This document shows positions 1 through 64,000 of a stretch of DNA of 64,000 bases, piece by piece (position 1 is the stretch's first letter; the number at the start of each line of letters is the position of its first letter). The stretch covers positions 14,264,109 to 14,328,108 of the forward strand of contig OY978530.1 of the NCBI GenBank assembly GCA_963854835.1. Reading direction: 5' to 3'. Source of the stretch: Megamerina dolium (Eukaryota > Arthropoda > Insecta > Diptera > Megamerinidae). The notes below the pieces were generated by a model. It did not search any database, was not told the origin of the DNA, and saw only the letters and a program-made list of their open reading frames with translations. Both the position numbers and the translations under genes were made by a program.

Positions 1-453
1 TTCGAAAACGACGATGGAACGACTGTCACCGTCAATTCGGAGCGTTATGGTCATATGATAACCGACCTTTTTTTGCCTGCTATTGAAGAATACGACTTAG
101 AGAATATGTGGTTTCAACAAAACGGTGCCACATGCCACACAACTCGAGCAAATATGGCTTTATTGCGAGAGAAATTTTCTGGCCGCGTAATTTCTCGTCG
201 TGGCGATATCAAGTGGCCACCAAGATCATGCGATTTGACACCGCTTGACTTTTTTTTGTGGGGCTACGCGAAAGACCGTGTTTATGCAGATAAACCTTTA
301 ACTCTTGAGCACCTAAAAACCAACATTCGTCACGTTATGGCTGAGATACCACCCAATATGTGTCAAAAAGTGGTCGAAAATTACCTCAAAAGAATCGATG
401 CTTGCAACAATTCGCGTGGTGGTCATTTAAATGATGTAGTATTTCACACATAA
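1..453 (+). pseudogene. DD41D mariner-like transposase, 3' part (copy 1)
   Basis: C-terminal part of a Tc1/mariner-superfamily transposase, the nuclear DDE/D enzyme that cuts and pastes its own element. The frame enters from the left edge of the window and ends at the stop at 451-453. The second catalytic block reads WFQQNGATCHT, where the family has QDG, so the second catalytic aspartate is asparagine here (codon aac near 122). The third block, DLTPLDFFLWG, is intact. From the second acidic position to the D of PLDFF there are 41 residues, which defines DD41D. The same gene begins again at 63105 in the same orientation, and that copy has the normal QDG. The enzyme from this copy is probably inactive. 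The family call is firm; the link to tephritid 'rosa' elements is from memory. Confidence 0.9.
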
Positions 454-815
454 TGTCAACGTTCAAACTTTATAATAAAAAAGAAATATCATGATAAAAA
501 ATATTTTATATACAAACAACTGCACTGAAATGGCAGATCGCTGTTATGTTAACTCATATGTTTATATTTTACCACAGTCAATCGGTTTGTTATGAAAATA
601 TAAAGGGAAATGAAAAGTTATGGTGAATGGAATCTTTTCTAGGGGTGAAAGGGTTAATAAGAATGAAAACATGTGACGCCCGACTGTGTTTAGATTTTAG
701 AACATCTAATAAAGTTACATTAAAGACCATTAATATAACTAGTTACCTTTAATTGATGATTTGCTTGATCGACTGGCAAATAAATCATTGTTTTCACTAT
801 TAGATTAAAAAAGCG
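454..815. other. AT-rich stretch without recognised gene
   Basis: The first part should be the 3' untranslated end of the DD41D mariner, but I could not fix its terminal inverted repeat. The rest is AT-rich and has no recognised motif. Confidence 0.5.
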
Positions 816-1190
816 TTTTTTATCATGTGCATATGAGTAAAGGATCGATAAAGTATACAGCATTCGTGACTCCTTAGGAACAGTATCCATTTTTGTAAAT
901 GCCATTTGGGATAAGGAATGCACCTTCGGTTTTTCAACGATTCGTGAATCAAAAATCAAGTTGTTCATGATTTAATCAGGTCAGGGAAAGTAGCAATATA
1001 TTTGGATGATCTGGGAATCATGCGTGAAGTTTTTGAAAGAATAGTGAGAAATTATTTGGAATTCCAATCAAACTGAGATCAATTGTAATGCAAGCTCACA
1101 GGATTTCGGAGCCATTTAAGAAGGTTGATGGAAAGCTCCATCCGATTTCGTACTTTTTACAATGGATAACAGACCATGAATTATTCCGTC
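816..1190 (+). pseudogene. Ty3/gypsy reverse transcriptase-RNase H scrap
   Basis: Decayed pol of a Ty3/gypsy retrotransposon. Reading across frames gives KYTAFVTP, then MPFGIRNAPSVFQRFVN (RT palm, about 880-945), then IYLDDLGIM (the catalytic YLDD box, about 993-1020). Further on, EPFKKVDGKLHPISYF (about 1110-1155) corresponds to the start of a gypsy RNase H domain. The blocks lie in family order but are separated by frameshifts, stops and deletions, so no product is possible. It is followed at once by BEL/Pao sequence of a different family. Confidence 0.8.
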
Positions 1191-1467
1191 AATTACCTCA
1201 ACACTCCAGCAGTGCGAGTGGAAACAGTTAGTAGGCCTCGAAATGGCCGACATACATTTTGGGAAACCTGGTACTGTAGATATCCTGGATGGTGCTTACT
1301 CATGGGGACGTATTTTCTGGCCCAGCCACAGTAGCCACTTCCACAACTCCGTCTCTGCTCGCATACAGCGCCATGCTCTGTAAAGAAGAGGTGCGCTTGG
1401 AGGAGCTGATTCGCAGCTTTTGAAAGCTTGAAGAGGTATCAACGACAAATGAAGTGGATAATGGCAA

Positions 1468-1730
1468 ATGTGGTCGGATCTTTGCATCGACTTTTACCGT
1501 TCTCCTGAAGGCCGTTACGTTGTGCAACTGCCGTTCCAACTTGGGGCTTCATACATAAATGCTATACAACAATTTAATATTTTGGAGAGACGTTTGGCCG
1601 TCCTTGGGCATATGGAGCGTGCGGACCAACTGGTAAAAGACAGTTACTACATTCCACATCATGCGATTATGACAAATTTTCGAGTGGTGTTCAATGCGTC
1701 AGCGCGAACCAACACGGGTGTGTTCCTTAA
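1468..1730 (+). pseudogene. BEL/Pao pol, RT N-terminal region
   Basis: The frame contains EGRYVVQLPFQLG, then ILERRLAVLGHMERADQ, then YYIPHHAIMTNFRVVF and NASARTNTGV. These are typical of the region just before RT motif A in BEL/Pao polyproteins. It is interrupted at the TTAA at 1727-1730 by the inserted element, and the next codons (LNDIHLVGPTLQE) resume at 2680. Confidence 0.85.
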
Positions 1731-2679
<949 letters not shown>

Positions 2680-2689
2680 TTAACGACAT

Positions 2690-3236
2690 ACACTTGGTAG
2701 GACCAACGCTTCAAGAGTGCTCATCAATATAATATTTCGCTTTCGACGTTATGAAATTGTGATTACCGCTGATATAGAGAAAATGTTCAGGCAGGTATTG
2801 GTTGCTCCAATTCACCGAGGTTTTCAACGCATAATCTGGCGAGAGTCACCGTCCGAGGAAATTGGTATTTATCGCTTAACGATGGTTACATATGTTATGG
2901 CTTGCAGTCCATATTACGCAGTGCGTGCGCTCAATCAGTGTGCATATGACAATTGCGGTCAGGTTCCTGATGATGGACAAGCGGCGGCGACGCGAGACGC
3001 CATATCGACATCGTACTCTGTAGACGACTTCCTGACGAGCTGTGGTAGTAGCAGTGAGGCCATCCGACTAGCACATAATGTCGACAGTGTTCTATCTGCT
3101 AGGCACTTCCAACTGCGCAAATGGAACTCGAACTGCGGTGAGGTCATAAGGTCCTTAACTGATAATACATCCCTTATTACAAAACTTAGCATCAATCCAA
3201 CCATGGGATTCTGCTACTGACCGGCTACTGTTCCAC
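2690..3236 (+). pseudogene. BEL/Pao reverse transcriptase
   Basis: RT domain with VITADIEKMFRQVLV (motif A, catalytic D) and YSVDDFLTSCGS (motif C, about 3016-3051). The frame breaks near 3200: WDSATDRLLFHV continues the protein in another frame and carries on into the next segment. RT copies the element's RNA into DNA in cytoplasmic particles. The catalytic aspartates are present, but the gene is split and frameshifted. Confidence 0.9.
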
Positions 3237-4028
3237 GTGAACCTCAAGGTACCCTGTCAGCCTCCTATGAAACGAAGGGTGCTCAGCGAGATAGCTCAGT
3301 TTTTCGACCCCACTGGCTTGTTGCCGCCAGTCCTCATTGCTGGCAAGATTTTCATACAACGAATGTGGTCGGCTGGTATTTCTTGGGATGAGTTGTTGTC
3401 CTATGATATTTGGAGTAGTAGGCTGGAGATATTAAACCAGGTTCAGTTGCCGCACTGGTTAGATATGGCCCAAGGCTCTCAGACAACTTTGCATGGCTTT
3501 TGTGATGGCAGCCTGTACTCATACGCAGCAGCCATCTACATTAAAACAATTGACGGCAAGGGTGACGCATATATCTCGTTGCTTACCGCGCGGACAAAGG
3601 TAGCACCGCTGAAAGGTGCCACTATACCCTGTCTCGAACTCTGTGCAGCACTTCCGTTAGCTCTCATCCTCCACAATGTAAGAATCGCTCTAGGACTGGC
3701 AGACACGCTATACTATTTGTGGCCAGATTCAGCGATTGCTTTGTGCTGGATAAAGAAACAACCGGCTTTATTGAAACCATATATATCCAATAGAGTCTGC
3801 CATATTCAAGAATTTACGTCACCTAATTGCTGGTATTATGTACGTTCAGCTAGTAGAGGTAAGAATCCAGACGAGCTACTAAACCATCCACTATGGCAAG
3901 GACCGAAATGGCTGAGTGGCACAACGTCCCCTATAGAACAACGGTTTAACCTGAATAGTGAGGAACCGATAATTCTCCAAAGCGAACAGAAATTATCATC
4001 ATGTACGGCAACAGTGGCTGTGCAGTAA
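3237..4028 (+). pseudogene. BEL/Pao RT C-terminus and RNase H-like region
   Basis: An open frame of 263 residues continues pol. MKRRVLSEIAQFFDPTGLL and GISWDELL mark the BEL/Pao RT thumb/connection. HGFCDGSLYSYAAAIY and PCLELCAALPLA correspond to RNase H acidic blocks, and YYLWPDSAIALCWIKK to the third. WPDS replaces the usual WTDS but keeps the aspartate. ISNRVCHIQEF and NPDELL follow as expected. The frame ends at 4026-4028, before the integrase. Confidence 0.85.
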
Positions 4029-4287
4029 ACCATCACCACATCGACCTGATGGTCACTAATGGAGCATCTTAGTTACATTCAACGGTTATTACATACGGTG
4101 GCATTCATTTTGAGTTGGGCATCATCGCGCCGACAATACCGACAGCAAAGAACGATCAGAACAAACGAATCGGATGATGCAATGAACTATCTGGTGTACT
4201 GAAATTAGACAATTGAAATCTCAATCGGACTTGTGAAACTGCAGTCGACTACTACCACTAAATCCATACCTCGAAGAGAATCAAATT

Positions 4288-5000
4288 ATGCGCGTAGGTG
4301 GTCGAATCGGTAACGCCGCACTGCCGCATAACCAACGATTCCCAATCATCTTACCGAAACGCAGTCCGCTAGTCTCCCTCTTAATTCGGCAAGCGTACGA
4401 CAAGACCTTGCATGGTGTAACTCAAATTATGTTACATACACTTTGTCATCGCTACTGGATTCTGAACTCTAGACAAGCTGTAAAGACATTTGTACACAAC
4501 TGCGTGGTTTGTCGCAAACATCGGGTGGTCATTCTTAGACAGGAGATGGTGAAGTTACTTTGGCAACGAATTAATGGGGTGCGACCTTTCTTGGGTTTCG
4601 GTGTAAACTATTGAGGTACATTTACTCCTCGTGTTGGATCAAAGCATTCTCGCATTACTGTCGAAAACTATTTATCAGTGTTCGCGTACATGGCAACCAG
4701 AGCTGTCCTCAACAAGGCGGTTTGTGGGAGGCTGCCGTCAATTCCGCCAAACATCATTTGACCTGTTGCATCAGCTCCCAGACTCTGTGGTATAGTCAGC
4801 TGCACACACTAGCTGTTCGTATCGAGGCGTGTCTCAATTTCCGCCCAATAACCCTGCTATATGATGATCCCGACGAAAAATTTGGTTTAACTCCGGGCGA
4901 CTTTCTCATCTCATCTCCACTCATTGCGATCCTTGAGCCAGATATTAGCCAGGTCACTGCCAATCGCCTAAAGCAGAGATCCACAAAGGCTTCTGGCAAC
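4288..5000 (+). pseudogene. BEL/Pao integrase, core deleted
   Basis: The H2C2 zinc-binding domain is clear (LHGVTQIMLHTLCHRYW then CVVCRKHR, about 4408-4525). RPFLGFGVNY marks the start of the catalytic core, but a stop and a frameshift follow. Sequence then jumps from YMATRAV to GGLWEAAVNSAKHHL (about 4720-4760), so most of the core between the first and last acidic residues is deleted. IEACLNFRPITLLYDDPDE and LTPGDFLI are the standard C-terminal landmarks. The enzyme cannot be active. Confidence 0.88.
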
Positions 5001-5117
5001 ATTCGAGTGATGAGTACTTGTCAACTCTTCAATATCTACTTTATCTGGGCCTTTACGAATTTGAATATAACCCAAAACCATATACGCTAATAACGTTAAA
5101 AAAGCCAAAAAAAAAAG

Positions 5118-5333
5118 ACTTGGCAGCGCAAGAGCCGCAAAGGTCCCTTTGGCCGAGATTATCTTCCAGTACTATTGTGAGTGTTAAATTTTCGACAGTA
5201 TTAGAAGTTTCCTATCGGAGAACCCTGTGACATCATCATTAACTTTGTCACAGAGCTCTTTTAGAAGCTTTTCATGCCAAATTGTTACTGCCGGAAGAAT
5301 TTCCAATTGCTTGCCGACAGGTGGGTATGAACC
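5118..5333 (-). mobile_element. tRNA-derived SINE, copy S1 (headless)
   Basis: Antisense copy of the SINE seen in full at 22690-23043 and 43020-43387. It shares the body landmarks cacagagctcttttagaagc and gccgacaggtgggta. It has the 'gccgcaaaggtccctttggccgag'-type 3' tail (quoted in part) and lacks the tRNA-like head. It sits just after the BEL/Pao pol end. Confidence 0.8.
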
Positions 5334-5589
5334 TTACTAAAACCCAAGTAATTAACAACAATCTGCCAATTAATGTAATAATTAACCGTTATCTGGTTTT
5401 AGTGTCAAATTGACACTATTTTTTAAATTTAACTGCTTATAACTTATGTAATTTTTAACGAATTGACTTGAAAATCCGGATTTTATGTAAATCGTATTTA
5501 AATTTTATTTTTGACTTCGATTTTTCCGCCAGATGGCCAGATGGACAAAAAATGTCTTTAATTCGGTTCACAGTGTCAAAGTGACACTA

Positions 5590-6060
5590 TTCTATAGAAT
5601 TGTTTACAGTCTATTTGTAACGGAAGTTTTGTTTTCACGCGTTATTTTGGTGTATTGACTGGTGAGTTGATATTATTGCGTAATTTGGTGAGGTTTTTGA
5701 GGTGTTGTGGGAAAATATAGAAAGGCTTAAAGAGTTGTGGCATGATAAACATGAAAGACTTGTTTTTGATGCAACTATAACTTTGCGAAGTTTCAAAAGA
5801 ATAAATAGTTGCCATCGGTTTGGTAGAGACCAAAGAGTCTGTGGCAGGAATAAACTTGCTCCAATTCGGTCAATTTTTGATAAATTGGTACAAAGTTTAA
5901 AAACACTGTATCTGCCGGTTGATTTTATCACTGTTGACGAAATGTTGTTACCATTTCGTTGTAGGTGTTCATTTCTGCAATTTATTGTATCATATACCTT
6001 CAAAACCAAGTAAATATGGGATACAAATATGGGTTGCCTCTGATGTTTGTTTCTGATCGA
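5590..6060 (+). pseudogene. piggyBac-like transposase fragment
   Basis: The frame 5702-6013 carries HDKHERLVFDATITLRSFKRI, RNKLAPIRSIFDKLV and YLPVDFITVDEMLLPFRCRC. This matches the DDE core of piggyBac-type transposases: the D-K-L-x-P-I-R block, then the ITVDE block with a catalytic aspartate, then the F-R-x-R-C block. After a frameshift near 5998, KPSKYGIQIWVASDV (about 6000-6045) continues the family pattern. Both ends of the gene are missing. It cuts TTAA sites when intact, but I cannot tie it to the MITE at 1731-2679. Confidence 0.8.
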
Positions 6061-6194
6061 AGTAGGTGAAAAGTTATGTAATCCACTTATTGAGCAACGA
6101 AAACATATGCACTAAAACAACAACAACCAAGACCATAATCACAATTGACACATGCACCAATATAAAAATTTAACAAAAAAAGTTTTTTAAAAAG

Positions 6195-6320
6195 TTCTGT
6201 CGTAGAATGTCCATTTACCCTATGATTTATTGTAACTTATTTGTATATTTCTTTATTGTCATACTCTTTGTCGCAGTATGTCCACTTACCTTATGATCTA
6301 TTGTAGCTTATACACAAATT
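6195..6320. repeat. imperfect tandem repeat, two units of about 70 bp
   Basis: Two adjacent units share gt-cg-ag-atgtccatttacc or its variant followed by ttatgattt/ctattgta-cttat. No function is apparent. Confidence 0.6.
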
Positions 6321-6739
6321 TGTAGTTTAACAATAGCGGAATGATGTTTATTATATACAAACTTAACTTTAGGCGGTTAATATATTTAAATTCTTGCTTG
6401 CCAAAGCGAGCAAGCGGAGAAGAAACAGCAAAATAAACCCTGTACGGTTTATAATAAAATACATATACATATACATATATAATTAAATCACTAGACTTTT
6501 CTCTGTACATGACACAGGCGTTAAATTTGCTCATCCAAGCCAACGATAACTTAAGTTTTTATTTTCTATTTTTTAGTAGAATTGTATTTTTTGAGTTTTT
6601 TATTTTTTACCTTTTAGTGCAATTTAATTTTTTTTTGTAAATTCTTATAAGTTAAAGGAAAGAATTTAAAAAAAAATTGGTTGTTAAATTTCAGAGTAAA
6701 CCATTAGCTGCTTTTAAAAAAATTAGATCTACCATAATT
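6320..6739. other. AT-rich stretch without recognised gene
   Basis: Poly-T and poly-A rich sequence. The longest frames show no family signature. Confidence 0.5.
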
Positions 6740-7215
6740 GGTTTCCACAAATATTTCTGTGTTGGATTCAATCATATTTAGAATACGGGATATAAGAGAT
6801 TTATTTAATGTCAAAAGTTGTCGAAATATGGTATATTGACTTCACTTCTGGGGCTCCTCAATGTGGTGATATTGGACCTATACTTCTTTACTCTTCATTA
6901 ATGAATTTCTGCAGTGATAAAATATTATGAAAATTTAATATATGCACATGATGAGTAGACGTTCCTCTTCAAAACGACCTGGACAATTTATTAAAATGGT
7001 GCAATATAAATTGCATGAACCATTATATAAAAAAAAGTATAACTTTATGTGTTTTTCAAGAAACTGGTTCAACTAATTGTAGAAAATGAATCTGTCCTTT
7101 GGAGCCCATAGTATTAAGTATACCTATATAAAAATAAACTGGAATCGGTCCAAAAGCAATTGTTACTGTTTGCTTTGAAGGATTTTAATTGTAGGTTTTG
7201 AGCCTACCGCCTGAT
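6740..7215 (+). pseudogene. decayed non-LTR (LINE) reverse transcriptase
   Basis: Read across frames, the strand gives SGAPQCGDIGPILLYSSLMNF (about 6848-6910), a degraded form of the LINE block SGVPQGS-LGPLLF. It continues LIYAHDE (degraded YADD), then a D-x2-LQ-DLD-LLKWC-N run (about 6965-7005), then LESVQKQLLLFALKDF (about 7143-7190). These are consecutive landmarks of jockey/CR1-like LINE RTs. Motif C is mutated (ADD to HDE), and there are many stops. The clade is uncertain. Confidence 0.75.
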
Positions 7216-7636
7216 CGTTTGACCAGTGGACAAACAATTGGCAATTCTCCCGGTAGTACAATAAAAACCATGACAATTAATAGTTCGTTGGCAATAATCT
7301 CTTTGGTGCCTATTTCAGAAAAAAATTATTTTTAATTTTAGTACTTTCTTGTCCGTAGGGTTTTTGTAAATAAAAAAAACTTTTTTTTTTATTGCTTCGG
7401 TTAGACCAAAAACAAAGCGCCATCTATGATAATGCTGTATCGAAATACAGGAGAAGATGAAAAAAGAAATGGTGACAACTTGCAGATTTCAGAAAATTTA
7501 ACACCACTATTAGGCAAATATGAAAATATGAAAGGCACGGCATCGCCAATAAACAAACTTCTTAGAAACGATACGAAGTTCGAATGAACACATATGTTTC
7601 GGAAAGCCAAAGAAAAAATTATTTTACACTTGCTAC
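7216..7636. other. unassigned stretch
   Basis: No gene or repeat recognised. It ends at the left copy of the direct repeat flanking LINE A. Confidence 0.4.
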
Positions 7637-7645
7637 CGTGTGTAA
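7637..7645. repeat. target-site duplication of LINE A, left copy
   Basis: cgtgtgtaa occurs here and again at 10912-10920, directly after the element's 3' poly(A). Confidence 0.75.
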
Positions 7646-7649
7646 AAAC

Positions 7650-7722
7650 GCCTCTGTAGTCTAACGTTAGCGCACTAGACTACTACCCCAGAGGTCACAG
7701 GTTCGAGCCCCAGTGGTGACAA
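7650..7722 (+). promoter_or_regulatory. tRNA-like pol III promoter head at the 5' end of LINE A
   Basis: tagtctaacgtt (7657-7668) fits a box A, and ggttcgagccc (7700-7710) fits a box B very well. The spacing of about 43 bp is tRNA-like. The T-arm and acceptor do not pair well, so it is not a functional tRNA gene. The 9-bp direct repeat lies outside it, so it seems to belong to the element. Confidence 0.65.
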
Positions 7723-7884
7723 TCTGATCCTACAAGAAAGTGCAGTTGCGAGGTGCACAGCAGCGACAGTAAGGGGAAAGCGGTCAAATAATGTACTCAC
7801 GGACTTCATTATCAATTTAGCGAAGTTCCCAAACATTTGTGTGTCATACTTCCGTTATTCAATAACAAAACAAATTAAGCACAG

Positions 7885-9075
7885 ATGGCGCTACAGGCGG
7901 AAGCGTTGTTCTCAAGCGACGTCAGATGGCAGCCCCATCACTTGAGATCACTAGCGGTAGGCCAATCACTTACCCTAGTGTATACACAAAAACCGATTAA
8001 CGTAACCTATACAAGGAAAAGCTTCGGATACGGACATAAACCTATGATGATGACATTTGGCCCACGCACTCGGACAAGAATAGATCAATGGAATGTAAGA
8101 ACTCTCAGGGATGCCTCCAGACAGGAGCAACTCGAAGTGCAGATGACAGCATACAACATCAACGTGCTAGGTATAAGTCAGATGAGGTGGAATGGCAGCG
8201 GCGAATGTACAACAACGCATGGCAGTATTGTACTGTACAGTGGGAAGGAAGTCAGAGATGAGAGTGGAGTTGGCATAATTATATCCAAGGAGATGCGCAT
8301 TCCTGGAAACCAATCTCCGACCGCATAATCCTGGCCCGATTCCACAGTAATGTTCACCGACACGTTACCATCGTACAGTGTTATGCTCCAACGGAAGACG
8401 CTGATTGCATGGTAAAAGACGACTTCTATGCGCAACTGACAACAACGCTCAGTTCCATCAACAGGGGGGATATAATCTTCCTTATTAGCGACTTCAACGC
8501 GAAAATCGGAAGTAATAACCCCGGGAGATCATGGCAGTAGAACACGCAACAACAACGGCGAGAGGCTAATAGAAGTGTGTCAAACCTTCCAACTGGTTAT
8601 TGGCGGTTCCAGATTTCCTCACAAGGTAATTCATAAATACACATGGATTTCGCCGAATGGTAAAACTCGAAACCAAATAGACCACATCTGTGTCAGTTGA
8701 AAGTGGAGGGGTTCGCTACGTGATGTCAGAAATAGAAGGGCAGCCGATATTGATAGTGATCACGAGCTCATCACTGGTGGCATAAAGATCAAGCTGAAAT
8801 GCAGAAAGAAATTCGACGTACAATGCAGACATAAGCAGCGCTATAACGTTCAATATCTGCGGAATATCGACACCAGAAACGACAAACTACGTGATAAGCT
8901 AATCAACAACAACGAAGGCACCAGCTGGGAAACTACTAGCACCATAATCAGGCACTTAGCAGATGAACAACTTGGCACAGTTAAACCCGCCCACCGAAAG
9001 CCATGGATCTCTGACCTCACTTGGGGCATCATACAGCGCAGAAACGATCTAAAAAGGCAGCTTAACAACGACAAC
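7885..9075 (+). pseudogene. LINE A endonuclease domain
   Basis: APE-like endonuclease that nicks target DNA for target-primed reverse transcription. Landmarks are IDQWNVRTL (about 8084), INVLGISQMRWNGSGE, a tyrosine-serine-glycine block (VLYSGKEV), then FLISDFNAKIGS (about 8480-8510), TWISPNGKTRNQIDHICVS (about 8642-8698) and DIDSDHELI (about 8748-8772), which ends the domain with its D-H pair. The frame shifts after 8326 and again near 8510, and a TGA stands in HICVS-x-KW at 8699. The chosen start is the first in-frame ATG, and initiation is uncertain. Confidence 0.85.
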
Positions 9076-9108
9076 TCATTACGGCCATCCTACAGAGAAA
9101 CAGCTAAG

Positions 9109-10800
9109 ATGGTCAAGAAAGCGGCCAGAAGGGATAAGAGACGTTTCATGGAGAATTTCGCTAGTGATGCCGAGGCCGCAGCAGGAGCAAATAATATGCG
9201 ACAGCTGTTTCGCCTGATTGGCAGCCTAACTAACCGGCAAACCAACAGAAATCAGCCAATAAGAGATCAAAGTGGCACCTTACTAACGAGTAGCGATGAA
9301 CAAATGCAGAGATGGAATGATCGCTTTGAAGCAATCAGCAACACCACTCTCACTGAGGATAGTATTAGCTGTCAACTCGACAACACCAGAGTCAACAGCA
9401 GAATAGCAACTTCATGCCCAAGCATAGCGGAAATAAGGGATGTAATTAAGAAGCTTAAGCTTAACAAAGCAGCGGGCAACGACGGCATTCAGCCAGAATT
9501 GCTGAGAGGCGACCCACAAACATCAGCTGAAATTCTGCATCCTCACATAGCTGCTGTTTGGGACAACGAAAAACTACCTCCCTCTTGGACGAAGGGCATC
9601 ATCGTTAAACTTCCGAAAAAGGGTGATTTGCTCGACTGTGGAAACTGAAGAGGAATAACCTTGCTCAACTCAATCTACAAAATTCTAGCATCACTTATAC
9701 AGAATAGACTCCAGCACGTTGAGAATGCTTTAAGGGACGAACAGGCTGGATTTCGCCCGAAACGTAGCTGCGTTGATCAGGCTAACACACTTCGTATCAT
9801 TGTCGAGCAATCGATTGAATGGCACTCCCCACTATACATGCTGTTCGTCGACTTCAAGAAGGCATTCGATACACTTAAGCGTAATTCCATCCGGAGGGCT
9901 TTGAGTAGAAAAGGTGTCCCCCCGAAGCTGATTCGCCTCATAATGGCGCTTTACGAGAACTCTGAGTTGGCGGTTCTACACAATGGGAACATGAATGATT
10001 CATTCACGACCAACGCTGGAGTACGGCAGGGCTGCCCTCTCTCCTCGCTTCTCTTCGCCATTGTGCTGGATGACGTCATGCGCAACCTCACTCAGCACAA
10101 GAGAACTGGCATTGTGTGGAATCTCGCGCGGCAGCTTGAGGATTTGGACTTTGCCGATGACATTTGTCTCCTCTCGCACAAATTCTCCGATATGCAAGCG
10201 AAGGTGAACAGTTTAGTCGCGCAGGCACGCACCGTCGGATTAGAGATAAATATTGCGAAGACCAAAGCCATGAGAATCAATCATTCCAATAGAAACCATA
10301 TAATGATTAACGACTGTGCGATTGAATTCGTCGAAAGTTTCTGCTACCTCGGTTGCACGATAGCAACAGACGGGGGAGCTGAGGAGGATGCTAACTGCAG
10401 GCTAAGCAAAGCATAGACAGCATTTGGCCGGCTAAAATCAGTATGGGCAAATTCCCAAATATCCAGACGCACGAAATTACAAATATTCTCCGCATGTGTG
10501 AAATCGACACTACTGTACGGAAGTGAAACATGGCTGATCTCGAACTCCATCACGCAGAGACTGCAAGCTTTCGTCAGCAAGTGTTTGAGGATTATTGGTA
10601 AAATTTTCTGGCGTCTGAAGAGCGAAGAGCCCATACTGATCCAGATTAAGCGTAGAAAGTGGCGCTGGATTGGCCACACGCTAAGAAAGCAGCCAGATAG
10701 CATCACGCGAATGTCGCTTGAGTAGAACCCGCAAGGGAGCAGAGGCCGCGGACGACCAAGAAACACCTGGAGACGATCAACATTAGGTTAGCTAGCTGCT
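9109..10800 (+). pseudogene. LINE A reverse transcriptase and C-terminal domain
   Basis: A long near-continuous frame. LNKAAGNDGIQPELL opens the RT, followed by KGIIVKLPKKGD, RGITLLNSIYKILA, DEQAGFRPKRSCVDQ, FVDFKKAFDTL (motif A), GVRQGCPLSSLLFAIVLDD (motif B) and LDFADDICLL (motif C with FADD). The tail has ANCRLSKA, LLYGSETW, KWRWIGHTLRK and GSRGRGRPRNTW. In-frame stops are TGA at 9646-9648 (a Trp position before RGITLL), TAG at 10414-10416 and TAG at 10723-10725 (a Trp position before NPQG). Catalytic residues are intact. The TGA/TAG stops at Trp codons are simple G-to-A transitions. Confidence 0.92.
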
Positions 10801-10911
10801 ACCGGTATCCCATGGGAAGGCGCTAGATCAACTGCCCAAAACCGTGTGCGATGGAGAAGCCTTGTGGAGGCCCTATGCTCCAATTAGGAGTTTAAAGGAG
10901 AAAAAAAAAAA

Positions 10912-10920
10912 CGTGTGTAA
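10912..10920. repeat. target-site duplication of LINE A, right copy
   Basis: cgtgtgtaa directly follows the poly(A) tail of LINE A and matches 7637-7645. Confidence 0.75.
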
Positions 10921-12311
10921 TGCCTTTTTCTTGGAATATATATGCTCACTCAGTTAGTTGTTGCTTGTCATTATGGATGGCAAAACAATTTCAATCGATT
11001 AAATAATCCTATGATTAAACGCAAGACAAAATAAATAATTGCAATTAATTTCTTTTCACAACACTACTGTTAGGCTTACGGCACCTGAAAAGTTCATAGA
11101 CCACATTACGCTTATGTTTCTCTCTCACCTCTTGGAAATAGCATCCCATTCGGCTAGAATGTGGGGAGGTGTCTCTATGGTTGAGTCACAGACACGGTGA
11201 CGAAATCTTAAATTTTCCTTTGGGAGATTGATTAGAAGCTGCAACCTTAATAAATATGAAACTATTGTAAAATAAAACTGGGATTATTAATATCAATAAT
11301 AAGTACTTATTAAGAGCTCTCGTCTAAACGCTTAATGCCTCGTATACCACGTAAATCTTGTAAACTTACGTGATTGTAAAACAGATGTCAAATTTTGTAT
11401 GAGAAGTAGTTTACACAAATTGTGTACATTTATGCGAATATTTCAGTGCATAAATTTAAGCGAATTCAGAAAGCAATCCCTAAAACTAAATGGCAATATT
11501 TTTTTTGAAATCTATAAGCGTTCTGTGTTTTTTTTCGCAAGCTGCTGAAAGTTACATGATGTGTCTGGTGAGGAAGAAAGTCAGTGGCTGAATTGGGAGA
11601 CAAATTTCGTTCCGGAGATTTTTCACTCAAATGTGACCAACGAGAAAACTCGTTAAAAAGCTTGATATTTGGATTCCAATCGGCAAATGCTTAGTTGCAA
11701 ACCACATATTTCTATTTTGACATGCAACTTGTTTTTTCTTTTGCTCGAAGTACTAAAAATGAATTGATTTGTGGAACGTTTAATGAAAGTTATTGTTTTA
11801 TTTTCCGAGCACAGTTATTATCACAACTTTTACTGCAGACCATATTGTCGTCCTGTTGCAATGTTGCATGCGCAGTGAATCTCTTTACAACTTTACTATA
11901 TAGCACTCAGCCACACACTCAGTTTTGTGGATATTAAATTACATTCAGATATGAGCAATTATCTCAATTTCTTACGCCGTTTACAATTTTCTACTACTAT
12001 TGATTCAGCAATTAAGTCCATTGTACGCTAAGTTAGATACTCGTATTATACAATAAAATATATTAAACTTCAGAACGTGGTTTACGATTATTTGACTATT
12101 ACTCGATTAATAATCGATTAATCATAAGGACAAATACGATACAATTAAATCGTAAATTGAACGAAAATAATCGATTATTTTAATCAAATGATTAATCGTT
12201 GCGATTCTTATTTGTCATTAATAGTCGAATAAAGTCAATTAGATCACGAGCATTCTTGCTTTGTAAATTGTATCCTATAGTGGACAAATCAACTTATTAG
12301 AATATTTAACA
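10921..12311. other. unassigned AT-rich region
   Basis: No convincing gene. On the minus strand near 11100-11230, a short run reading FRHRVCDSTIETPPHILAEW recalls the Cys/His tail of some LINE ORFs, but it is too short to call. At 12090-12200 several aatcgatta palindromic motifs cluster. Confidence 0.4.
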
Positions 12312-12313
12312 TA

Positions 12314-12902
12314 CAGTCTGTCCAGTAGAAGCGTGATCGACAAAATTTTCACATAGAGTGCCGTTACCATAATAATTTCAATACACCTAAGTAGCGACAT
12401 TTTTTTTGTTGAACGCATTGCGAAAACTGCCAGTTTTGTGAAACAATTACAAAGTGCAAGTTGTTTTAACAAAATGAGTTCCGCTTACAGGATGCTATTT
12501 GAAGCTGTATTCTTTTGTATTACATTTCCCTAGAGGGCCGAAAATGTCGCGCTTAGCTGCAGCAAAATACATGAAGAATTCGTAACGAAGTGGACGAATC
12601 GGCGGAGCCCTGAATAAAATACCTCACCAAAGCACGGCAAGAAGATCATTAATTTGTTTGCGGCGAAGCCGGGCTTATCATTGCGGAAAGCTTTCAAATA
12701 AAGTAATGCAGTTAGAATATCGAAAAAAAAAACGATTCGAGGGAGTTTAAGCGCTAACGACGTCAAATACCTGAAGTGTTTGAAAAACCGTTGCTCTCAT
12801 CATCACATGTTGAAAAAAGAAAAAAAGTGGAAACAGCAAAATGCTGTTGAGGTATTAGATTGGCCTTGTGTTTCCAAGATCACGCTTCTACTCGACAGAC
12901 TG
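12314..12902 (+). mobile_element. 589-bp Tc1-like element with 25-bp TIRs and TA target duplication
   Basis: The termini 12314-12338 and 12878-12902 are inverted complements with one mismatch in 25 bp; the ends are cagtctgtc and gacagactg. TA flanks both sides (12312-12313, 12903-12904). The inside keeps scraps of a Tc1-type transposase N-terminus on the plus strand: MSSAYRMLFEAV (about 12474), SRLAAAKYMK-type sequence (about 12545), KWTNRRSPE, and a KPLLSSSH-like run (about 12788), out of frame with each other. The catalytic domain is absent, so the element could move only with a helper transposase. Confidence 0.9.
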
Positions 12903-13131
12903 TAATTTTTGGTCCTTCGACTTCGATGCCGTATAGGCAAAAACAGTGCATTTGATTGTGGTAATAATAATAAAAACGTGAAATTAACTTTAGATAGTGC
13001 TTCGTTTATCGTTCTTCGTTTCTTCATATCTTGCGTTTACCTCTAAAGCAATTGGACATAGTCATTAACATAGACAGCATAATAGCCTCATTCAAAAACA
13101 GGTATATAGATTCGCTTTAGAGACCGCCTCA

Positions 13132-13372
13132 TATTAGCTGCGTTCTTTTGCACGCGAGTTGCAAAAGAACACTGACTTATTTGTCGAACTGCATGCAAAG
13201 CAATAACAATTGAACTCGCTTATATTTTAAGCGACCTGAGTTATAGTGTTGTAAAGTGAAAAAAACCAACACTATTGTAAATAGGCTACTGGAATGTGCT
13301 TGGGAAACTTCAACAACACGTCCAATTATTGTGAATATAAAAAAAAATAAGCAAAATAATGCAAGTGTATAA
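13132..13372 (+). repeat. unclassified dispersed repeat R, copy 1
   Basis: About 240 bp that recurs at 41164-41425 in the same orientation, at roughly 85% identity by eye. Both copies start with a perfect 10-bp hairpin: ttcttttgca, a 7-nt loop, tgcaaaagaa. No coding potential, poly(A) or tRNA boxes seen. It ends about 30 bp before the gypsy LTR at 13401. Confidence 0.8.
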
Positions 13373-13400
13373 AAAATTTATTTTAAATAAACGAATATAT

Positions 13401-13853
13401 TGTTACGTTTTTATTTTATGAACGTTTAATTCTATTTGAATCAACTTTGTTCGATCACTGTATTCTGTTAATAATAATTGCAACACTTATTTTGTACAAC
13501 TATATACAGCAACAATTTATTTAATCAATTCTATTTACAATCAACTATTTACAATAACACTTAAATGTACTTGCAACTTTTGCCTCTGATATTGTACCAA
13601 TGTTTGCGCAATCACGTTCGGAATTCAATTGATTGCCTTTGTCAACAACTGGCCCTATTTATTCTCTACGGCAACACTCCAGAATCTTCCTTTATCGTAG
13701 TCGAGATTCATCTCTTTCTTTCTCATTGGCGCGTTCTGGTTATCGCCTATTTCTTTTTTTTTGACATTCGTTTCGATGCTGCCAACATTCGTGTCATTCA
13801 CAATAGTGTCAGTCACAATTGTGATGAGTAACCAACTATCGATACTCGTTACA
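13401..13853 (-). repeat. gypsy LTR (3' LTR by element orientation)
   Basis: Starts tgttacg and ends cgttaca on the plus strand. It matches 16776-17166 throughout but is 62 bp longer because of indels. Divergence between the LTRs is substantial by eye, so the insertion is not recent. Confidence 0.92.
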
Positions 13854-13870
13854 CTGCCCTCTTCTTAACC
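13854..13870 (-). other. polypurine tract of the gypsy element
   Basis: On the minus strand this reads ggttaagaagagggcag and abuts the 3' LTR, as expected for the plus-strand primer. Confidence 0.75.
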
Positions 13871-14934
13871 TTGTTCGTCCCGAGCAAGTTTTTGTACTTC
13901 CTCCCGATATGGCGCAAGTCGCTCCAAGTGCACTATTTTAAACTTTGCTCTTTTATTCCAGGCACGTTGAATACGATACACTACGTCATTTATCTTTGCT
14001 ATAATCTCATATGGTCCTTCCCAATGAGTCTGTAGTTTAGGGGACAGACCTCTCTTTCGTTGTGGATTATGAAGCATTACAAGCTCTCCTTCATAGAACC
14101 CTTTTGAATTTGCTTTTAAGTCATCTTATAGCTTATCATCTGCGACCGCTCTCTGATGAACAGATATACTTCATCCAACTGTTCTCGCTTTTCGCTAGTA
14201 TAATTACCTTCGGTTGATCTCGTTGGTGTAGCGACTCTAAATTTTAAATCAGCTGGTAGTCTTAACTCGTTTTCAAAAATTGCCATTGCTGGTGTAGTAA
14301 CCGTTGTATCATGTTGTGCGCATCGATATGCCATGAGAAACATTGGTATATGTACATTCCAGTCTCTTTGGTATTTATCTACGACTTTTCTCAAATATTT
14401 TTCCAAGCTACGGTTAAATCGTTCTACCATGCCATCAGATTGTGGATGCAAAGGTGTTGTACGAGTTTTGTATATACCCAACATACGGCACATCCCTTGG
14501 AATATTACTAATTCGAAATTTCGACCTTGGTCTGAGTGTAACTCCATCGGTACACCAAAATAAGTAATCCATTGGATGACGAATAGATCCGCAACTGTAC
14601 TAGCTTCTCGATTTGGAATGGGGTATACTTCAGGCCATTTACTGAAGTAATCTATAACCACCAGAACATACTTGTTTCCTGCGTTGCTTATTGGAAATGG
14701 TCCAGCTATGTCCATAGCAATTCGCTCAAATGGAGCACCCGAGGTGTATTGGTGCATCTTACCTCGACTTTTCTTATTGGGACCTTTGGCCATTGCACAT
14801 TGCTTACACTTCTGAATCCAATCAGCGACATGGTCATGACATCCAACCCAATAAAATCGTTTCTTTATTTTTTCGACGGTTTTGGTGATTCTCAAATGCC
14901 CTTCACTGGAGGCATTGTGATACTCAGCTATCAC
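13865..14934 (-). pseudogene. gypsy integrase with GPY/F domain
   Basis: Read on the minus strand from 14934. The HHCC zinc-binding domain is YHNASSEGHL then CKQCAMAKG. The catalytic core has MDIAGPFPISNAGNKY (first D), LHSDQGRNFE (second D) and SDGMVERFNRSLEKYL (E). A frameshift near 14115 is followed by a second frame (14077-13865) holding WEGPYEIIAKINDVVYRIQ, the GPY/F module. The zinc finger and all three acids are preserved, but the protein is split, and the upstream pol needed to make it as a polyprotein is gone. Confidence 0.92.
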
Positions 14935-15174
14935 TTATTTTATTCTTGCCTTAGGTACCACTAGAAGATCAGTAATGATTTTTCCATTTTCACTTTCCCA
15001 TGCTCGAAATAAACATCCGTCTCGTAAGTGCAGGCTTTGCTTACTATCCACGGTGCAAGTACGAAGAGATGGAGTATTAGCTTTACGACGGTAACTAACA
15101 TCATGCTCTTCCTTTTGTTGTCCTGGTGAATTCGAACTTGGTTGCTTGTGTCGTAGACGACAATTACGCGCCAT

Positions 15175-16746
15175 GTGTCCTCTTTGGTCGCTTATGATGC
15201 ATTTACTAGCAAATTTATTTTTGCGTTAATTTCTTGTTCTTCCTTTAGATTTCTTTTGATTGCAATCAGGCGCTATATGCCCTCGTTTGTCGCAAAAAAA
15301 GCATTTACCATGAAATTTGTTTCCACGTCGACCTGCTGTTCTTGCTTCAGGCTGCACTACTGATTTTACTGCCTGACGCACTGTTTCAAATAGATCTGTT
15401 GTTTCTGCTTCTAGTTGGCATACCCGTGGCATTGGTCGACACGTCAAACTGGCGGCTCCAAACGCCAAGGCACTACTGACTGTTTCGGCATATGCATTCC
15501 TTGGTGATATGACTAGGGCACGCTTAGAGTCTCCGTCGCGTATACAATCTATGAATGCCTCTCTTTGTATTTTTTCGACGAATTCTTCCGAATTACCGGA
15601 GAACGCTAGATGACATAAGCGCTCAATATCGGAAGCGAATTCCTCCGTCGCGTATACAATCTATGAATGCCTCTCTTTGTATTTTTTCGACGAATTCTTC
15701 CGAATTACCGGAGAACGCTAGATGACATAAGCGCTCAATATCGGAAGCGAATTCCTGAAGGCTCTCATTACTCCGTTGCACGCACGATCTTAATTCCACT
15801 CTATGCAATTGACTCTTATATTCATTTCCATATTGGCGCTGGAGTATGTCCATCAGTGATTGAGAGCTACCAGCTAGATAGCTAGATATCATTCTCTGGA
15901 ACCATCTGCAAGACTGACGCATTACCCTTTAATGCCACTATTAAAGCAGCGGTCTTGTCACTATCGTCCCATTGATTCTTCGAAGCTGTTGTCTCGAACT
16001 GAAGTTTGAAGATGTTAAATGGTGTGGTTTCAACAAATGTTGGTGGCGTTAGTTTAATTGTACTTGATCCCCTAATCACTGATGTAGATGGTCCGATTAT
16101 TTTTAATTGATTGAGTTCGTGCTCAAATTCCTTAAACTTATCTTCCCAGTCGTCGACATGTTCCTTCAGCTTATCATCCAACTCATCCACGTGTTCTTTC
16201 AGCTCTGTGATTTTGTCATTAATAGCTCAGGAAATTTCCCGAAATCTGAGTTCAATTCCTTTTTGTAGATTTTCGATGAAGTGTTCTTGGTGAAACGGAC
16301 CTTCTCGATTTTCCAAGCGCAGTTCACTAATAACGCCCTCTTGGAGTACCGAATGTTCTTGAAGATTAGAATCAATAGTACCTGGAAATCTCCCATAATG
16401 TTTTCCTGCCGAGACGAACCTTCTTGAATTTCCATACGCATTTCAGCTGAATGTTCTTTTAACTTCGCATTAATTAATTGCAGTTGCTGCTGCTGTTGTT
16501 GGATTTGGATTTCATGAATTCCATGAGTTGACCACTCGAATCTATCTTGCTCTCTTCTTCAGTATGCACAACTGCATGTATATCGGCTTCCTCAAAGAAC
16601 TCATGTTCTTCTACATTAATACCCTTAGCCTCCATGGCTTGCCTTAGCCTGACCAGTAATTCCGCTTTTGCACATGATGATAATAGATTCATCTCTATCA
16701 ACAGCTTTTTAAACTGGTCCACTTTTAGTTGATAAATTTTCACCAT
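15175..16746 (-). pseudogene. gypsy gag with zinc knuckle
   Basis: Gag begins at 16746 on the minus strand with MVKIYQLKVDQFKKLLIEM, a SAP-like helical start. It runs in pieces through the coiled-coil-like region near 16190-16080 and the capsid block FKLQFETTASKNQWDDSDKT. The nucleocapsid has CFFCDKRGHIAPDC (about 15300), a CX2CX4HX4C zinc knuckle, then a degraded second one ending DQRGHMARNC near 15170. Stops near 16460 and 16225 and the 112-bp tandem duplication break the frame. Confidence 0.85.
15531..15754. repeat. exact 112-bp tandem duplication inside gypsy gag
   Basis: Units 15531-15642 and 15643-15754 appear identical base for base. 112 is not a multiple of three, so it shifts the gag frame. 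Perfect identity inside an element with diverged LTRs means this duplication is much younger than the insertion, or is an assembly error. Confidence 0.95.
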
Positions 16747-16756
16747 CTTAACAGAA

Positions 16757-16773
16757 TCCCACTTCTGACACCA
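16757..16773 (-). other. tRNA-Leu-type primer binding site
   Basis: The plus strand reads tcccacttctgacacca, the 3' end of an animal tRNA-Leu including CCA. On the element strand it is the complement, two bases after the 5' LTR. Confidence 0.85.
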
Positions 16774-16775
16774 AT

Positions 16776-17166
16776 TGTTACGTTTTTATTTTATGAACGC
16801 TTAATTTTACTAGAATCAACCTTGTTCGATCACTGGATTCTGTCGATAATAATTGCAACATTAATTTTGTACAACTATCTACAATTAACAATAAACTACT
16901 TACAATAACTCTTTAATATACTTTCAACTTTTGCCTATGATACTGTACAAATGTTTGCGCGATCACTTTCGGGATTTGATTGATTTCATTTGTCAACAAC
17001 CGGCCCTATTTATACTCTGTGGCAACACTCAGGATCTTCCTTTATCGAGCTTCTTCTCTTTCTTTCTCGTGGGCTTGTTCTGGTTATCGCCTATTTGTTT
17101 TTGTTGGCATTCATAATAGTGTCATTCACAATAGTGATGAGTAACCAAATATCGATACTCGTTACA
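16776..17166 (-). repeat. gypsy LTR (5' LTR by element orientation)
   Basis: Starts tgttacg, ends cgttaca, and is collinear with 13401-13853. Confidence 0.92.
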
Positions 17167-17271
17167 GTATGAACATTTAAGCTGACACAAATTTGCTTTA
17201 ATCACGAATAAAACACCGTCATCTCTCTCCACCACCAGTAGCATTTGGGCAACGATCCAACCAATCCACAT

Positions 17272-17647
17272 GGTTAGGTAAGGTAAGGTTATGGGGCTGC
17301 CCTCTCTCTGAGAGGACACACTTAGGCCAGAAAGGCCCATTGTGATACCACCGAGCTTCTCTTCTGTTAAATTTGAACAGCATTAGAAGGGATTTACCTA
17401 TATTAACTAGTTCCGAACGGCAGAGCCCTTGTGATTTCAATTAAATTTAGTTTTGCCACAACGCTCTTTTAAGAATAATTTCTGGCAAATTGTTACTGCT
17501 GCAAAAATTGCCAATTCTTGCCGGCAGGTGGGTACCGTTCGAAAGAAAAATCGTTTCGATGTTAAATTTTGTTGCTTCAGCCGGCGATTGAACCCGCGAC
17601 TTACAGATAAGAAGGCCAACGCACTAACCACTGAGCTACGCCATTCA
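17272..17647 (-). mobile_element. tRNA-derived SINE, copy S2 (near full length)
   Basis: Antisense copy. The head at the right reads, on the minus strand, gtagctcagtggttag (box A) and gggttcaatc (box B). The body contains the cggcaggtgggtaccgttcg landmark, and the tail at the left is of the 'cctctctctgagaggacac' type ending in ggttaggtaagg. Compare 43020-43387, which has the same tail. Confidence 0.9.
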
Positions 17648-17736
17648 AATGGTAGTAAGCATAAAAAATTCAGAAGAAGAAATCGCACAGCCAAGCTTCC
17701 GTGATAGCTATGAAATGCGCAACCGCTCATGTTCTG

Positions 17737-17934
<198 letters not shown>

Positions 17935-18217
17935 TATTGTGGCTGACACACTTAAGCCAGAAAGGTTCATTGTAATACCACCGAGTTTTTTTCCCATACT
18001 GTTGTGCTTGTTCAAATTGAACAGCATTACAAGGGACCTACTTATATTAGCCGATTCAGAACGGTAAAACCTTTGTGTCATCATTTTAACTTAACTCTGT
18101 CACAGAGCTCTTTTAAGAAGCATTATCACAAACTGTTACTGCCAGAAAAATTGACAATTCTTGCCGGCAGGTGGGTACGGTTCGAAAGAAAAATCTTTTC
18201 GATATCAAATTTTGTTA
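17935..18217 (-). mobile_element. tRNA-derived SINE, copy S3 (headless)
   Basis: Antisense body and tail of the same SINE as 17272-17647. It starts at the end of a (TA)n tract. The tRNA-like head is replaced by LINE B sequence from about 18218. Confidence 0.85.
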
Positions 18218-19380
18218 TACTACACCTTTGTTGAAGACCCTCGCAAACGAAATGGATATGCACCTGGAAGGCCCGTTGATATCCTTGACAAATATAAAGC
18301 TGACATCACTGCCCTTCAGGAAATGCGATGGAGGGAACAGGGTTGCTCTAAGGGTCATCCTGTAACATCTATTGCAGTTGCCATGCGAAGAGGCACAAAC
18401 TGTAATTGATAGAGACAGCAAAAGCTTTTACTACCCAACTATCGGATCTACTTATACAGAACACTCCCCCTCATGATGATACATGTGCACAGTGAACATA
18501 TATATCCCACTCCATGACTACTGCTGCTGAGGAAGTAGTCTGTTTCTACCGGCCTCTGAAAGCAAAATATGGTGGAATAAAAGCATGCACGATGATTGGA
18601 GACTCAAAAGAATAAGTCTGTTTAGCATCGCATACAAGGTCCTATCGAGCGTACTGTGTGAAAGACTGAAGCCTATGCCTAGATTTTCACACTGTGCCAA
18701 ATTCTGAAGAAGACCGAAGAAAAGCAGATCGAAACACACCATCTATTTGTTGATTATTAAGCCGCTTTCGTAAGTCCGGTAAGGGATTACCTCTACGCAA
18801 CAATGTCCGAGTTCGGTATTCCTGCGATGCTCATTCGTCTTTGCAGAATGACACTGTATAACTCCCGCTGTGTAAAGAAAGTTGGGAAGGTCCTTTCCCC
18901 TCCATTTAACATCAAACGGAGTTTCAGACAAGGTGATTTTTTATCGTGCGACTTCTTCAATCTTATTATGGAGAAATTATACGAGCAGCTGATCTACGAC
19001 ATAATGGCACTATCTTCAACAAAAGTGTCATACTGTTGCCGTATGCCGAAGACATTGATATAATCGGCATTATCACGCCGATTCTCAGAATTCTCAGAGT
19101 TGGAAAGAGACTCACGTCGAATGGGTGTTACGATGGACGAGGGCACGACGAAATAGTGTATACAAACAAAGGCACCCGGCATCTTGGACAGCACGTCACT
19201 GTTGATAGCTAAGCGTTTGATGCAGTGAAGGGCTTTTTCTATCATGGAACCAGCATTATCACCAGTAATGACGTCAAGCTGGAGATATTGGGCTAAGTAG
19301 GCAATTGAGAAATCGAGCACTCTCTCGAGCAACGAAGATAACATACTACAAGTCTCTCATCATGCCTGACTTACATATTG
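18218..19380 (+). mobile_element. LINE B, internally deleted copy
   Basis: Collinear with the better copy at 25921-28862 but with several large deletions. It has an endonuclease piece (YKADITALQEMRWREQGCSK, about 18294), the segment around 18440-18530, and then RT pieces: RISLFSIAYKVLSSVLCERL (about 18612-18670), MSEFGIPAMLIRLCRMTL (18803) and a decayed motif C near 19040-19060. Stops and frameshifts are frequent. It is fused on its left to a headless SINE. Confidence 0.85.
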
Positions 19381-19507
19381 CGCCGGAGCTTGTACATTTT
19401 CCACCTTATGAGAAAATGGGCATAAGTGCTGAATAGCTCACTTAAAGGACAAAAAAGTGGTTTTCGTATAGATTTTTATAGTGTTTTATATTTTTGTGAA
19501 TATAAAT

Positions 19508-19812
19508 GGCTCAGGGTCAAAGTTAAAATTTGCGGTTGAAATTACTTAATATATTCAAAATTTTTTTTTACAATATGGGTATCAACAGAAAGGTCTTTTT
19601 AACACCAGTGATATATAACATTTATAGCCTATTTTGAATATTTTAAAAGTTATGATCAAAATAAAAAGTTAGAAAAAATTATTTTCAAAAACCGTTTATT
19701 TCGAAAATAACCACTATTGACCTAAAAAAAATTTAGAACCATATTCAAGGCTATACAATTTCCTTTCCAATGCTCTATTAAACATATTTAAAAAAAATTT
19801 TATGTATTTTAA
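19508..19812 (+). repeat. long inverted repeat, left arm
   Basis: Reverse complement of 20690-20968 at roughly 75-80% identity by eye. Shared runs include gtcaaagtt, acaatatggg, gtgatatataa and ttcgaaaata. The pair spans about 1.46 kb of AT-rich, non-coding DNA. Confidence 0.8.
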
Positions 19813-20689
19813 ATATTTTATTTATCTTCATCCTTTGTATACTGCACTTGAGTGTATACGGAAGAAGTAGTGAGACAAAGGAAAATTATAGTGGTAAATG
19901 TATATAAAATAATTTAAGAAAAAATTGCATAATATAATATGATAATAATTGTTACTTTCTTCTAATTCGATAAGGACAACAGAATAAAAATTTCTGAAGT
20001 AGCCCCCTCAATTTTCACAAAGTACCGAATACTACAATATGTATTAGCATATTTTAGCTTCAGTATCCACAAATAACTCAATAAGATATTTCGCCAATAT
20101 TCGCTGTTTTTATATTATTTATTGCTAATTTAATATTTATGAACCTTATTGTATTATTGTAATAATTATTGCGACCAAACCATTTTTTTTTTTAATTTCT
20201 CGTCATAATTTTTATAGCGTTTAAATGTCAAAATATTTATTACAGTATTGGTTAATAATGTGCTCAAAAAATTTTTTTAACAACCATATCGCTTTTTAGA
20301 TATTAAATTTTTTGTACTTATGCCACCCATTACTTACGTACTAATATTCTCTGAAATAATTTTACATTCCATATTCTTTTCATCCAACAACAAATTAAAT
20401 ATGTATTTATATATATAAAATGAACGGTTAGGTAGCTTCGTACACTGCTACTGTAAAGTGGAGTGATCTAGTAGATCACAGTTGGCATTTTTGATAAATT
20501 TATCATATCGATCTTTAGATACGCAATTTTTTTGTACTTATGCCACCCACTACTTATGTACTAATATTTTCCAGTGCGACACAATGAATGGTATATGATG
20601 TTAAAGTATTTATTAATATTATATAATAATGTGACATATGTATCCCATCATTTTGAATTTTTTTTAATATAATATAATTTAATATAAAG
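19813..20689. other. AT-rich interior between inverted arms
   Basis: No coding signal. It contains a direct repeat of about 60 bp, 20290-20352 and 20512-20573, which share tttgtacttatgccaccca and tacgtactaatatt-like sequence. Confidence 0.6.
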
Positions 20690-20968
20690 ATATATAAGCA
20701 TTTTCTAAAAATATGTTTTATATAACATTGAAAAGGTAATTGTATGGCCTTGAATTGAATTGACCTATTTTCGAAAAAAATTGGTTTTTGAAAAAAATTT
20801 TTCAAATTTTCTATTTTGATCACAACCTTTAAAATATTCAAAATTCTTTATAAATATTATATATCACTGAAATAATATTAAAAAGACCATTTTACTGATG
20901 CCCATATTGTAAAAATTCCGAATTTATTGAGTAATTTCGATCGCAAATGTGAACTTTGACCTTGATCC
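20690..20968 (-). repeat. long inverted repeat, right arm
   Basis: Partner of 19508-19812. Together they look like a foldback or MITE-like element, but I could not define terminal ends or a target duplication. Confidence 0.8.
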
Positions 20969-21520
20969 ATGCCTTGTATGGGCGTTAGTGACATACAATT
21001 TTTAGTTTTTATTATTACAAAAATAGGCTCTATTCGAAAAACATTGGTCGATATGATCACTGATGGGGTGCTTCGACACTGAATGAGCAGAAACGGCTCG
21101 CTGAACTCTATGAGCGTACTCGACATACACCAACAAGAATAACGGTACGTGTCCTCCACATCAACCTCTGCTGTCCAATCACGATCAACACAAGCTGATC
21201 CTGATGACCCTCGATGCTTCAATGCCAACGTTTTGGACACTTCAAAGGCCCTTTGCCCTTTGCCCAAACGCCCTGATGGTTCATGTTTCAAACGTGGTGT
21301 ACTCACATATATTTATCGTAATTGTCCTGCATGGATGACTGCTCGAGCTGCCGGTTCTGTTGCTGACATTACCCCTGACGATGAAACTGATGTGCTCATT
21401 GAACAAGTGGAAACGTTGAGTTTGGTAAGTGTTGCATTTCAATTGAAGAATTCTCGGTACGATGAGCTTAGACAAGTTTTTCTCTTCTCGATTCAGGCAG
21501 TCCTAAAAGCCTAATTAAAC
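20969..21520 (+). other. unassigned; 121-residue open frame 21149-21514
   Basis: The frame begins MSSTSTSAVQSRSTQADP and is rich in Asp, Pro and Thr. I do not recognise a domain. It lies just upstream of BEL/Pao pol on the same strand, so it may be a diverged gag or linker remnant, but nothing in it proves this. Confidence 0.35.
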
Positions 21521-21674
21521 AATCATTTGTGCCTTATGGCTTCTCTGGTTGTCTAAGAAGAATAGGGAATGCAAAACTGATGTCTTTCGGAAGGATACGA
21601 GGTGCAATCAAAGACTGCGGACAAATAACACTTCATGAATTACTAGTTATACCTATAAAAATAGAGAAATTCAT

Positions 21675-22675
21675 TTGACCTCTCTTGATGCAATTGTTCA
21701 TAAATTTTGGGAAATAGAAGAAGTGGCAAGCACATATAAAAACTTTACGAAAGAACAAATGAGTCGCGAACAACATTTTGTTGAGAACGTCAAACGCTTG
21801 TCAAATGATGGTTTTGAAGTTCGTCTTCCATTTAAAATGAATCCATCTACTCTAGGATCGTCGTATGAAACAGCCAAACGAAGATTTTTGTCACTTGAAC
21901 GACGGCTTATGAGAACACCTGATGTCAAAGAAATGTACAATCAATTTATGAGTGAATATTTGTCACTTGGCCACATGTCTAAAACGGATAATATAATTCC
22001 TACTGGGCCACATTATTTCATACCACATCAAGTTGTTATAAGACCCAATAGTTTAACAACTAAGATGAGAGTTGTATTCAATGCCTCAGCTAAAACACCA
22101 TCCAATATCTCGTTGAACGATGCTCTAATGGTCGGTCCAACTATTCAGCCAGAGTTTTACACAAATCTGCTAAAATTTCGTTGTCTTAAATTTGCTATTA
22201 CTGCAGATATTACTAAAATGTATAGACAAGTAGAAGTTTATGATGCAGACCGACAATTTCAACTTATTTTATTGCGGAAAAATTTGAATATGCCCATACA
22301 TATTTATAAACTTAACACGGTAACGTATGGCACAGCACCGGCACCATTTTTGGCTACTCGGTGTCTAAATGAACTTGGAAACCTAAACCGAAAATGTATG
22401 CGTATTGGCTCGAAAGTTATTCGAGAAGATTTCCATGTGGACGATTTGTTGTCCACATTGGCAGAGCTTAAGAGTATTTAGCATGACATAATAAAAATTC
22501 TCGATTCAGCTGGCTTTAAGTTAGCGAAATGGTACTCATACCACAACTTTCTCGAAAACAGCCACAATATTGAAAAAGAGATCGTATTTAATGACACCGA
22601 AGCCACTAAAACTCTGGGTAAGGTTTGGCATCCAAGAAGTGATAAACTTCACTTTAATTTCGTTTTAAATTTTGA
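21675..22675 (+). pseudogene. BEL/Pao reverse transcriptase
   Basis: Well-preserved 268-residue frame (21675-22481): KFWEIEEV opens it. FEVRLPFKMN, LERRLMRTPDVKEMYNQF, YLSLGHMSK, FIPHQVVIRPNSLTTKMRVV and FNASAKTPSNISLNDALMV follow in family order. Motif A is FAITADITKMYRQVEV, and motif C is DFHVDDLLSTLAE. After a stop at 22479-22481 the same frame continues with AGFKLAKWYS and TKTLGKVWHP up to the SINE insertion point. Catalytic residues are intact. Confidence 0.93.
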
Positions 22676-22689
22676 CCATTTGAAAGCTA
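22676..22689. repeat. target-site duplication of SINE S4, left copy
   Basis: ccatttgaaagcta, repeated at 23044-23057 on the other side of the SINE. Removing the SINE and one copy restores the BEL/Pao frame at LKA. Confidence 0.92.
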
Positions 22690-23043
22690 TAAAAATAAAA
22701 ATAAATACGTGGCACTTAAAGCCCCAAAGGGCCGAGATTCTCTTCCACTACTGTTGTGCGTCTTAAATTTTGGACAATATTAGAAGGGACCTACTTATTT
22801 TAGCCGGTTCCGAACGGCAGAACACTTGTGACATCACTTTTTCTGAGCTTAGTCACCGAGTTCTTTTAGAAGCTTTTTCATGGCAAGTTGTTACTGTCGG
22901 AAGAATTGCCAATTGCTTGCCGACAGGTGGGTACCCTTCGACAGAAAAATGTTATCGATATTAAATTTGTTATGCATCAGCCGGGGATTGAACCACGACC
23001 TACAGGTCAGAAGGCGAACATACTAACCACTGAGCTACGGCAC
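22690..23043 (-). mobile_element. tRNA-derived SINE, copy S4 (complete, defines the ends)
   Basis: The cleanest SINE copy, with a 14-bp target duplication on both sides. On the minus strand it starts gggtgccgtagctcagtgg with box A, followed by box B (ggttcaatcccc) and the shared body. It ends with ggccctttggggctttaag and a T-rich tail (atttatttttattttta). Its 3' tail differs from that of S2 and S8 (gagagag / cctaacctaacc type). Confidence 0.95.
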
Positions 23044-23057
23044 CCATTTGAAAGCTA
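23044..23057. repeat. target-site duplication of SINE S4, right copy
   Basis: Exact repeat of 22676-22689. Confidence 0.92.
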
Positions 23058-23702
23058 CTAAGCGCAATATTTTGTCGGTTTCTTTCAGGCTATTTGACGC
23101 GTTGGGTCTTTTATGTCCGGTTATTATAAAAGCAAAGATAATGCTGCAAGAGCTATGGTTACAAACCTTAGATTGGGATGAGTCACTTCCAATATCGTCA
23201 GCTACAAGTTGGGAGAAGTTTAAAGAAAACTTCAGAAAAATCCCAGAGATACAAGTCCGTCGTTACTTGAATATTTCTTTGTTATCTAAAATCCAAGTTC
23301 ATGGTTTCGCTGATGCTTCTATGCGCGCTTATAGCTGCTGTATTTATATTCGAAGTAAATGTTTTAATAATTACAAGTCCATACTTTTTACAGCCAAGTT
23401 GCTCCACTTAAAACTAAAAATCTTCCAAGACTTGAGCTATACGCCGCTCATTTGCTTGCAAAATTGTGGAAAATAACAAAGACAATTTTATTGCCATATA
23501 TAAAAAGACCATTTTATGGAGTGATTCGGAAATTGTGTTGTACTGGCTTAAAAAGCATTCTTCCATGTTATCAACCTTTGTTGGAAACAGGGTAGCTGAT
23601 ATTCAGGAATGGTCGGATAAAGCTACATGGAGGCATGTCCCAACTGCTCACAATCCTGCAGATATTGTATCGCGAAGTTGCAATGTGAATGAGCTGTTCT
23701 AA
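23045..23702 (+). pseudogene. BEL/Pao RNase H-like region
   Basis: Continues pol after the SINE. RNILSVSFRLFDALGLLCPV and TLDWDESLP mark the RT connection. VHGFADASMRAYSCCIYI is the first RNase H block, and after a frameshift near 23465 comes ILWSDSEIVLYWLKKHSSML, then FVGNRVADIQEW and HVPTAHNPADIVSRS, the canonical end. The frameshift disables it, but acidic residues remain. Confidence 0.9.
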
Positions 23703-23817
23703 ATTTTTGGCGGAAGAAGAAGAAATTGGCCTGTAAATGCGCACTATGAGATATCAGAAATTCGAAAATGGAAAGCAGTCGTACTCGTTGTCGAAAAGAG
23801 CGTAATATAATATATGA

Positions 23818-23990
23818 TTACTTACTTACTTACTTATGTGGCCATAACAACCGAATATCGATTTAGGCCGAAAATAACATGCTTCGCCAGCCATCTCTGT
23901 TCTTCGCTAGCTGGCGCCAGTTAGAAATTCCAAGCGCCGTCAGGTTCTCCAGTACTTGGTCTTTCCACCGGAGGTTTGGTCTTCCTCATG
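23818..23990 (-). mobile_element. LINE B 3'-end fragment
   Basis: Reverse complement of about 28690-28862, including GISNWRQLAKNRDGW coding sequence and the 3' untranslated ggcctaaatcgatattcag. The 3' end lies at 23818 next to a ttac/ttactt repeat. It is inserted between the RNase H and integrase of BEL/Pao 2. Confidence 0.9.
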
Positions 23991-24059
23991 ATACTAAGCA
24001 CCCGTTACTTATGCCAAAATCGTGATTCGTCTAAACACCTATAAAACACCTATTTGCAC

Positions 24060-24835
24060 TTGTCGAATTGTCACGCTGGAGCAAGAGTTCTTATTGGACT
24101 AACGCGTTTGAAAATTTGGTCAATAAACGCAAGAGAATTGGCTCGTAAGGTAGTTCGTAATTTTACGCATTGCTTTATGTACAAGCCAAAATTAACAACA
24201 TAAATCATGGGAAATCTACCTAAAGGTCGATTATTATCTGTAAGACCATTTTTAATAACCGCAGTTGACTCTTGTGGTCCGATATACACGTCCTACAAGA
24301 CGGAAGACCTCCTTTTAAGACATATGTAGCTATATTTGTTTGTTTTTCCTACAAAGCTGTCCACATTGAAGCTGTTTAAGATTTGTCCACCAATACCTTT
24401 ATTTATTATTTCTAAAGGTTCATCAGGAGAAGAGGGCTTTTAGAGAAGATCGTGTGCGACAATGCTACAAATTTTGTTGGAGCCAACGCAAAGCTGAGAG
24501 ATTTGAACGAAATATTTTTCAGCGAAACAAGATACTCTACTTCATCTCGGAGAAAGGCGTGAAATTCGAATTCATTCCACCGCGCGCTCCTCACTCGGAG
24601 GCCTGTGGGAGGCTGCCGTAACATCAATGAAGACTCTTTTTTAACCCACCGTCGCGCACGCCAACCTTACCTTCGAAGAATTGTCAACCATCGTGGTCGA
24701 GGTAGAAGAAATTCTAAATTCAAGGCCAATCGCTCAGCTGTCCGAAGATCCCAGCGAAGTGATCGCCTCACGCCAGCGCTTTTACTAATAGGGTGATCTT
24801 TAAAGGACATTGTCGAGCCTACTATAGACCACGCG
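24060..24835 (+). pseudogene. BEL/Pao integrase
   Basis: HAGARVLIGLTRLKIWSINAR leads in. VRPFLITAVDSCGPIYTSY carries the first catalytic D, VRQCYKFCW-type sequence near 24460 stands in for the CDNATNF block (readable as CDNATNFVGA in frame), and SLGGLWEAAVTSMKTLF (about 24596-24640) has the E. The end reads NLTFEELSTIVVEVEEILNS and IAQLSEDPSEVIAS. Frameshifts break it, but the D-D-E framework is recognisable. Confidence 0.88.
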
Positions 24836-24916
24836 ATTCTGACCTACCTCCAAACGATGGCAACGTATCTCGTACGAAACGTAGAGGTTGGTTCCATGGT
24901 CATAATTCATAGTGTT

Positions 24917-25923
<1,007 letters not shown>

Positions 25924-25959
25924 CCTCGGATAAGGACTACCGCTTTTGTTGATGATCCC

Positions 25960-27069
25960 CACAAACGAAAAAAGGACAACGATTTACGGATATGCACCTG
26001 GAATGTCCGGTCCCTATATAGGGAGGGTGTCTCTATCCAGCTGGTTGATGTCCTCGAAAAATACAGAGCTGACATCACCGCTCTCCAGGAAATGCGATGG
26101 ACGGGACAGGGCTGCTCCAAAAGAGTGTCCTGTGACATTTACTACAGTTGCCATGCTGAAATGCACGAATTAGGATGTGGATTTTTGGTCAGCAAGAGAC
26201 TTCGACATCTCCTCTCACATTTCACGCCTGTGAACGAACGGATGGCCACAATCCGCATTAAGGCAAAATTCTTCAACATCAGCCTTATATGTGCCCACGC
26301 TCCGACGGATGAGAAGGACAATGTGATCAAGGAGAGCTTCTTTCAGCTCCTCGTAGAAGCTTATGACCGCTGCCCCCGCCACGATATCAAAATCGTGCTT
26401 GGCGACTTTAATGCCAGGGCGGGCAAGGAAGGTACCTTTGGTCGAACTGTCAGAAAATTCAGCCTCCACCAGAACACCTCCGATAACGGAATGAGGCTGA
26501 TCGACTTCGCCGCAGCATGAAACATGGTAATTGGTTGTACCAGATTCCAGCATCTCGACATCCACAAAGCGACATGGCTGTCTCCAGATCAACGTACAAG
26601 AAACCAAATTGATCATGTGGTGATTGATGGAAGGCATGCTTCCAGTGTGATGGACGTGAAATCGATCCGTGGTGCCAACATCGACTCGGATCACTACCTT
26701 GTTGCAGCTAAGGAGCGCACACGTTTATGTGTTGCAAATAACAAGAGAGGTCCCACACAGAGAAAGCTCGACGTCAGTAAGCTGCGATCACCAGAGACAG
26801 CAGATGAGTTGTCCACTCGACTATCGGGTCTGCTTATGCAGAACACTCCCCCACTTGATGATACATGCGCACGGTGGACACACTCCATGACTACTGCTGC
26901 CGAGGAGGTAATCGGATACTACCGGACTCTGAGAAATGAGTGGTATGATCAGGAGTGTCGCGGCTTTACCGCAGAGAAAGACGCCGCCTACAGAAGAACC
27001 CTGCGTGCAGGCGCAACGCGAGCTGTTAAGGAGAGACGTCTTTTCAGGCGCAAGAAAAGAGAACAATAA
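25960..27069 (+). pseudogene. LINE B endonuclease and linker
   Basis: APE-like endonuclease: CTWNVRSLYREGVSIQ (after the start near 25990), YRADITALQEMRWTGQGCSK (catalytic E), SLICAHAPTDEKD, IVLGDFNARAGKEG (D/N), TWLSPDQRTRNQIDHVVI and ANIDSDHYLVAAK (D-H). The linker NTPPLDDTCARWTHSMTTAA and WYDQECRGFTAEKDAAYRRT continues to a stop at 27067. An in-frame TGA stands at 26518-26520. All catalytic residues seem present. Confidence 0.9.
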
Positions 27070-27095
27070 AGACGTGAGTGTGAGGAAATAGAGAT

Positions 27096-28836
27096 GTGCT
27101 GCGACAGGAACTAGACTCGGTATTTTTCGAGAAGATCAAGTGCCTGAGTGGAGGTTTAAATCCCGGAGCCTCTTCTTGTCGTGATGGAAATGGGAATCTG
27201 GTTACAGATGTCCAGAGTGTACTGAGCCTATGGAGGGAACACTTCTCCACGTTACTGAATGGCGATGCTACGAACAATTCCGCCAGTGGAGGAGATTGCC
27301 CGATAACCCCAATTACAGATGATGGTGTTGATGTTCCACCACCCGACTATGACGAGGTTGAAACATCCATTTTAAGGCTGAAGAACTACAAAGCTGCAGG
27401 TGCTAATGGCCTGCCTGCCGAGTTGTTTAAGACCGGAGGCGATGAGCTGCGCACCCGCATGCACCAGCTCATAAGCAGAATATGGTCGGATGAAAGCATG
27501 CCTGATGAATGGAGGCTCAGTGTTCTCTGTGCTGTACATAAAACAGGAGACCCCACAATTTGCGCCAACTACCGTAGAATAAGTCTCCTGAGCATCGCAT
27601 ACAATTTTCTATCGAGCATACTGTGTGAAAGGTTGAAGCCTATGCTCAGCAACCTTATTGGACCGTATCAGTGTGGCTTCAGACCTGGTAAATCCGCCAT
27701 CGACCAGATTTTCACACTGCGCCAAATCCTGGAGAAGACCCAAGAAAAACAGATCGACACACACCAACTATTTGTTGATTATAAAGCCGCTTCGACAGTC
27801 CGGTAAGGGATTACCTCTACGCAACAATGTCTGAGTTCGGTATTCCTGCTAAGCTCATTCGACTTTGTAGAATGACGCTGCATAACTCCCGTTGTGCAGT
27901 GAAAATTGGGAAGTACCTCTCCGCACCTTTTAGTACCAAACGGAGTTTCAGACAAGGTGATTCGTTATCGTACGACTTCTTCAATCTTATTATGGAGAAA
28001 ATAATATGAGCTGCTGATCTACGACATAATGGCACTATCTTCAACAAAAGTGTCATGCTGTTGGCGTATGCCGACGATATTGACATAATCGGCATGAACA
28101 CGCGAGCAGTCAGTGCAGCATTCTCAGAGTTGGAAAGAGAGTCGCGTCGGATGGGTCTCACGGTGAACGAGGGCAAGACGAAGTATCTAGTGTCAACAAA
28201 CAAAGAGTCCCGGCGTCTTGGACAGCACGTCACTGTTGACCACTACGCTTTTGAAGTAGTAAGGGACTTTGTTTATCTTGGAACCAGCATTAACAGCAGT
28301 AATGACGTCAGCCTGGAGATATTGCGATGGATAACTCTTGCCAACAGGTGTTACTTTGGACTGAGTAAGCAATTGAGAAGTCGAGCCCTCTCTCGAAGAA
28401 CGAAAACTACACTCTACAAGTCTCTCAACATGCCTGTCCTAACAAATGGCGATGAAGCCTGGACAATTTCCACCTCGGATGAGCGAATGCTTGGAGTTTT
28501 CGAGAGAAAAATCCTATGTAAAATCTTTGGACCTATTTGCGTTAGTGGCGAGTATACAACCATGAGCTGTACGAGCTGTATGCCGATATTGACATAGTAA
28601 AGCGCATCAAAATCCAGCGGCTGCGCTGGCTAGGTCATGTCGAGCGAATGGAAGAACACGCTCCGGCTAAGAAGGTGTTATATTCGGAACCCGCTGGAGG
28701 ACGACGCAGAAGAGGAAGACCAAACCTCAGGTGGAAAGACCAAGTACTGGAGAACCTGACGGCGCTTGGAATTTCTAACTGGCGCCAGCTAGCGAAGAAC
28801 AGAGATGGCTGGCGAAGCATGTTATATTCGGCCTAA
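27096..28836 (+). pseudogene. LINE B reverse transcriptase and tail
   Basis: RT landmarks: KAAGANGLPAELFKTGGDEL, LSVLCAVHKTGD, NYRRISLLSIAYNFLSSILC, GPYQCGFRPGKSAIDQIFTL and LFVDYKAA (motif A). After a frameshift near 27795 come [38 protein letters not shown] (motif B) and LLAYADDIDIIG (motif C, about 28055-28090). The tail has VYLGTSINSSNDV, a short Cys-rich run near 28560, then GRRRRGRPNLRWKDQVLENL and the stop at 28834-28836. Frameshifts near 27070, 27795, 28008 and 28590 inactivate it. Confidence 0.9.
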
Positions 28837-28949
28837 ATCGATATTCAGTTGTTATGGCCACAATAATGTTGCTAAATTTACTTAAACAACCTAACGAAAC
28901 CATTATAATATTCAACTTCACACGTTACTCAAACGCAATCCTGTTTTGC

Positions 28950-29470
28950 ATTAGATACAAGAAACGTTCTGCTAGGAACCGCTGTGGTGTCCATATTCAA
29001 TAAGAACTCAATATTTCGTGCTCGTGCGTTTCAAAAGATGTTAAAAATCCCTACAAGAAATATAAATGCAGAGGTTTCCAGACTTAAACGTACCGTTTCC
29101 ACAAACTTTTCGAAAATTTGCACACTTAATTTATGCTCATCGCATGGCCCCAATTTCAAATTACAAGTTAATACACTAGTTTTTAAAAACTAACAGGAAA
29201 TTTGCCCAATTGTTCTCTCGATCCTTTTATTTCCAAAAAGATCCCAAATATACTCTTTGCCGATAAATATTTCTACAAAAGCGATTAAGATAAATTGCTG
29301 ATTGGCAGAGATATTTATCCAGAAATAATTCGAGAAGGAATACAACATAATATTCGTGAAACCCTCATAGCTCAGAAACCGTTTTCGGATGGATTCTTAC
29401 AGGGCCTATTAGAACAACTATTTAAACTCCATCCACAGTACTTTCATGTTTTAATAAACTATCATTAGGA
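28950..29470 (+). pseudogene. BEL/Pao protease-to-RT linker, third family
   Basis: LLGTAVVSIFNKNSIFRARA (about 28970) is the lead-in to a BEL/Pao protease, with the catalytic D block deleted. FQKMLKIPTRNINAEVS follows. Later, in other frames, IGRDIYPEIIREGIQHNIRE and TLIAQKPFSDGF (about 29300-29390) match the BEL/Pao block that precedes RT. RT itself is absent. Confidence 0.75.
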
Positions 29471-29639
29471 AAACAACTCTTATGAGGTACGCAATTTGCA
29501 GACGTTCCTCGAACACATTCAAAGAAAAAACCTATGAAGAACATTTTATGATGAAATATGTAACGTTATGTGAAAGATCAAGTTATATCGCTTCAAAAAA
29601 ATTTGCAATAGCAAAAATTCTTCTTTTAAACGACCACAT

Positions 29640-29870
29640 ACTTTTTCAAAATGTGCAGAAAACGGTAATCACTGCCTTCTATGTAGAAGCCTCCATGCAC
29701 TAAACAAATTCTGTCTATTCAAGGAAAAGTACGGCTTTGTGTAGTACTCACCCATAGGTACTGTTCGAATTGTTTAGCTGCCTCACACCAACTGCGAGAT
29801 TTTCGCAGTAATAATCGCTGTCATCATTGCGATGACACCCACCACACGTTCCTCCACCCATTACACACTT
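29640..29870 (+). pseudogene. BEL/Pao gag zinc-knuckle region, copy 1
   Basis: Across frames: HCLLCRSLHALNKFCLFKEK, then CSNCLAASHQLRDFRSNNRC and HHCDDTHHTFLHP. This triple Cys/His cluster is characteristic of BEL/Pao gag. It lies downstream of protease/pol remains rather than upstream, so the order is scrambled or a second element is involved. Confidence 0.75.
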
Positions 29871-30099
29871 GTTTCAATATTCACATTACTTGATTTATAA
29901 TTAAAAATAGATATTCGCTTAAAAGATACCCACTGCAGTATACATACATGTCACAAAAGAAATAAATAAATACAAATTCATTATTACAGGAACATGTCGG
30001 TCGTAAACGAAATAATGACCGTTATCACATCGCGTTCGGTGCGGTCTGCGTCATCCGGTGAAACCCGTAATTTCTGCCCTCTATGAAAGGGACCCCACC

Positions 30100-30310
30100 C
30101 ACTTAGCAAAAGCCACCAATTCATGGAGAAGAATGTTGAGGAGCGAATTCGTGTGGTGCTGATATATAGGTACTGCTCTAAATATTTAGCCGCCTCTCAC
30201 CAACTTCGCGATTGCCGCAGCTACTACCACTGCCGTCGCTATAACGATGATCGCCATATGTTGGTTCACGCTCACTCACGCATACGCTCGTCCTACCAGT
30301 TTTCTCGGCT
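30100..30310 (+). pseudogene. BEL/Pao gag zinc-knuckle region, copy 2
   Basis: The frame from 30123 reads VEERIRVVLIYRYCSKYLAA, then SHQLRDCRSYYHCRRYNDDR, then HMLVHAHS. It is clearly related to 29765-29860, with several of the Cys lost. It gives a second gag scrap 350 bp downstream of the first. Confidence 0.7.
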
Positions 30311-30967
30311 GCCAGTGAGACCACGCTCTTCTCAATGAGCACGAATTTGATCACGCGATGACATCCGAAGTATACCTAGCTAGTTCCTTTCTAATAGCTC
30401 AGCTATGTAGCATGATCAACGTTATATATGCTTACGGTGGAGTGGACCTTGCTCATCTGGATTTAAGAACTCCGTTCTGAAGCCGTACAGCAACCCATCG
30501 TCAACCCAGGCAATCGTGGCAGTTATATATCGTAAGAGCATTGTTGGACTCATGCTCCGCAACATCTCACGTATACCGTCCGGTGGTCCTACACTTGCGA
30601 CTACCTACAACAACCGACGGGATTACAAACACTTGTGCTCTCACGATTAGGGGTAGGTGTGGCAACAGCACAAGTCTTTATTAAACTTCTTGAATTAGAT
30701 TATTCAAAGCACAAAATCGAACCACGATACGTATTAAATATATAACTTGTGAAAAAAAAAATTTTTATGGCACGAGCGATCGAGCAAATGAGCGGGGAAG
30801 TCCCGTTTTAGTTTCTGTACGTAGACTTTTTCTGGCCAATTAACAGGTGCTTTTGAATTCTTTTATTTCTCATAATTTTTCTGTACATTATAATTTAATG
30901 TATTTGGGCTTAAAGTAAACATAATACTCTAACTTTTAAATAAAAAGTAATTTCTTTTTAGAAAAAT
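30311..30967. other. unassigned stretch
   Basis: Possibly more BEL/Pao gag or LTR, but without a motif I can defend. Confidence 0.35.
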
Positions 30968-31214
30968 TGTTTCGTTATTGGTATTTAGAAGGTTCCGAAT
31001 GGCAGAACTATTGCGACATCACTTTTATGAGCTTTCTAACGGAGTTCTTTTTAGAAGCTTTTCCGGAAGAATTGACAATTGCTCGCCCACAGGTGGGTAC
31101 CGTTCGAAAGATAACTCTCTTCAATATTAAATTTGTTATGCTTCAGCCGGGCATTGAACCTACGACCTGCAGATCAAAAGGCCAACACACTAACCACTGA
31201 ACTACGGCACCCAT
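30968..31214 (-). mobile_element. tRNA-derived SINE, copy S5 (tail-less)
   Basis: Antisense copy with an intact tRNA-like head: on the plus strand, cgggcattgaacctacgacc and ccactgaactacggcaccc. The body carries caggtgggtaccgttcgaaa, and the 3' tail is missing. Confidence 0.88.
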
Positions 31215-31324
31215 TTATAAGTTAATCTTAATAGAATGAAATTAAGATAAGGTATAGTAAAAGTAATCCATTATTTTGTCATTAAATTGAAGATTTTGTT
31301 TAGCATAGTTAGAATGATCCGATT

Positions 31325-32010
31325 TAGGTTAAATATGCACCCTTGTCCCTATTGGCAAAAAACAGGGACAGTCGATTTTCACAAGCTTCTCTTGAGGCAA
31401 ATTTTTCACCAGCGAAATCATTCGCGATATACAGGAACAGGTAGTAATCACTTGGTGCAAGGTCCGGACTATAAGGTGGATGCATAAGAACCTCCCAACC
31501 CAACCAAGCTCGCGGAGCTTCTGGCGACTCACTATCGATGTGTGTGGCCTGGCGTTGTCGTGATGGAACAGAATTCCTCTCCTATTAGCCAAAGCTGGTC
31601 GCTTATGGGCGATAGCTTCCTTCAGACGGTCCAGTTGTTGACAGTACAGATCTGAACTAAAAGTTTGGCCGTAGGGGACCAGCTCATAGTAGATGATTGG
31701 GTGCCAATCCCACCAAACACATAGAAAAACCTTCCTGACCGTCAATCCTGACTTGGCCACCGTTTGCGCCGGCTCACCGCGATTCGACCACTACCTTTTT
31801 CACTTGACGTTGTCGTAAGTGACCCAATTTTTATCACCTGTAACCATCCGCTTCACAAATGGATCGATTTTGTTGCAATTCAACAGCGATTCGTAGATGG
31901 AAATTCGGTCCATGAGGTTTTTTGCGGTTTTTTAACTCGTGTGGCACCCATACATCGAGCTTCTTTTTGTATCTAGCCTTATTTAAATGTTTCCAAACGG
32001 TATTTTTGCA
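31325..32010 (-). pseudogene. mariner transposase fragment (cecropia/mellifera-like)
   Basis: Minus strand. An N-terminal piece near 31975-31770 includes a VTGDKNWVTYDN-like first catalytic block, with D retained. Then come AKSGLTVRKVFLCVWWDW, IIYYELVPYGQTFSSDLYCQ and GILFHHDNARPHTSIV (second D). The third catalytic block after LRELGWV is corrupted, and the C-terminal part is frameshifted. Terminal repeats were not found. The subfamily is tentative; it differs clearly from the other mariners here. Confidence 0.82.
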
Positions 32011-32500
32011 ACAAATCTAACAAATCTAATCCTATCTTTCTAATGCCATCTAGCGTAACCTAATCGCACTTATACAACGCGAGATACAGATTACTAAAGT
32101 CATCTATTGGAGAAATAATTGATTACTATTTACTACATCTTATACTAATCGAATAGAAAAAATACACAAATGCATTTTAGAAGTTTGACCTTCATACACA
32201 ACCATGTGTCAAAATAAATTTGAATTCATCAGCCTGTCACTATCAGTCATTCATAAGAGAGAATGCAATAAAAAATATACCATAAATATGCATTAGTATT
32301 TGTATTCAGAGAAAAAAGTGAGAGATTGTATTGTAATATTTAGGAGAAGTGTTTAGCTGGCAGGGTTATACTTAACTTATATATAAGTACATACATATGG
32401 ACGTTCACCCAAATGCACAATGTACTCTCATAAACATTATATTTAGTATTAAATGAATTTATTTCTGTACTTTCTTTTTTTTTAAAAAAACTTACTTGCT
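32011..32500. other. unassigned stretch
   Basis: AT-rich sequence without a recognised element. Confidence 0.4.
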
Positions 32501-32601
32501 TTCAATTATTGAAACCTACAAGAGCTGATATACCTCTAATTGGATAAACCTCCGGCCATTAAGTGTTTCTATCTATTAAGGTCAATAAATATCGGAAATC
32601 G

Positions 32602-32616
32602 TTTGAGGGCGGTAAA
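32602..32616. repeat. target-site duplication of LINE C, left copy
   Basis: tttgagggcggtaaa, repeated exactly at 35113-35127. Confidence 0.95.
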
Positions 32617-32699
32617 CTCCCAATGTTAATACTAGTAGAATTATCTACGACGTCCCGCACAAAATAATCAGTAAAACAAAGATTAATTGGGCGATTAAT

Positions 32700-34190
32700 A
32701 ATTTTAAACCATTCAAGTCACCAGGACCTGATGGTAATATACCCGCGGACATACAGAAGTGTGCGGACCTTCTAATACCTTAGTTGGGGACATAGCATGC
32801 CTAAGGCTATGCTATGTCCCCAAGACATGGCTACAAGTTAACGTGGTGTTTAGCCCTAAAGGCGGAAAAACGTCTTACTCAAAGCCAAGTGATTTCAGAC
32901 ATATAAGTGTATCATTCTTCTTATTAAAAACCCTTGAAAGACTACTTGATGTGTACTTAAGGGTCTCTATAGATACTAAGAATATCTCTTCATTGCAACA
33001 CTCATATAACAAAGGCAAGTCCGATGAGACAGCCCTTCACTCACTTGTGCAGAAGATCGAAACATCTTTGCACTGCAAAGAATATAGCTTGGTCACTTTT
33101 CTAGATATTGAAGGGGCCTTCAATAACATAAACTCAGAAGAAGTCGAAAACTCTCTTGCTATGCTTAAGGTAGATGAACCTATTATTAGAATCATTAGTC
33201 TGTTGCTAAAGCTAAGAGTGATAAACTCAAAATTGGGTACCTCATGCATTAGCAGATTTGCGATTAAGGGCACCCCTCAAGGGGGTGTGCTGTCGCCTCT
33301 TTTGTGCAACTAAACCATCAATGAACTTCTTATATATTTACAGGCCACGGGATGCAAAGCGGTGGCTTATGCAGATGACGTGGCACTTGTGGCATCGGGA
33401 AAATATTTAAATACACTCACCGAAGTGATGAACCATGCCTTATCAATCCTATCCAAATGGGCTTCAAACTCTGGTCTGGCCATCAACCCTGCCAAAACTG
33501 AGCTAGTCCTCTTTACTAGAAAGCATAAAATACCTATTTTTACCTTACCTAGAATTGGGAGAACTAGTCTAAAGCTAACTGAACAGGCGAAATACTTGGG
33601 TATAACTTTAGATAGGAAACTAAGTTGGAAACCAAACACGATGGAAAGGGTTCGTAAAGCAACTGCAGCACTCTATTCCTGTAAGAAGCCATAGGTAAAA
33701 GATGGGGGATGAGTCCTACAATCGTATCATGTCTATACTCTGCGGTCGTGAGACCAATTCTTTTTTACGGTGTGATAGTCTGGTGGGAATTCTTAAACAA
33801 GGAGGTACACAGACGGCAAATAGATAAGGTTCAAAGGACGTCTGCGGTGTTGACAACAGGCACTCTAAGAAACACCCCGTCAAAAGCGCTCTACTCGCTA
33901 TTGCATCTACTCCCCGTAGACTTTTGTGGCAAGCAGAGAGCTCTGATATCAGCAATTAGGCTAAACATAGCTTCACGCTGGGCTCAACCAGGATACGGGC
34001 ATTCAAGGATCCTGGGGGATGCACTACGATTCCGAATGCCATCGACTATACCATCCCCATACCATGCTTTGACAATAGATTCTCAACCCATATACCCTCA
34101 AGGGAAGAATGGAATAGGGGTATTGTCAACGAAACTGGAGTTCAATCGGTACAATTGTACACAGATGGCTCCAAATTGGAGGGTAGGGTA
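32700..34190 (+). pseudogene. LINE C reverse transcriptase
   Basis: FKSPGPDGNIP opens the RT. CLRLCYVPKTWLQVNVVF, KPSDFRHISVSFFLLKTLER, FLDIEGAFNNI (motif A), IKGTPQGGVLSPLLCN (motif B) and AVAYADDVALVASG (motif C, 33362 on) follow in order. The thumb has KYLGITLDRKLSWKP and RPILFYGVIVWW. A frameshift near 32760, a TAA at 33311 after LLCN, and frame changes near 33694 and 34080 inactivate it. The frames are otherwise long and conserved. Confidence 0.92.
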
Positions 34191-34989
34191 GGAGGTGGCG
34201 TATTTTCTGATTCCTTACGCGTTAAGCTCAAGTTCCGATTACCCGACTTTTGCAGTGTTTTTCAAGCTGAGATAATGGCTATAAAGGATGCGGCAACGTG
34301 GCTTCGCTGTAATATAATATCCTTCAAAGATGTTTTTATGTACACCGACAGTCAAGCTGCCATTAAATCTCTCGCAGGAGCGTTCGCCAAATCGGCTTGC
34401 CCTTAAATGCCGCTCAGCTCTTAACGAACTAGCGAAGCACTACAATGTACACATTGTATGGGTACCGGGGCATAGGGACATTCCAGGGAACTGTGAGGCA
34501 GATGAATTGGCGAGATCGGGCACTAGGTTGCCAGAGATCTATCCATCTCATCAAGCCGGAATTCCGCTTGCAACATGCAAGCTTCTTATCACACAACATT
34601 ATCTCACCATAGCCAACAGAAAATGGCGGGATGAGAGCTCTTGTGCTACCACTAGGAAAATCTGGCCAACCCTTGACAATAGACGAACCCGTTCACTGTT
34701 GTTAATGGGCAGGAAAACCATCAGTAATGTAGTCGCCGTACTCACGGGCCACTGGCTTGTGGGTAGGCATGCTGCAAGGCTCGGATTACCGGCCAACGAT
34801 TTTTATCGCAGCTGGCAGGACGAGGAAGAGGAGGAAAGTGTTCACCACTTCCTCTGTAGATGCTCCGCCTTGGCATGCAGAAGGCACACTCTACTAGGGA
34901 GTGCCTTTTTTACAGATACCACTGAGCTTGCACCCATGGATGTCAGGGACATTGCACTATTCATTAGGAATTCCCATGGGTCCGCTTAA
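34155..34989 (+). pseudogene. LINE C RNase H domain and C-terminus
   Basis: RNase H with its four acidic positions: LYTDGSKLEGRVGGG (D), FQAEIMAIKDA (E), VFMYTDSQAAIKSL (D) and WVPGHRDIPGNCEADELARS (H, D). A single frameshift near 34380 divides it into two overlapping frames. The end has LTGHWLVGRHAARLG, then HHFLCRCSALACRRH, a Cys/His finger typical of this LINE group. The element's own RNase H would degrade RNA in the RNA:DNA hybrid. Confidence 0.92.
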
Positions 34990-35112
34990 CAGAGGAGATA
35001 GGATGGTCAACATCAACGACGCATGCATCAACGATGCATGGAGACACAATGGGCCAATTATTTGGCCTAAGTGCGCCCCCCTTTGGGGGTCGGCCGCATA
35101 ACCTAATCTAAC

Positions 35113-35127
35113 TTTGAGGGCGGTAAA
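35113..35127. repeat. target-site duplication of LINE C, right copy
   Basis: Exact repeat of 32602-32616 immediately after the LINE C 3' end. Confidence 0.95.
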
Positions 35128-35396
35128 GGCCCTACATGATCCATGTGAATGTATTCAAAACGGCCTTTTGGAATAGAAATTTTTGAAATTGCAGATTTTT
35201 TATACCCTTTTACTTTCGATATCTGGCAATTTTTACATTCTTTAGACCCTTTATTAATAATTTTGTTTATTCCTGACCAAAAGTACCGACTTCCTATTAA
35301 CCGACACGTTGCTTTTACTCTAGAATGTACTATAATTTTACGCCAACTATAAGGAACAGAAGGTCTGGTAGTACCAAAAGACATTTCGCTCCACAT
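35113..35396 (-). pseudogene. gypsy integrase (5' part, before LINE C)
   Basis: From 35396 on the minus strand: HSRVKATCRLIGSRYFW, then KECKNCQISKV (zinc-binding Cys pair), then GRFEYIHMDHVGPLPPS with the first catalytic D. It stops at the LINE C target duplication. Confidence 0.85.
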
Positions 35397-35529
35397 ACTT
35401 CTTTCAACTAATGAAATTCCTACTAATTGTAACTTATGTCTCCTTTTTTTATTTTTTTATTTAGTTTTTATAATCTACAAGTAATTTTAATTCGATATCC
35501 TTTTGTTGTTCATCATATAACTTTTTTAA

Positions 35530-36460
35530 TTTAAGTTGCCAATTTCCATAGCTTCCATATTAGGGTCTCTAGATCATGTATCTGCTACAATTTAGCTTCA
35601 TTACTGATATGTTTAATATCACTTGCAAATTATGATATGTATTCTAAATGCCTAGTTTTCCGTGGACATTGTTCGGCTTTTGAATTTAAAGCGTAAATGA
35701 GTGGTTTGAGTGTAAATACTGTAAAATGTTGCTCGAGACAATGTTGATTGTTAAATAAATTGCCAATAACTCTTTATCAAATGAACTATATTTTCACTCA
35801 TTTGTACTTAATTTTCTGGAGAAAAATAATAACGATTCCTTATGACCATTAGGTTCCTATTGTACAATATCCCTTATAACAATATTTGAAGCATCGACAG
35901 TGACGAATAATTTTGCTTTACTGTTAACATGATTGAACAGTATGCTCTTAGTAAAACTTTCACTAGTTCGAAAAGTTCAATTGTTATGTCATACCAATCT
36001 AGAGTTTGTTCCCACTTTTTGACGCTTTTGTAATCATAGTATGAATCGGACTTAACATGTCCGCAAGTTTTGGTATATAACGGTGGTAGTAATTTACCAC
36101 ACCAACTCACTTTGAATTTGTTTAACTAAAATCGGTTTTCCAAATTCTCCAATTGCTTTAATTCTCTCTTTGGACGGACGCATTTCATCATACATTCCAA
36201 AAGCAGTTGTTATACAAGTTATACGTATATATTCTTTTGCTACCCAAATTTGATAAGCACGTACTAAATCAATTTTTGAAAGAAATTCATTTATTTCGGA
36301 AATCAATAGGTAGATCATGAATGTGTAAAGGGAAAAGGGTAACGGTCTGGGACTGCAATAAAGTTTAATCTTCTTTAGTTTCCACAAGCTCTCTGTTGCG
36401 AACCAAAATATGAAATTTGCATATATGGATATTTTGCCTCGCGACATATTTCCATACACA
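35530..36460 (-). pseudogene. gypsy RT and RNase H remnant
   Basis: From 36459 on the minus strand: FLSKIDLVRAYQIWVAKEYI, TTAFGMYDEMRPSKERIKAI and FGKPILVKQIQ. These are gypsy RT blocks, but motifs B to C (including YIDD) are deleted between FGMY and MRPSKER. RNase H follows near 35900-35560 with PLIYALNSKAEQ and RHLEYIS. Decayed. Confidence 0.8.
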
Positions 36461-36744
36461 TACCAAGATTGCTCGAAGTTTTGATATACACATATTAATA
36501 TTACTTATAATTGTGGAATGCCAGAACATTGATTGTAGTTGGGTGTGAAAAAGCTGACAAAGCACTATCCCACACAATTCGTAGTTCTGCACTTACGTAA
36601 GCATACCAAGAATGTTTAGATATTCCATGAATATTAAAATCACGTGGACTACTTATGTGTGTGAATATCAAAAAGTTACTTCCCCACATAATAGAAACAT
36701 ACATACACATGTGGTTTGAATATATTATTGTATGTTATATGTTG
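36461..36744. other. unassigned stretch
   Basis: AT-rich sequence with no recognised element. Confidence 0.4.
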
Positions 36745-36853
36745 GGTGCCGTAGCTCAGTCGTTAGTATGTTGGTCTTCTGATCTGTAGGTCGTGGGTTC
36801 AATCCCCGGCTGAAGCATAACAAATTTAATATCGAAAATAATTTTCTTTTCGA
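36745..36853 (+). mobile_element. tRNA-derived SINE, head only (S6)
   Basis: Sense orientation: gggtgccgtagctcagtcg (box A) and gggttcaatccccggctg (box B), then the first part of the body. It stops at ttcttttcgaa and is fused directly to LINE B sequence. Confidence 0.9.
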
Positions 36854-37375
36854 AATAATCCTGGAGAAGAACCAAGAAATCTATTTTTTGATTATAAAGT
36901 CGTTGTCGACAGTCCGGTAAGGGATTACCTCTACACAATAATGTCTGAGTTCAGTATTCCTGCGAAATTAATTCGCCTTTGCAGAATGACACTGTCTAAC
37001 TTCTGTCTAACTTCCGTTGTGCAGTGAAAGTTGAGAAGGCCCTCTCCCCGCCGTTTAATACCGAACGGGGTTACAGGCAAAGTTATTCGTTTTCGTGCGA
37101 CTTCTTCAATCTTATTATGGAGAAAATAATACGAGCTGCTGATCTACTACATAATGGGACTATCTTCAACAAAAACGAGGGCAAGACGAAGTATCTAGTG
37201 TCAACAAACAAAGAGTCCCGGCGTCTTGGACAGCACGTCACTGTTGACAACTACGCTTTTGAAGTAGTGAAGGATTTTATCAATCTTGGAACCAACATTA
37301 ACACCACCGTCACCCTGGAGATATTGCGAAGGATCACTCTGGCTAGGTCATTGTTGAACGCTGGGAATTTCTAAA
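36854..37375 (+). mobile_element. LINE B RT fragment with internal deletion
   Basis: Matches about 27730-28360 of the best copy: the FVDY region, MSEFSIPAKLIRLCRMTL, DFFNLIMEKIIRAADLLHNG. A deletion then removes motif C, and NEGKTKYLVSTNKESRRLGQ and FEVVKDFINLGTNIN follow. It ends just before another (TA)n tract. Confidence 0.9.
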
Positions 37376-37402
37376 TTATAGTACAGTAAGTATATATACA
37401 TA

Positions 37403-37517
<115 letters not shown>

Positions 37518-37569
37518 GTTGAATGGGTTGTGTATGGGTTTTTGTCTTATGTTTATATATATAAATATT

Positions 37570-37832
37570 CGTTGCACTGCTCAGCTGCTAATTCACCCAG
37601 ACTATATAGCGTTCCAATACTTCACAAGCAGTGCATTCCGCTAAGACAGATAACATCTTATACGGAAGTACCTTGCTATAAGCTGGGAAAATATATAGGA
37701 CAAATACTAAAAATCATAACATCAAAAGAATACAACATTAAAAGTCCAATAGAGCTTCAAGAAAACTAAAGGCGACAGAATGGTATCATTTGACGTGATA
37801 TCATTATTTACAAACATTCTATTACAATTAAA
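37570..37832 (+). pseudogene. Penelope-like element RT fragment
   Basis: The frame reads PRLYSVPILHKQCIPLRQIT, then SYTEVPCYKLGKYIGQILK, then EYNIKSPIELQEN. After a frameshift comes RMVSFDVISLFTNI (about 37775-37815). P-R-x-Y-x-x-P-x-x-H-K and the VSFDV-SLFTN block (RT motif A) are hallmarks of Penelope-like retroelements, distinct from LINE and LTR RTs. Only the N-terminal RT part survives. Confidence 0.85.
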
Positions 37833-37834
37833 AT

Positions 37835-38088
37835 AAATAAATATGTCGGGCTTTTAAGCCCAGAAGTGCTCTTTGGCAGAGCTTCTCTTCCATTACTGTT
37901 GTGCGTATTAAATTTTGGACAGTATTAGAAGTGACCTACTTATTTTAGCCGGTTCCGTATGGCAGAACTCTTGCGACATCATTTTTTCTGAACTGTGTCA
38001 CAGAGTTCTTTTAGAAGCTTTTCCATGGCAAATTATTACTGCAAGAAGAATTGTCAATTGCTTGCCGACAGATGGGTACCGTTCGTTA
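37835..38088 (-). mobile_element. tRNA-derived SINE, copy S7 (headless)
   Basis: Antisense body plus a tail of the 'gcttctcttccattactgtt' type with an aaataaataaata run at its left end. It stops at cagatgggtaccgttcg, lacking the head. It follows the Penelope-like fragment directly. Confidence 0.87.
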
Positions 38089-38647
38089 CAATTTGCGATA
38101 AAAATTATAGTGAACAAATAGGAGAACATAGAACCACATATACACATACCCAAACTACAATTCAAAAATATTCTCGACATTTACCTGACAGACAGCAACT
38201 ACTACACATTCAACAATATAACATACAATCAAACAATTCAATGAAATCAAACAACAGGCAGGATTCCATATAAAAGCCATAAGAGCGATTAGTCAAAATG
38301 GATTGGTAACGTTGGAATCTGCAGAAATCAGAGCATAGGAGAGTCATTCTCTTTTCTCTCTATCATATTTCTATTTTATACTAAACCTGGTTATCTCTTT
38401 CCTACTTATATATCATATGGACTGAACTATCCGCACTCAGTTTTTTACATCACTTTAGTTTACTTTCTGCTACTTTACGTGTTGATTAATCGCACTATAA
38501 CGATAATGATGTATCGGGTAAGCACGATGTTATGTTTGAACAAAACAAAAAAAAACGAAAATATGCTGCAATTCGTGCTCACCATTTCACAGTGCACAGT
38601 TTTTATAAAGCCACTTTAGAAGCACGAATTCAATTTGACACACACAC

Positions 38648-38684
38648 TTATGCAAATGTTTTAGTATTCGTGTGGCCGGCATTG
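38648..38684 (+). repeat. inverted repeat arm, left
   Basis: Contains gtattcgtgtggccggcatt. Its partner is at 39806-39842. Confidence 0.85.
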
Positions 38685-39805
38685 CATTAAACCAACAACA
38701 CAAGCGGATACAATTCACTGTCGAAATAGAATAACATAACAAAATTCTTGACGCAGAACTATATAAAACAGAGAGAAACATCAAGTTTAGCTGGTTTAAA
38801 TGACACATCGTCGTGTAGAACTATGAATTAAAATTCAAATCACTCAACGAAACAAAAAATTAGCACAGTTGTAGGAATTATACATAAGGGATACAGCATC
38901 ATAGATGATAAATTTAAGCCACAAAATTATATAAAAATATAGACCATACTGACGAAAAATAGCTACCCACAACATCTAACAGAGAAATTAATACGAGAAA
39001 CAACGACAAAATGAAGAACAATAACAAACCAAAATAAAGCAAAACAAACAAATGACAAAAAATTTAACAGAGAACAAAATTTTATCTGGAATTATAAAAC
39101 ATGAAATTATAGTGTACAAACACTAAAAAATAGGAAAGGAACAAAAAATAACGTGGTTTAAGAAATATCATGCAAAGGTAAAGAGAGAGAACACTGGAAT
39201 AAAATATGTATGACAAAGTTTTGTTAATTTATGTATTACTTAAATCTAATAACTCTACTTTAGTTCGTTCTACAATACATATGTTGGATAGATAATTTCG
39301 TATAGTTTAATTCTTTCATATACTAAAATTTTGTACGATTTGAAATAAATGTATAAAAACTGAATGAAAATTTTAAACGGTTTTTTCATGCCCGTCTTCA
39401 GGGTTAAATGAATTTTTTGACAGTACCAATGAACGCGCGCCATACAAAAAAAAAAAATACGAAATACAAAATTGTCAAAAGAATGGACATTTTTTTTTAG
39501 ATTTTATATACATTTGTGTTTGACGCCACCTATATGTATATGTATATGGTAAAATTTGCGAACTATCGAGCACAGCATGCATAAACACATGTATGTCCCA
39601 TACATTCATTTCAAATTCAATGTTTTTCGATTGCTTGCTGAGATCTACAATACTTCACTGTATAAAATGACTGCAGATTGGTGTCGCTCCATATATATTT
39701 TGGAAATAAATAAAAAGAGATTAGGGCTTAAATTTTTCGTATGTAAACATTATGGACAACAATCAAGAAAACGCGAAAAATGGGCGTGATTGGTTTATTT
39801 TAAAA

Positions 39806-39842
39806 CAATGCCGGCCACACGAATACTGAAACATTTGCATAA
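39806..39842 (-). repeat. inverted repeat arm, right
   Basis: Contains aatgccggccacacgaatac, the complement of 38648-38684. Confidence 0.85.
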
Positions 39843-41163
39843 CTGAGAACCGAAACCATAAAATCGTGCTCACATATCGTTATCGTTAGTGTGAAAACAC
39901 GAAGCTAAACTGTACTTTGTGCAACTCTTGGCCGGCTAGGTTTTACATACATACATCCCTTACATACATCCCTTACATTTTTACTTTTTTATTTCATTCT
40001 TGTAAAATTGTATCTTTCTAACACTTCATCCTTAAAAGCTAATCAAAAACGCAAATAGCAAGTAGATAAGAGTACTTTTACAAATAGCATAATGAATTGT
40101 TTCTTTTTTTTTAGCGTGAAATACTATTCGTTTTTTAAAAAAGCCAAAAAAAGGGCTTAAGGATAATAATTTTTATTTTTTAATATTTAGAATAGACTTA
40201 TGCATAAGTTTTCAGCATTTTATGTGTTTGATTTTCATTGTATATTAGCTACCGATGATGTTTATAATTATTTTCGGTACATGTCAACAAGAATTAACTG
40301 CTGAGTTTTACGTTGCCGTACGGGCGTGAATAATCGACAAATTTCTTCGTAGACGGGTACGTTCTACGTCGGTAAGTAATTCAACCATGATCCAAAAGTA
40401 AGTTATACTAACACTTAAACTAATACTTATACTCTTATTCATACTGATACTGACAATAACGATAAAAAAAGGTGACAATACAAATAAAATTACCAATGAA
40501 GATGTAGGTGGTGATAAATATATATCAGACCTAGAATAAAAGATGAATATTCAATATTGGTAAGGACTAAATATATTAACAAATTATTACATTTTATTAT
40601 GTTTTATACGTCGTATTTTAATACTTTTTTGCATACATTTTAAATAAATGATACGATATAATGGAGCTGATAACATATTAGAGCATAAATGCTGGACAAG
40701 AGCAAAGATATAAAGATGGTAACTTGGCTAAAAAAGTGAATGCTTATTTAACAAATATAACTATGAAATTTAAAAGAAAAAGGGAAATGGGTCATGGAAT
40801 CTCAGAGCGAAAGAATCCAATGACAACCATGAAAGACAAAATTAAATTTGCACGAAATTGTTGAAGATATTTTCAATATCATATTGACTTAAATGAAGAA
40901 CAACAAAAAAGCATGTATGCTACAATGAGAATGAAATTAGAAATAAATCAATTAAGAAGAAAGTGTTATGAATGAAATTTATTTACAATTAACTCAACAA
41001 CAAATTAGATCTATTAATAACGATTTTATTAAGGTGTGTATGTAAATGAACGACGCACAGTGTTGTTTTTTGAGTATCTGAGCTCTCGAAAAGCGGTAAA
41101 ACTGTCGTCTTCGATTTTTATTTTTCGTATTTCGAATTTGTCATTATTTTTTATATATCTGCT

Positions 41164-41425
41164 ATATTAGCCGCATTCTTTTGCACGAGAGTTGCAAAAG
41201 AACACTGACTTATTTGCCGAACTCCATGCAAAGCAACAACAAAAATAAGTGACATCGTCTATTCAATTGAAGTTGCTTATATTTTAATCGACCTGAGCTA
41301 TAGTGTTGGAAAGTAAAAAAACAGCACTATTGTGAATAGACCACAGGAATGTGCTTGGGAAACTTCAACAACACGTGAAATTATTGTAAATATAAACAAA
41401 AATAAGCAAAATAAAGCAAGTGCAA
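41164..41425 (+). repeat. unclassified dispersed repeat R, copy 2
   Basis: Second copy of 13132-13372, with the same 10-bp hairpin at its start (the loop differs by one base) and the shared run ggaatgtgcttgggaaactt. Confidence 0.8.
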
Positions 41426-41600
41426 ATAAAAATAAATTAAGTAAATATTAATGGTTTTTGGGAGTGGGAGGACCTCTTTATCGGTGAATTTTTGACTTTA
41501 CTTTGAGTTTTAAAATGGTGACATGTACCATTCCCATTTTTTTTTCTCTAAATTTTCTTTAATTCCATAAGAATCTAAAACAATGATAATTGCACACGTA

Positions 41601-42330
41601 CCAGGTGTACAAGTTTAAAACCGCTGTTTTTCGGAAAAAAAAACACATTTTATTTCATAGAAAGCCAAAAATTAATTTATTCAAAGTATTTGCCCTCACT
41701 ACCTATACATTTTTCCCATCTCTCGGGCAATTTGAGTATACCATGCCAAAAGAATTCCTCATTTTTCGAGGCAAACCACTCGTCAACCCATTTTCCGAAG
41801 TCTTCATACGAATCGAAGTGCTGTTCGGCGAGCTTGTGTCCCATCGATGAAAACAGGTGATAGTCAGAAGGGGCCAGGTCTGGTGAATAAGCGGGATGAG
41901 GTAGCACCTCCCAATTGAGTGTGTCCAAGTAGTTTTGGACCAGTTTTGACGTGTGTGATGGGGCGTTGTCGTGGAGAAAAATCTTTTTTCATGTCTTTGT
42001 TCATAACCAGGCCTTTTTTCATCCAAAGCTCGACGCAATATCACTAGTTGTCGGTGGTGGCGGTGAGCATTGACAGTTTCACCAGGTTTCAAGAGCTCGT
42101 AGTAGATGACACCTGCTGATCCCACCAAACGCACAGCATCGTCTTTTGTCCAAAGCGATTTGGTCTTGGAGAAGAAGTTGCTGGTTGGCCGGGATCGACC
42201 CACGATTTTTTTCGTTTAGGATTCTCAAAGAATCGTAAACGAATAAAAAAAGATGCACATTCGATAATAGCTCAATATGCTCACTAACGCCATCTACGAG
42301 CAAACAGCGGGTTTAAGCTTGTACACCTGG
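41601..42330 (-). mobile_element. 730-bp Mos1-like (mauritiana) mariner, internally deleted
   Basis: Ends ccaggtgtacaag and cttgtacacctgg, with TA on both sides (41599-41600 and 42331-42332). On the minus strand the transposase N-terminal half is deleted. What remains is VGSAGVIYYELLKPGETVNA, a frameshifted HDNAP block (second D) near 41970, and LNWEVLPHPAYSPDLAPSDY (third D) to LPERWEKCIGSEGKYFE. The first catalytic D region is missing. It is closely related to the mariners in both palindrome arms. Confidence 0.95.
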
Positions 42331-42332
42331 TA

Positions 42333-43019
42333 GCACTGCTGCAACGTTCGTTATAATTTTGTTTGTTAATCAACTTCATTCAGCATATCGTTAATGAAAG
42401 TAAAACAGTTAAAGTTAAATTTAAGAATTAAACAAAAACAGGTATAGCAAATATAACAAAATTGCCAATAAAATAAAACATTACGAATTAAGTATTTTTT
42501 TCCCTTATTCACTCCTCTCGAAAGCATAGGGCCCTAACACGACTCTTCCACCGTACACGGTTCTGGAATCGTATATCCAAGGCTTTTGTCTTTCGTTGGT
42601 TTCATTAATCAGTTTAACTTTCTGCCAGAGTAGGTGATTAGCCTGCTGCTTTCAGTCCTATGTGATGGGGCTGCCATCCATAGTTGCTTAGGGACAACGC
42701 CTTCAGCTATTATATGTAGCGTCATCTGTGCCATTTTATTTTCTGCTTGAATTTGGGATTATCACTTTGAAAATAAGTCATTTATTGTAATGACTTATGA
42801 AAAATCATGAATTATATTGGGGCAAAAGAAAAACAAGGAATTCGAAATGAATCTACAAATCAAATGGGTACAACTACAATAGCAAAAATACCAAAAATTG
42901 ATGAGAACTTACTGAAAAGTTTCGAAAAAATTATAATTGGTGTGAATTGTCTTCAAATAATCGATACAGCGATATTTAATCCGTATACTTTGGAAATACT
43001 GGAGCTATATAATGAATTA
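42333..43019. other. unassigned stretch
   Basis: Includes a frame from 42807 (MNYIGAKEKQGIRNESTNQM) that runs into SINE S8. No family recognised. The segment near 42515-42580 (gggccctaacacgactcttc) reads like a retroelement untranslated end, but I cannot name it. Confidence 0.35.
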
Positions 43020-43387
43020 TATGGGTGCCGTAGCTCAGTGGTTTGTGTTGGCCTTCTAATCAAATCTTCTAATCAAATTTCATATCGAAAAGATTTTTCT
43101 TTCGAACGGTACCCACCTGTCGGCAAGCAATTAGCAATTCTTCCGGCAGTAACAATTTGCCATGAAAAAGCTTCTAAAACAACTCTGTGACAAAGCTCAG
43201 AGAAAGTGATGTTACAAGGTTTCTGCCGTTCGGAACCGGCTAAAATACGTAGGTCCCTTCTAATACTATCCAAATTTCAACACGCACAACAGTAATGGAA
43301 GAGAAGCTCGGTGGTATCACAATGGGTCTTTCTGGCTTAAGTGTGCCCTCTCAGAGAGAGAGTTATGTGGCTACTCTACCTAACCTA
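43020..43387 (+). mobile_element. tRNA-derived SINE, copy S8 (full length, sense)
   Basis: Head gggtgccgtagctcagtgg with box A; box B is lost by a deletion after ggccttctaatcaaat. The body includes gaacggtacccacctgtcgg. The tail is tctcagagagagagttatgt, then ctctacctaacctaacc. It shows the second tail type of this SINE. Confidence 0.9.
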
Positions 43388-43719
43388 ACCGAACATCATT
43401 GCGAAAAGTCGTGAAAGTAGAAGTCGATTCAACCAACTACATTTTTTTCACAACTGTTTTAATTCCTATATGGAAATAACGCATACTAGGAGACTTAAAC
43501 GTTTAACTCCATTAAACTTGCAACAATAAATTGAATAAACTTCTAAACTTAGTTATATGTATTTGTTATATAAACTTTAACAACTTAAAGAAATTGTAGC
43601 TTTTAGATAGTGATTTAAGGCTATATAATTATTCAATTTTCTGTTTCTACTATTTATTTAATGTCAAATTGACAGTTGTAAATTTCATTGGATGAACGGT
43701 TGCTTCAGATTCTAAAGCT

Positions 43720-43986
43720 GATTTGGGCTTCGTTCCTATGAGCCATTTGTTATACTTTCTAATATTCAATCGGTGTCACGCTCCATTGATTAACATACTT
43801 ATCATCAACAAATACAGTCTACTACCTCAAACTTTGATAGGATCTCATCTCAGAGCGCTTGCGCAAACTTTTGAAATTACCGATGCTGGTTATCCACGCC
43901 AAGATTTCTGGAATTAATTAAGCATCTTTGGTGTCCGATAGACTCGACTGTCCAGATAGAGGCACTCGATTTCATTTCACATCAAA
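43720..43986 (+). pseudogene. BEL/Pao protease-region scrap
   Basis: The last 76 bp (43911-43986) are a near copy of 47311-47386, the start of the BEL piece in the left arm. They read [18 protein letters not shown], resembling the L-I-D-S-G-A-Q block of an aspartic protease. It stops exactly where the palindrome arm begins. Confidence 0.6.
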
Positions 43987-44136
43987 TCTGTAACTGATAC
44001 TGAAGCTTTTTATGGATGTTACAAAGAATATATTCATAGCGGTCTACCTAAACCAACCTAAATTTACTCCTGCCCAAAAAATATGCCCAAATTAAGAATC
44101 TTTTGAATTTACCAACTGTCAAGCACAAAAAATCAC

Positions 44137-45960
44137 TGTAGGCACTAGACACTGTGTAAAATATCACTTAATTTATTTAGTATTTATAAAATTTTCAAAA
44201 ACATAATAGACTAGTTGCTAAATTTGTAATTGTCAGGAATAGAAAAATAAAATTTGGAATTTAAAACAGAGAACACGTGTTTCTCTTAACATACATACAC
44301 AATAACAACAATTCCCATATTGGTGGCGTTGACGTTATCTAAATGTCTACAACACGCTCAGTGGCTGAAGACCAGCAAATTGCTAAAGCATCCTCTCCAG
44401 CGGAGACGACGGAATTTTCGAGCCCTTCAATGATGACTCGTATCACAATATCGCTGCATATACCCAAATTTTGAAAAGCGTAATTCGAACACCATGGCAT
44501 TGCGTCAGAGAAAACCAAATATATCTCCATCCTTCCAGAGTTGGAACCTGAGCTTCACGTGACATTGTTCGGTCTCGACATGCTCATACGTATACTAAAA
44601 TAAAGGAACGTCAATTTTTTCCACGATGGATTTAGTTCATGCGTACAACAAATTCCCAAGATATTTCAAAAACAGCCATAATTACTGCTTTCGGCTTCTT
44701 CGAATTCCAATTCATGACTTTTGGCTTAATTAGTGATGTATAAACATTCCAGAAGTTTATGCACGAAGTATTTACTGTCTCAATTTTTTCTTTCCATAGC
44801 TCGACGATATTCCGATCGCTTCAAATAGGCAAGAAGAACATCTACGACATCTTGAACAACTGTTCCATCGAATGCAAACCTAGGCACTCGTGATCAATTT
44901 GTCTAAATGTAGCTTTGGAAAATCTGAAGTGAATTTTCGTGAACATCTTCTTTCTGAAAGGGGATTTTCATTAATTCCTGACTAAGTTGAAGTCATTTTA
45001 AATTTTCGCAGCCAAAAACAATGAAGGAAATACTAAGCCGACTTAGTTTAGCACATCCTTCAGATTCAGCACCTGTTGGCGTTATGGTAGACGCATCTTA
45101 CAGCTCCATCGGTGGTGTGCTGCAACAATGGTATGATAGTGGTTGGGAGCCGTTAAGTTTTTATTCTTAGAAACTCGGAAGAAGTACAGGACCTACGATA
45201 GAACATTTCTTGCTGCTTATTCTGTAGTCAAGCACTTCCGCCATTCATTGGAAGGCCGTCAAATTATTTATTTTTTACGGACCACAAACAGCTAACTTTC
45301 GCTTTTAAGTTCTGACAAAGCAACGCCACACCAATACCGTGAACTAGATTTCCTATCGTAATTTTCGACAGACATTCAACATGTCTGTGGTAAATCGAAT
45401 TTATTTGCAGACATATCTTATCGCATGTTTCTACAGTCGCTGCCCTTGTCCGATTGACTATGACGAATTAGCAAAAGCACAACAAAAGATCCTGATTCTT
45501 AAGCTTTTTTCTCTAATCCAGACTAAACATCCGTGGAATTGAACTGACACATCTTGTAGCATCACGAATTCGATCGACTCCATACTACCTATGTGCAAAT
45601 GGCATGACATTTCACTGTTTTTTGAAAACTTTTCGATATCCCAAAACTGTCTTAAACATGCCTATTGTTTCAATACCAACATTTTTGAAGATTTAAATCT
45701 ATTACCATACCTCTTCATCAATTAAGCAAAATATCGCGCCACGACAGATTTATATCGAGAGCTCGTCGAAAACAAGTTCTCTGGAGGGGATATAATGCAG
45801 GCACTTATTACTTAATTTATTTAATATTATAAAAGCATGGTAGGCTAGTTTCTAAATGTTTAATTGTCAGAAAATAAAACCATATCAGTTAATTTATATT
45901 AGGAGTTTAAAACAGGGAACACGCGTTTCTCTTAACATACATATGTACATATTAACAACA
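44137..45960 (+). mobile_element. CsRn1-like Ty3/gypsy element, internally deleted (left arm)
   Basis: Short LTRs, 44137-44310 and 45796-45960, both start with tg and end with aacaaca; they share ttaatttattta and gtttctcttaacatacat. After the 5' LTR, ttggtggcgttgacgttat is a decayed tRNA-Trp-type primer site as in CsRn1 elements. Inside are a gag start (MSTTRSVAEDQQIAKASSPA) and then, after a deletion, RT from STMDLVHAYNKFPR, a degraded LDDIPIASN motif C, LSKCSFGKSEVNF, and RNase H (VGVMVDASYSSIGGVLQQW, LEGRQIIYFL). Integrase and most of gag are missing. Confidence 0.88.
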
Positions 45961-46629
45961 ATTCCAATATCACTGAATAAAATAACAATGATTCTGAAAC
46001 AAACAAAAGCCAGAAGATTTTCTTTACTTACCGTTTGATCCTAAAATAAGAATGTTTTTCCTACGTTCTTATAGGAGGCCCATTTTTCAGTACTTCCAAA
46101 ATATAACATTGAGCTTGCTGCGTGTCAAAACATGCCTGTCATTACGTACAGCACCTTTTACTATTCCATTATGCTATGAGCATCATCATCATCATAGTTG
46201 GCCGGACAACCATGGGTGGGTCTTCGCCTGCTGTAAAATCTGTCTCCAAACGCTTCTATCTTTCGCTAGTGTTCTCGAATTTATTATGTTTAGGGTGGTT
46301 GCATCACTGTCCACTTAGGCTCTGTAACGCTATGCTGGATATAGCTGGCTTATCGTGGATGTTACTTTTTGAGGTAAGAGGCGTTTGAGCGCTTGAATAA
46401 TAGCGTTTTTTTTTGCGATGATAGTATATACAGGAAATTTTACTTTTACGGTCTTTTGCCATATGTGAATGAGTCAAACATCGCGAGCAGTTGTAATGCA
46501 AGAGAATAGCTCGCTATCTCTTTTCCATGCTCATTTGAAGAAACTTTTTGAAGAAACGAAGCGGTTTTCTATGCTTGCAAATCCAGCATGTTTTTTTTTT
46601 GTCTTAGTAGCGTTCATATTCGTCTAAGT
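45961..46629. other. unassigned DNA in the left arm
   Basis: No recognised element. It contains a (cat)n run near 46182-46194 and a minus-strand frame of unknown nature. Mirrored at 59470-60137. Confidence 0.4.
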
Positions 46630-46631
46630 TA

Positions 46632-47147
46632 CCAGGTGTACAAGCTTAAATCCGCTGTTTGCCCGTAGATGGCGTTAGTGAGCATATTGAGCTATTATCG
46701 ACTGTGCATCCTTTTTTTTATGAGTTTTACACCTGTTTACATCAATTAGTTAACATCATCAGTGATTTCATACAACATACATTTTTCCTCGTATAATCAT
46801 GTCTAGTTTCGTGCCAGAAAAAGAGCATATCCGGGAATCTCTACTTTTTTGCTTCAATTTGAAAAAATCTACTGCTGAGTCGCATCGAATGCTTGTGGTG
46901 ACAGTGCGCTACCGGAAACCACTTGCAGAGACTGCTTTCGTCGGTTCAAAGAAGGCCATTTTGACTTGAGTGACAAGAAGCGTGAAAATAGACCCAGAAA
47001 AGTTGAGGACCATGATTTGTAAGCTCTTTTTGATGAGGACGACACCCAAACGAAAAAAAATGCTTGCCGAACAGTTAGGTGTTACTCAACAAGTTATTTC
47101 CATAATTTGTGGCTTTCTATGAAAAAATGTGTTTTTTTTTACCGAAA

Positions 47148-47149
<2 letters not shown>
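46632..47149 (+). mobile_element. Mos1-like mariner A, 5' part (left arm)
   Basis: Begins after TA with ccaggtgtacaagcttaaat. The transposase start is MSSFVPEKEHIRESLLFCFN, typical of the mauritiana subfamily. Then, after a deletion and frameshifts, the helix-turn-helix region up to QQVISIIC. It next jumps to the element's 3' untranslated end (ggctttctatgaaaaaatgt, ccgaaaaac) and stops at a (TA)n tract instead of its 3' TIR. All catalytic blocks are missing. Confidence 0.9.
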
Positions 47150-47185
<36 letters not shown>

Positions 47186-47218
47186 TATATATATTAATAT
47201 ATATATGAATACACACAC

Positions 47219-47284
<66 letters not shown>
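47150..47284. repeat. (TA)n microsatellite (left arm)
   Basis: Compound TA tract with cacaca and interrupting bases. It joins mariner A to the BEL fragment; mirrored at 58811-58948. Confidence 0.95.
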
Positions 47285-47294
<10 letters not shown>

Positions 47295-47309
47295 ATGCGT
47301 GTGTGTGGA

Positions 47310-48035
47310 ATTAATTAAGCTTCTTTGGTGTCTGATAGACTCGACTGCCCAGATAGAGGCACTCGATTTCATTTCACATCAAATCTTGGGAAATTTGCCT
47401 TGTCAATGAATCTCTAACCAGAACTACCAAATCTTACTTGGGCTGATACAGGTTTTAGAAAACCTGCTTCAATGGATACACTTATCGGCACCAACTTTTA
47501 ACCATACATAATTCTTACTGGTATACAGGGACAGCTGTTTGGAAGTTTGACAGCTCAACATACGATATTCTGGTGGATATTTACAGGGCCAGTTCCCAGC
47601 TCTAAAATATCTTGTTTTTCGACAAGGATAGATTTTCCTTCAAATTTTACAATGGATAAATCTTTGACGCGTTTTTGGGAAATTAAGGAAAATCTGTGAT
47701 GCTACCCTTTAAAAATTCTAAAGCGATATGAGTCTAACAAAACTTCTAATGGGTCTAGTTTAAAGGATTTACGTCATATTGGCCTTGTTTTGCAATTTGT
47801 TCTATCATTAATTCTAGAACGATGGCGATTGTTCATATTAGTTATAAATCGTGATATTGAGAAAATGTATCACCAAATACTTGTCGAGCCGAACGGATCC
47901 ATTTTGTGCGTTTTAACGGATTTTGTATAGCTCCTATACAGATGAAACGATCTATGATTTCGAGTTGCAAACTGTAATTTTGCAACTCATCTCTCGCAGA
48001 TGAGATACAAGAAGAAGACTTTGAGCCCCAGCGGC
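47310..48035 (+). pseudogene. BEL/Pao pol fragment (left arm)
   Basis: Protease-like [19 protein letters not shown], then LTWADTGFRKPASMDTLIGT, then LTAQHTIFWWIFTGPVPSSK and SLTRFWEIKENL, all landmarks of BEL/Pao before RT. After a deletion, INRDIEKMYHQILVEPNG is RT motif A. It ends near LADEIQEEDFEPQRL. This copy lacks about 35 bp that the right arm keeps. Confidence 0.87.
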
Positions 48036-49103
48036 TTGTTATTTTTCATCATAAAAATGGTCTCTCTGACCTCGGCATGGTCAGATGGTGGAACATATAC
48101 ATCATCATCCGTGATTAGGGAGTTCGAGAGATCCCTCCACTGGCGGGATTGTTCGAAGCGTCGCCATTCAGTAACGTGGGAAAGTGTTCTCTCTATAAGC
48201 CAGTACATCCTGGACATCTGTAACCAGATTCCCATTTTTGTCACAACAGGAAGAGGCTCCGGGACTTAAACCACCACTCAGGAGTTTTATCTTCTCGAAG
48301 AATTTTTGAATATCATTCCTGGCTCTACGCTTCTCTATTTCTTTCCTGCTCTCAATCCTTACGCCAGCAAAAGACATCCTTCTGCACTCCTCTTTCCCTG
48401 TACTGCTCTTTAACAGGTCACGTAGCACCTGCATGCAGAGTTTTTCTCTGCGGCAGCGTCGAGAGGCGGTGGGAATCGATTATTTCCTTGGCAGCAGTAG
48501 TCATGTAGTGCGATATGTGTGTCCACTGTGCGTATGTATCATCAAGAGAGGGAGTGTTCTCCATAAGCAGATCCGTTAATCGAATAGTGAAAGCATTTAC
48601 TATTCGATTAACTTAGGCATTTCATTTATTCTTTGCGACACATAACCGTGTTCGCACCTCAGCTGCAATAAAGCAATGATCCGAGTCGATGTTGGCACCA
48701 CGGATCGATTTCACGTCCATCACATTGGAAGCATGCCTTCCTTCGATCATCACGTGATCAATTTGGTTCTTCGTTATTTGATATGGAGACAGCCACGTCG
48801 TTTTATGGATTTCGAAATTTTGAAATTTGGTACTAATAATTACCATGTATCGTGCTGCGGCGAAGTCGATCAGCTTCATTTCGTTATCGGAGGTGTTCTG
48901 ATGGAAGCCGAATTTTCCGACAGTTGGACCAAAGGTACCTTCCTTGCCCACCCTGGCATTAAAGTCGGCAAGTACGATTTTGGTATCGTGGTGATGCAGC
49001 AGTTATAAACTTTTCGATGCGCTGAAAGAAGCTCTTTTTGGTCTCATCGTCCCTTTCATCCGTCAGGGCGTGGGCACATATTAGATTTATGTTGAAAATT
49101 TTG
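48036..49103 (-). mobile_element. LINE B fragment (left arm)
   Basis: Minus strand: endonuclease part (ALTDERDDETKKSFFQ, MGKEGTFGPTVGKFGFHQNT, IDHVMIEGRHASNVMDVKSI), then, after deletions, IQKFFEKIKLLSGGLSPGAS and VPPSDHAEVRETIFMMKNNK. An insertion at 48575-48612 is a perfect 14-bp hairpin. Fused at 49104 to the truncated terminus of mariner B. Confidence 0.9.
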
Positions 49104-49107
49104 CTTA

Positions 49108-50318
49108 AATCCGCTGTTTTTCGGTGAAAAGAAAAACACATTTTTTTTCATAGAATGCCAAAAATTAATTTATTTAAAGTACTTGCCCTCACTAACTATA
49201 CATTTCTCCCATCTCTCGGGCAATTTGTGTATACCATGCCAAAAGAATTCCTCATTTTTAGAGGCAAACCACTCGTCAAGCCATTTTCCGACGTCTTCAT
49301 ACGAATCGAAGTGCTGTTCGGCGAGCGTGTGACCCATCGACGAAAACAGGTGATAGTCAGAAGGGGCCAGGTCTGGTGAATAAGCGGGATGAGGTAGCAC
49401 CTCCCAATTGAGTGTCTCCAAGTAGTTTTGGACCAGTTTTGACGTGTGCGATGGCGCGTTGTCGTGGAGAAAAATCAGCTTTTCATGTCTTTGTCCATAA
49501 CCAGGCCTTTTTCACCCAAAGCGCGGCGCAATTTCACTAGTTGGTGCTGGTAGCGGTGAGCATTGACAGTTCCACCAGGTTTCAACAGCTCGTAGTAGAT
49601 GACACCTGCTGATCCCACCAAACGCACAGCGTCGTCTTTTGTCAATTTGGTCGACCCACGATTTTTTTCATTTAGGATTCTCAAAGCATATCCACTTTTC
49701 ATCGCAAGTCACCACAAGATGCAGGAACGACTTTCTTTTTTGCCTAGCAAACAAGATTTGCAATGTGTTTTGCCGTCGCTCCATCTGTCTATCGTTCAAT
49801 TCATGGAGTACCCATTTTCCAAATTTTTGAACCTTCCCATGGCTCATAAACTTATGGAAATGGCTTGATAAGTAACACCTAACTGTTCGGCAAGCATTTT
49901 TTGCGATTGGGTGTCGTCCTCATCCAAAAGGGCCTGCAAATCATGGTCCTGAACTTTTCTGGGTCTATTTTCACGCTTCTTGTCACTCAAGTCAAAATGG
50001 CCTTCTTTGAACCGACGAAACCAGTCTCCGCAAGTGGTTTCCGATAGGGCACTGTCTCCACAAGCATTCGATGCAGACAGATTTCTTCAAATTGAAGCAA
50101 AAAAGTAGAGCTTCCCGCATATACTCTTTTTCTGGCACGAAACTAGACATGATTATACGAGGAAAAATGTATGTTGTTGTATGAAATCACTTATGATGTT
50201 TACTAATTGATGTAAACAGGTGTAAAACTCATAAAAAAAAGGATGCACAGTCGATAATAGCTCAATATGCTTACTCACCATCTACGAGCAAACAGCGGAT
50301 TTAAGCTTGTACACCTGG
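49108..50318 (-). mobile_element. Mos1-like mariner B, nearly complete (left arm)
   Basis: Right end intact: cttgtacacctgg then TA at 50319-50320. The left end stops at cttaaatccgctg, missing the outer 13 bp, where LINE B begins. The minus-strand transposase keeps its start codon region, VTCDEKW-type first block (D), HDNAPSHT (second D) and LAPSDYHLFSSMGH (third D), so DD34D is complete. Deletions and frameshifts near 49670 and 49480 break the frame. Confidence 0.92.
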
Positions 50319-50322
50319 TATA

Positions 50323-50560
50323 TGTAGAATATATAGTTCTTCAAGAGTTTGAAGGTATAAAAAACCTTTTAAGTTCCCTTTAGGCATAAGTATCCTTTAA
50401 GCTTTGAGCTTTTCGCTTTGGGTCATTGCTAAATAAACGAAAATTTTCATATGATAGATATTAGGCTAGTGCCTACTCAACATTTCCTCCGGAGTCAACT
50501 TCAATAATTTATGAGGACTTATAATTGCTACGTACAGTCCAGTATTAGCAGCTTCTGCCT
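50323..50560 (-). pseudogene. Ty1/copia integrase end (left arm, truncated)
   Basis: Minus strand equivalent of 55513-55783: AEAANTGLYVAIISPHKLLK, then PNIYHMKIF and DPKRKAQSLK. It is cut at 50560, where errantivirus sequence starts. It lacks 31 bp present in the right arm, with an atga microhomology at the deletion ends. Confidence 0.85.
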
Positions 50561-51386
50561 TGAATATTACTACTTTCCAAAAATGTCAAGGAAATTAAAA
50601 GAGATTGCCCTTAACTGTAGAACATGCAAAGAAGCGAAATATGACAGACACCCCACAAAGAATCAGATTGGCAAGACACCAATCCCAGCTCACCCTGGAC
50701 AGATCATCCATTTGGACATATTTTCTACTGACAGGGTCAATTTCATTACTTGTATCGATAAATTAACAAAATATGCCCTTACTTTCCCCATAGAGTCGCG
50801 ATCCATAGTAGACATAAAAATACCAATGTTACAAATCATGAATTTCTTCCCGAATGCCGAAACAATAGTGTGTGATAACGAAAAATCCTTCATTTCGAGA
50901 ACCGTAAAATCCTTGCTAAGAAACAATTTCGGAGTATCTTTATTTACCGTGCCCCCAGCACACAGCACTAGTAACGGTCAAGTAGAAAGACTACATAGCA
51001 CACTTGGCGAAATAGCTAGATGTTTAAAGAATGAGGGACAAATCTCAGATACCAAAGACCTTGTTCTCATCGCTACCTCTAAGTATAATAACACTATCCA
51101 TTCAGTAACAAATTGCAGACCCGTAGATATAATCCACTCTCTTCCAGAAGAAAAAAAGGAATACATTATAAAAAAACTGACCGAGATTCAAGAAAAGGAC
51201 CTTCAGTATCATAACAGGGATAGGCATATAAGAACATTCGAACCCGGAGATATCGTGTATGTCAAAACTAATAAGCGTATAGGAAATAAGTTCAGCAATC
51301 TGTTTGTTAAGAAAATAGTGCAAAAAGATAGGGGGAATTCAGTACAAATTGATAGCAGACTAGTCCACAAGGATAATATTAGGTAG
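50561..51386 (+). pseudogene. errantivirus integrase, 5'-truncated
   Basis: Open to its stop at 51384-51386. It starts inside the zinc-binding domain (YYYFPKMSRKLKEIALNC, CRTCKEAKYDRHP). The core has HPGQIIHLDIFS (first D), AETIVCDNEKSFIS (second D) and SNGQVERLHSTLGEIARCLK (E). The C-terminal region has FEPGDIVYVKTNKRIGNKFS. The first His pair of the zinc finger and everything upstream are lost at 50560, so it has no start of its own. An ATG at 50511 lies in foreign copia sequence. Confidence 0.93.
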
Positions 51387-52876
51387 ATGCTCTTCACTTC
51401 AAATCTATTAAATTTCGTTTTTTTCTCTTCTCACCTCTTTCCCAGGCTTATAATTTCACTCTTTCCTTACATCCACACCACTATAGTGGATACTCTTCCT
51501 CACACTACATTCCTATACTGGATGGTAAGGTGGCAATCTTGACCGACAGCAGAACCCTATTACACAAAACTAATCTGACTGACTTCGAGGAAATAATAAA
51601 TAAGACGCACAACTTAATTGAATTCTTTCCTAAATCCCAAATGAAGAAACTTTTAGAAGCGGATATAGAACAAATAGAGAAACTAGTCGATTCCTTGAAA
51701 ACCCACCATCGACATGCTCGCAGCATTAACTTTCTGGGATCAGCGCTTAAATACATTGCAGGTACACCCGACTATGACGATCTTGAAGAAATGCATGGCA
51801 AAGAAAATGAACTCATTTTAAATAACAATAGGCAAAGAATCATTAATTCCGAACTGCAAAACCAGATAAACAACCTAACCCGAACTGTTAACATATTTGT
51901 AAACGAAACGAAAACCTCGGACATCGAACTAGAACGATTATACGATCTCTTAAACAGTAGAAACAAAGCAATAATTACCGAACTGGACAGCATTGCATTA
52001 TCAATAATGTTAGGAAAACTTAATGTCATAAATCTTTTACTATTAAATATAAGAGAAACGAAATACATTTTTAATTCTGAAAAAAGTAATATAGAAATAA
52101 GTGTAAGCGAAATCATCGCAAATTCAAAGTTAAAAATATTGCAAAATAAAGAAATTATTGTATTTATAATTAAGTTTCCTATTATCGAGGCATTATGCGA
52201 AAAATTATTAATTATACCTGTTATTCATGAGAATAAAATGCTTTTATTTGAAAGTAATGAATTTGCTAAATGTAACAATCATTATATAGCACTAAGTAAT
52301 TGTAAGAAAAAAGTTACCACTTCCTTTTGCCAAAATTTACTTCATCTAAAAGACCTATGTCTTACCAACCTCTTAAATAACAATACAGCATCTTGCCAAA
52401 CAATACCCGCCTATGATCTTCCATTCTTTTCAATAATTGACGATGGAATTGTGGTTATAAATAACCAACCTTCTGAAATCACAGAGCAAGGAGTAAGGAA
52501 ACTCCTCAACAAGGGAACATTCCTACTTACGTTCGATGATGAACTAGCAATAAACGGAACCAAGTTACGAAACCAAAGGAAAATAGCCTACATGAGCCCT
52601 GAAACCCCTATGGCTCACTCCGTAAATTTCACAAACCATATCTCTCTCTTATCGCTTCCATATTTACATGAATTGCACACCAGAAACATTGATAGAATTG
52701 CCCTGTTGCATTCTAAAATAAAAGAAACATCTTATGCGGTCGTCTGCCTTGTAATAATAGCAGCGGTAATAGCTATTTTTCTTCTTATGAAAAGAAGACA
52801 ACAACGAATTAAGATTGTAAATGTCCTTAATAAACTTAAGCAGGCGAGGACGCCTGATCTTCAAGAGGGGGAGTAG
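51386..52876 (+). CDS. env: errantivirus envelope protein
   Basis: Uninterrupted frame of about 496 codons from a stop at 51380-51382 to TAG at 52874-52876. No AUG lies near its start; errantivirus env is normally made from a spliced RNA, so the start codon is probably supplied from upstream and is not present here. A hydrophobic run near its beginning (IKFRFFLFSPLSQA) may be the signal peptide. RHAR (about 51713-51724) is a furin-like site, followed by a fusion-peptide-like INFLGSALKYIAGTPD. A Cys-rich ectodomain follows. One membrane segment (VVCLVIIAAVIAIFLLM, about 52739-52789) precedes a basic tail. No lesion is visible in the frame. Confidence 0.9.
   Translation, partial: DALHFKSIKFRFFLFSPLSQAYNFTLSLHPHHYSGYSSSHYIPILDGKVAILTDSRTLLHKTNLTDFEEIINKTHNLIEFFPKSQMKKLLEADIEQIEKLVDSLKTHHRHARSINFLGSALKYIAGTPDYDDLEEMHGKENELILNNNRQRIINSELQNQINNLTRTVNIFVNETKTSDIELERLYDLLNSRNKAIITELDSIALSIMLGKLNVINLLLLNIRETKYIFNSEKSNIEISVSEIIANSKLKILQNKEIIVFIIKFPIIEALCEKLLIIPVIHENKMLLFESNEFAKCNNHYIALSNCKKKVTTSFCQNLLHLKDLCLTNLLNNNTASCQTIPAYDLPFFSIIDDGIVVINNQPSEITEQGVRKLLNKGTFLLTFDDELAINGTKLRNQRKIAYMSPETPMAHSVNFTNHISLLSLPYLHELHTRNIDRIALLHSKIKETSYAVVCLVIIAAVIAIFLLMKRRQQRIKIVNVLNKLKQARTPDLQEGE
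52863..52874 (+). other. polypurine tract of the errantivirus
   Basis: aagagggggag directly before the 3' LTR; it overlaps the end of env. Confidence 0.8.
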
Positions 52877-53513
52877 TTAACAGAATAGTTAACAGTCTAA
52901 CGTCCGTCTGTAAATTCTTTAACGTCTGTCTGTAAATTCTTATCAAAAGATTTAAATTTCCTTGCCCTAGTTTCAAACACACGCGCGGACTTTTTGCATC
53001 CGCTGCAATGCACGCGCAAGCATAAAGCACGTTGCATCTCAACGTGACACTTTAAAATTCCGTTCCAGAAAATTCTTTCCCACACTCTGTTGGGTAACGC
53101 ACGTTACACTTCAACGTGACAAAGTTCCCACACCTGCAAGGTGCGATCACGTAACTGCATTCAGCAGACGATATTTGATCCTCGTTTTTTTTTATTCTTT
53201 TCTTTTTAGCTTTTTGGCAAGCTTGCGTTCCCACGCGCGGTACGATAATAAGCGAGAAGATTTTCGTATAAATAAAAGGGAAATGGTAGCTAAGTTAGTT
53301 AGTCTCTGACAGTGAGTCTTTAAAAAACTTTAAAAGGTAATCTTGCCGAAAAAGTTCCGCATAGCGGAAAGCAAGACATTCTCGTGTAACGAAATTTAGA
53401 ATAAAGTGAAACCTGTAACTTAATCATGTAAAGAAATTTAGAATAAAGTGAAAACCTGTAACTAAAGTAAAAGTTTTAATAAAAAACATAAAAAAAAATT
53501 TTGAATCTTAACT
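52875..53513 (+). repeat. errantivirus 3' LTR
   Basis: Begins agttaa and ends ttaact, as usual for errantiviruses. It contains a TATA-like gtataaataa at 53266-53275, AATAAA signals, and an imperfect tandem duplication near 53384-53469 (gaaatttagaataaagtgaa twice). The 5' partner is not in the window. Length 639 bp by my boundaries. Confidence 0.82.
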
Positions 53514-53525
53514 AATCTTTTTTTA

Positions 53526-53528
<3 letters not shown>

Positions 53529-53598
<70 letters not shown>

Positions 53599-53631
53599 TA
53601 TGTATATATATATATATATATACACACATAC

Positions 53632-53680
<49 letters not shown>

Positions 53681-53692
53681 CATGTATATACA
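53529..53692. repeat. (TA)n compound microsatellite
   Basis: TA tract with tacacacatacata interruptions, starting 15 bp after the errantivirus LTR. Confidence 0.95.
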
Positions 53693-53769
53693 CATATATA
53701 CATGTATGTATGTGTGTGTGTGTTTGTGTGCGCGAGTGTATAATATATAATATATAAACATATTTTCGT

Positions 53770-53835
53770 ATTATTTTCTCCATAAGATTGAAGAAGTCGC
53801 ACGATAACGAATCACCTTGTCTGAAACCCCGTTCA

Positions 53836-53836
<1 letters not shown>
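53770..53836 (-). mobile_element. LINE B scrap embedded between (TA)n arrays
   Basis: 67 bp complementary to the RT motif B region of LINE B ([14 protein letters not shown]), about 27945-28010 of the best copy. It has TA-rich tracts on both sides. Confidence 0.9.

Positions 53837-53837
<1 letters not shown>

Positions 53838-53906
<69 letters not shown>
53838..53906. repeat. (TA)n microsatellite
   Basis: About 70 bp of pure TA directly after the LINE B scrap. Confidence 0.97.
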
Positions 53907-53911
<5 letters not shown>

Positions 53912-54249
53912 TACATTATTATTGTAGCTTTATATCTGTCGACCAGAGGTAGAACTTTCTTTTACAAGTTTTCGAACATAAAGTATATACGACGAATTTG
54001 ACCCTTTTGATCACAAGGTGCACTTTTTTCCAAAATTGAGCTTATAAATTTATCAAAATCAATTTTCCACTATTGCAATTGCACCATAACTGGATTCGGC
54101 GACTGCACATGGTTGTGTTATCACATTCTATAACTCCTTTAAATTGTTGTGTTATACACTAACTTGATATACTTTACTGCTATGCTATAATCCTATATAA
54201 AGCGTTTTCCAATAGGGATGATATGATTTTAAAATGTCATAGCGACCAA

Positions 54250-54930
54250 ATTGAAAACAGCAGAAATGTCAATGCTGTCGTTTGTAATTCATCATGGTAA
54301 AATACACTCTTTAGCAACGCTATGTTATTATCCAAAAATTTTAGAAAATAATCGTTTTTTTATTCAAATTCATCTTGGACTTGGTGAGTTTGTGCTAACA
54401 AAATCATCCTTTCAAATGAAGCTCAATTTTATCTGAATGGCTTTGTTAATAAGAAACATTTTTTTTTTAAATTATGAATTTAAATTGTAACAATTAATGG
54501 TGCATGATACAAAGCAATGTTAAAAATGTTTGTCATAATTGGATGAAAATGATATGGACGAGATGAGGTTTCAACAAGACGGTGCAACTTCTACGGTTAT
54601 CATCGACTTATTGCAAGAAAATTTTGGTGAATCCATAATTTCATGAAATGCAACTCCAACAACTCCATAAAGTTGTGATTTACATTTTTATATTACTTTT
54701 TATGGGGATATTTGAAATCATTAATGTATGCAGACAAACCACGAACACTTGCAGCATTGAAACAGAATATTAACCGTATTCCTGGTAAAATTATACCAGC
54801 TTTATGCATATAGTTATTGAAAATTGGACTCATCGAATTGACTCCTATAAACAAAGTAGATGTGGTCATTTGAATAATGTCTTCTTCATAATATAATTGG
54901 TATACCAAGCTTCAAAATAAAAAAAAAATG
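54250..54930 (+). pseudogene. second mariner-like (DD41D-related) transposase remnant
   Basis: Decayed relative of the elements at 1-453 and 63105-64000. NEAQFYLNGFVNK (about 54404-54450) matches the first catalytic block with D changed to N. MRFQQDGATS (about 54563-54592) is the second. Next come LLQENFGESIIS, a corrupted third block near 54670-54710, and YADKPRTLAALKQNINRI in shifted frame. Many stops. Ends unknown. Confidence 0.8.
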
Positions 54931-55129
54931 TTATTGTTCTATCGTACACATATCTTGTTTTATTATACATATTTGAAAAACATATCGTCTTTCTTGGAAA
55001 TCCCTTTACATGTTTGCTTATGCTAGTGTTTTTTCTCTATTCAATAAATTATTATATTCTGCCTACGATTCTAAAAGGTTACGGGTCTTTACGTAGTAAA
55101 CTGATAATTTTGTGCAGAAATTGTTTTGA

Positions 55130-55783
55130 AATCTAATAAATCGAATCTAATCGCTTTGGCTCAGACGTATGTGGCACCATGGAAGTGTTGTCTTTGGGTA
55201 GCAGCAGATTCTACGTGGTGTTCGTGGATGACTACACTCTTAGATATTCAATTATTTTGTAAAACGCAAGTCTGAATTTCACTAAAAATTTTTTGAGTTC
55301 AAGAAAATGGTTGAAAATTAAATTGGAGAAAAGCTCAAAATTTTGAGGAGTGATAATGGCACATAGTACACTCACAACAAGATATGGAATCATTCATCCA
55401 ATATCGGTGCCATATAATCCGGAACAAAATGGTCTAGCGAAGCGTGTAAATAGAACCCTGACTGAGAGGTCAAGGTACATGCTATACGATTCAAAGTTAC
55501 CAAAACCTTTTTAGGCAGAAGCTGCTAATACTGGACTGTACGTGGCAATTATAAGTCCTCATAAATTATTGAAGTTGACTTCGGAGGAAATGTTGAGTAG
55601 GCACTAGCCTAATATCTATCATATGAAAATTTTCGTTTATTCAGCAATGATGTTTATACAAAAGGGATAAAGTGTATATGACCCAAAGCGAAAAGCTCAA
55701 AGCTTAAAGGATACTTATGCCTAAAGGGAACTTAAAAGGTTTTTTATACCTTCAAACTCTTGAAGAACTATATATTCTACATA
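55130..55783 (+). pseudogene. Ty1/copia integrase fragment (spans the right arm edge)
   Basis: Across frames: GSDVCGTMEVLSLGSSRFYV and FVDDYT (first D region), LKILRSDNGT (second D), IHPISVPYNPEQNGLAKRVN (the E of the family's NGVAER is A in AKR), RTLTERSRYML, AEAANTGLYVA, then YHMKIF and DPKRKA. It runs without a break through 55513, the inner edge of the right palindrome arm, so this arm sits in the older context. The catalytic E is lost. Confidence 0.88.
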
Positions 55784-55785
55784 TA

Positions 55786-56958
55786 CCAGGTGTACAAGCT
55801 TAAATCCGCTGTTTGCTCGTAGATGGTGAGTGAGCATATTGAGCTATTATCGACTGTGCATCCTTTTTTTTATGAGTTTTACACCTGTTTACATCAATTA
55901 GTAAACATCATAAGTGATTTCATACAACAACATATGCGTATATGCGGGAAGCTCTACTTTTTTGCTTCAATTTGAAGAAATCTGTCTGCATCGAATGCTT
56001 GTGGAGACAGTGCCCTATCGGAAACCACTTGCGGAGACTGGTTTCGTCGGTTCAAAGAAGGCCATTTTGACTTGAGTGACAAGAAGCGTGAAAATAGACC
56101 CAGAAAAGTTCAGGACCATGATTTGCAGGCCCTTTTGGATGAGGACGACACCCAATCGCAAAAAATGCTTGCCGAACAGTTAGGTGTTACTTATCAAGCC
56201 ATTTCCATAAGTTTATGAGCCATGGGAAGGTTCAAAAATTTGGAAAATGGGTACTCCATGAATTGAACGATAGACAGATGGAGCGACGGCAAAACACATT
56301 GCAAATCTTGTTTGCTAGGCAAAAAAGAAAGTCGTTCCTGCATCTTGTGGTGACTTGCGATGAAAAGTGGATATGCTTTGAGAATCCTAAATGAAAAAAA
56401 TCGTGGGTCGACCAAATTGACAAAAGACGACGCTGTGCGTTTGGTGGGATCAGCAGGTGTCATCTACTACGAGCTGTTGAAACCTGGTGGAACTGTCAAT
56501 GCTCACCGCTACCAGCACCAACTAGTGAAATTGCGCCGCGCTTTGGGTGAAAAAGGCCTGGTTATGGACAAAGACATGAAAAGCTGATTTTTCTCCACGA
56601 CAACGCGCCATCGCACACGTCAAAACTGGTCCAAAACTACTTGGAGACACTCAATTGGGAGGTGCTACCTCATCCCGCTTATTCACCAGACCTGGCCCCT
56701 TCTGACTATCACCTGTTTTCGTCGATGGGTCACACGCTCGCCGAACAGCACTTCGATTCGTATGAAGACGTCGGAAAATGGCTTGACGAGTGGTTTGCCT
56801 CTAAAAATGAGGAATTCTTTTGGCATGGTATACACAAATTGCCCGAGAGATGGGAGAAATGTATAGTTAGTGAGGGCAAGTACTTTAAATAAATTAATTT
56901 TTGGCATTCTATGAAAAAAAATGTGTTTTTCTTTTCACCGAAAAACAGCGGATTTAAG
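55786..56958 (+). mobile_element. Mos1-like mariner B (right arm)
   Basis: Starts after TA (55784-55785) with ccaggtgtacaagcttaaat. Compared with the left-arm copy it lacks about 42 bp that include the transposase start codon and the MSSFVPEK region. Later parts are the same: LHDNAPSHT (about 56598) and the frame 56641-56892 with LAPSDYHLFSSMGH. It ends truncated at cggatttaag, joined to LINE B. Confidence 0.92.
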
Positions 56959-58040
56959 CAAAATTTTCAACATAAATCTAATATGTGCCCACGCCCTGAC
57001 GGATGAAAGGGACGATGAGACCAAAAAGAGCTTCTTTCAGCGCATCGAAAAGTTTATAACTGCTGCATCACCACGATACCAAAATCGTACTTGCCGACTT
57101 TAATGCCAGGGTGGGCAAGGAAGGTACCTTTGGTCCAACTGTCGGAAAATTCGGCTTCCATCAGAACACCTCCGATAACGAAATGAAGCTGATCGACTTC
57201 GCCGCAGCACGATACATGGTAATTATTAGTACCAAATTTCAAAATTTCGAAATCCATAAAACGACGTGGCTGTCTCCATATCAAATAACGAAGAACCAAA
57301 TTGATCACGTGATGATCGAAGGAAGGCATGCTTCCAATGTGATGGACGTGAAATCGATCCGTGGTGCCAACATCGACTCGGATCATTGCTTTATTGCAGC
57401 TAAGGTGCGAACACGGTTATGTGTCGCAAAGAATAAATGAAATGCCTAAGTTAATAGAATAGTAAATGCTTTCACTATTCGATTAACGGATCTGCTTATG
57501 GAGAACACTCCCTCTCTTGATGATACATACGCACAGTGGACACACATATCGCACTACATGACTACTGCTGCCAAGGAAATAATCGATTCCCACCGCCTCT
57601 CGACGCTGCCGCAGAGAAAAACTCTGCATGCAGGTGCTACGTGACCTGTTAAAGAGCAGTACAGGGAAAGAGGAGTGCAGAAGGATGTTTTTTGCTGGCG
57701 TAAGGATTGAGAGCAGGAAAGAAATAGAGAAGCGTAGAGCCAGGAATGATATTCAAAAATTCTTCGAGAAGATAAAACTCCTGAGTGGTGGTTTAAGTCC
57801 CGGAGCCTCTTCCTGTTGTGACAAAAATGGGAATCTGGTTACAGATGTCCAGGATGTACTGGCTTATAGAGAGAACACTTTCCCACGTTACTGAATGGCG
57901 ACGCTTCGAACAATCCCGCCAGTGGAGGGATCTCTCGAACTCCCTAATCACGGATGATGGTGTATATGTTCCACCATCTGACCATGCCGAGGTCAGAGAG
58001 ACCATTTTTATGATGAAAAATAACAAGCCGCTGGGGCTCA
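56959..58040 (+). mobile_element. LINE B fragment (right arm)
   Basis: Mirror of 48036-49103 with a few substitutions. The hairpin insertion is at 57450-57487, here with one mismatch. Confidence 0.9.
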
Positions 58041-58800
58041 AATTCTTCTTCTTGTATCTCATCTGCGAGTTGCAATGATGTACGTATTGCAAGATATGGA
58101 GCGCAATTGATACCAAAAATTACAGTTTGCAACTCGAAATCATAGATCGTTTCATCTGTATAGGAGCTATACAAAATCCGTTAAAACGCACAAAATGGAT
58201 CCGTTCGGCTCGACAAGTATTTGGTGATACATTTTCTCAATATCACGATTTATAACTAATATGAACAATCGCCATCGTTCTAGAATTAATGATAGAACAA
58301 ATTGCAAAACAAGGCCAATATGACGTAAATCCTTTAAACTAGACCCATTAGAAGTTTTGTTAGACTCATATCGCTTTAGAATTTTTAAAGGGTAGCATCA
58401 CAGATTTTCCTTAATTTCCCAAAAACGCGTCAAAGATTTATCCATTGTAAAATTTGAAGGAAAATCTATCCTTGTCGAAAAACAAGATATTTTAGAGCTG
58501 GGAACTGGCCCTGTAAATATCCACCAGAATATCGTATGTTGAGCTGTCAAACTTCCAAACAGCTGTCCCTGTATACCAGTAAGAATTATGTATGGTTAAA
58601 AGTTGGTGCCGATAAGTGTATCCATTGAAGCAGGTTTTCTAAAACCTGTATCAGCCCAAGTAAGATTTGGTAGTTCTGGTTAGAGATTCATTGACAAGGC
58701 AAATTTCCCAAGATTTGATGTGAAATGAAATCGAGTGCCTCTATCTGGGCAGTCGAGTCTATCAGACACCAAAGAAGCTTAATTAATTCCACACACACGC
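58041..58800 (-). pseudogene. BEL/Pao pol fragment (right arm)
   Basis: Mirror of 47310-48035 but more complete: the minus-strand frame from 58174 holds YDFELQTVIFGINCAPYLAI, then RTSLQLADEIQEEEFEPQRL, the RT block between motifs A and C. The left arm has lost about 35 bp here. Confidence 0.88.
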
Positions 58801-58802
58801 AT

Positions 58803-58810
<8 letters not shown>

Positions 58811-58874
<64 letters not shown>

Positions 58875-58907
58875 GTGTGTGTATTCATATATATATTAAT
58901 ATATATA

Positions 58908-58948
<41 letters not shown>
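58811..58948. repeat. (TA)n microsatellite (right arm)
   Basis: Mirror of 47150-47284, with a slightly different repeat count. Confidence 0.95.
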
Positions 58949-58951
<3 letters not shown>

Positions 58952-59467
58952 TTTCGGTAAAAAAAAACACATTTTTTCATAGAAAGCCACAAATTATGGA
59001 AATAACTTGTTGAGTAACACCTAACTGTTCGGCAAGCATTTTTTTTCGTTTGGGTGTCGTCCTCATCAAAAAGAGCTTACAAATCATGGTCCTCAACTTT
59101 TCTGGGTCTATTTTCACGCTTCTTGTCACTCAAGTCAAAATGGCCTTCTTTGAACCGACGAAAGCAGTCTCTGCAAGTGGTTTCCGGTAGCGCACTGTCA
59201 CCACAAGCATTCGATGCGACTCAGCAGTAGATTTTTTCAAATTGAAGCAAAAAAGTAGAGATTCCCGGATATGCTCTTTTTCTGGCACGAAACTAGACAT
59301 GATTATACGAGGAAAAATGTATGTTGTATGAAATCACTGATGATGTTAACTAATTGATGTAAACAGGTGTAAAACTCATAAAAAAAAGGATGCACAGTCG
59401 ATAATAGCTCAATATGCTCACTAACGCCATCTACGGGCAAACAGCGGATTTAAGCTTGTACACCTGG
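58949..59467 (-). mobile_element. Mos1-like mariner A, 5' part (right arm)
   Basis: Mirror of 46632-47149. The outer end is cttgtacacctgg, followed by TA at 59468-59469. The inner end is replaced by (TA)n. Confidence 0.9.
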
Positions 59468-59469
59468 TA

Positions 59470-60137
59470 ACTTAGACGAATATGAACGCTACTAAGACAA
59501 AAAAAAACATGCTGGATTTGCAAGCATAGAAAACCGCTTCGTTTCTTCAAAAAGTTTCTTCAAATGAGCATGGAAAAGAGATAGCGAGCTATTCTCTTGC
59601 ATTACTACTGCTCGCGATGTTTGACTCATTCACATATGGCAAAAGACCGTAAAAGTAAAATTTCCTGTATATACTATCATCGCAAAAAAAAACGCTATTA
59701 TTCAAGCGCTCAAACGCCTCTTACCTCAAAAAGTAACATCCACGATAAGCCAGCTATATCCAGCATAGCGTTACAGAGCCTAAGTGGACAGTGATGCAAC
59801 CACCCTAAACATAATAAATTCGAGAACACTAGCGAAAGATAGAAGCGTTTGGAGACAGATTTTACAGCAGGCGAAGACCCACCCATGGTTGTCCGGCCAA
59901 CTATGATGATGATGATGCTCATAGCATAATGGAATAGTAAAAGGTGCTGTACGTAATGACAGGCATGTTTTGACACGCAGCAAGCTCAATGTTATATTTT
60001 GGAAGTACTGAAAAATGGGCCTCCTATAAGAACGTAGGAAAAACATTCTTATTTTAGGATCAAACGGTAAGTAAAGAAAATCTTCTGGCTTTTGTTTGTT
60101 TCAGAATCATTGTTATTTTATTCAGTGATATTGGAAT
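59470..60137. other. unassigned DNA in the right arm
   Basis: Mirror of 45961-46629; one substitution noted (ttactactgctc here, ttacaactgctc in the complement of the left arm). Confidence 0.5.
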
Positions 60138-61961
60138 TGTTGTTAATATGTACATATGTATGTTAAGAGAAACGCGTGTTCCCTGTTTTAAACTCCTAAT
60201 ATAAATTAACTGATATGGTTTTATTTTCTGACAATTAAACATTTAGAAACTAGCCTACCATGCTTTTATAATATTAAATAAATTAAGTAATAAGTGCCTG
60301 CATTATATCCCCTCCAGAGAACTTGTTTTCGACGAGCTCTCGATATAAATCTGTCGTGGCGCGATATTTTGCTTAATTGATGAAGAGGTATGGTAATAGA
60401 TTTAAATCTTCAAAAATGTTGGTATTGAAACAATAGGCATGTTTAAGACAGTTTTGGGATATCGAAAAGTTTTCAAAAAACAGTGAAATGTCATGCCATT
60501 TGCACATAGGTAGTATGGAGTCGATCGAATTCGTGATGCTACAAGATGTGTCAGTTCAATTCCACGGATGTTTAGTCTGGATTAGAGAAAAAAGCTTAAG
60601 AATCAGGATCTTTTGTTGTGCTTTTGCTAATTCGTCATAGTCAATCGGACAAGGGCAGCGACTGTAGAAACATGCGATAAGATATGTCTGCAAATAAATT
60701 CGATTTACCACAGACATGTTGAATGTCTGTCGAAAATTACGATAGGAAATCTAGTTCACGGTATTGGTGTGGCGTTGCTTTGTCAGAACTTAAAAGCGAA
60801 AGTTAGCTGTTTGTGGTCCGTAAAAAATAAATAATTTGACGGCCTTCCAATGAATGGCGGAAGTGCTTGACTACAGAATAAGCAGCAAGAAATGTTCTAT
60901 CGTAGGTCCTGTACTTCTTCCGAGTTTCTAAGAATAAAAACTTAACGGCTCCCAACCACTATCATACCATTGTTGCAGCACACCACCGATGGAGCTGTAA
61001 GATGCGTCTACCATAACGCCAACAGGTGCTGAATCTGAAGGATGTGCTAAACTAAGTCGGCTTAGTATTTCCTTCATTGTTTTTGGCTGCGAAAATTTAA
61101 AATGACTTCAACTTAGTCAGGAATTAATGAAAATCCCCTTTCAGAAAGAAGATGTTCACGAAAATTCACTTCAGATTTTCCAAAGCTACATTTAGACAAA
61201 TTGATCACGAGTGCCTAGGTTTGCATTCGATGGAACAGTTGTTCAAGATGTCGTAGATGTTCTTCTTGCCTATTTGAAGCGATCAGAATATCGTCGAGCT
61301 ATGGAAAGAAAAAATTGAGACAGTAAATACTTCGTGCATAAACTTCTGGAATGTTTATACATCACTAATTAAGCCAAAAGTCATGAATTGGAATTCGAAG
61401 AAGCCGAAAGCAGTAATTATGGCTGTTTTTGAAATATCTTGGGAATTTGTTGTACGCATGAACTAAATCCATCGTGGAAAAAATTGACGTTCCTTTATTT
61501 TAGTATACGTATGAGCATGTCGAGACCGAACAATGTCACGTGAAGCTCAGGTTCCAACTCTGGAAGGATGGAGATATATTTGGTTTTCTCTGACGCAATG
61601 CCATGGTGTTCGAATTACGCTTTTCAAAATTTGGGTATATGCAGCGATATTGTGATACGAGTCATCATTGAAGGGCTCGAAAATTCCGTCGTCTCCACTG
61701 GAGAGGATGCTTTAGCAATTTGCTGGTCTTCAGCCACTGAGCGTGTTGTAGACATTTAGATAACGTCAACGCCACCAATATGGGAATTGTTGTTATTGTG
61801 TATGTATGTTAAGAGAAACACGTGTTCTCTGTTTTAAATTCCAAATTTTATTTTTCTATTCCTGACAATTACAAATTTAGCAACTAGTCTATTATGTTTT
61901 TGAAAATTTTATAAATACTAAATAAATTAAGTGATATTTTACACAGTGTCTAGTGCCTACA
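60138..61961 (-). mobile_element. CsRn1-like Ty3/gypsy element, internally deleted (right arm)
   Basis: Mirror of 44137-45960, with both short LTRs. One substitution was noted (gtctccactgg against gtctccgctgg). Confidence 0.88.
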
Positions 61962-62199
61962 GTGATTTTTTGTGCTTGACAGTTGGTAAATTCAAAAGAT
62001 TCTTAATTTGGGCATATTTTTTGGGCAGGAGTAAATTTAGGTTGGTTTAGGTAGACCGCTATGAATATATTCTTTGTAACATCCATAAAAAGCTTCAGTA
62101 TCAGTTACAGAAACTTGGAGGCAAATATTTGAGAAATTTGCAGGTTTCACTCGATTCTCTTGCGGGGTTTGAACTTCCAGGGTTTTGAGACTGCAGAGT

Positions 62200-63055
62200 T
62201 TTGAGCAAATCTAGCATTTGAGGTTTGCAAGTGTAAAGTCGTTTGGAACGCAGCAAATGGTTTGCCAATACAAACATATGGTAAACGTTTAATGACTGTA
62301 TGCTTTGCATTACGACGCGAATTCCCATTTCACTATAGCGGATTGTTTAACATCAATAATCGGCGCGGATTTTTTAAACGAACACGGTTTACTCATAGAT
62401 AATAAACGAAAACGTATAATTAATCCAATGACTGAGGTGTCATCAAAAGGGGAAATTGGAATTGGGAAATTCACCTCAGGTAACTACAATCGATTCAACC
62501 AACAAGTTTTCGTTCCTTCTAACTGAATTCAAAGCACTGATTGACGTCAGACCATCGTTTCGTGTAAGGAAAGGGCTAACGTAACATACTTCATCGAAAC
62601 CTCTGGCCCACCCGCAACCGCAAAAGCAACACGACTATCTGCTGAAAAATTAAAAATAGCAAAAGAAGAATTTAACGAACTGCTTAGACTTGGTAATTGC
62701 AGACCTTCAAAATCGAATTACGCTGCGCCACTGCACATGGCACCTAAAACAAATGGAGAGTAGCGACCATGCGCAGACTACCAACAGTTGAACTCCCAGG
62801 CAAAGCCGGATAAGTATCCAGTTCCACACCTGCAAGATTTCACAAATATCCTGCATGGAAAGAAAATATCCAGCCGAAAAAGTCCCTATTTTCATTTCAT
62901 TCGGGCTTCGAAACGCCTCACAAACATTTCAACGACTAATTGATGAAGTACTCCGTGAACTTGATTTTGTTTTTGCATACATAGATGATAAAGGGTTATC
63001 CATTTCGCGGTTTCAAAAGTATAGGGCTAGAATTCGACATCTGTCAAACTGAGTT
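62200..63055 (+). pseudogene. CsRn1-like Ty3/gypsy protease-RT fragment
   Basis: NAANGLPIQTYGKRLMTVCF, ALRREFPFH, ADCLTSIIGADFLNEHGLLI (end of protease), FIETSGPPATAKATRLSAEK, FNELLRLGNCRPSKSNYAAP, LHMAPKTNGE-stop-RPCADYQ and KYPVPHLQDFTNILHGKKIS are consecutive CsRn1-type landmarks. A deletion then removes RT motif A, and FGLRNASQTFQRLIDEVLRE plus DFVFAYIDD (motifs B and C) follow at 62894-62986. The in-frame TAG at 62761-62763 replaces a Trp codon. Confidence 0.9.
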
Positions 63056-63104
63056 GTTAAAACAATTTCTTTCTTTTTCAGTTCAAAATCTGACATTTGC
63101 GAAA

Positions 63105-64000
63105 ATGGATCGCTTAACTATCGCACAACGCATTAAAATTGTAAAAACCCACTACAAAAATGGTGATTCTGCCACAGCCACATATCGTGCTTTAAGAGGA
63201 GATTATGGTTTACATAATCGTCCAACTACGCAAGCAATTGGCAAAATTGTGAAGAAGTATGAAGAGACTGGATCGGTTACAGATATTGTAAGGCCTGTGC
63301 ATCATCGTTTCGCTCGTACCACCGAAAATATCGCTGCTGTAAGTGAAAGTGTTGCCGAAGACCCGAATGTGTCGATTCCTCGTCGTTCTCAGGAATTAGG
63401 ACTGTCTTACGGCACATTATGGCGTATTTTGCATTTGAATCTACACCTACATCCATATAAAATCCAGCTCACACAACAACTGAAGCCAGCTGACCATTCA
63501 CAACGTCGTAGATACGTCGAATGGGTGCTTGAACAACAGGCGGTAGACGGCGATTTTTCGAATAAAATTTTCTTCAGCGACGAAGCACATTTCTCACTCG
63601 GTGGGTATGTTAACAAACAAAATTGTCGTATTTGGGGTTCTGAGAATCCTCAAGTAATTGAAGAGAGGCCACTACATCCACAAAAAGTCACTGCTTGGTG
63701 CGCTCTTTGGTCCGGAGGTGTGATTGGACCTTACTTCTTCGAAAACGACGATGGAACGACTGTCACCGTCAATTCGGAGCGTTATGGTCATATGATGACC
63801 GACTTTTTTTTGCCTGCTATTGAAGAATACGACTTAGAGAATATGTGGTTTCAACAAGACGGTGCCACATGCCACACAACTCGAGCGAATATGGCTTTAT
63901 TGCAAGAGAAATTTTCTGGCCGCGCAATTTCTCGTCGTGGCGATATCAAGTGGCCACCAAGATCATGCGATTTGACACCGCTTGACTTTTTTTGTGGGGC
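63105..64000 (+). pseudogene. DD41D mariner-like transposase, 5' part (copy 2, runs off the window)
   Basis: Starts with ATG at 63105 (MDRLTIAQRIKIVKTHYKNG) and stays open for about 295 codons. After a helix-turn-helix region, IFFSDEAHFSLGGYVNKQN carries the first catalytic D, and FQQDGATCHTTRAN the second, intact here. Near 63985 the run of T after PLD has seven T, against eight in copy 1. This shifts the frame right after the third catalytic D (DFFLWG becomes DFFCG). So this copy too is probably dead, unless the missing T is a sequencing error. The segment from about 63738 repeats window positions 1-260. Confidence 0.9.

Follow-up and report, generated by a model that had tools for sequence, protein, structure and literature searches.

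An inverted duplication of a transposon mosaic in the Megamerina dolium genome, probably made by DNA repair

The left arm of a large palindrome in the window (the whole 64,000-bp stretch of Megamerina dolium DNA analysed here) is, with high probability, an inverted copy of the right arm that was set into a break 5 kb away by DNA repair. The edges of the right arm are native and those of the left arm are read as new, and the left arm was therefore copied from the right. The scar can be read without an outgroup genome, with the original arm and the broken elements identified from copies elsewhere; the original arm is identifiable because the junctions fall inside repeated elements that have such copies. 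The same edge test could sort large inverted repeats in repeat-rich assemblies into duplications, inversions and errors, which is otherwise hard.

Two nearly identical arms of transposon fragments

Comparison of the window with itself by BLASTN gave an inverted match of 43987-50560 to 62111-55513 (6,646 columns, 13 mismatches, 119 gap columns), with sharp loss of homology at 43987, 50560, 55513 and 62111. Together with global alignment, it placed the palindrome exactly at the arm coordinates given in a preliminary description made from the sequence. That description had also listed three sizable indels, which were recovered (35 bp net with an 11-bp replacement, 42 bp and 31 bp), and about eight substitutions, where global alignment counted 12 clear ones. 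Further differences are a single 1-bp change and, in an (AT)n run, changes of 6 bp and 4 bp. Chance is not an issue for a palindrome of this arm length and identity.

43987..50560, reverse strand: left arm (L), very probably the inverted copy and acceptor, both ends read as new junctions
50561..55512: spacer of 4,952 bp with the 3' part of an errantivirus/gypsy element, (TA)n runs and a copia integrase
55513..62111, forward strand: right arm (R), original and donor, both ends running on into flanking transposons

The arms are a mosaic of at least seven pieces of five kinds (Pao, Ty3/gypsy, mariner twice, non-LTR and copia) plus the (AT)n run, in line with the at least six transposon fragments claimed beforehand. 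The names errantivirus, Pao and copia are those that we presume to fit the pieces listed here.

43909..43989, forward: Pao pol piece that breaks off at the left outer junction
44991..45170, forward: Ty3/gypsy RNase H fragment (right arm 60928-61107); RT_RNaseH_2, 33.9 bits against a cut-off of 29.8
46630-47108: second mariner fragment in the left arm (right arm 58991-59469)
47306..47990, forward: Pao pol fragment in the left arm (right arm 58070-58791)
48024..49113, reverse: non-LTR retrotransposon endonuclease fragment (right arm 56949-58038); Exo_endo_phos_2 below cut-off; 74% to window positions 26254-27404
49105..50320, reverse: mariner copy in the left arm (right arm 55784-56957); DDE_3 and HTH_48 just above cut-off
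50561..51386, forward: gypsy-type integrase, truncated at position 32 of the Integrase_H2C2 profile; H2C2 and rve below curated cut-offs
51383..52876, forward: gypsy Env open reading frame of 497 aa (PF07253)
55347..55783, forward: copia integrase running through the right inner edge into the right arm, with in-frame stops
62011..62253, reverse: Pao gag piece running through the right outer edge

Pfam backs the gypsy Env in the spacer, rve in the copia copy L041, and DUF1759, which we take to be the Pao gag domain, in the genome copies L027 and L028. For the copia fragment at the right inner edge, Pfam (E up to 1) returned only rve_3, below cut-off, and a protein search with the fragment spanning that edge gave one candidate, which was not significant. 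Pfam had no match for two Pao pieces, two right-flank gypsy pieces, the frame across the right outer edge, or three of the seven frames of fetched genome loci; tblastx for copia among the loci then fetched, like tRNA and Rfam scans, found nothing.

In the BLASTN comparison of the window with itself, the next-closest repeats fall short of the palindrome in length or identity: 540 bp with 93% identity, 264 bp with 97%, and pieces of roughly 150-200 bp with 96-98%, many consisting of (TA)n. The view that the palindrome is the youngest large event holds for long repeats inside the window and gives way within 164 kb, where direct pairs of 2,164 bp at 99.8%, 1,660 bp at 99.0% and about 1.3 kb at 97-98% rule out identity alone as proof. 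Among the 45 strongest self-matches of these 164 kb, the palindrome is the sole inverted pair above 2 kb. A search of the 500.5-Mb genome with its outer 1.5 kb, which ignores very common words, gave 15 matches; two of them, the arms themselves, were full length, and the other 13 were short pieces at 71-92% identity.

The right arm is native on both sides

At each arm edge we asked if transposon copies elsewhere in the genome run through it or stop there. Of 41 outside matches, 32 ran through the right outer edge, between 62111 and 62112, with 40 of the 62 candidates scored. In this group, all 13 copies that were fetched align on both sides of the edge, reading ...CAGGAACTTG... against ...CAGA/AACTTG... 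in the window (the slash marks the edge); to its right, 42-44 of 52 columns agree over 50 bases, and the left side is weaker, at 39-42 of 66-67 columns with gaps. In L027 the corresponding site is codon 172 in an open frame that is 485 aa long and contains DUF1759. The right inner edge, between 55512 and 55513, was crossed by four of eight outside matches, and an open frame with an integrase core, also present in the window, spans it in L041. The right arm is thus shown to be native on both sides, and is the donor.

The left arm ends in junctions read as new

None of 38 outside matches crossed the left inner edge (40 of 1,573 candidates scored). Thirteen errantivirus copies with 97-99% identity all begin at 50559, 2 bp before the edge; ahead of the break they read AAATCAAATTCT, and CT is all that they have in common with the arm:

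50559..50560, forward: CT common to the arm end and the errantivirus integrase at the left inner junction, read in 13 of 13 copies

This shows the inner edge of the left arm to be a new junction. On the outer side of the arm, the Pao pol piece 43909-43989 is 96% identical to arm-internal 47306-47386, and the two sequences part after TCT (43987-43989). The microhomology is 3 bp here and 2 bp (CT) at the inner join, lengths that are each common by chance. Outside matches crossed this left outer edge in none of 37 cases, a count that is weak alone because no outside match reaches the edge, the nearest stopping at 43931 on the left and 43995 on the right. The evidence therefore rests on the arm-internal paralogs and on the wrong order of the Pao pieces, in which a pol piece precedes a gag-side piece. 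Eight Pao loci (L024, L026, L027, L030, L031, L032, L034 and L037) run 22-31 bases across the edge in tblastx at 44-50% amino-acid identity; their nucleotide alignments start at 43988, and we take the crossing as end extension. That the left outer edge is new is well supported, with fewer copies behind it than at the inner edge.

A repair-based model for the inverted copy

In the model that we propose, a germline double-strand break, or a fork that broke or stalled, would have opened the DNA between the Pao fragment (to 43986) and the errantivirus integrase (from 50561). Rather than being rejoined directly, one broken end would have primed inverted synthesis on the region 5 kb downstream, copying the 6.6 kb of 55513-62111, and the new strand would then have been sealed to the other broken end, leaving an inverted left arm 4,952 bp from its right-arm template. 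We infer a single event of repair-coupled synthesis (SDSA/MMBIR or fold-back priming); we likewise infer which end primed, and whether the template lay in cis or on the sister or homologue. With the native inner edge on the donor arm, no flip of the spacer after the duplication, or an even number of flips, is needed.

The two broken ends look alike (ATCAAA-TCTTG versus ATCAAATTCTTG; P 0.001 from 6,000 random pairs), a likeness spotted post hoc, with a 96% paralog standing in for the lost Pao continuation. It suggests that microhomology may have kept the two ends together while repair went on, or that the ends were a single Pao-errantivirus joint beforehand, which took up the copy without loss. 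The pre-event allele would be expected to join the Pao fragment to the errantivirus fragment near ATCAAATCTTGAATATT, with the right arm undisturbed. A 28-base pattern of this empty site, allowing up to three mismatches, was absent from the species' own assembly, as would be expected if the present allele is the only one assembled.

A more specific version, which we regard as speculative and rather doubtful, joins two proposals. One is a single germline end-joining event in which about 11 bp of imperfect microhomology held the ends and 6.6 kb of inverted proximal DNA was templated in; if true, this would be a kilobase-scale templated insertion in an insect germ line. The other is that the 6.6-kb hairpin of five transposon kinds around an open gypsy env frame, if transcribed through, could yield double-stranded RNA against those families.

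Later changes and alternative origins

Since the duplication the arms have diverged by 12 substitutions and have undergone no fewer than three deletions of end-joining type. The three deletions, two in L and one in R, each carry microhomology or templated filler, and genome or window copies set their direction:

47982..47992, forward: left-arm deletion of 35 bp net (R keeps 58070-58115); Pao copies L034, L035 and L038 agree with R; the filler contains CTCATCT, the reverse complement of adjoining AGATGAG
50125..50166, forward: 42 bp present in L and in a mariner paralog, lost in R near 55937, where the filler GCATA repeats adjoining sequence
50423..50426, forward: left-arm deletion of 31 bp between TCAT direct repeats (R keeps 55651-55681); copia copies L041, L042 and L045 agree with R

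Gene conversion between arms could make them look younger than they are. An older palindrome kept alike in this way, like those of sex chromosomes, with an age far above what 0.19% suggests, is unlikely in our estimate; it bears on age and is compatible with the donor-acceptor reading. The differences are unevenly spread, the innermost 436 bp (a limit picked after the data were seen) holding 6 of 16 counted events (P 0.0003) and 4 of 12 substitutions (P 0.006). Against conversion, the longest identical run, 1,679 bp, is unremarkable (P 0.37 for substitutions, 0.15 for all events), and each arm has kept deletions of its own. The errantivirus copy that the left arm interrupts differs by 1-3% from 13 genome copies over 339 bases, which bounds the age of the palindrome.

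The preliminary description had offered an inverted segmental duplication, possibly by template switch, or else a join of two haplotypes or loci. The former is supported, as a duplication of a transposon mosaic whose donor (right) and acceptor (left) the edge tests resolve; the latter finds no support at the junctions. Two haplotypes joined in inverted order would also be compatible with 12 substitutions and a few indels in 6.6 kb, yet all four flanks differ, where haplotype copies would have flanks in common. Moreover, two edges match transposon copies elsewhere without a seam, the other two lie within elements and are joined at microhomology, the arms carry private mutations, and the 164 kb contain no N in a large-scale assembly of eight contigs. 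We therefore consider an assembly artefact very unlikely.

A staggered-break inversion, in which the spacer is inverted and filled-in overhangs leave inverted duplicates at its ends, is a classic origin of inverted duplicates in flies (PMC7584159). It predicts a native outer edge on one arm and a native inner edge on the opposite arm, and is contradicted in its simple form by the finding of both on the right arm. It would also make the left outer edge native, where the Pao pieces are disordered and the paralog continues otherwise, and would place the remainder of the cut errantivirus in the right flank, whose first 350-400 bases lack it. To save it would take Pao copies that run on into TCTGTAACTG at 43987, together with a merely coincidental right outer edge. 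The inversion is highly improbable.

Inverted arms on either side of a coding spacer are reminiscent of elements with long terminal inverted repeats, but arms that are themselves a transposable element, or the repeats of one 18-kb element, can practically be dismissed, since the right-arm ends fall mid-Pao gag and mid-copia integrase, the outer 1.5 kb as tested has no third full-length copy, and no target-site duplication was found at the palindrome's outer ends. The unit was copied as a segment rather than transposed as one element, as had been proposed from the sequence.

Comparison with known rearrangements

Events of the type preferred here, an inverted copy set into a break by repair, are already known, and this case is large and clean. 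In the human set of Pace et al. 2009 (PMC2671141), 824 of 1,136 repair-mediated duplications have their donor within 5 kb. As there, the donor is near the acceptor (4,952 bp), the acceptor lies in transposon sequence, and microhomology is present (2-9 nt in that set, for which break repair by SDSA was invoked). In contrast, the 6.6 kb copied here exceeds the maxima of both the proximal class (mean 162 bp, maximum 619 bp) and the distant class (maximum 3,424 bp), making this a large proximal inverted copy relative to the set, and the acceptor flanks are two different elements instead of one interrupted element.

An unduplicated spacer between copy and template is shared with the fold-back inverted duplications of Hermetz et al. 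2014 (PMC3907307), whose spacers span 766-70,466 bp with a median of 3,428 (here 4,952). Inverted microhomology of 2-8 bp was found in 13 of 21 junctions there, compared with 2 bp between spacer end and inverted copy here. Those copies are very large and terminate at a telomere or in a translocation, whereas this one is short and interstitial, with its far side rejoined; beyond the copy, the left flank runs on within one 63-Mb contig, with no terminal deletion or translocation.

MMBIR and template switching, as outlined by Hastings et al. 2009 (PMC2621351), likewise involve 2-5 bp of microhomology, inverted duplications and template switches, although here a single inverted segment is seen, with no mix of duplications, deletions and triplications. 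Finally, the Drosophila inversion breakpoints treated in PMC7584159 also carry inverted duplicates, made via staggered breaks or by a switch with back-copying; unlike them, the present palindrome involves no inversion, and both of its native edges lie on one arm.

Inverted arms and their divergence

Aligning the window to itself bore out the arm coordinates of the preliminary description, the two arms being reverse complements over 6,646 columns, with homology ending abruptly at all four edges (43987, 50560, 55513 and 62111).

43987-50560, left arm
50561-55512, spacer of 4,952 bp between the arms
55513-62111, right arm, inverted relative to the left

The three sizable indels proposed there also stood; the count of about eight substitutions did not, as 12 clear ones were found (about 0.19%), along with two differences in the length of an (AT)n run and a change of one base. 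In the 500.5-Mb genome (8 contigs), where the window occupies C6:14264109-14328108, the outer 1.5 kb of the arm had 15 matches, two of them full length, namely the arms themselves. In the surrounding 164 kb, where direct repeats of 97-99.8% identity occur, the 45 strongest self-matches include no second inverted pair longer than 2 kb. One direct pair of 2,164 bp (L010/L011; +82233-84395 and +88224-90387 in window coordinates) is 99.8% identical and thus, by identity, about as young as the palindrome, and three copies of a 1.3-kb element, 97-98% identical, lie within about 100 kb (62988-64000, 1-511 and about -35104 to -33799; flank loci). Inside each arm, two mariner fragments (46630-47108 and 49849-50320, with their right-arm counterparts) are inverted to each other and share 91.5% identity, forming an inverted pair that is smaller and older than the palindrome.

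The four edges distinguish donor from copy

All four edges fall within a transposon or abut one, and copies elsewhere reveal whether an edge is ancestral. Taken together, the sequences at the four edges indicate that the right arm served as donor for the left arm, its inverted copy.

At the right outer edge (62111/62112), 40 of 62 candidates were scored, so match counts are lower bounds. At least 43 matches were found, two of them the window's own; 32 of the 41 others run through the edge, six belong to a gypsy piece further right and three are short pieces to its left. The 13 copies fetched from the crossing group all align to the left and to the right of the edge, agreeing in 42-44 of 52 columns for the right-hand 50 bases and in only 39-42 of 66-67 for the left-hand 50, the lower agreement being due to gaps. 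In the Pao locus L027 the site is at codon 172 of an open frame of 485 residues, which carries DUF1759, a Pao gag domain, at residues 180-323.

The right inner edge (55512/55513) had 10 matches, two of them the window's own, and four of the other eight run through it. One match, from L043 (the locus also labelled L047), stops at the edge, its last bases poorly aligned and with a deletion of its own; three lie on one side only, among them L046, from which a short additional segment does cross. In the copia locus L041 the edge is spanned by an open frame that encodes an integrase core; this frame is present in the window too, where a stop falls at the edge. About 430 kb away, G000:C6:14753444-14753719 (L043, L047, L064) has mariner adjoining copia, resembling the right arm's inner end at 88-97% identity, its copia portion interrupted by a 221-bp gap; the locus is probably an earlier duplication of a portion of the arm mosaic.

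At the left inner edge (50560/50561), two of the best 40 matches among 1,573 candidates were the window's own, and none of the other 38 crosses: 25 fall within the first 121 query bases, and 13 are errantivirus copies (97-99%) starting at 50559. Before the break every one of these 13 has AAATCAAATTCT, which leaves CT as the only bases common to the copies and the arm. The truncated gypsy/errantivirus copy itself (50561-52876) has an open env frame of 497 aa. Its 13 relatives, 97-99% identical over a 339-base integrase stretch among the best 40 of 1,573 candidates, mark a young family; the only fly matches of the spacer Env among named relatives were Ceratitis capitata (44% identity over 68%) and Aedes albopictus (25%), which, with the window's transposons, point to an insect.

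The left outer edge (43986/43987) had 41 matches, including the window's own two ends and two arm-internal Pao pieces that extend beyond the edge by just 3 bases. The 37 outside matches neither cross nor come closer than 43931 or 43995, which slightly lowers our confidence in the overall reading. Because they stop short, the case for this edge consists of an arm-internal paralog and the order of Pao pieces: flank 43909-43989 is 96% identical to 47306-47386, which continues differently beyond, and the Pao copies that were fetched carry the gag-side piece before the pol piece, the opposite of the order here. Weak translated matches from eight Pao loci extend 22-31 bases across at 44-50% identity; we take these as end extension, since nucleotide alignments start at 43988. 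Separately, one short match recurs five times in G000:C6:8780616-8838530 at spacings of about 12-17 kb, which may reflect tandem repetition of a larger unit.

Changes after duplication

Copies in the genome or the window polarize the sizable indels. At the 35-bp indel the left arm lost sequence and has filler containing CTCATCT, as three Pao copies (L034, L035, L038) match the right arm in their protein sequence. The left arm likewise lost 31 bp between TCAT repeats, since copia copies L041, L042 and L045 side with the right arm where the 31 bp begin (L044 is too diverged to judge). The 42-bp indel is a loss from the right arm, which has the filler GCATA there, because the sequence is retained both in the left arm and in the mariner paralog. 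Arm-to-arm differences are more frequent towards the inner end, where 436 bp hold 6 of the 16 counted events (P 0.0003, with the limit set post hoc), and the longest identical run between the arms is not unusual in length. Gene conversion between the arms is possible, which would make 0.19% a lower bound on age.

The preliminary description had also offered a false assembly join. This is unlikely: two edges are seamless with transposon copies, the other two are microhomology joins inside elements, each arm has private mutations, and the surrounding 164 kb contain no N.

Probable repair geometry and known systems

Both left-arm joins of the putative inverted copy have short microhomology, TCT at the outer and CT at the inner, and a search for a target-site duplication at the palindrome's outer ends found none. 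The broken ends resemble each other (Pao ATCAAATCT/TGGG, its continuation taken from the arm-internal paralog, versus errantivirus ATCAAATTCT/TGAA), with a score reached at a frequency of 0.001 in 6,000 random pairs, a likeness noticed post hoc. The succession of inverted copy, unduplicated 4,952-bp spacer and template matches the geometry of fold-back or ectopic SDSA/MMBIR repair.

Among the fold-back inverted duplications described in PMC3907307, copy and template are likewise separated by an unduplicated spacer, of 766-70,466 bp as against 4,952 bp here, and 13 of 21 junctions had 2-8 bp of inverted microhomology. The human survey of repair duplications in PMC2671141 gives donors within 5 kb for 824 of 1,136, with inserts reaching 619 bp for these near donors and 3,424 bp for distant ones. 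The class of mechanism is already known, with yeast, human and Drosophila cases in the literature; the anatomy of this palindrome is ordinary in kind, and the evidence for it unusually complete.
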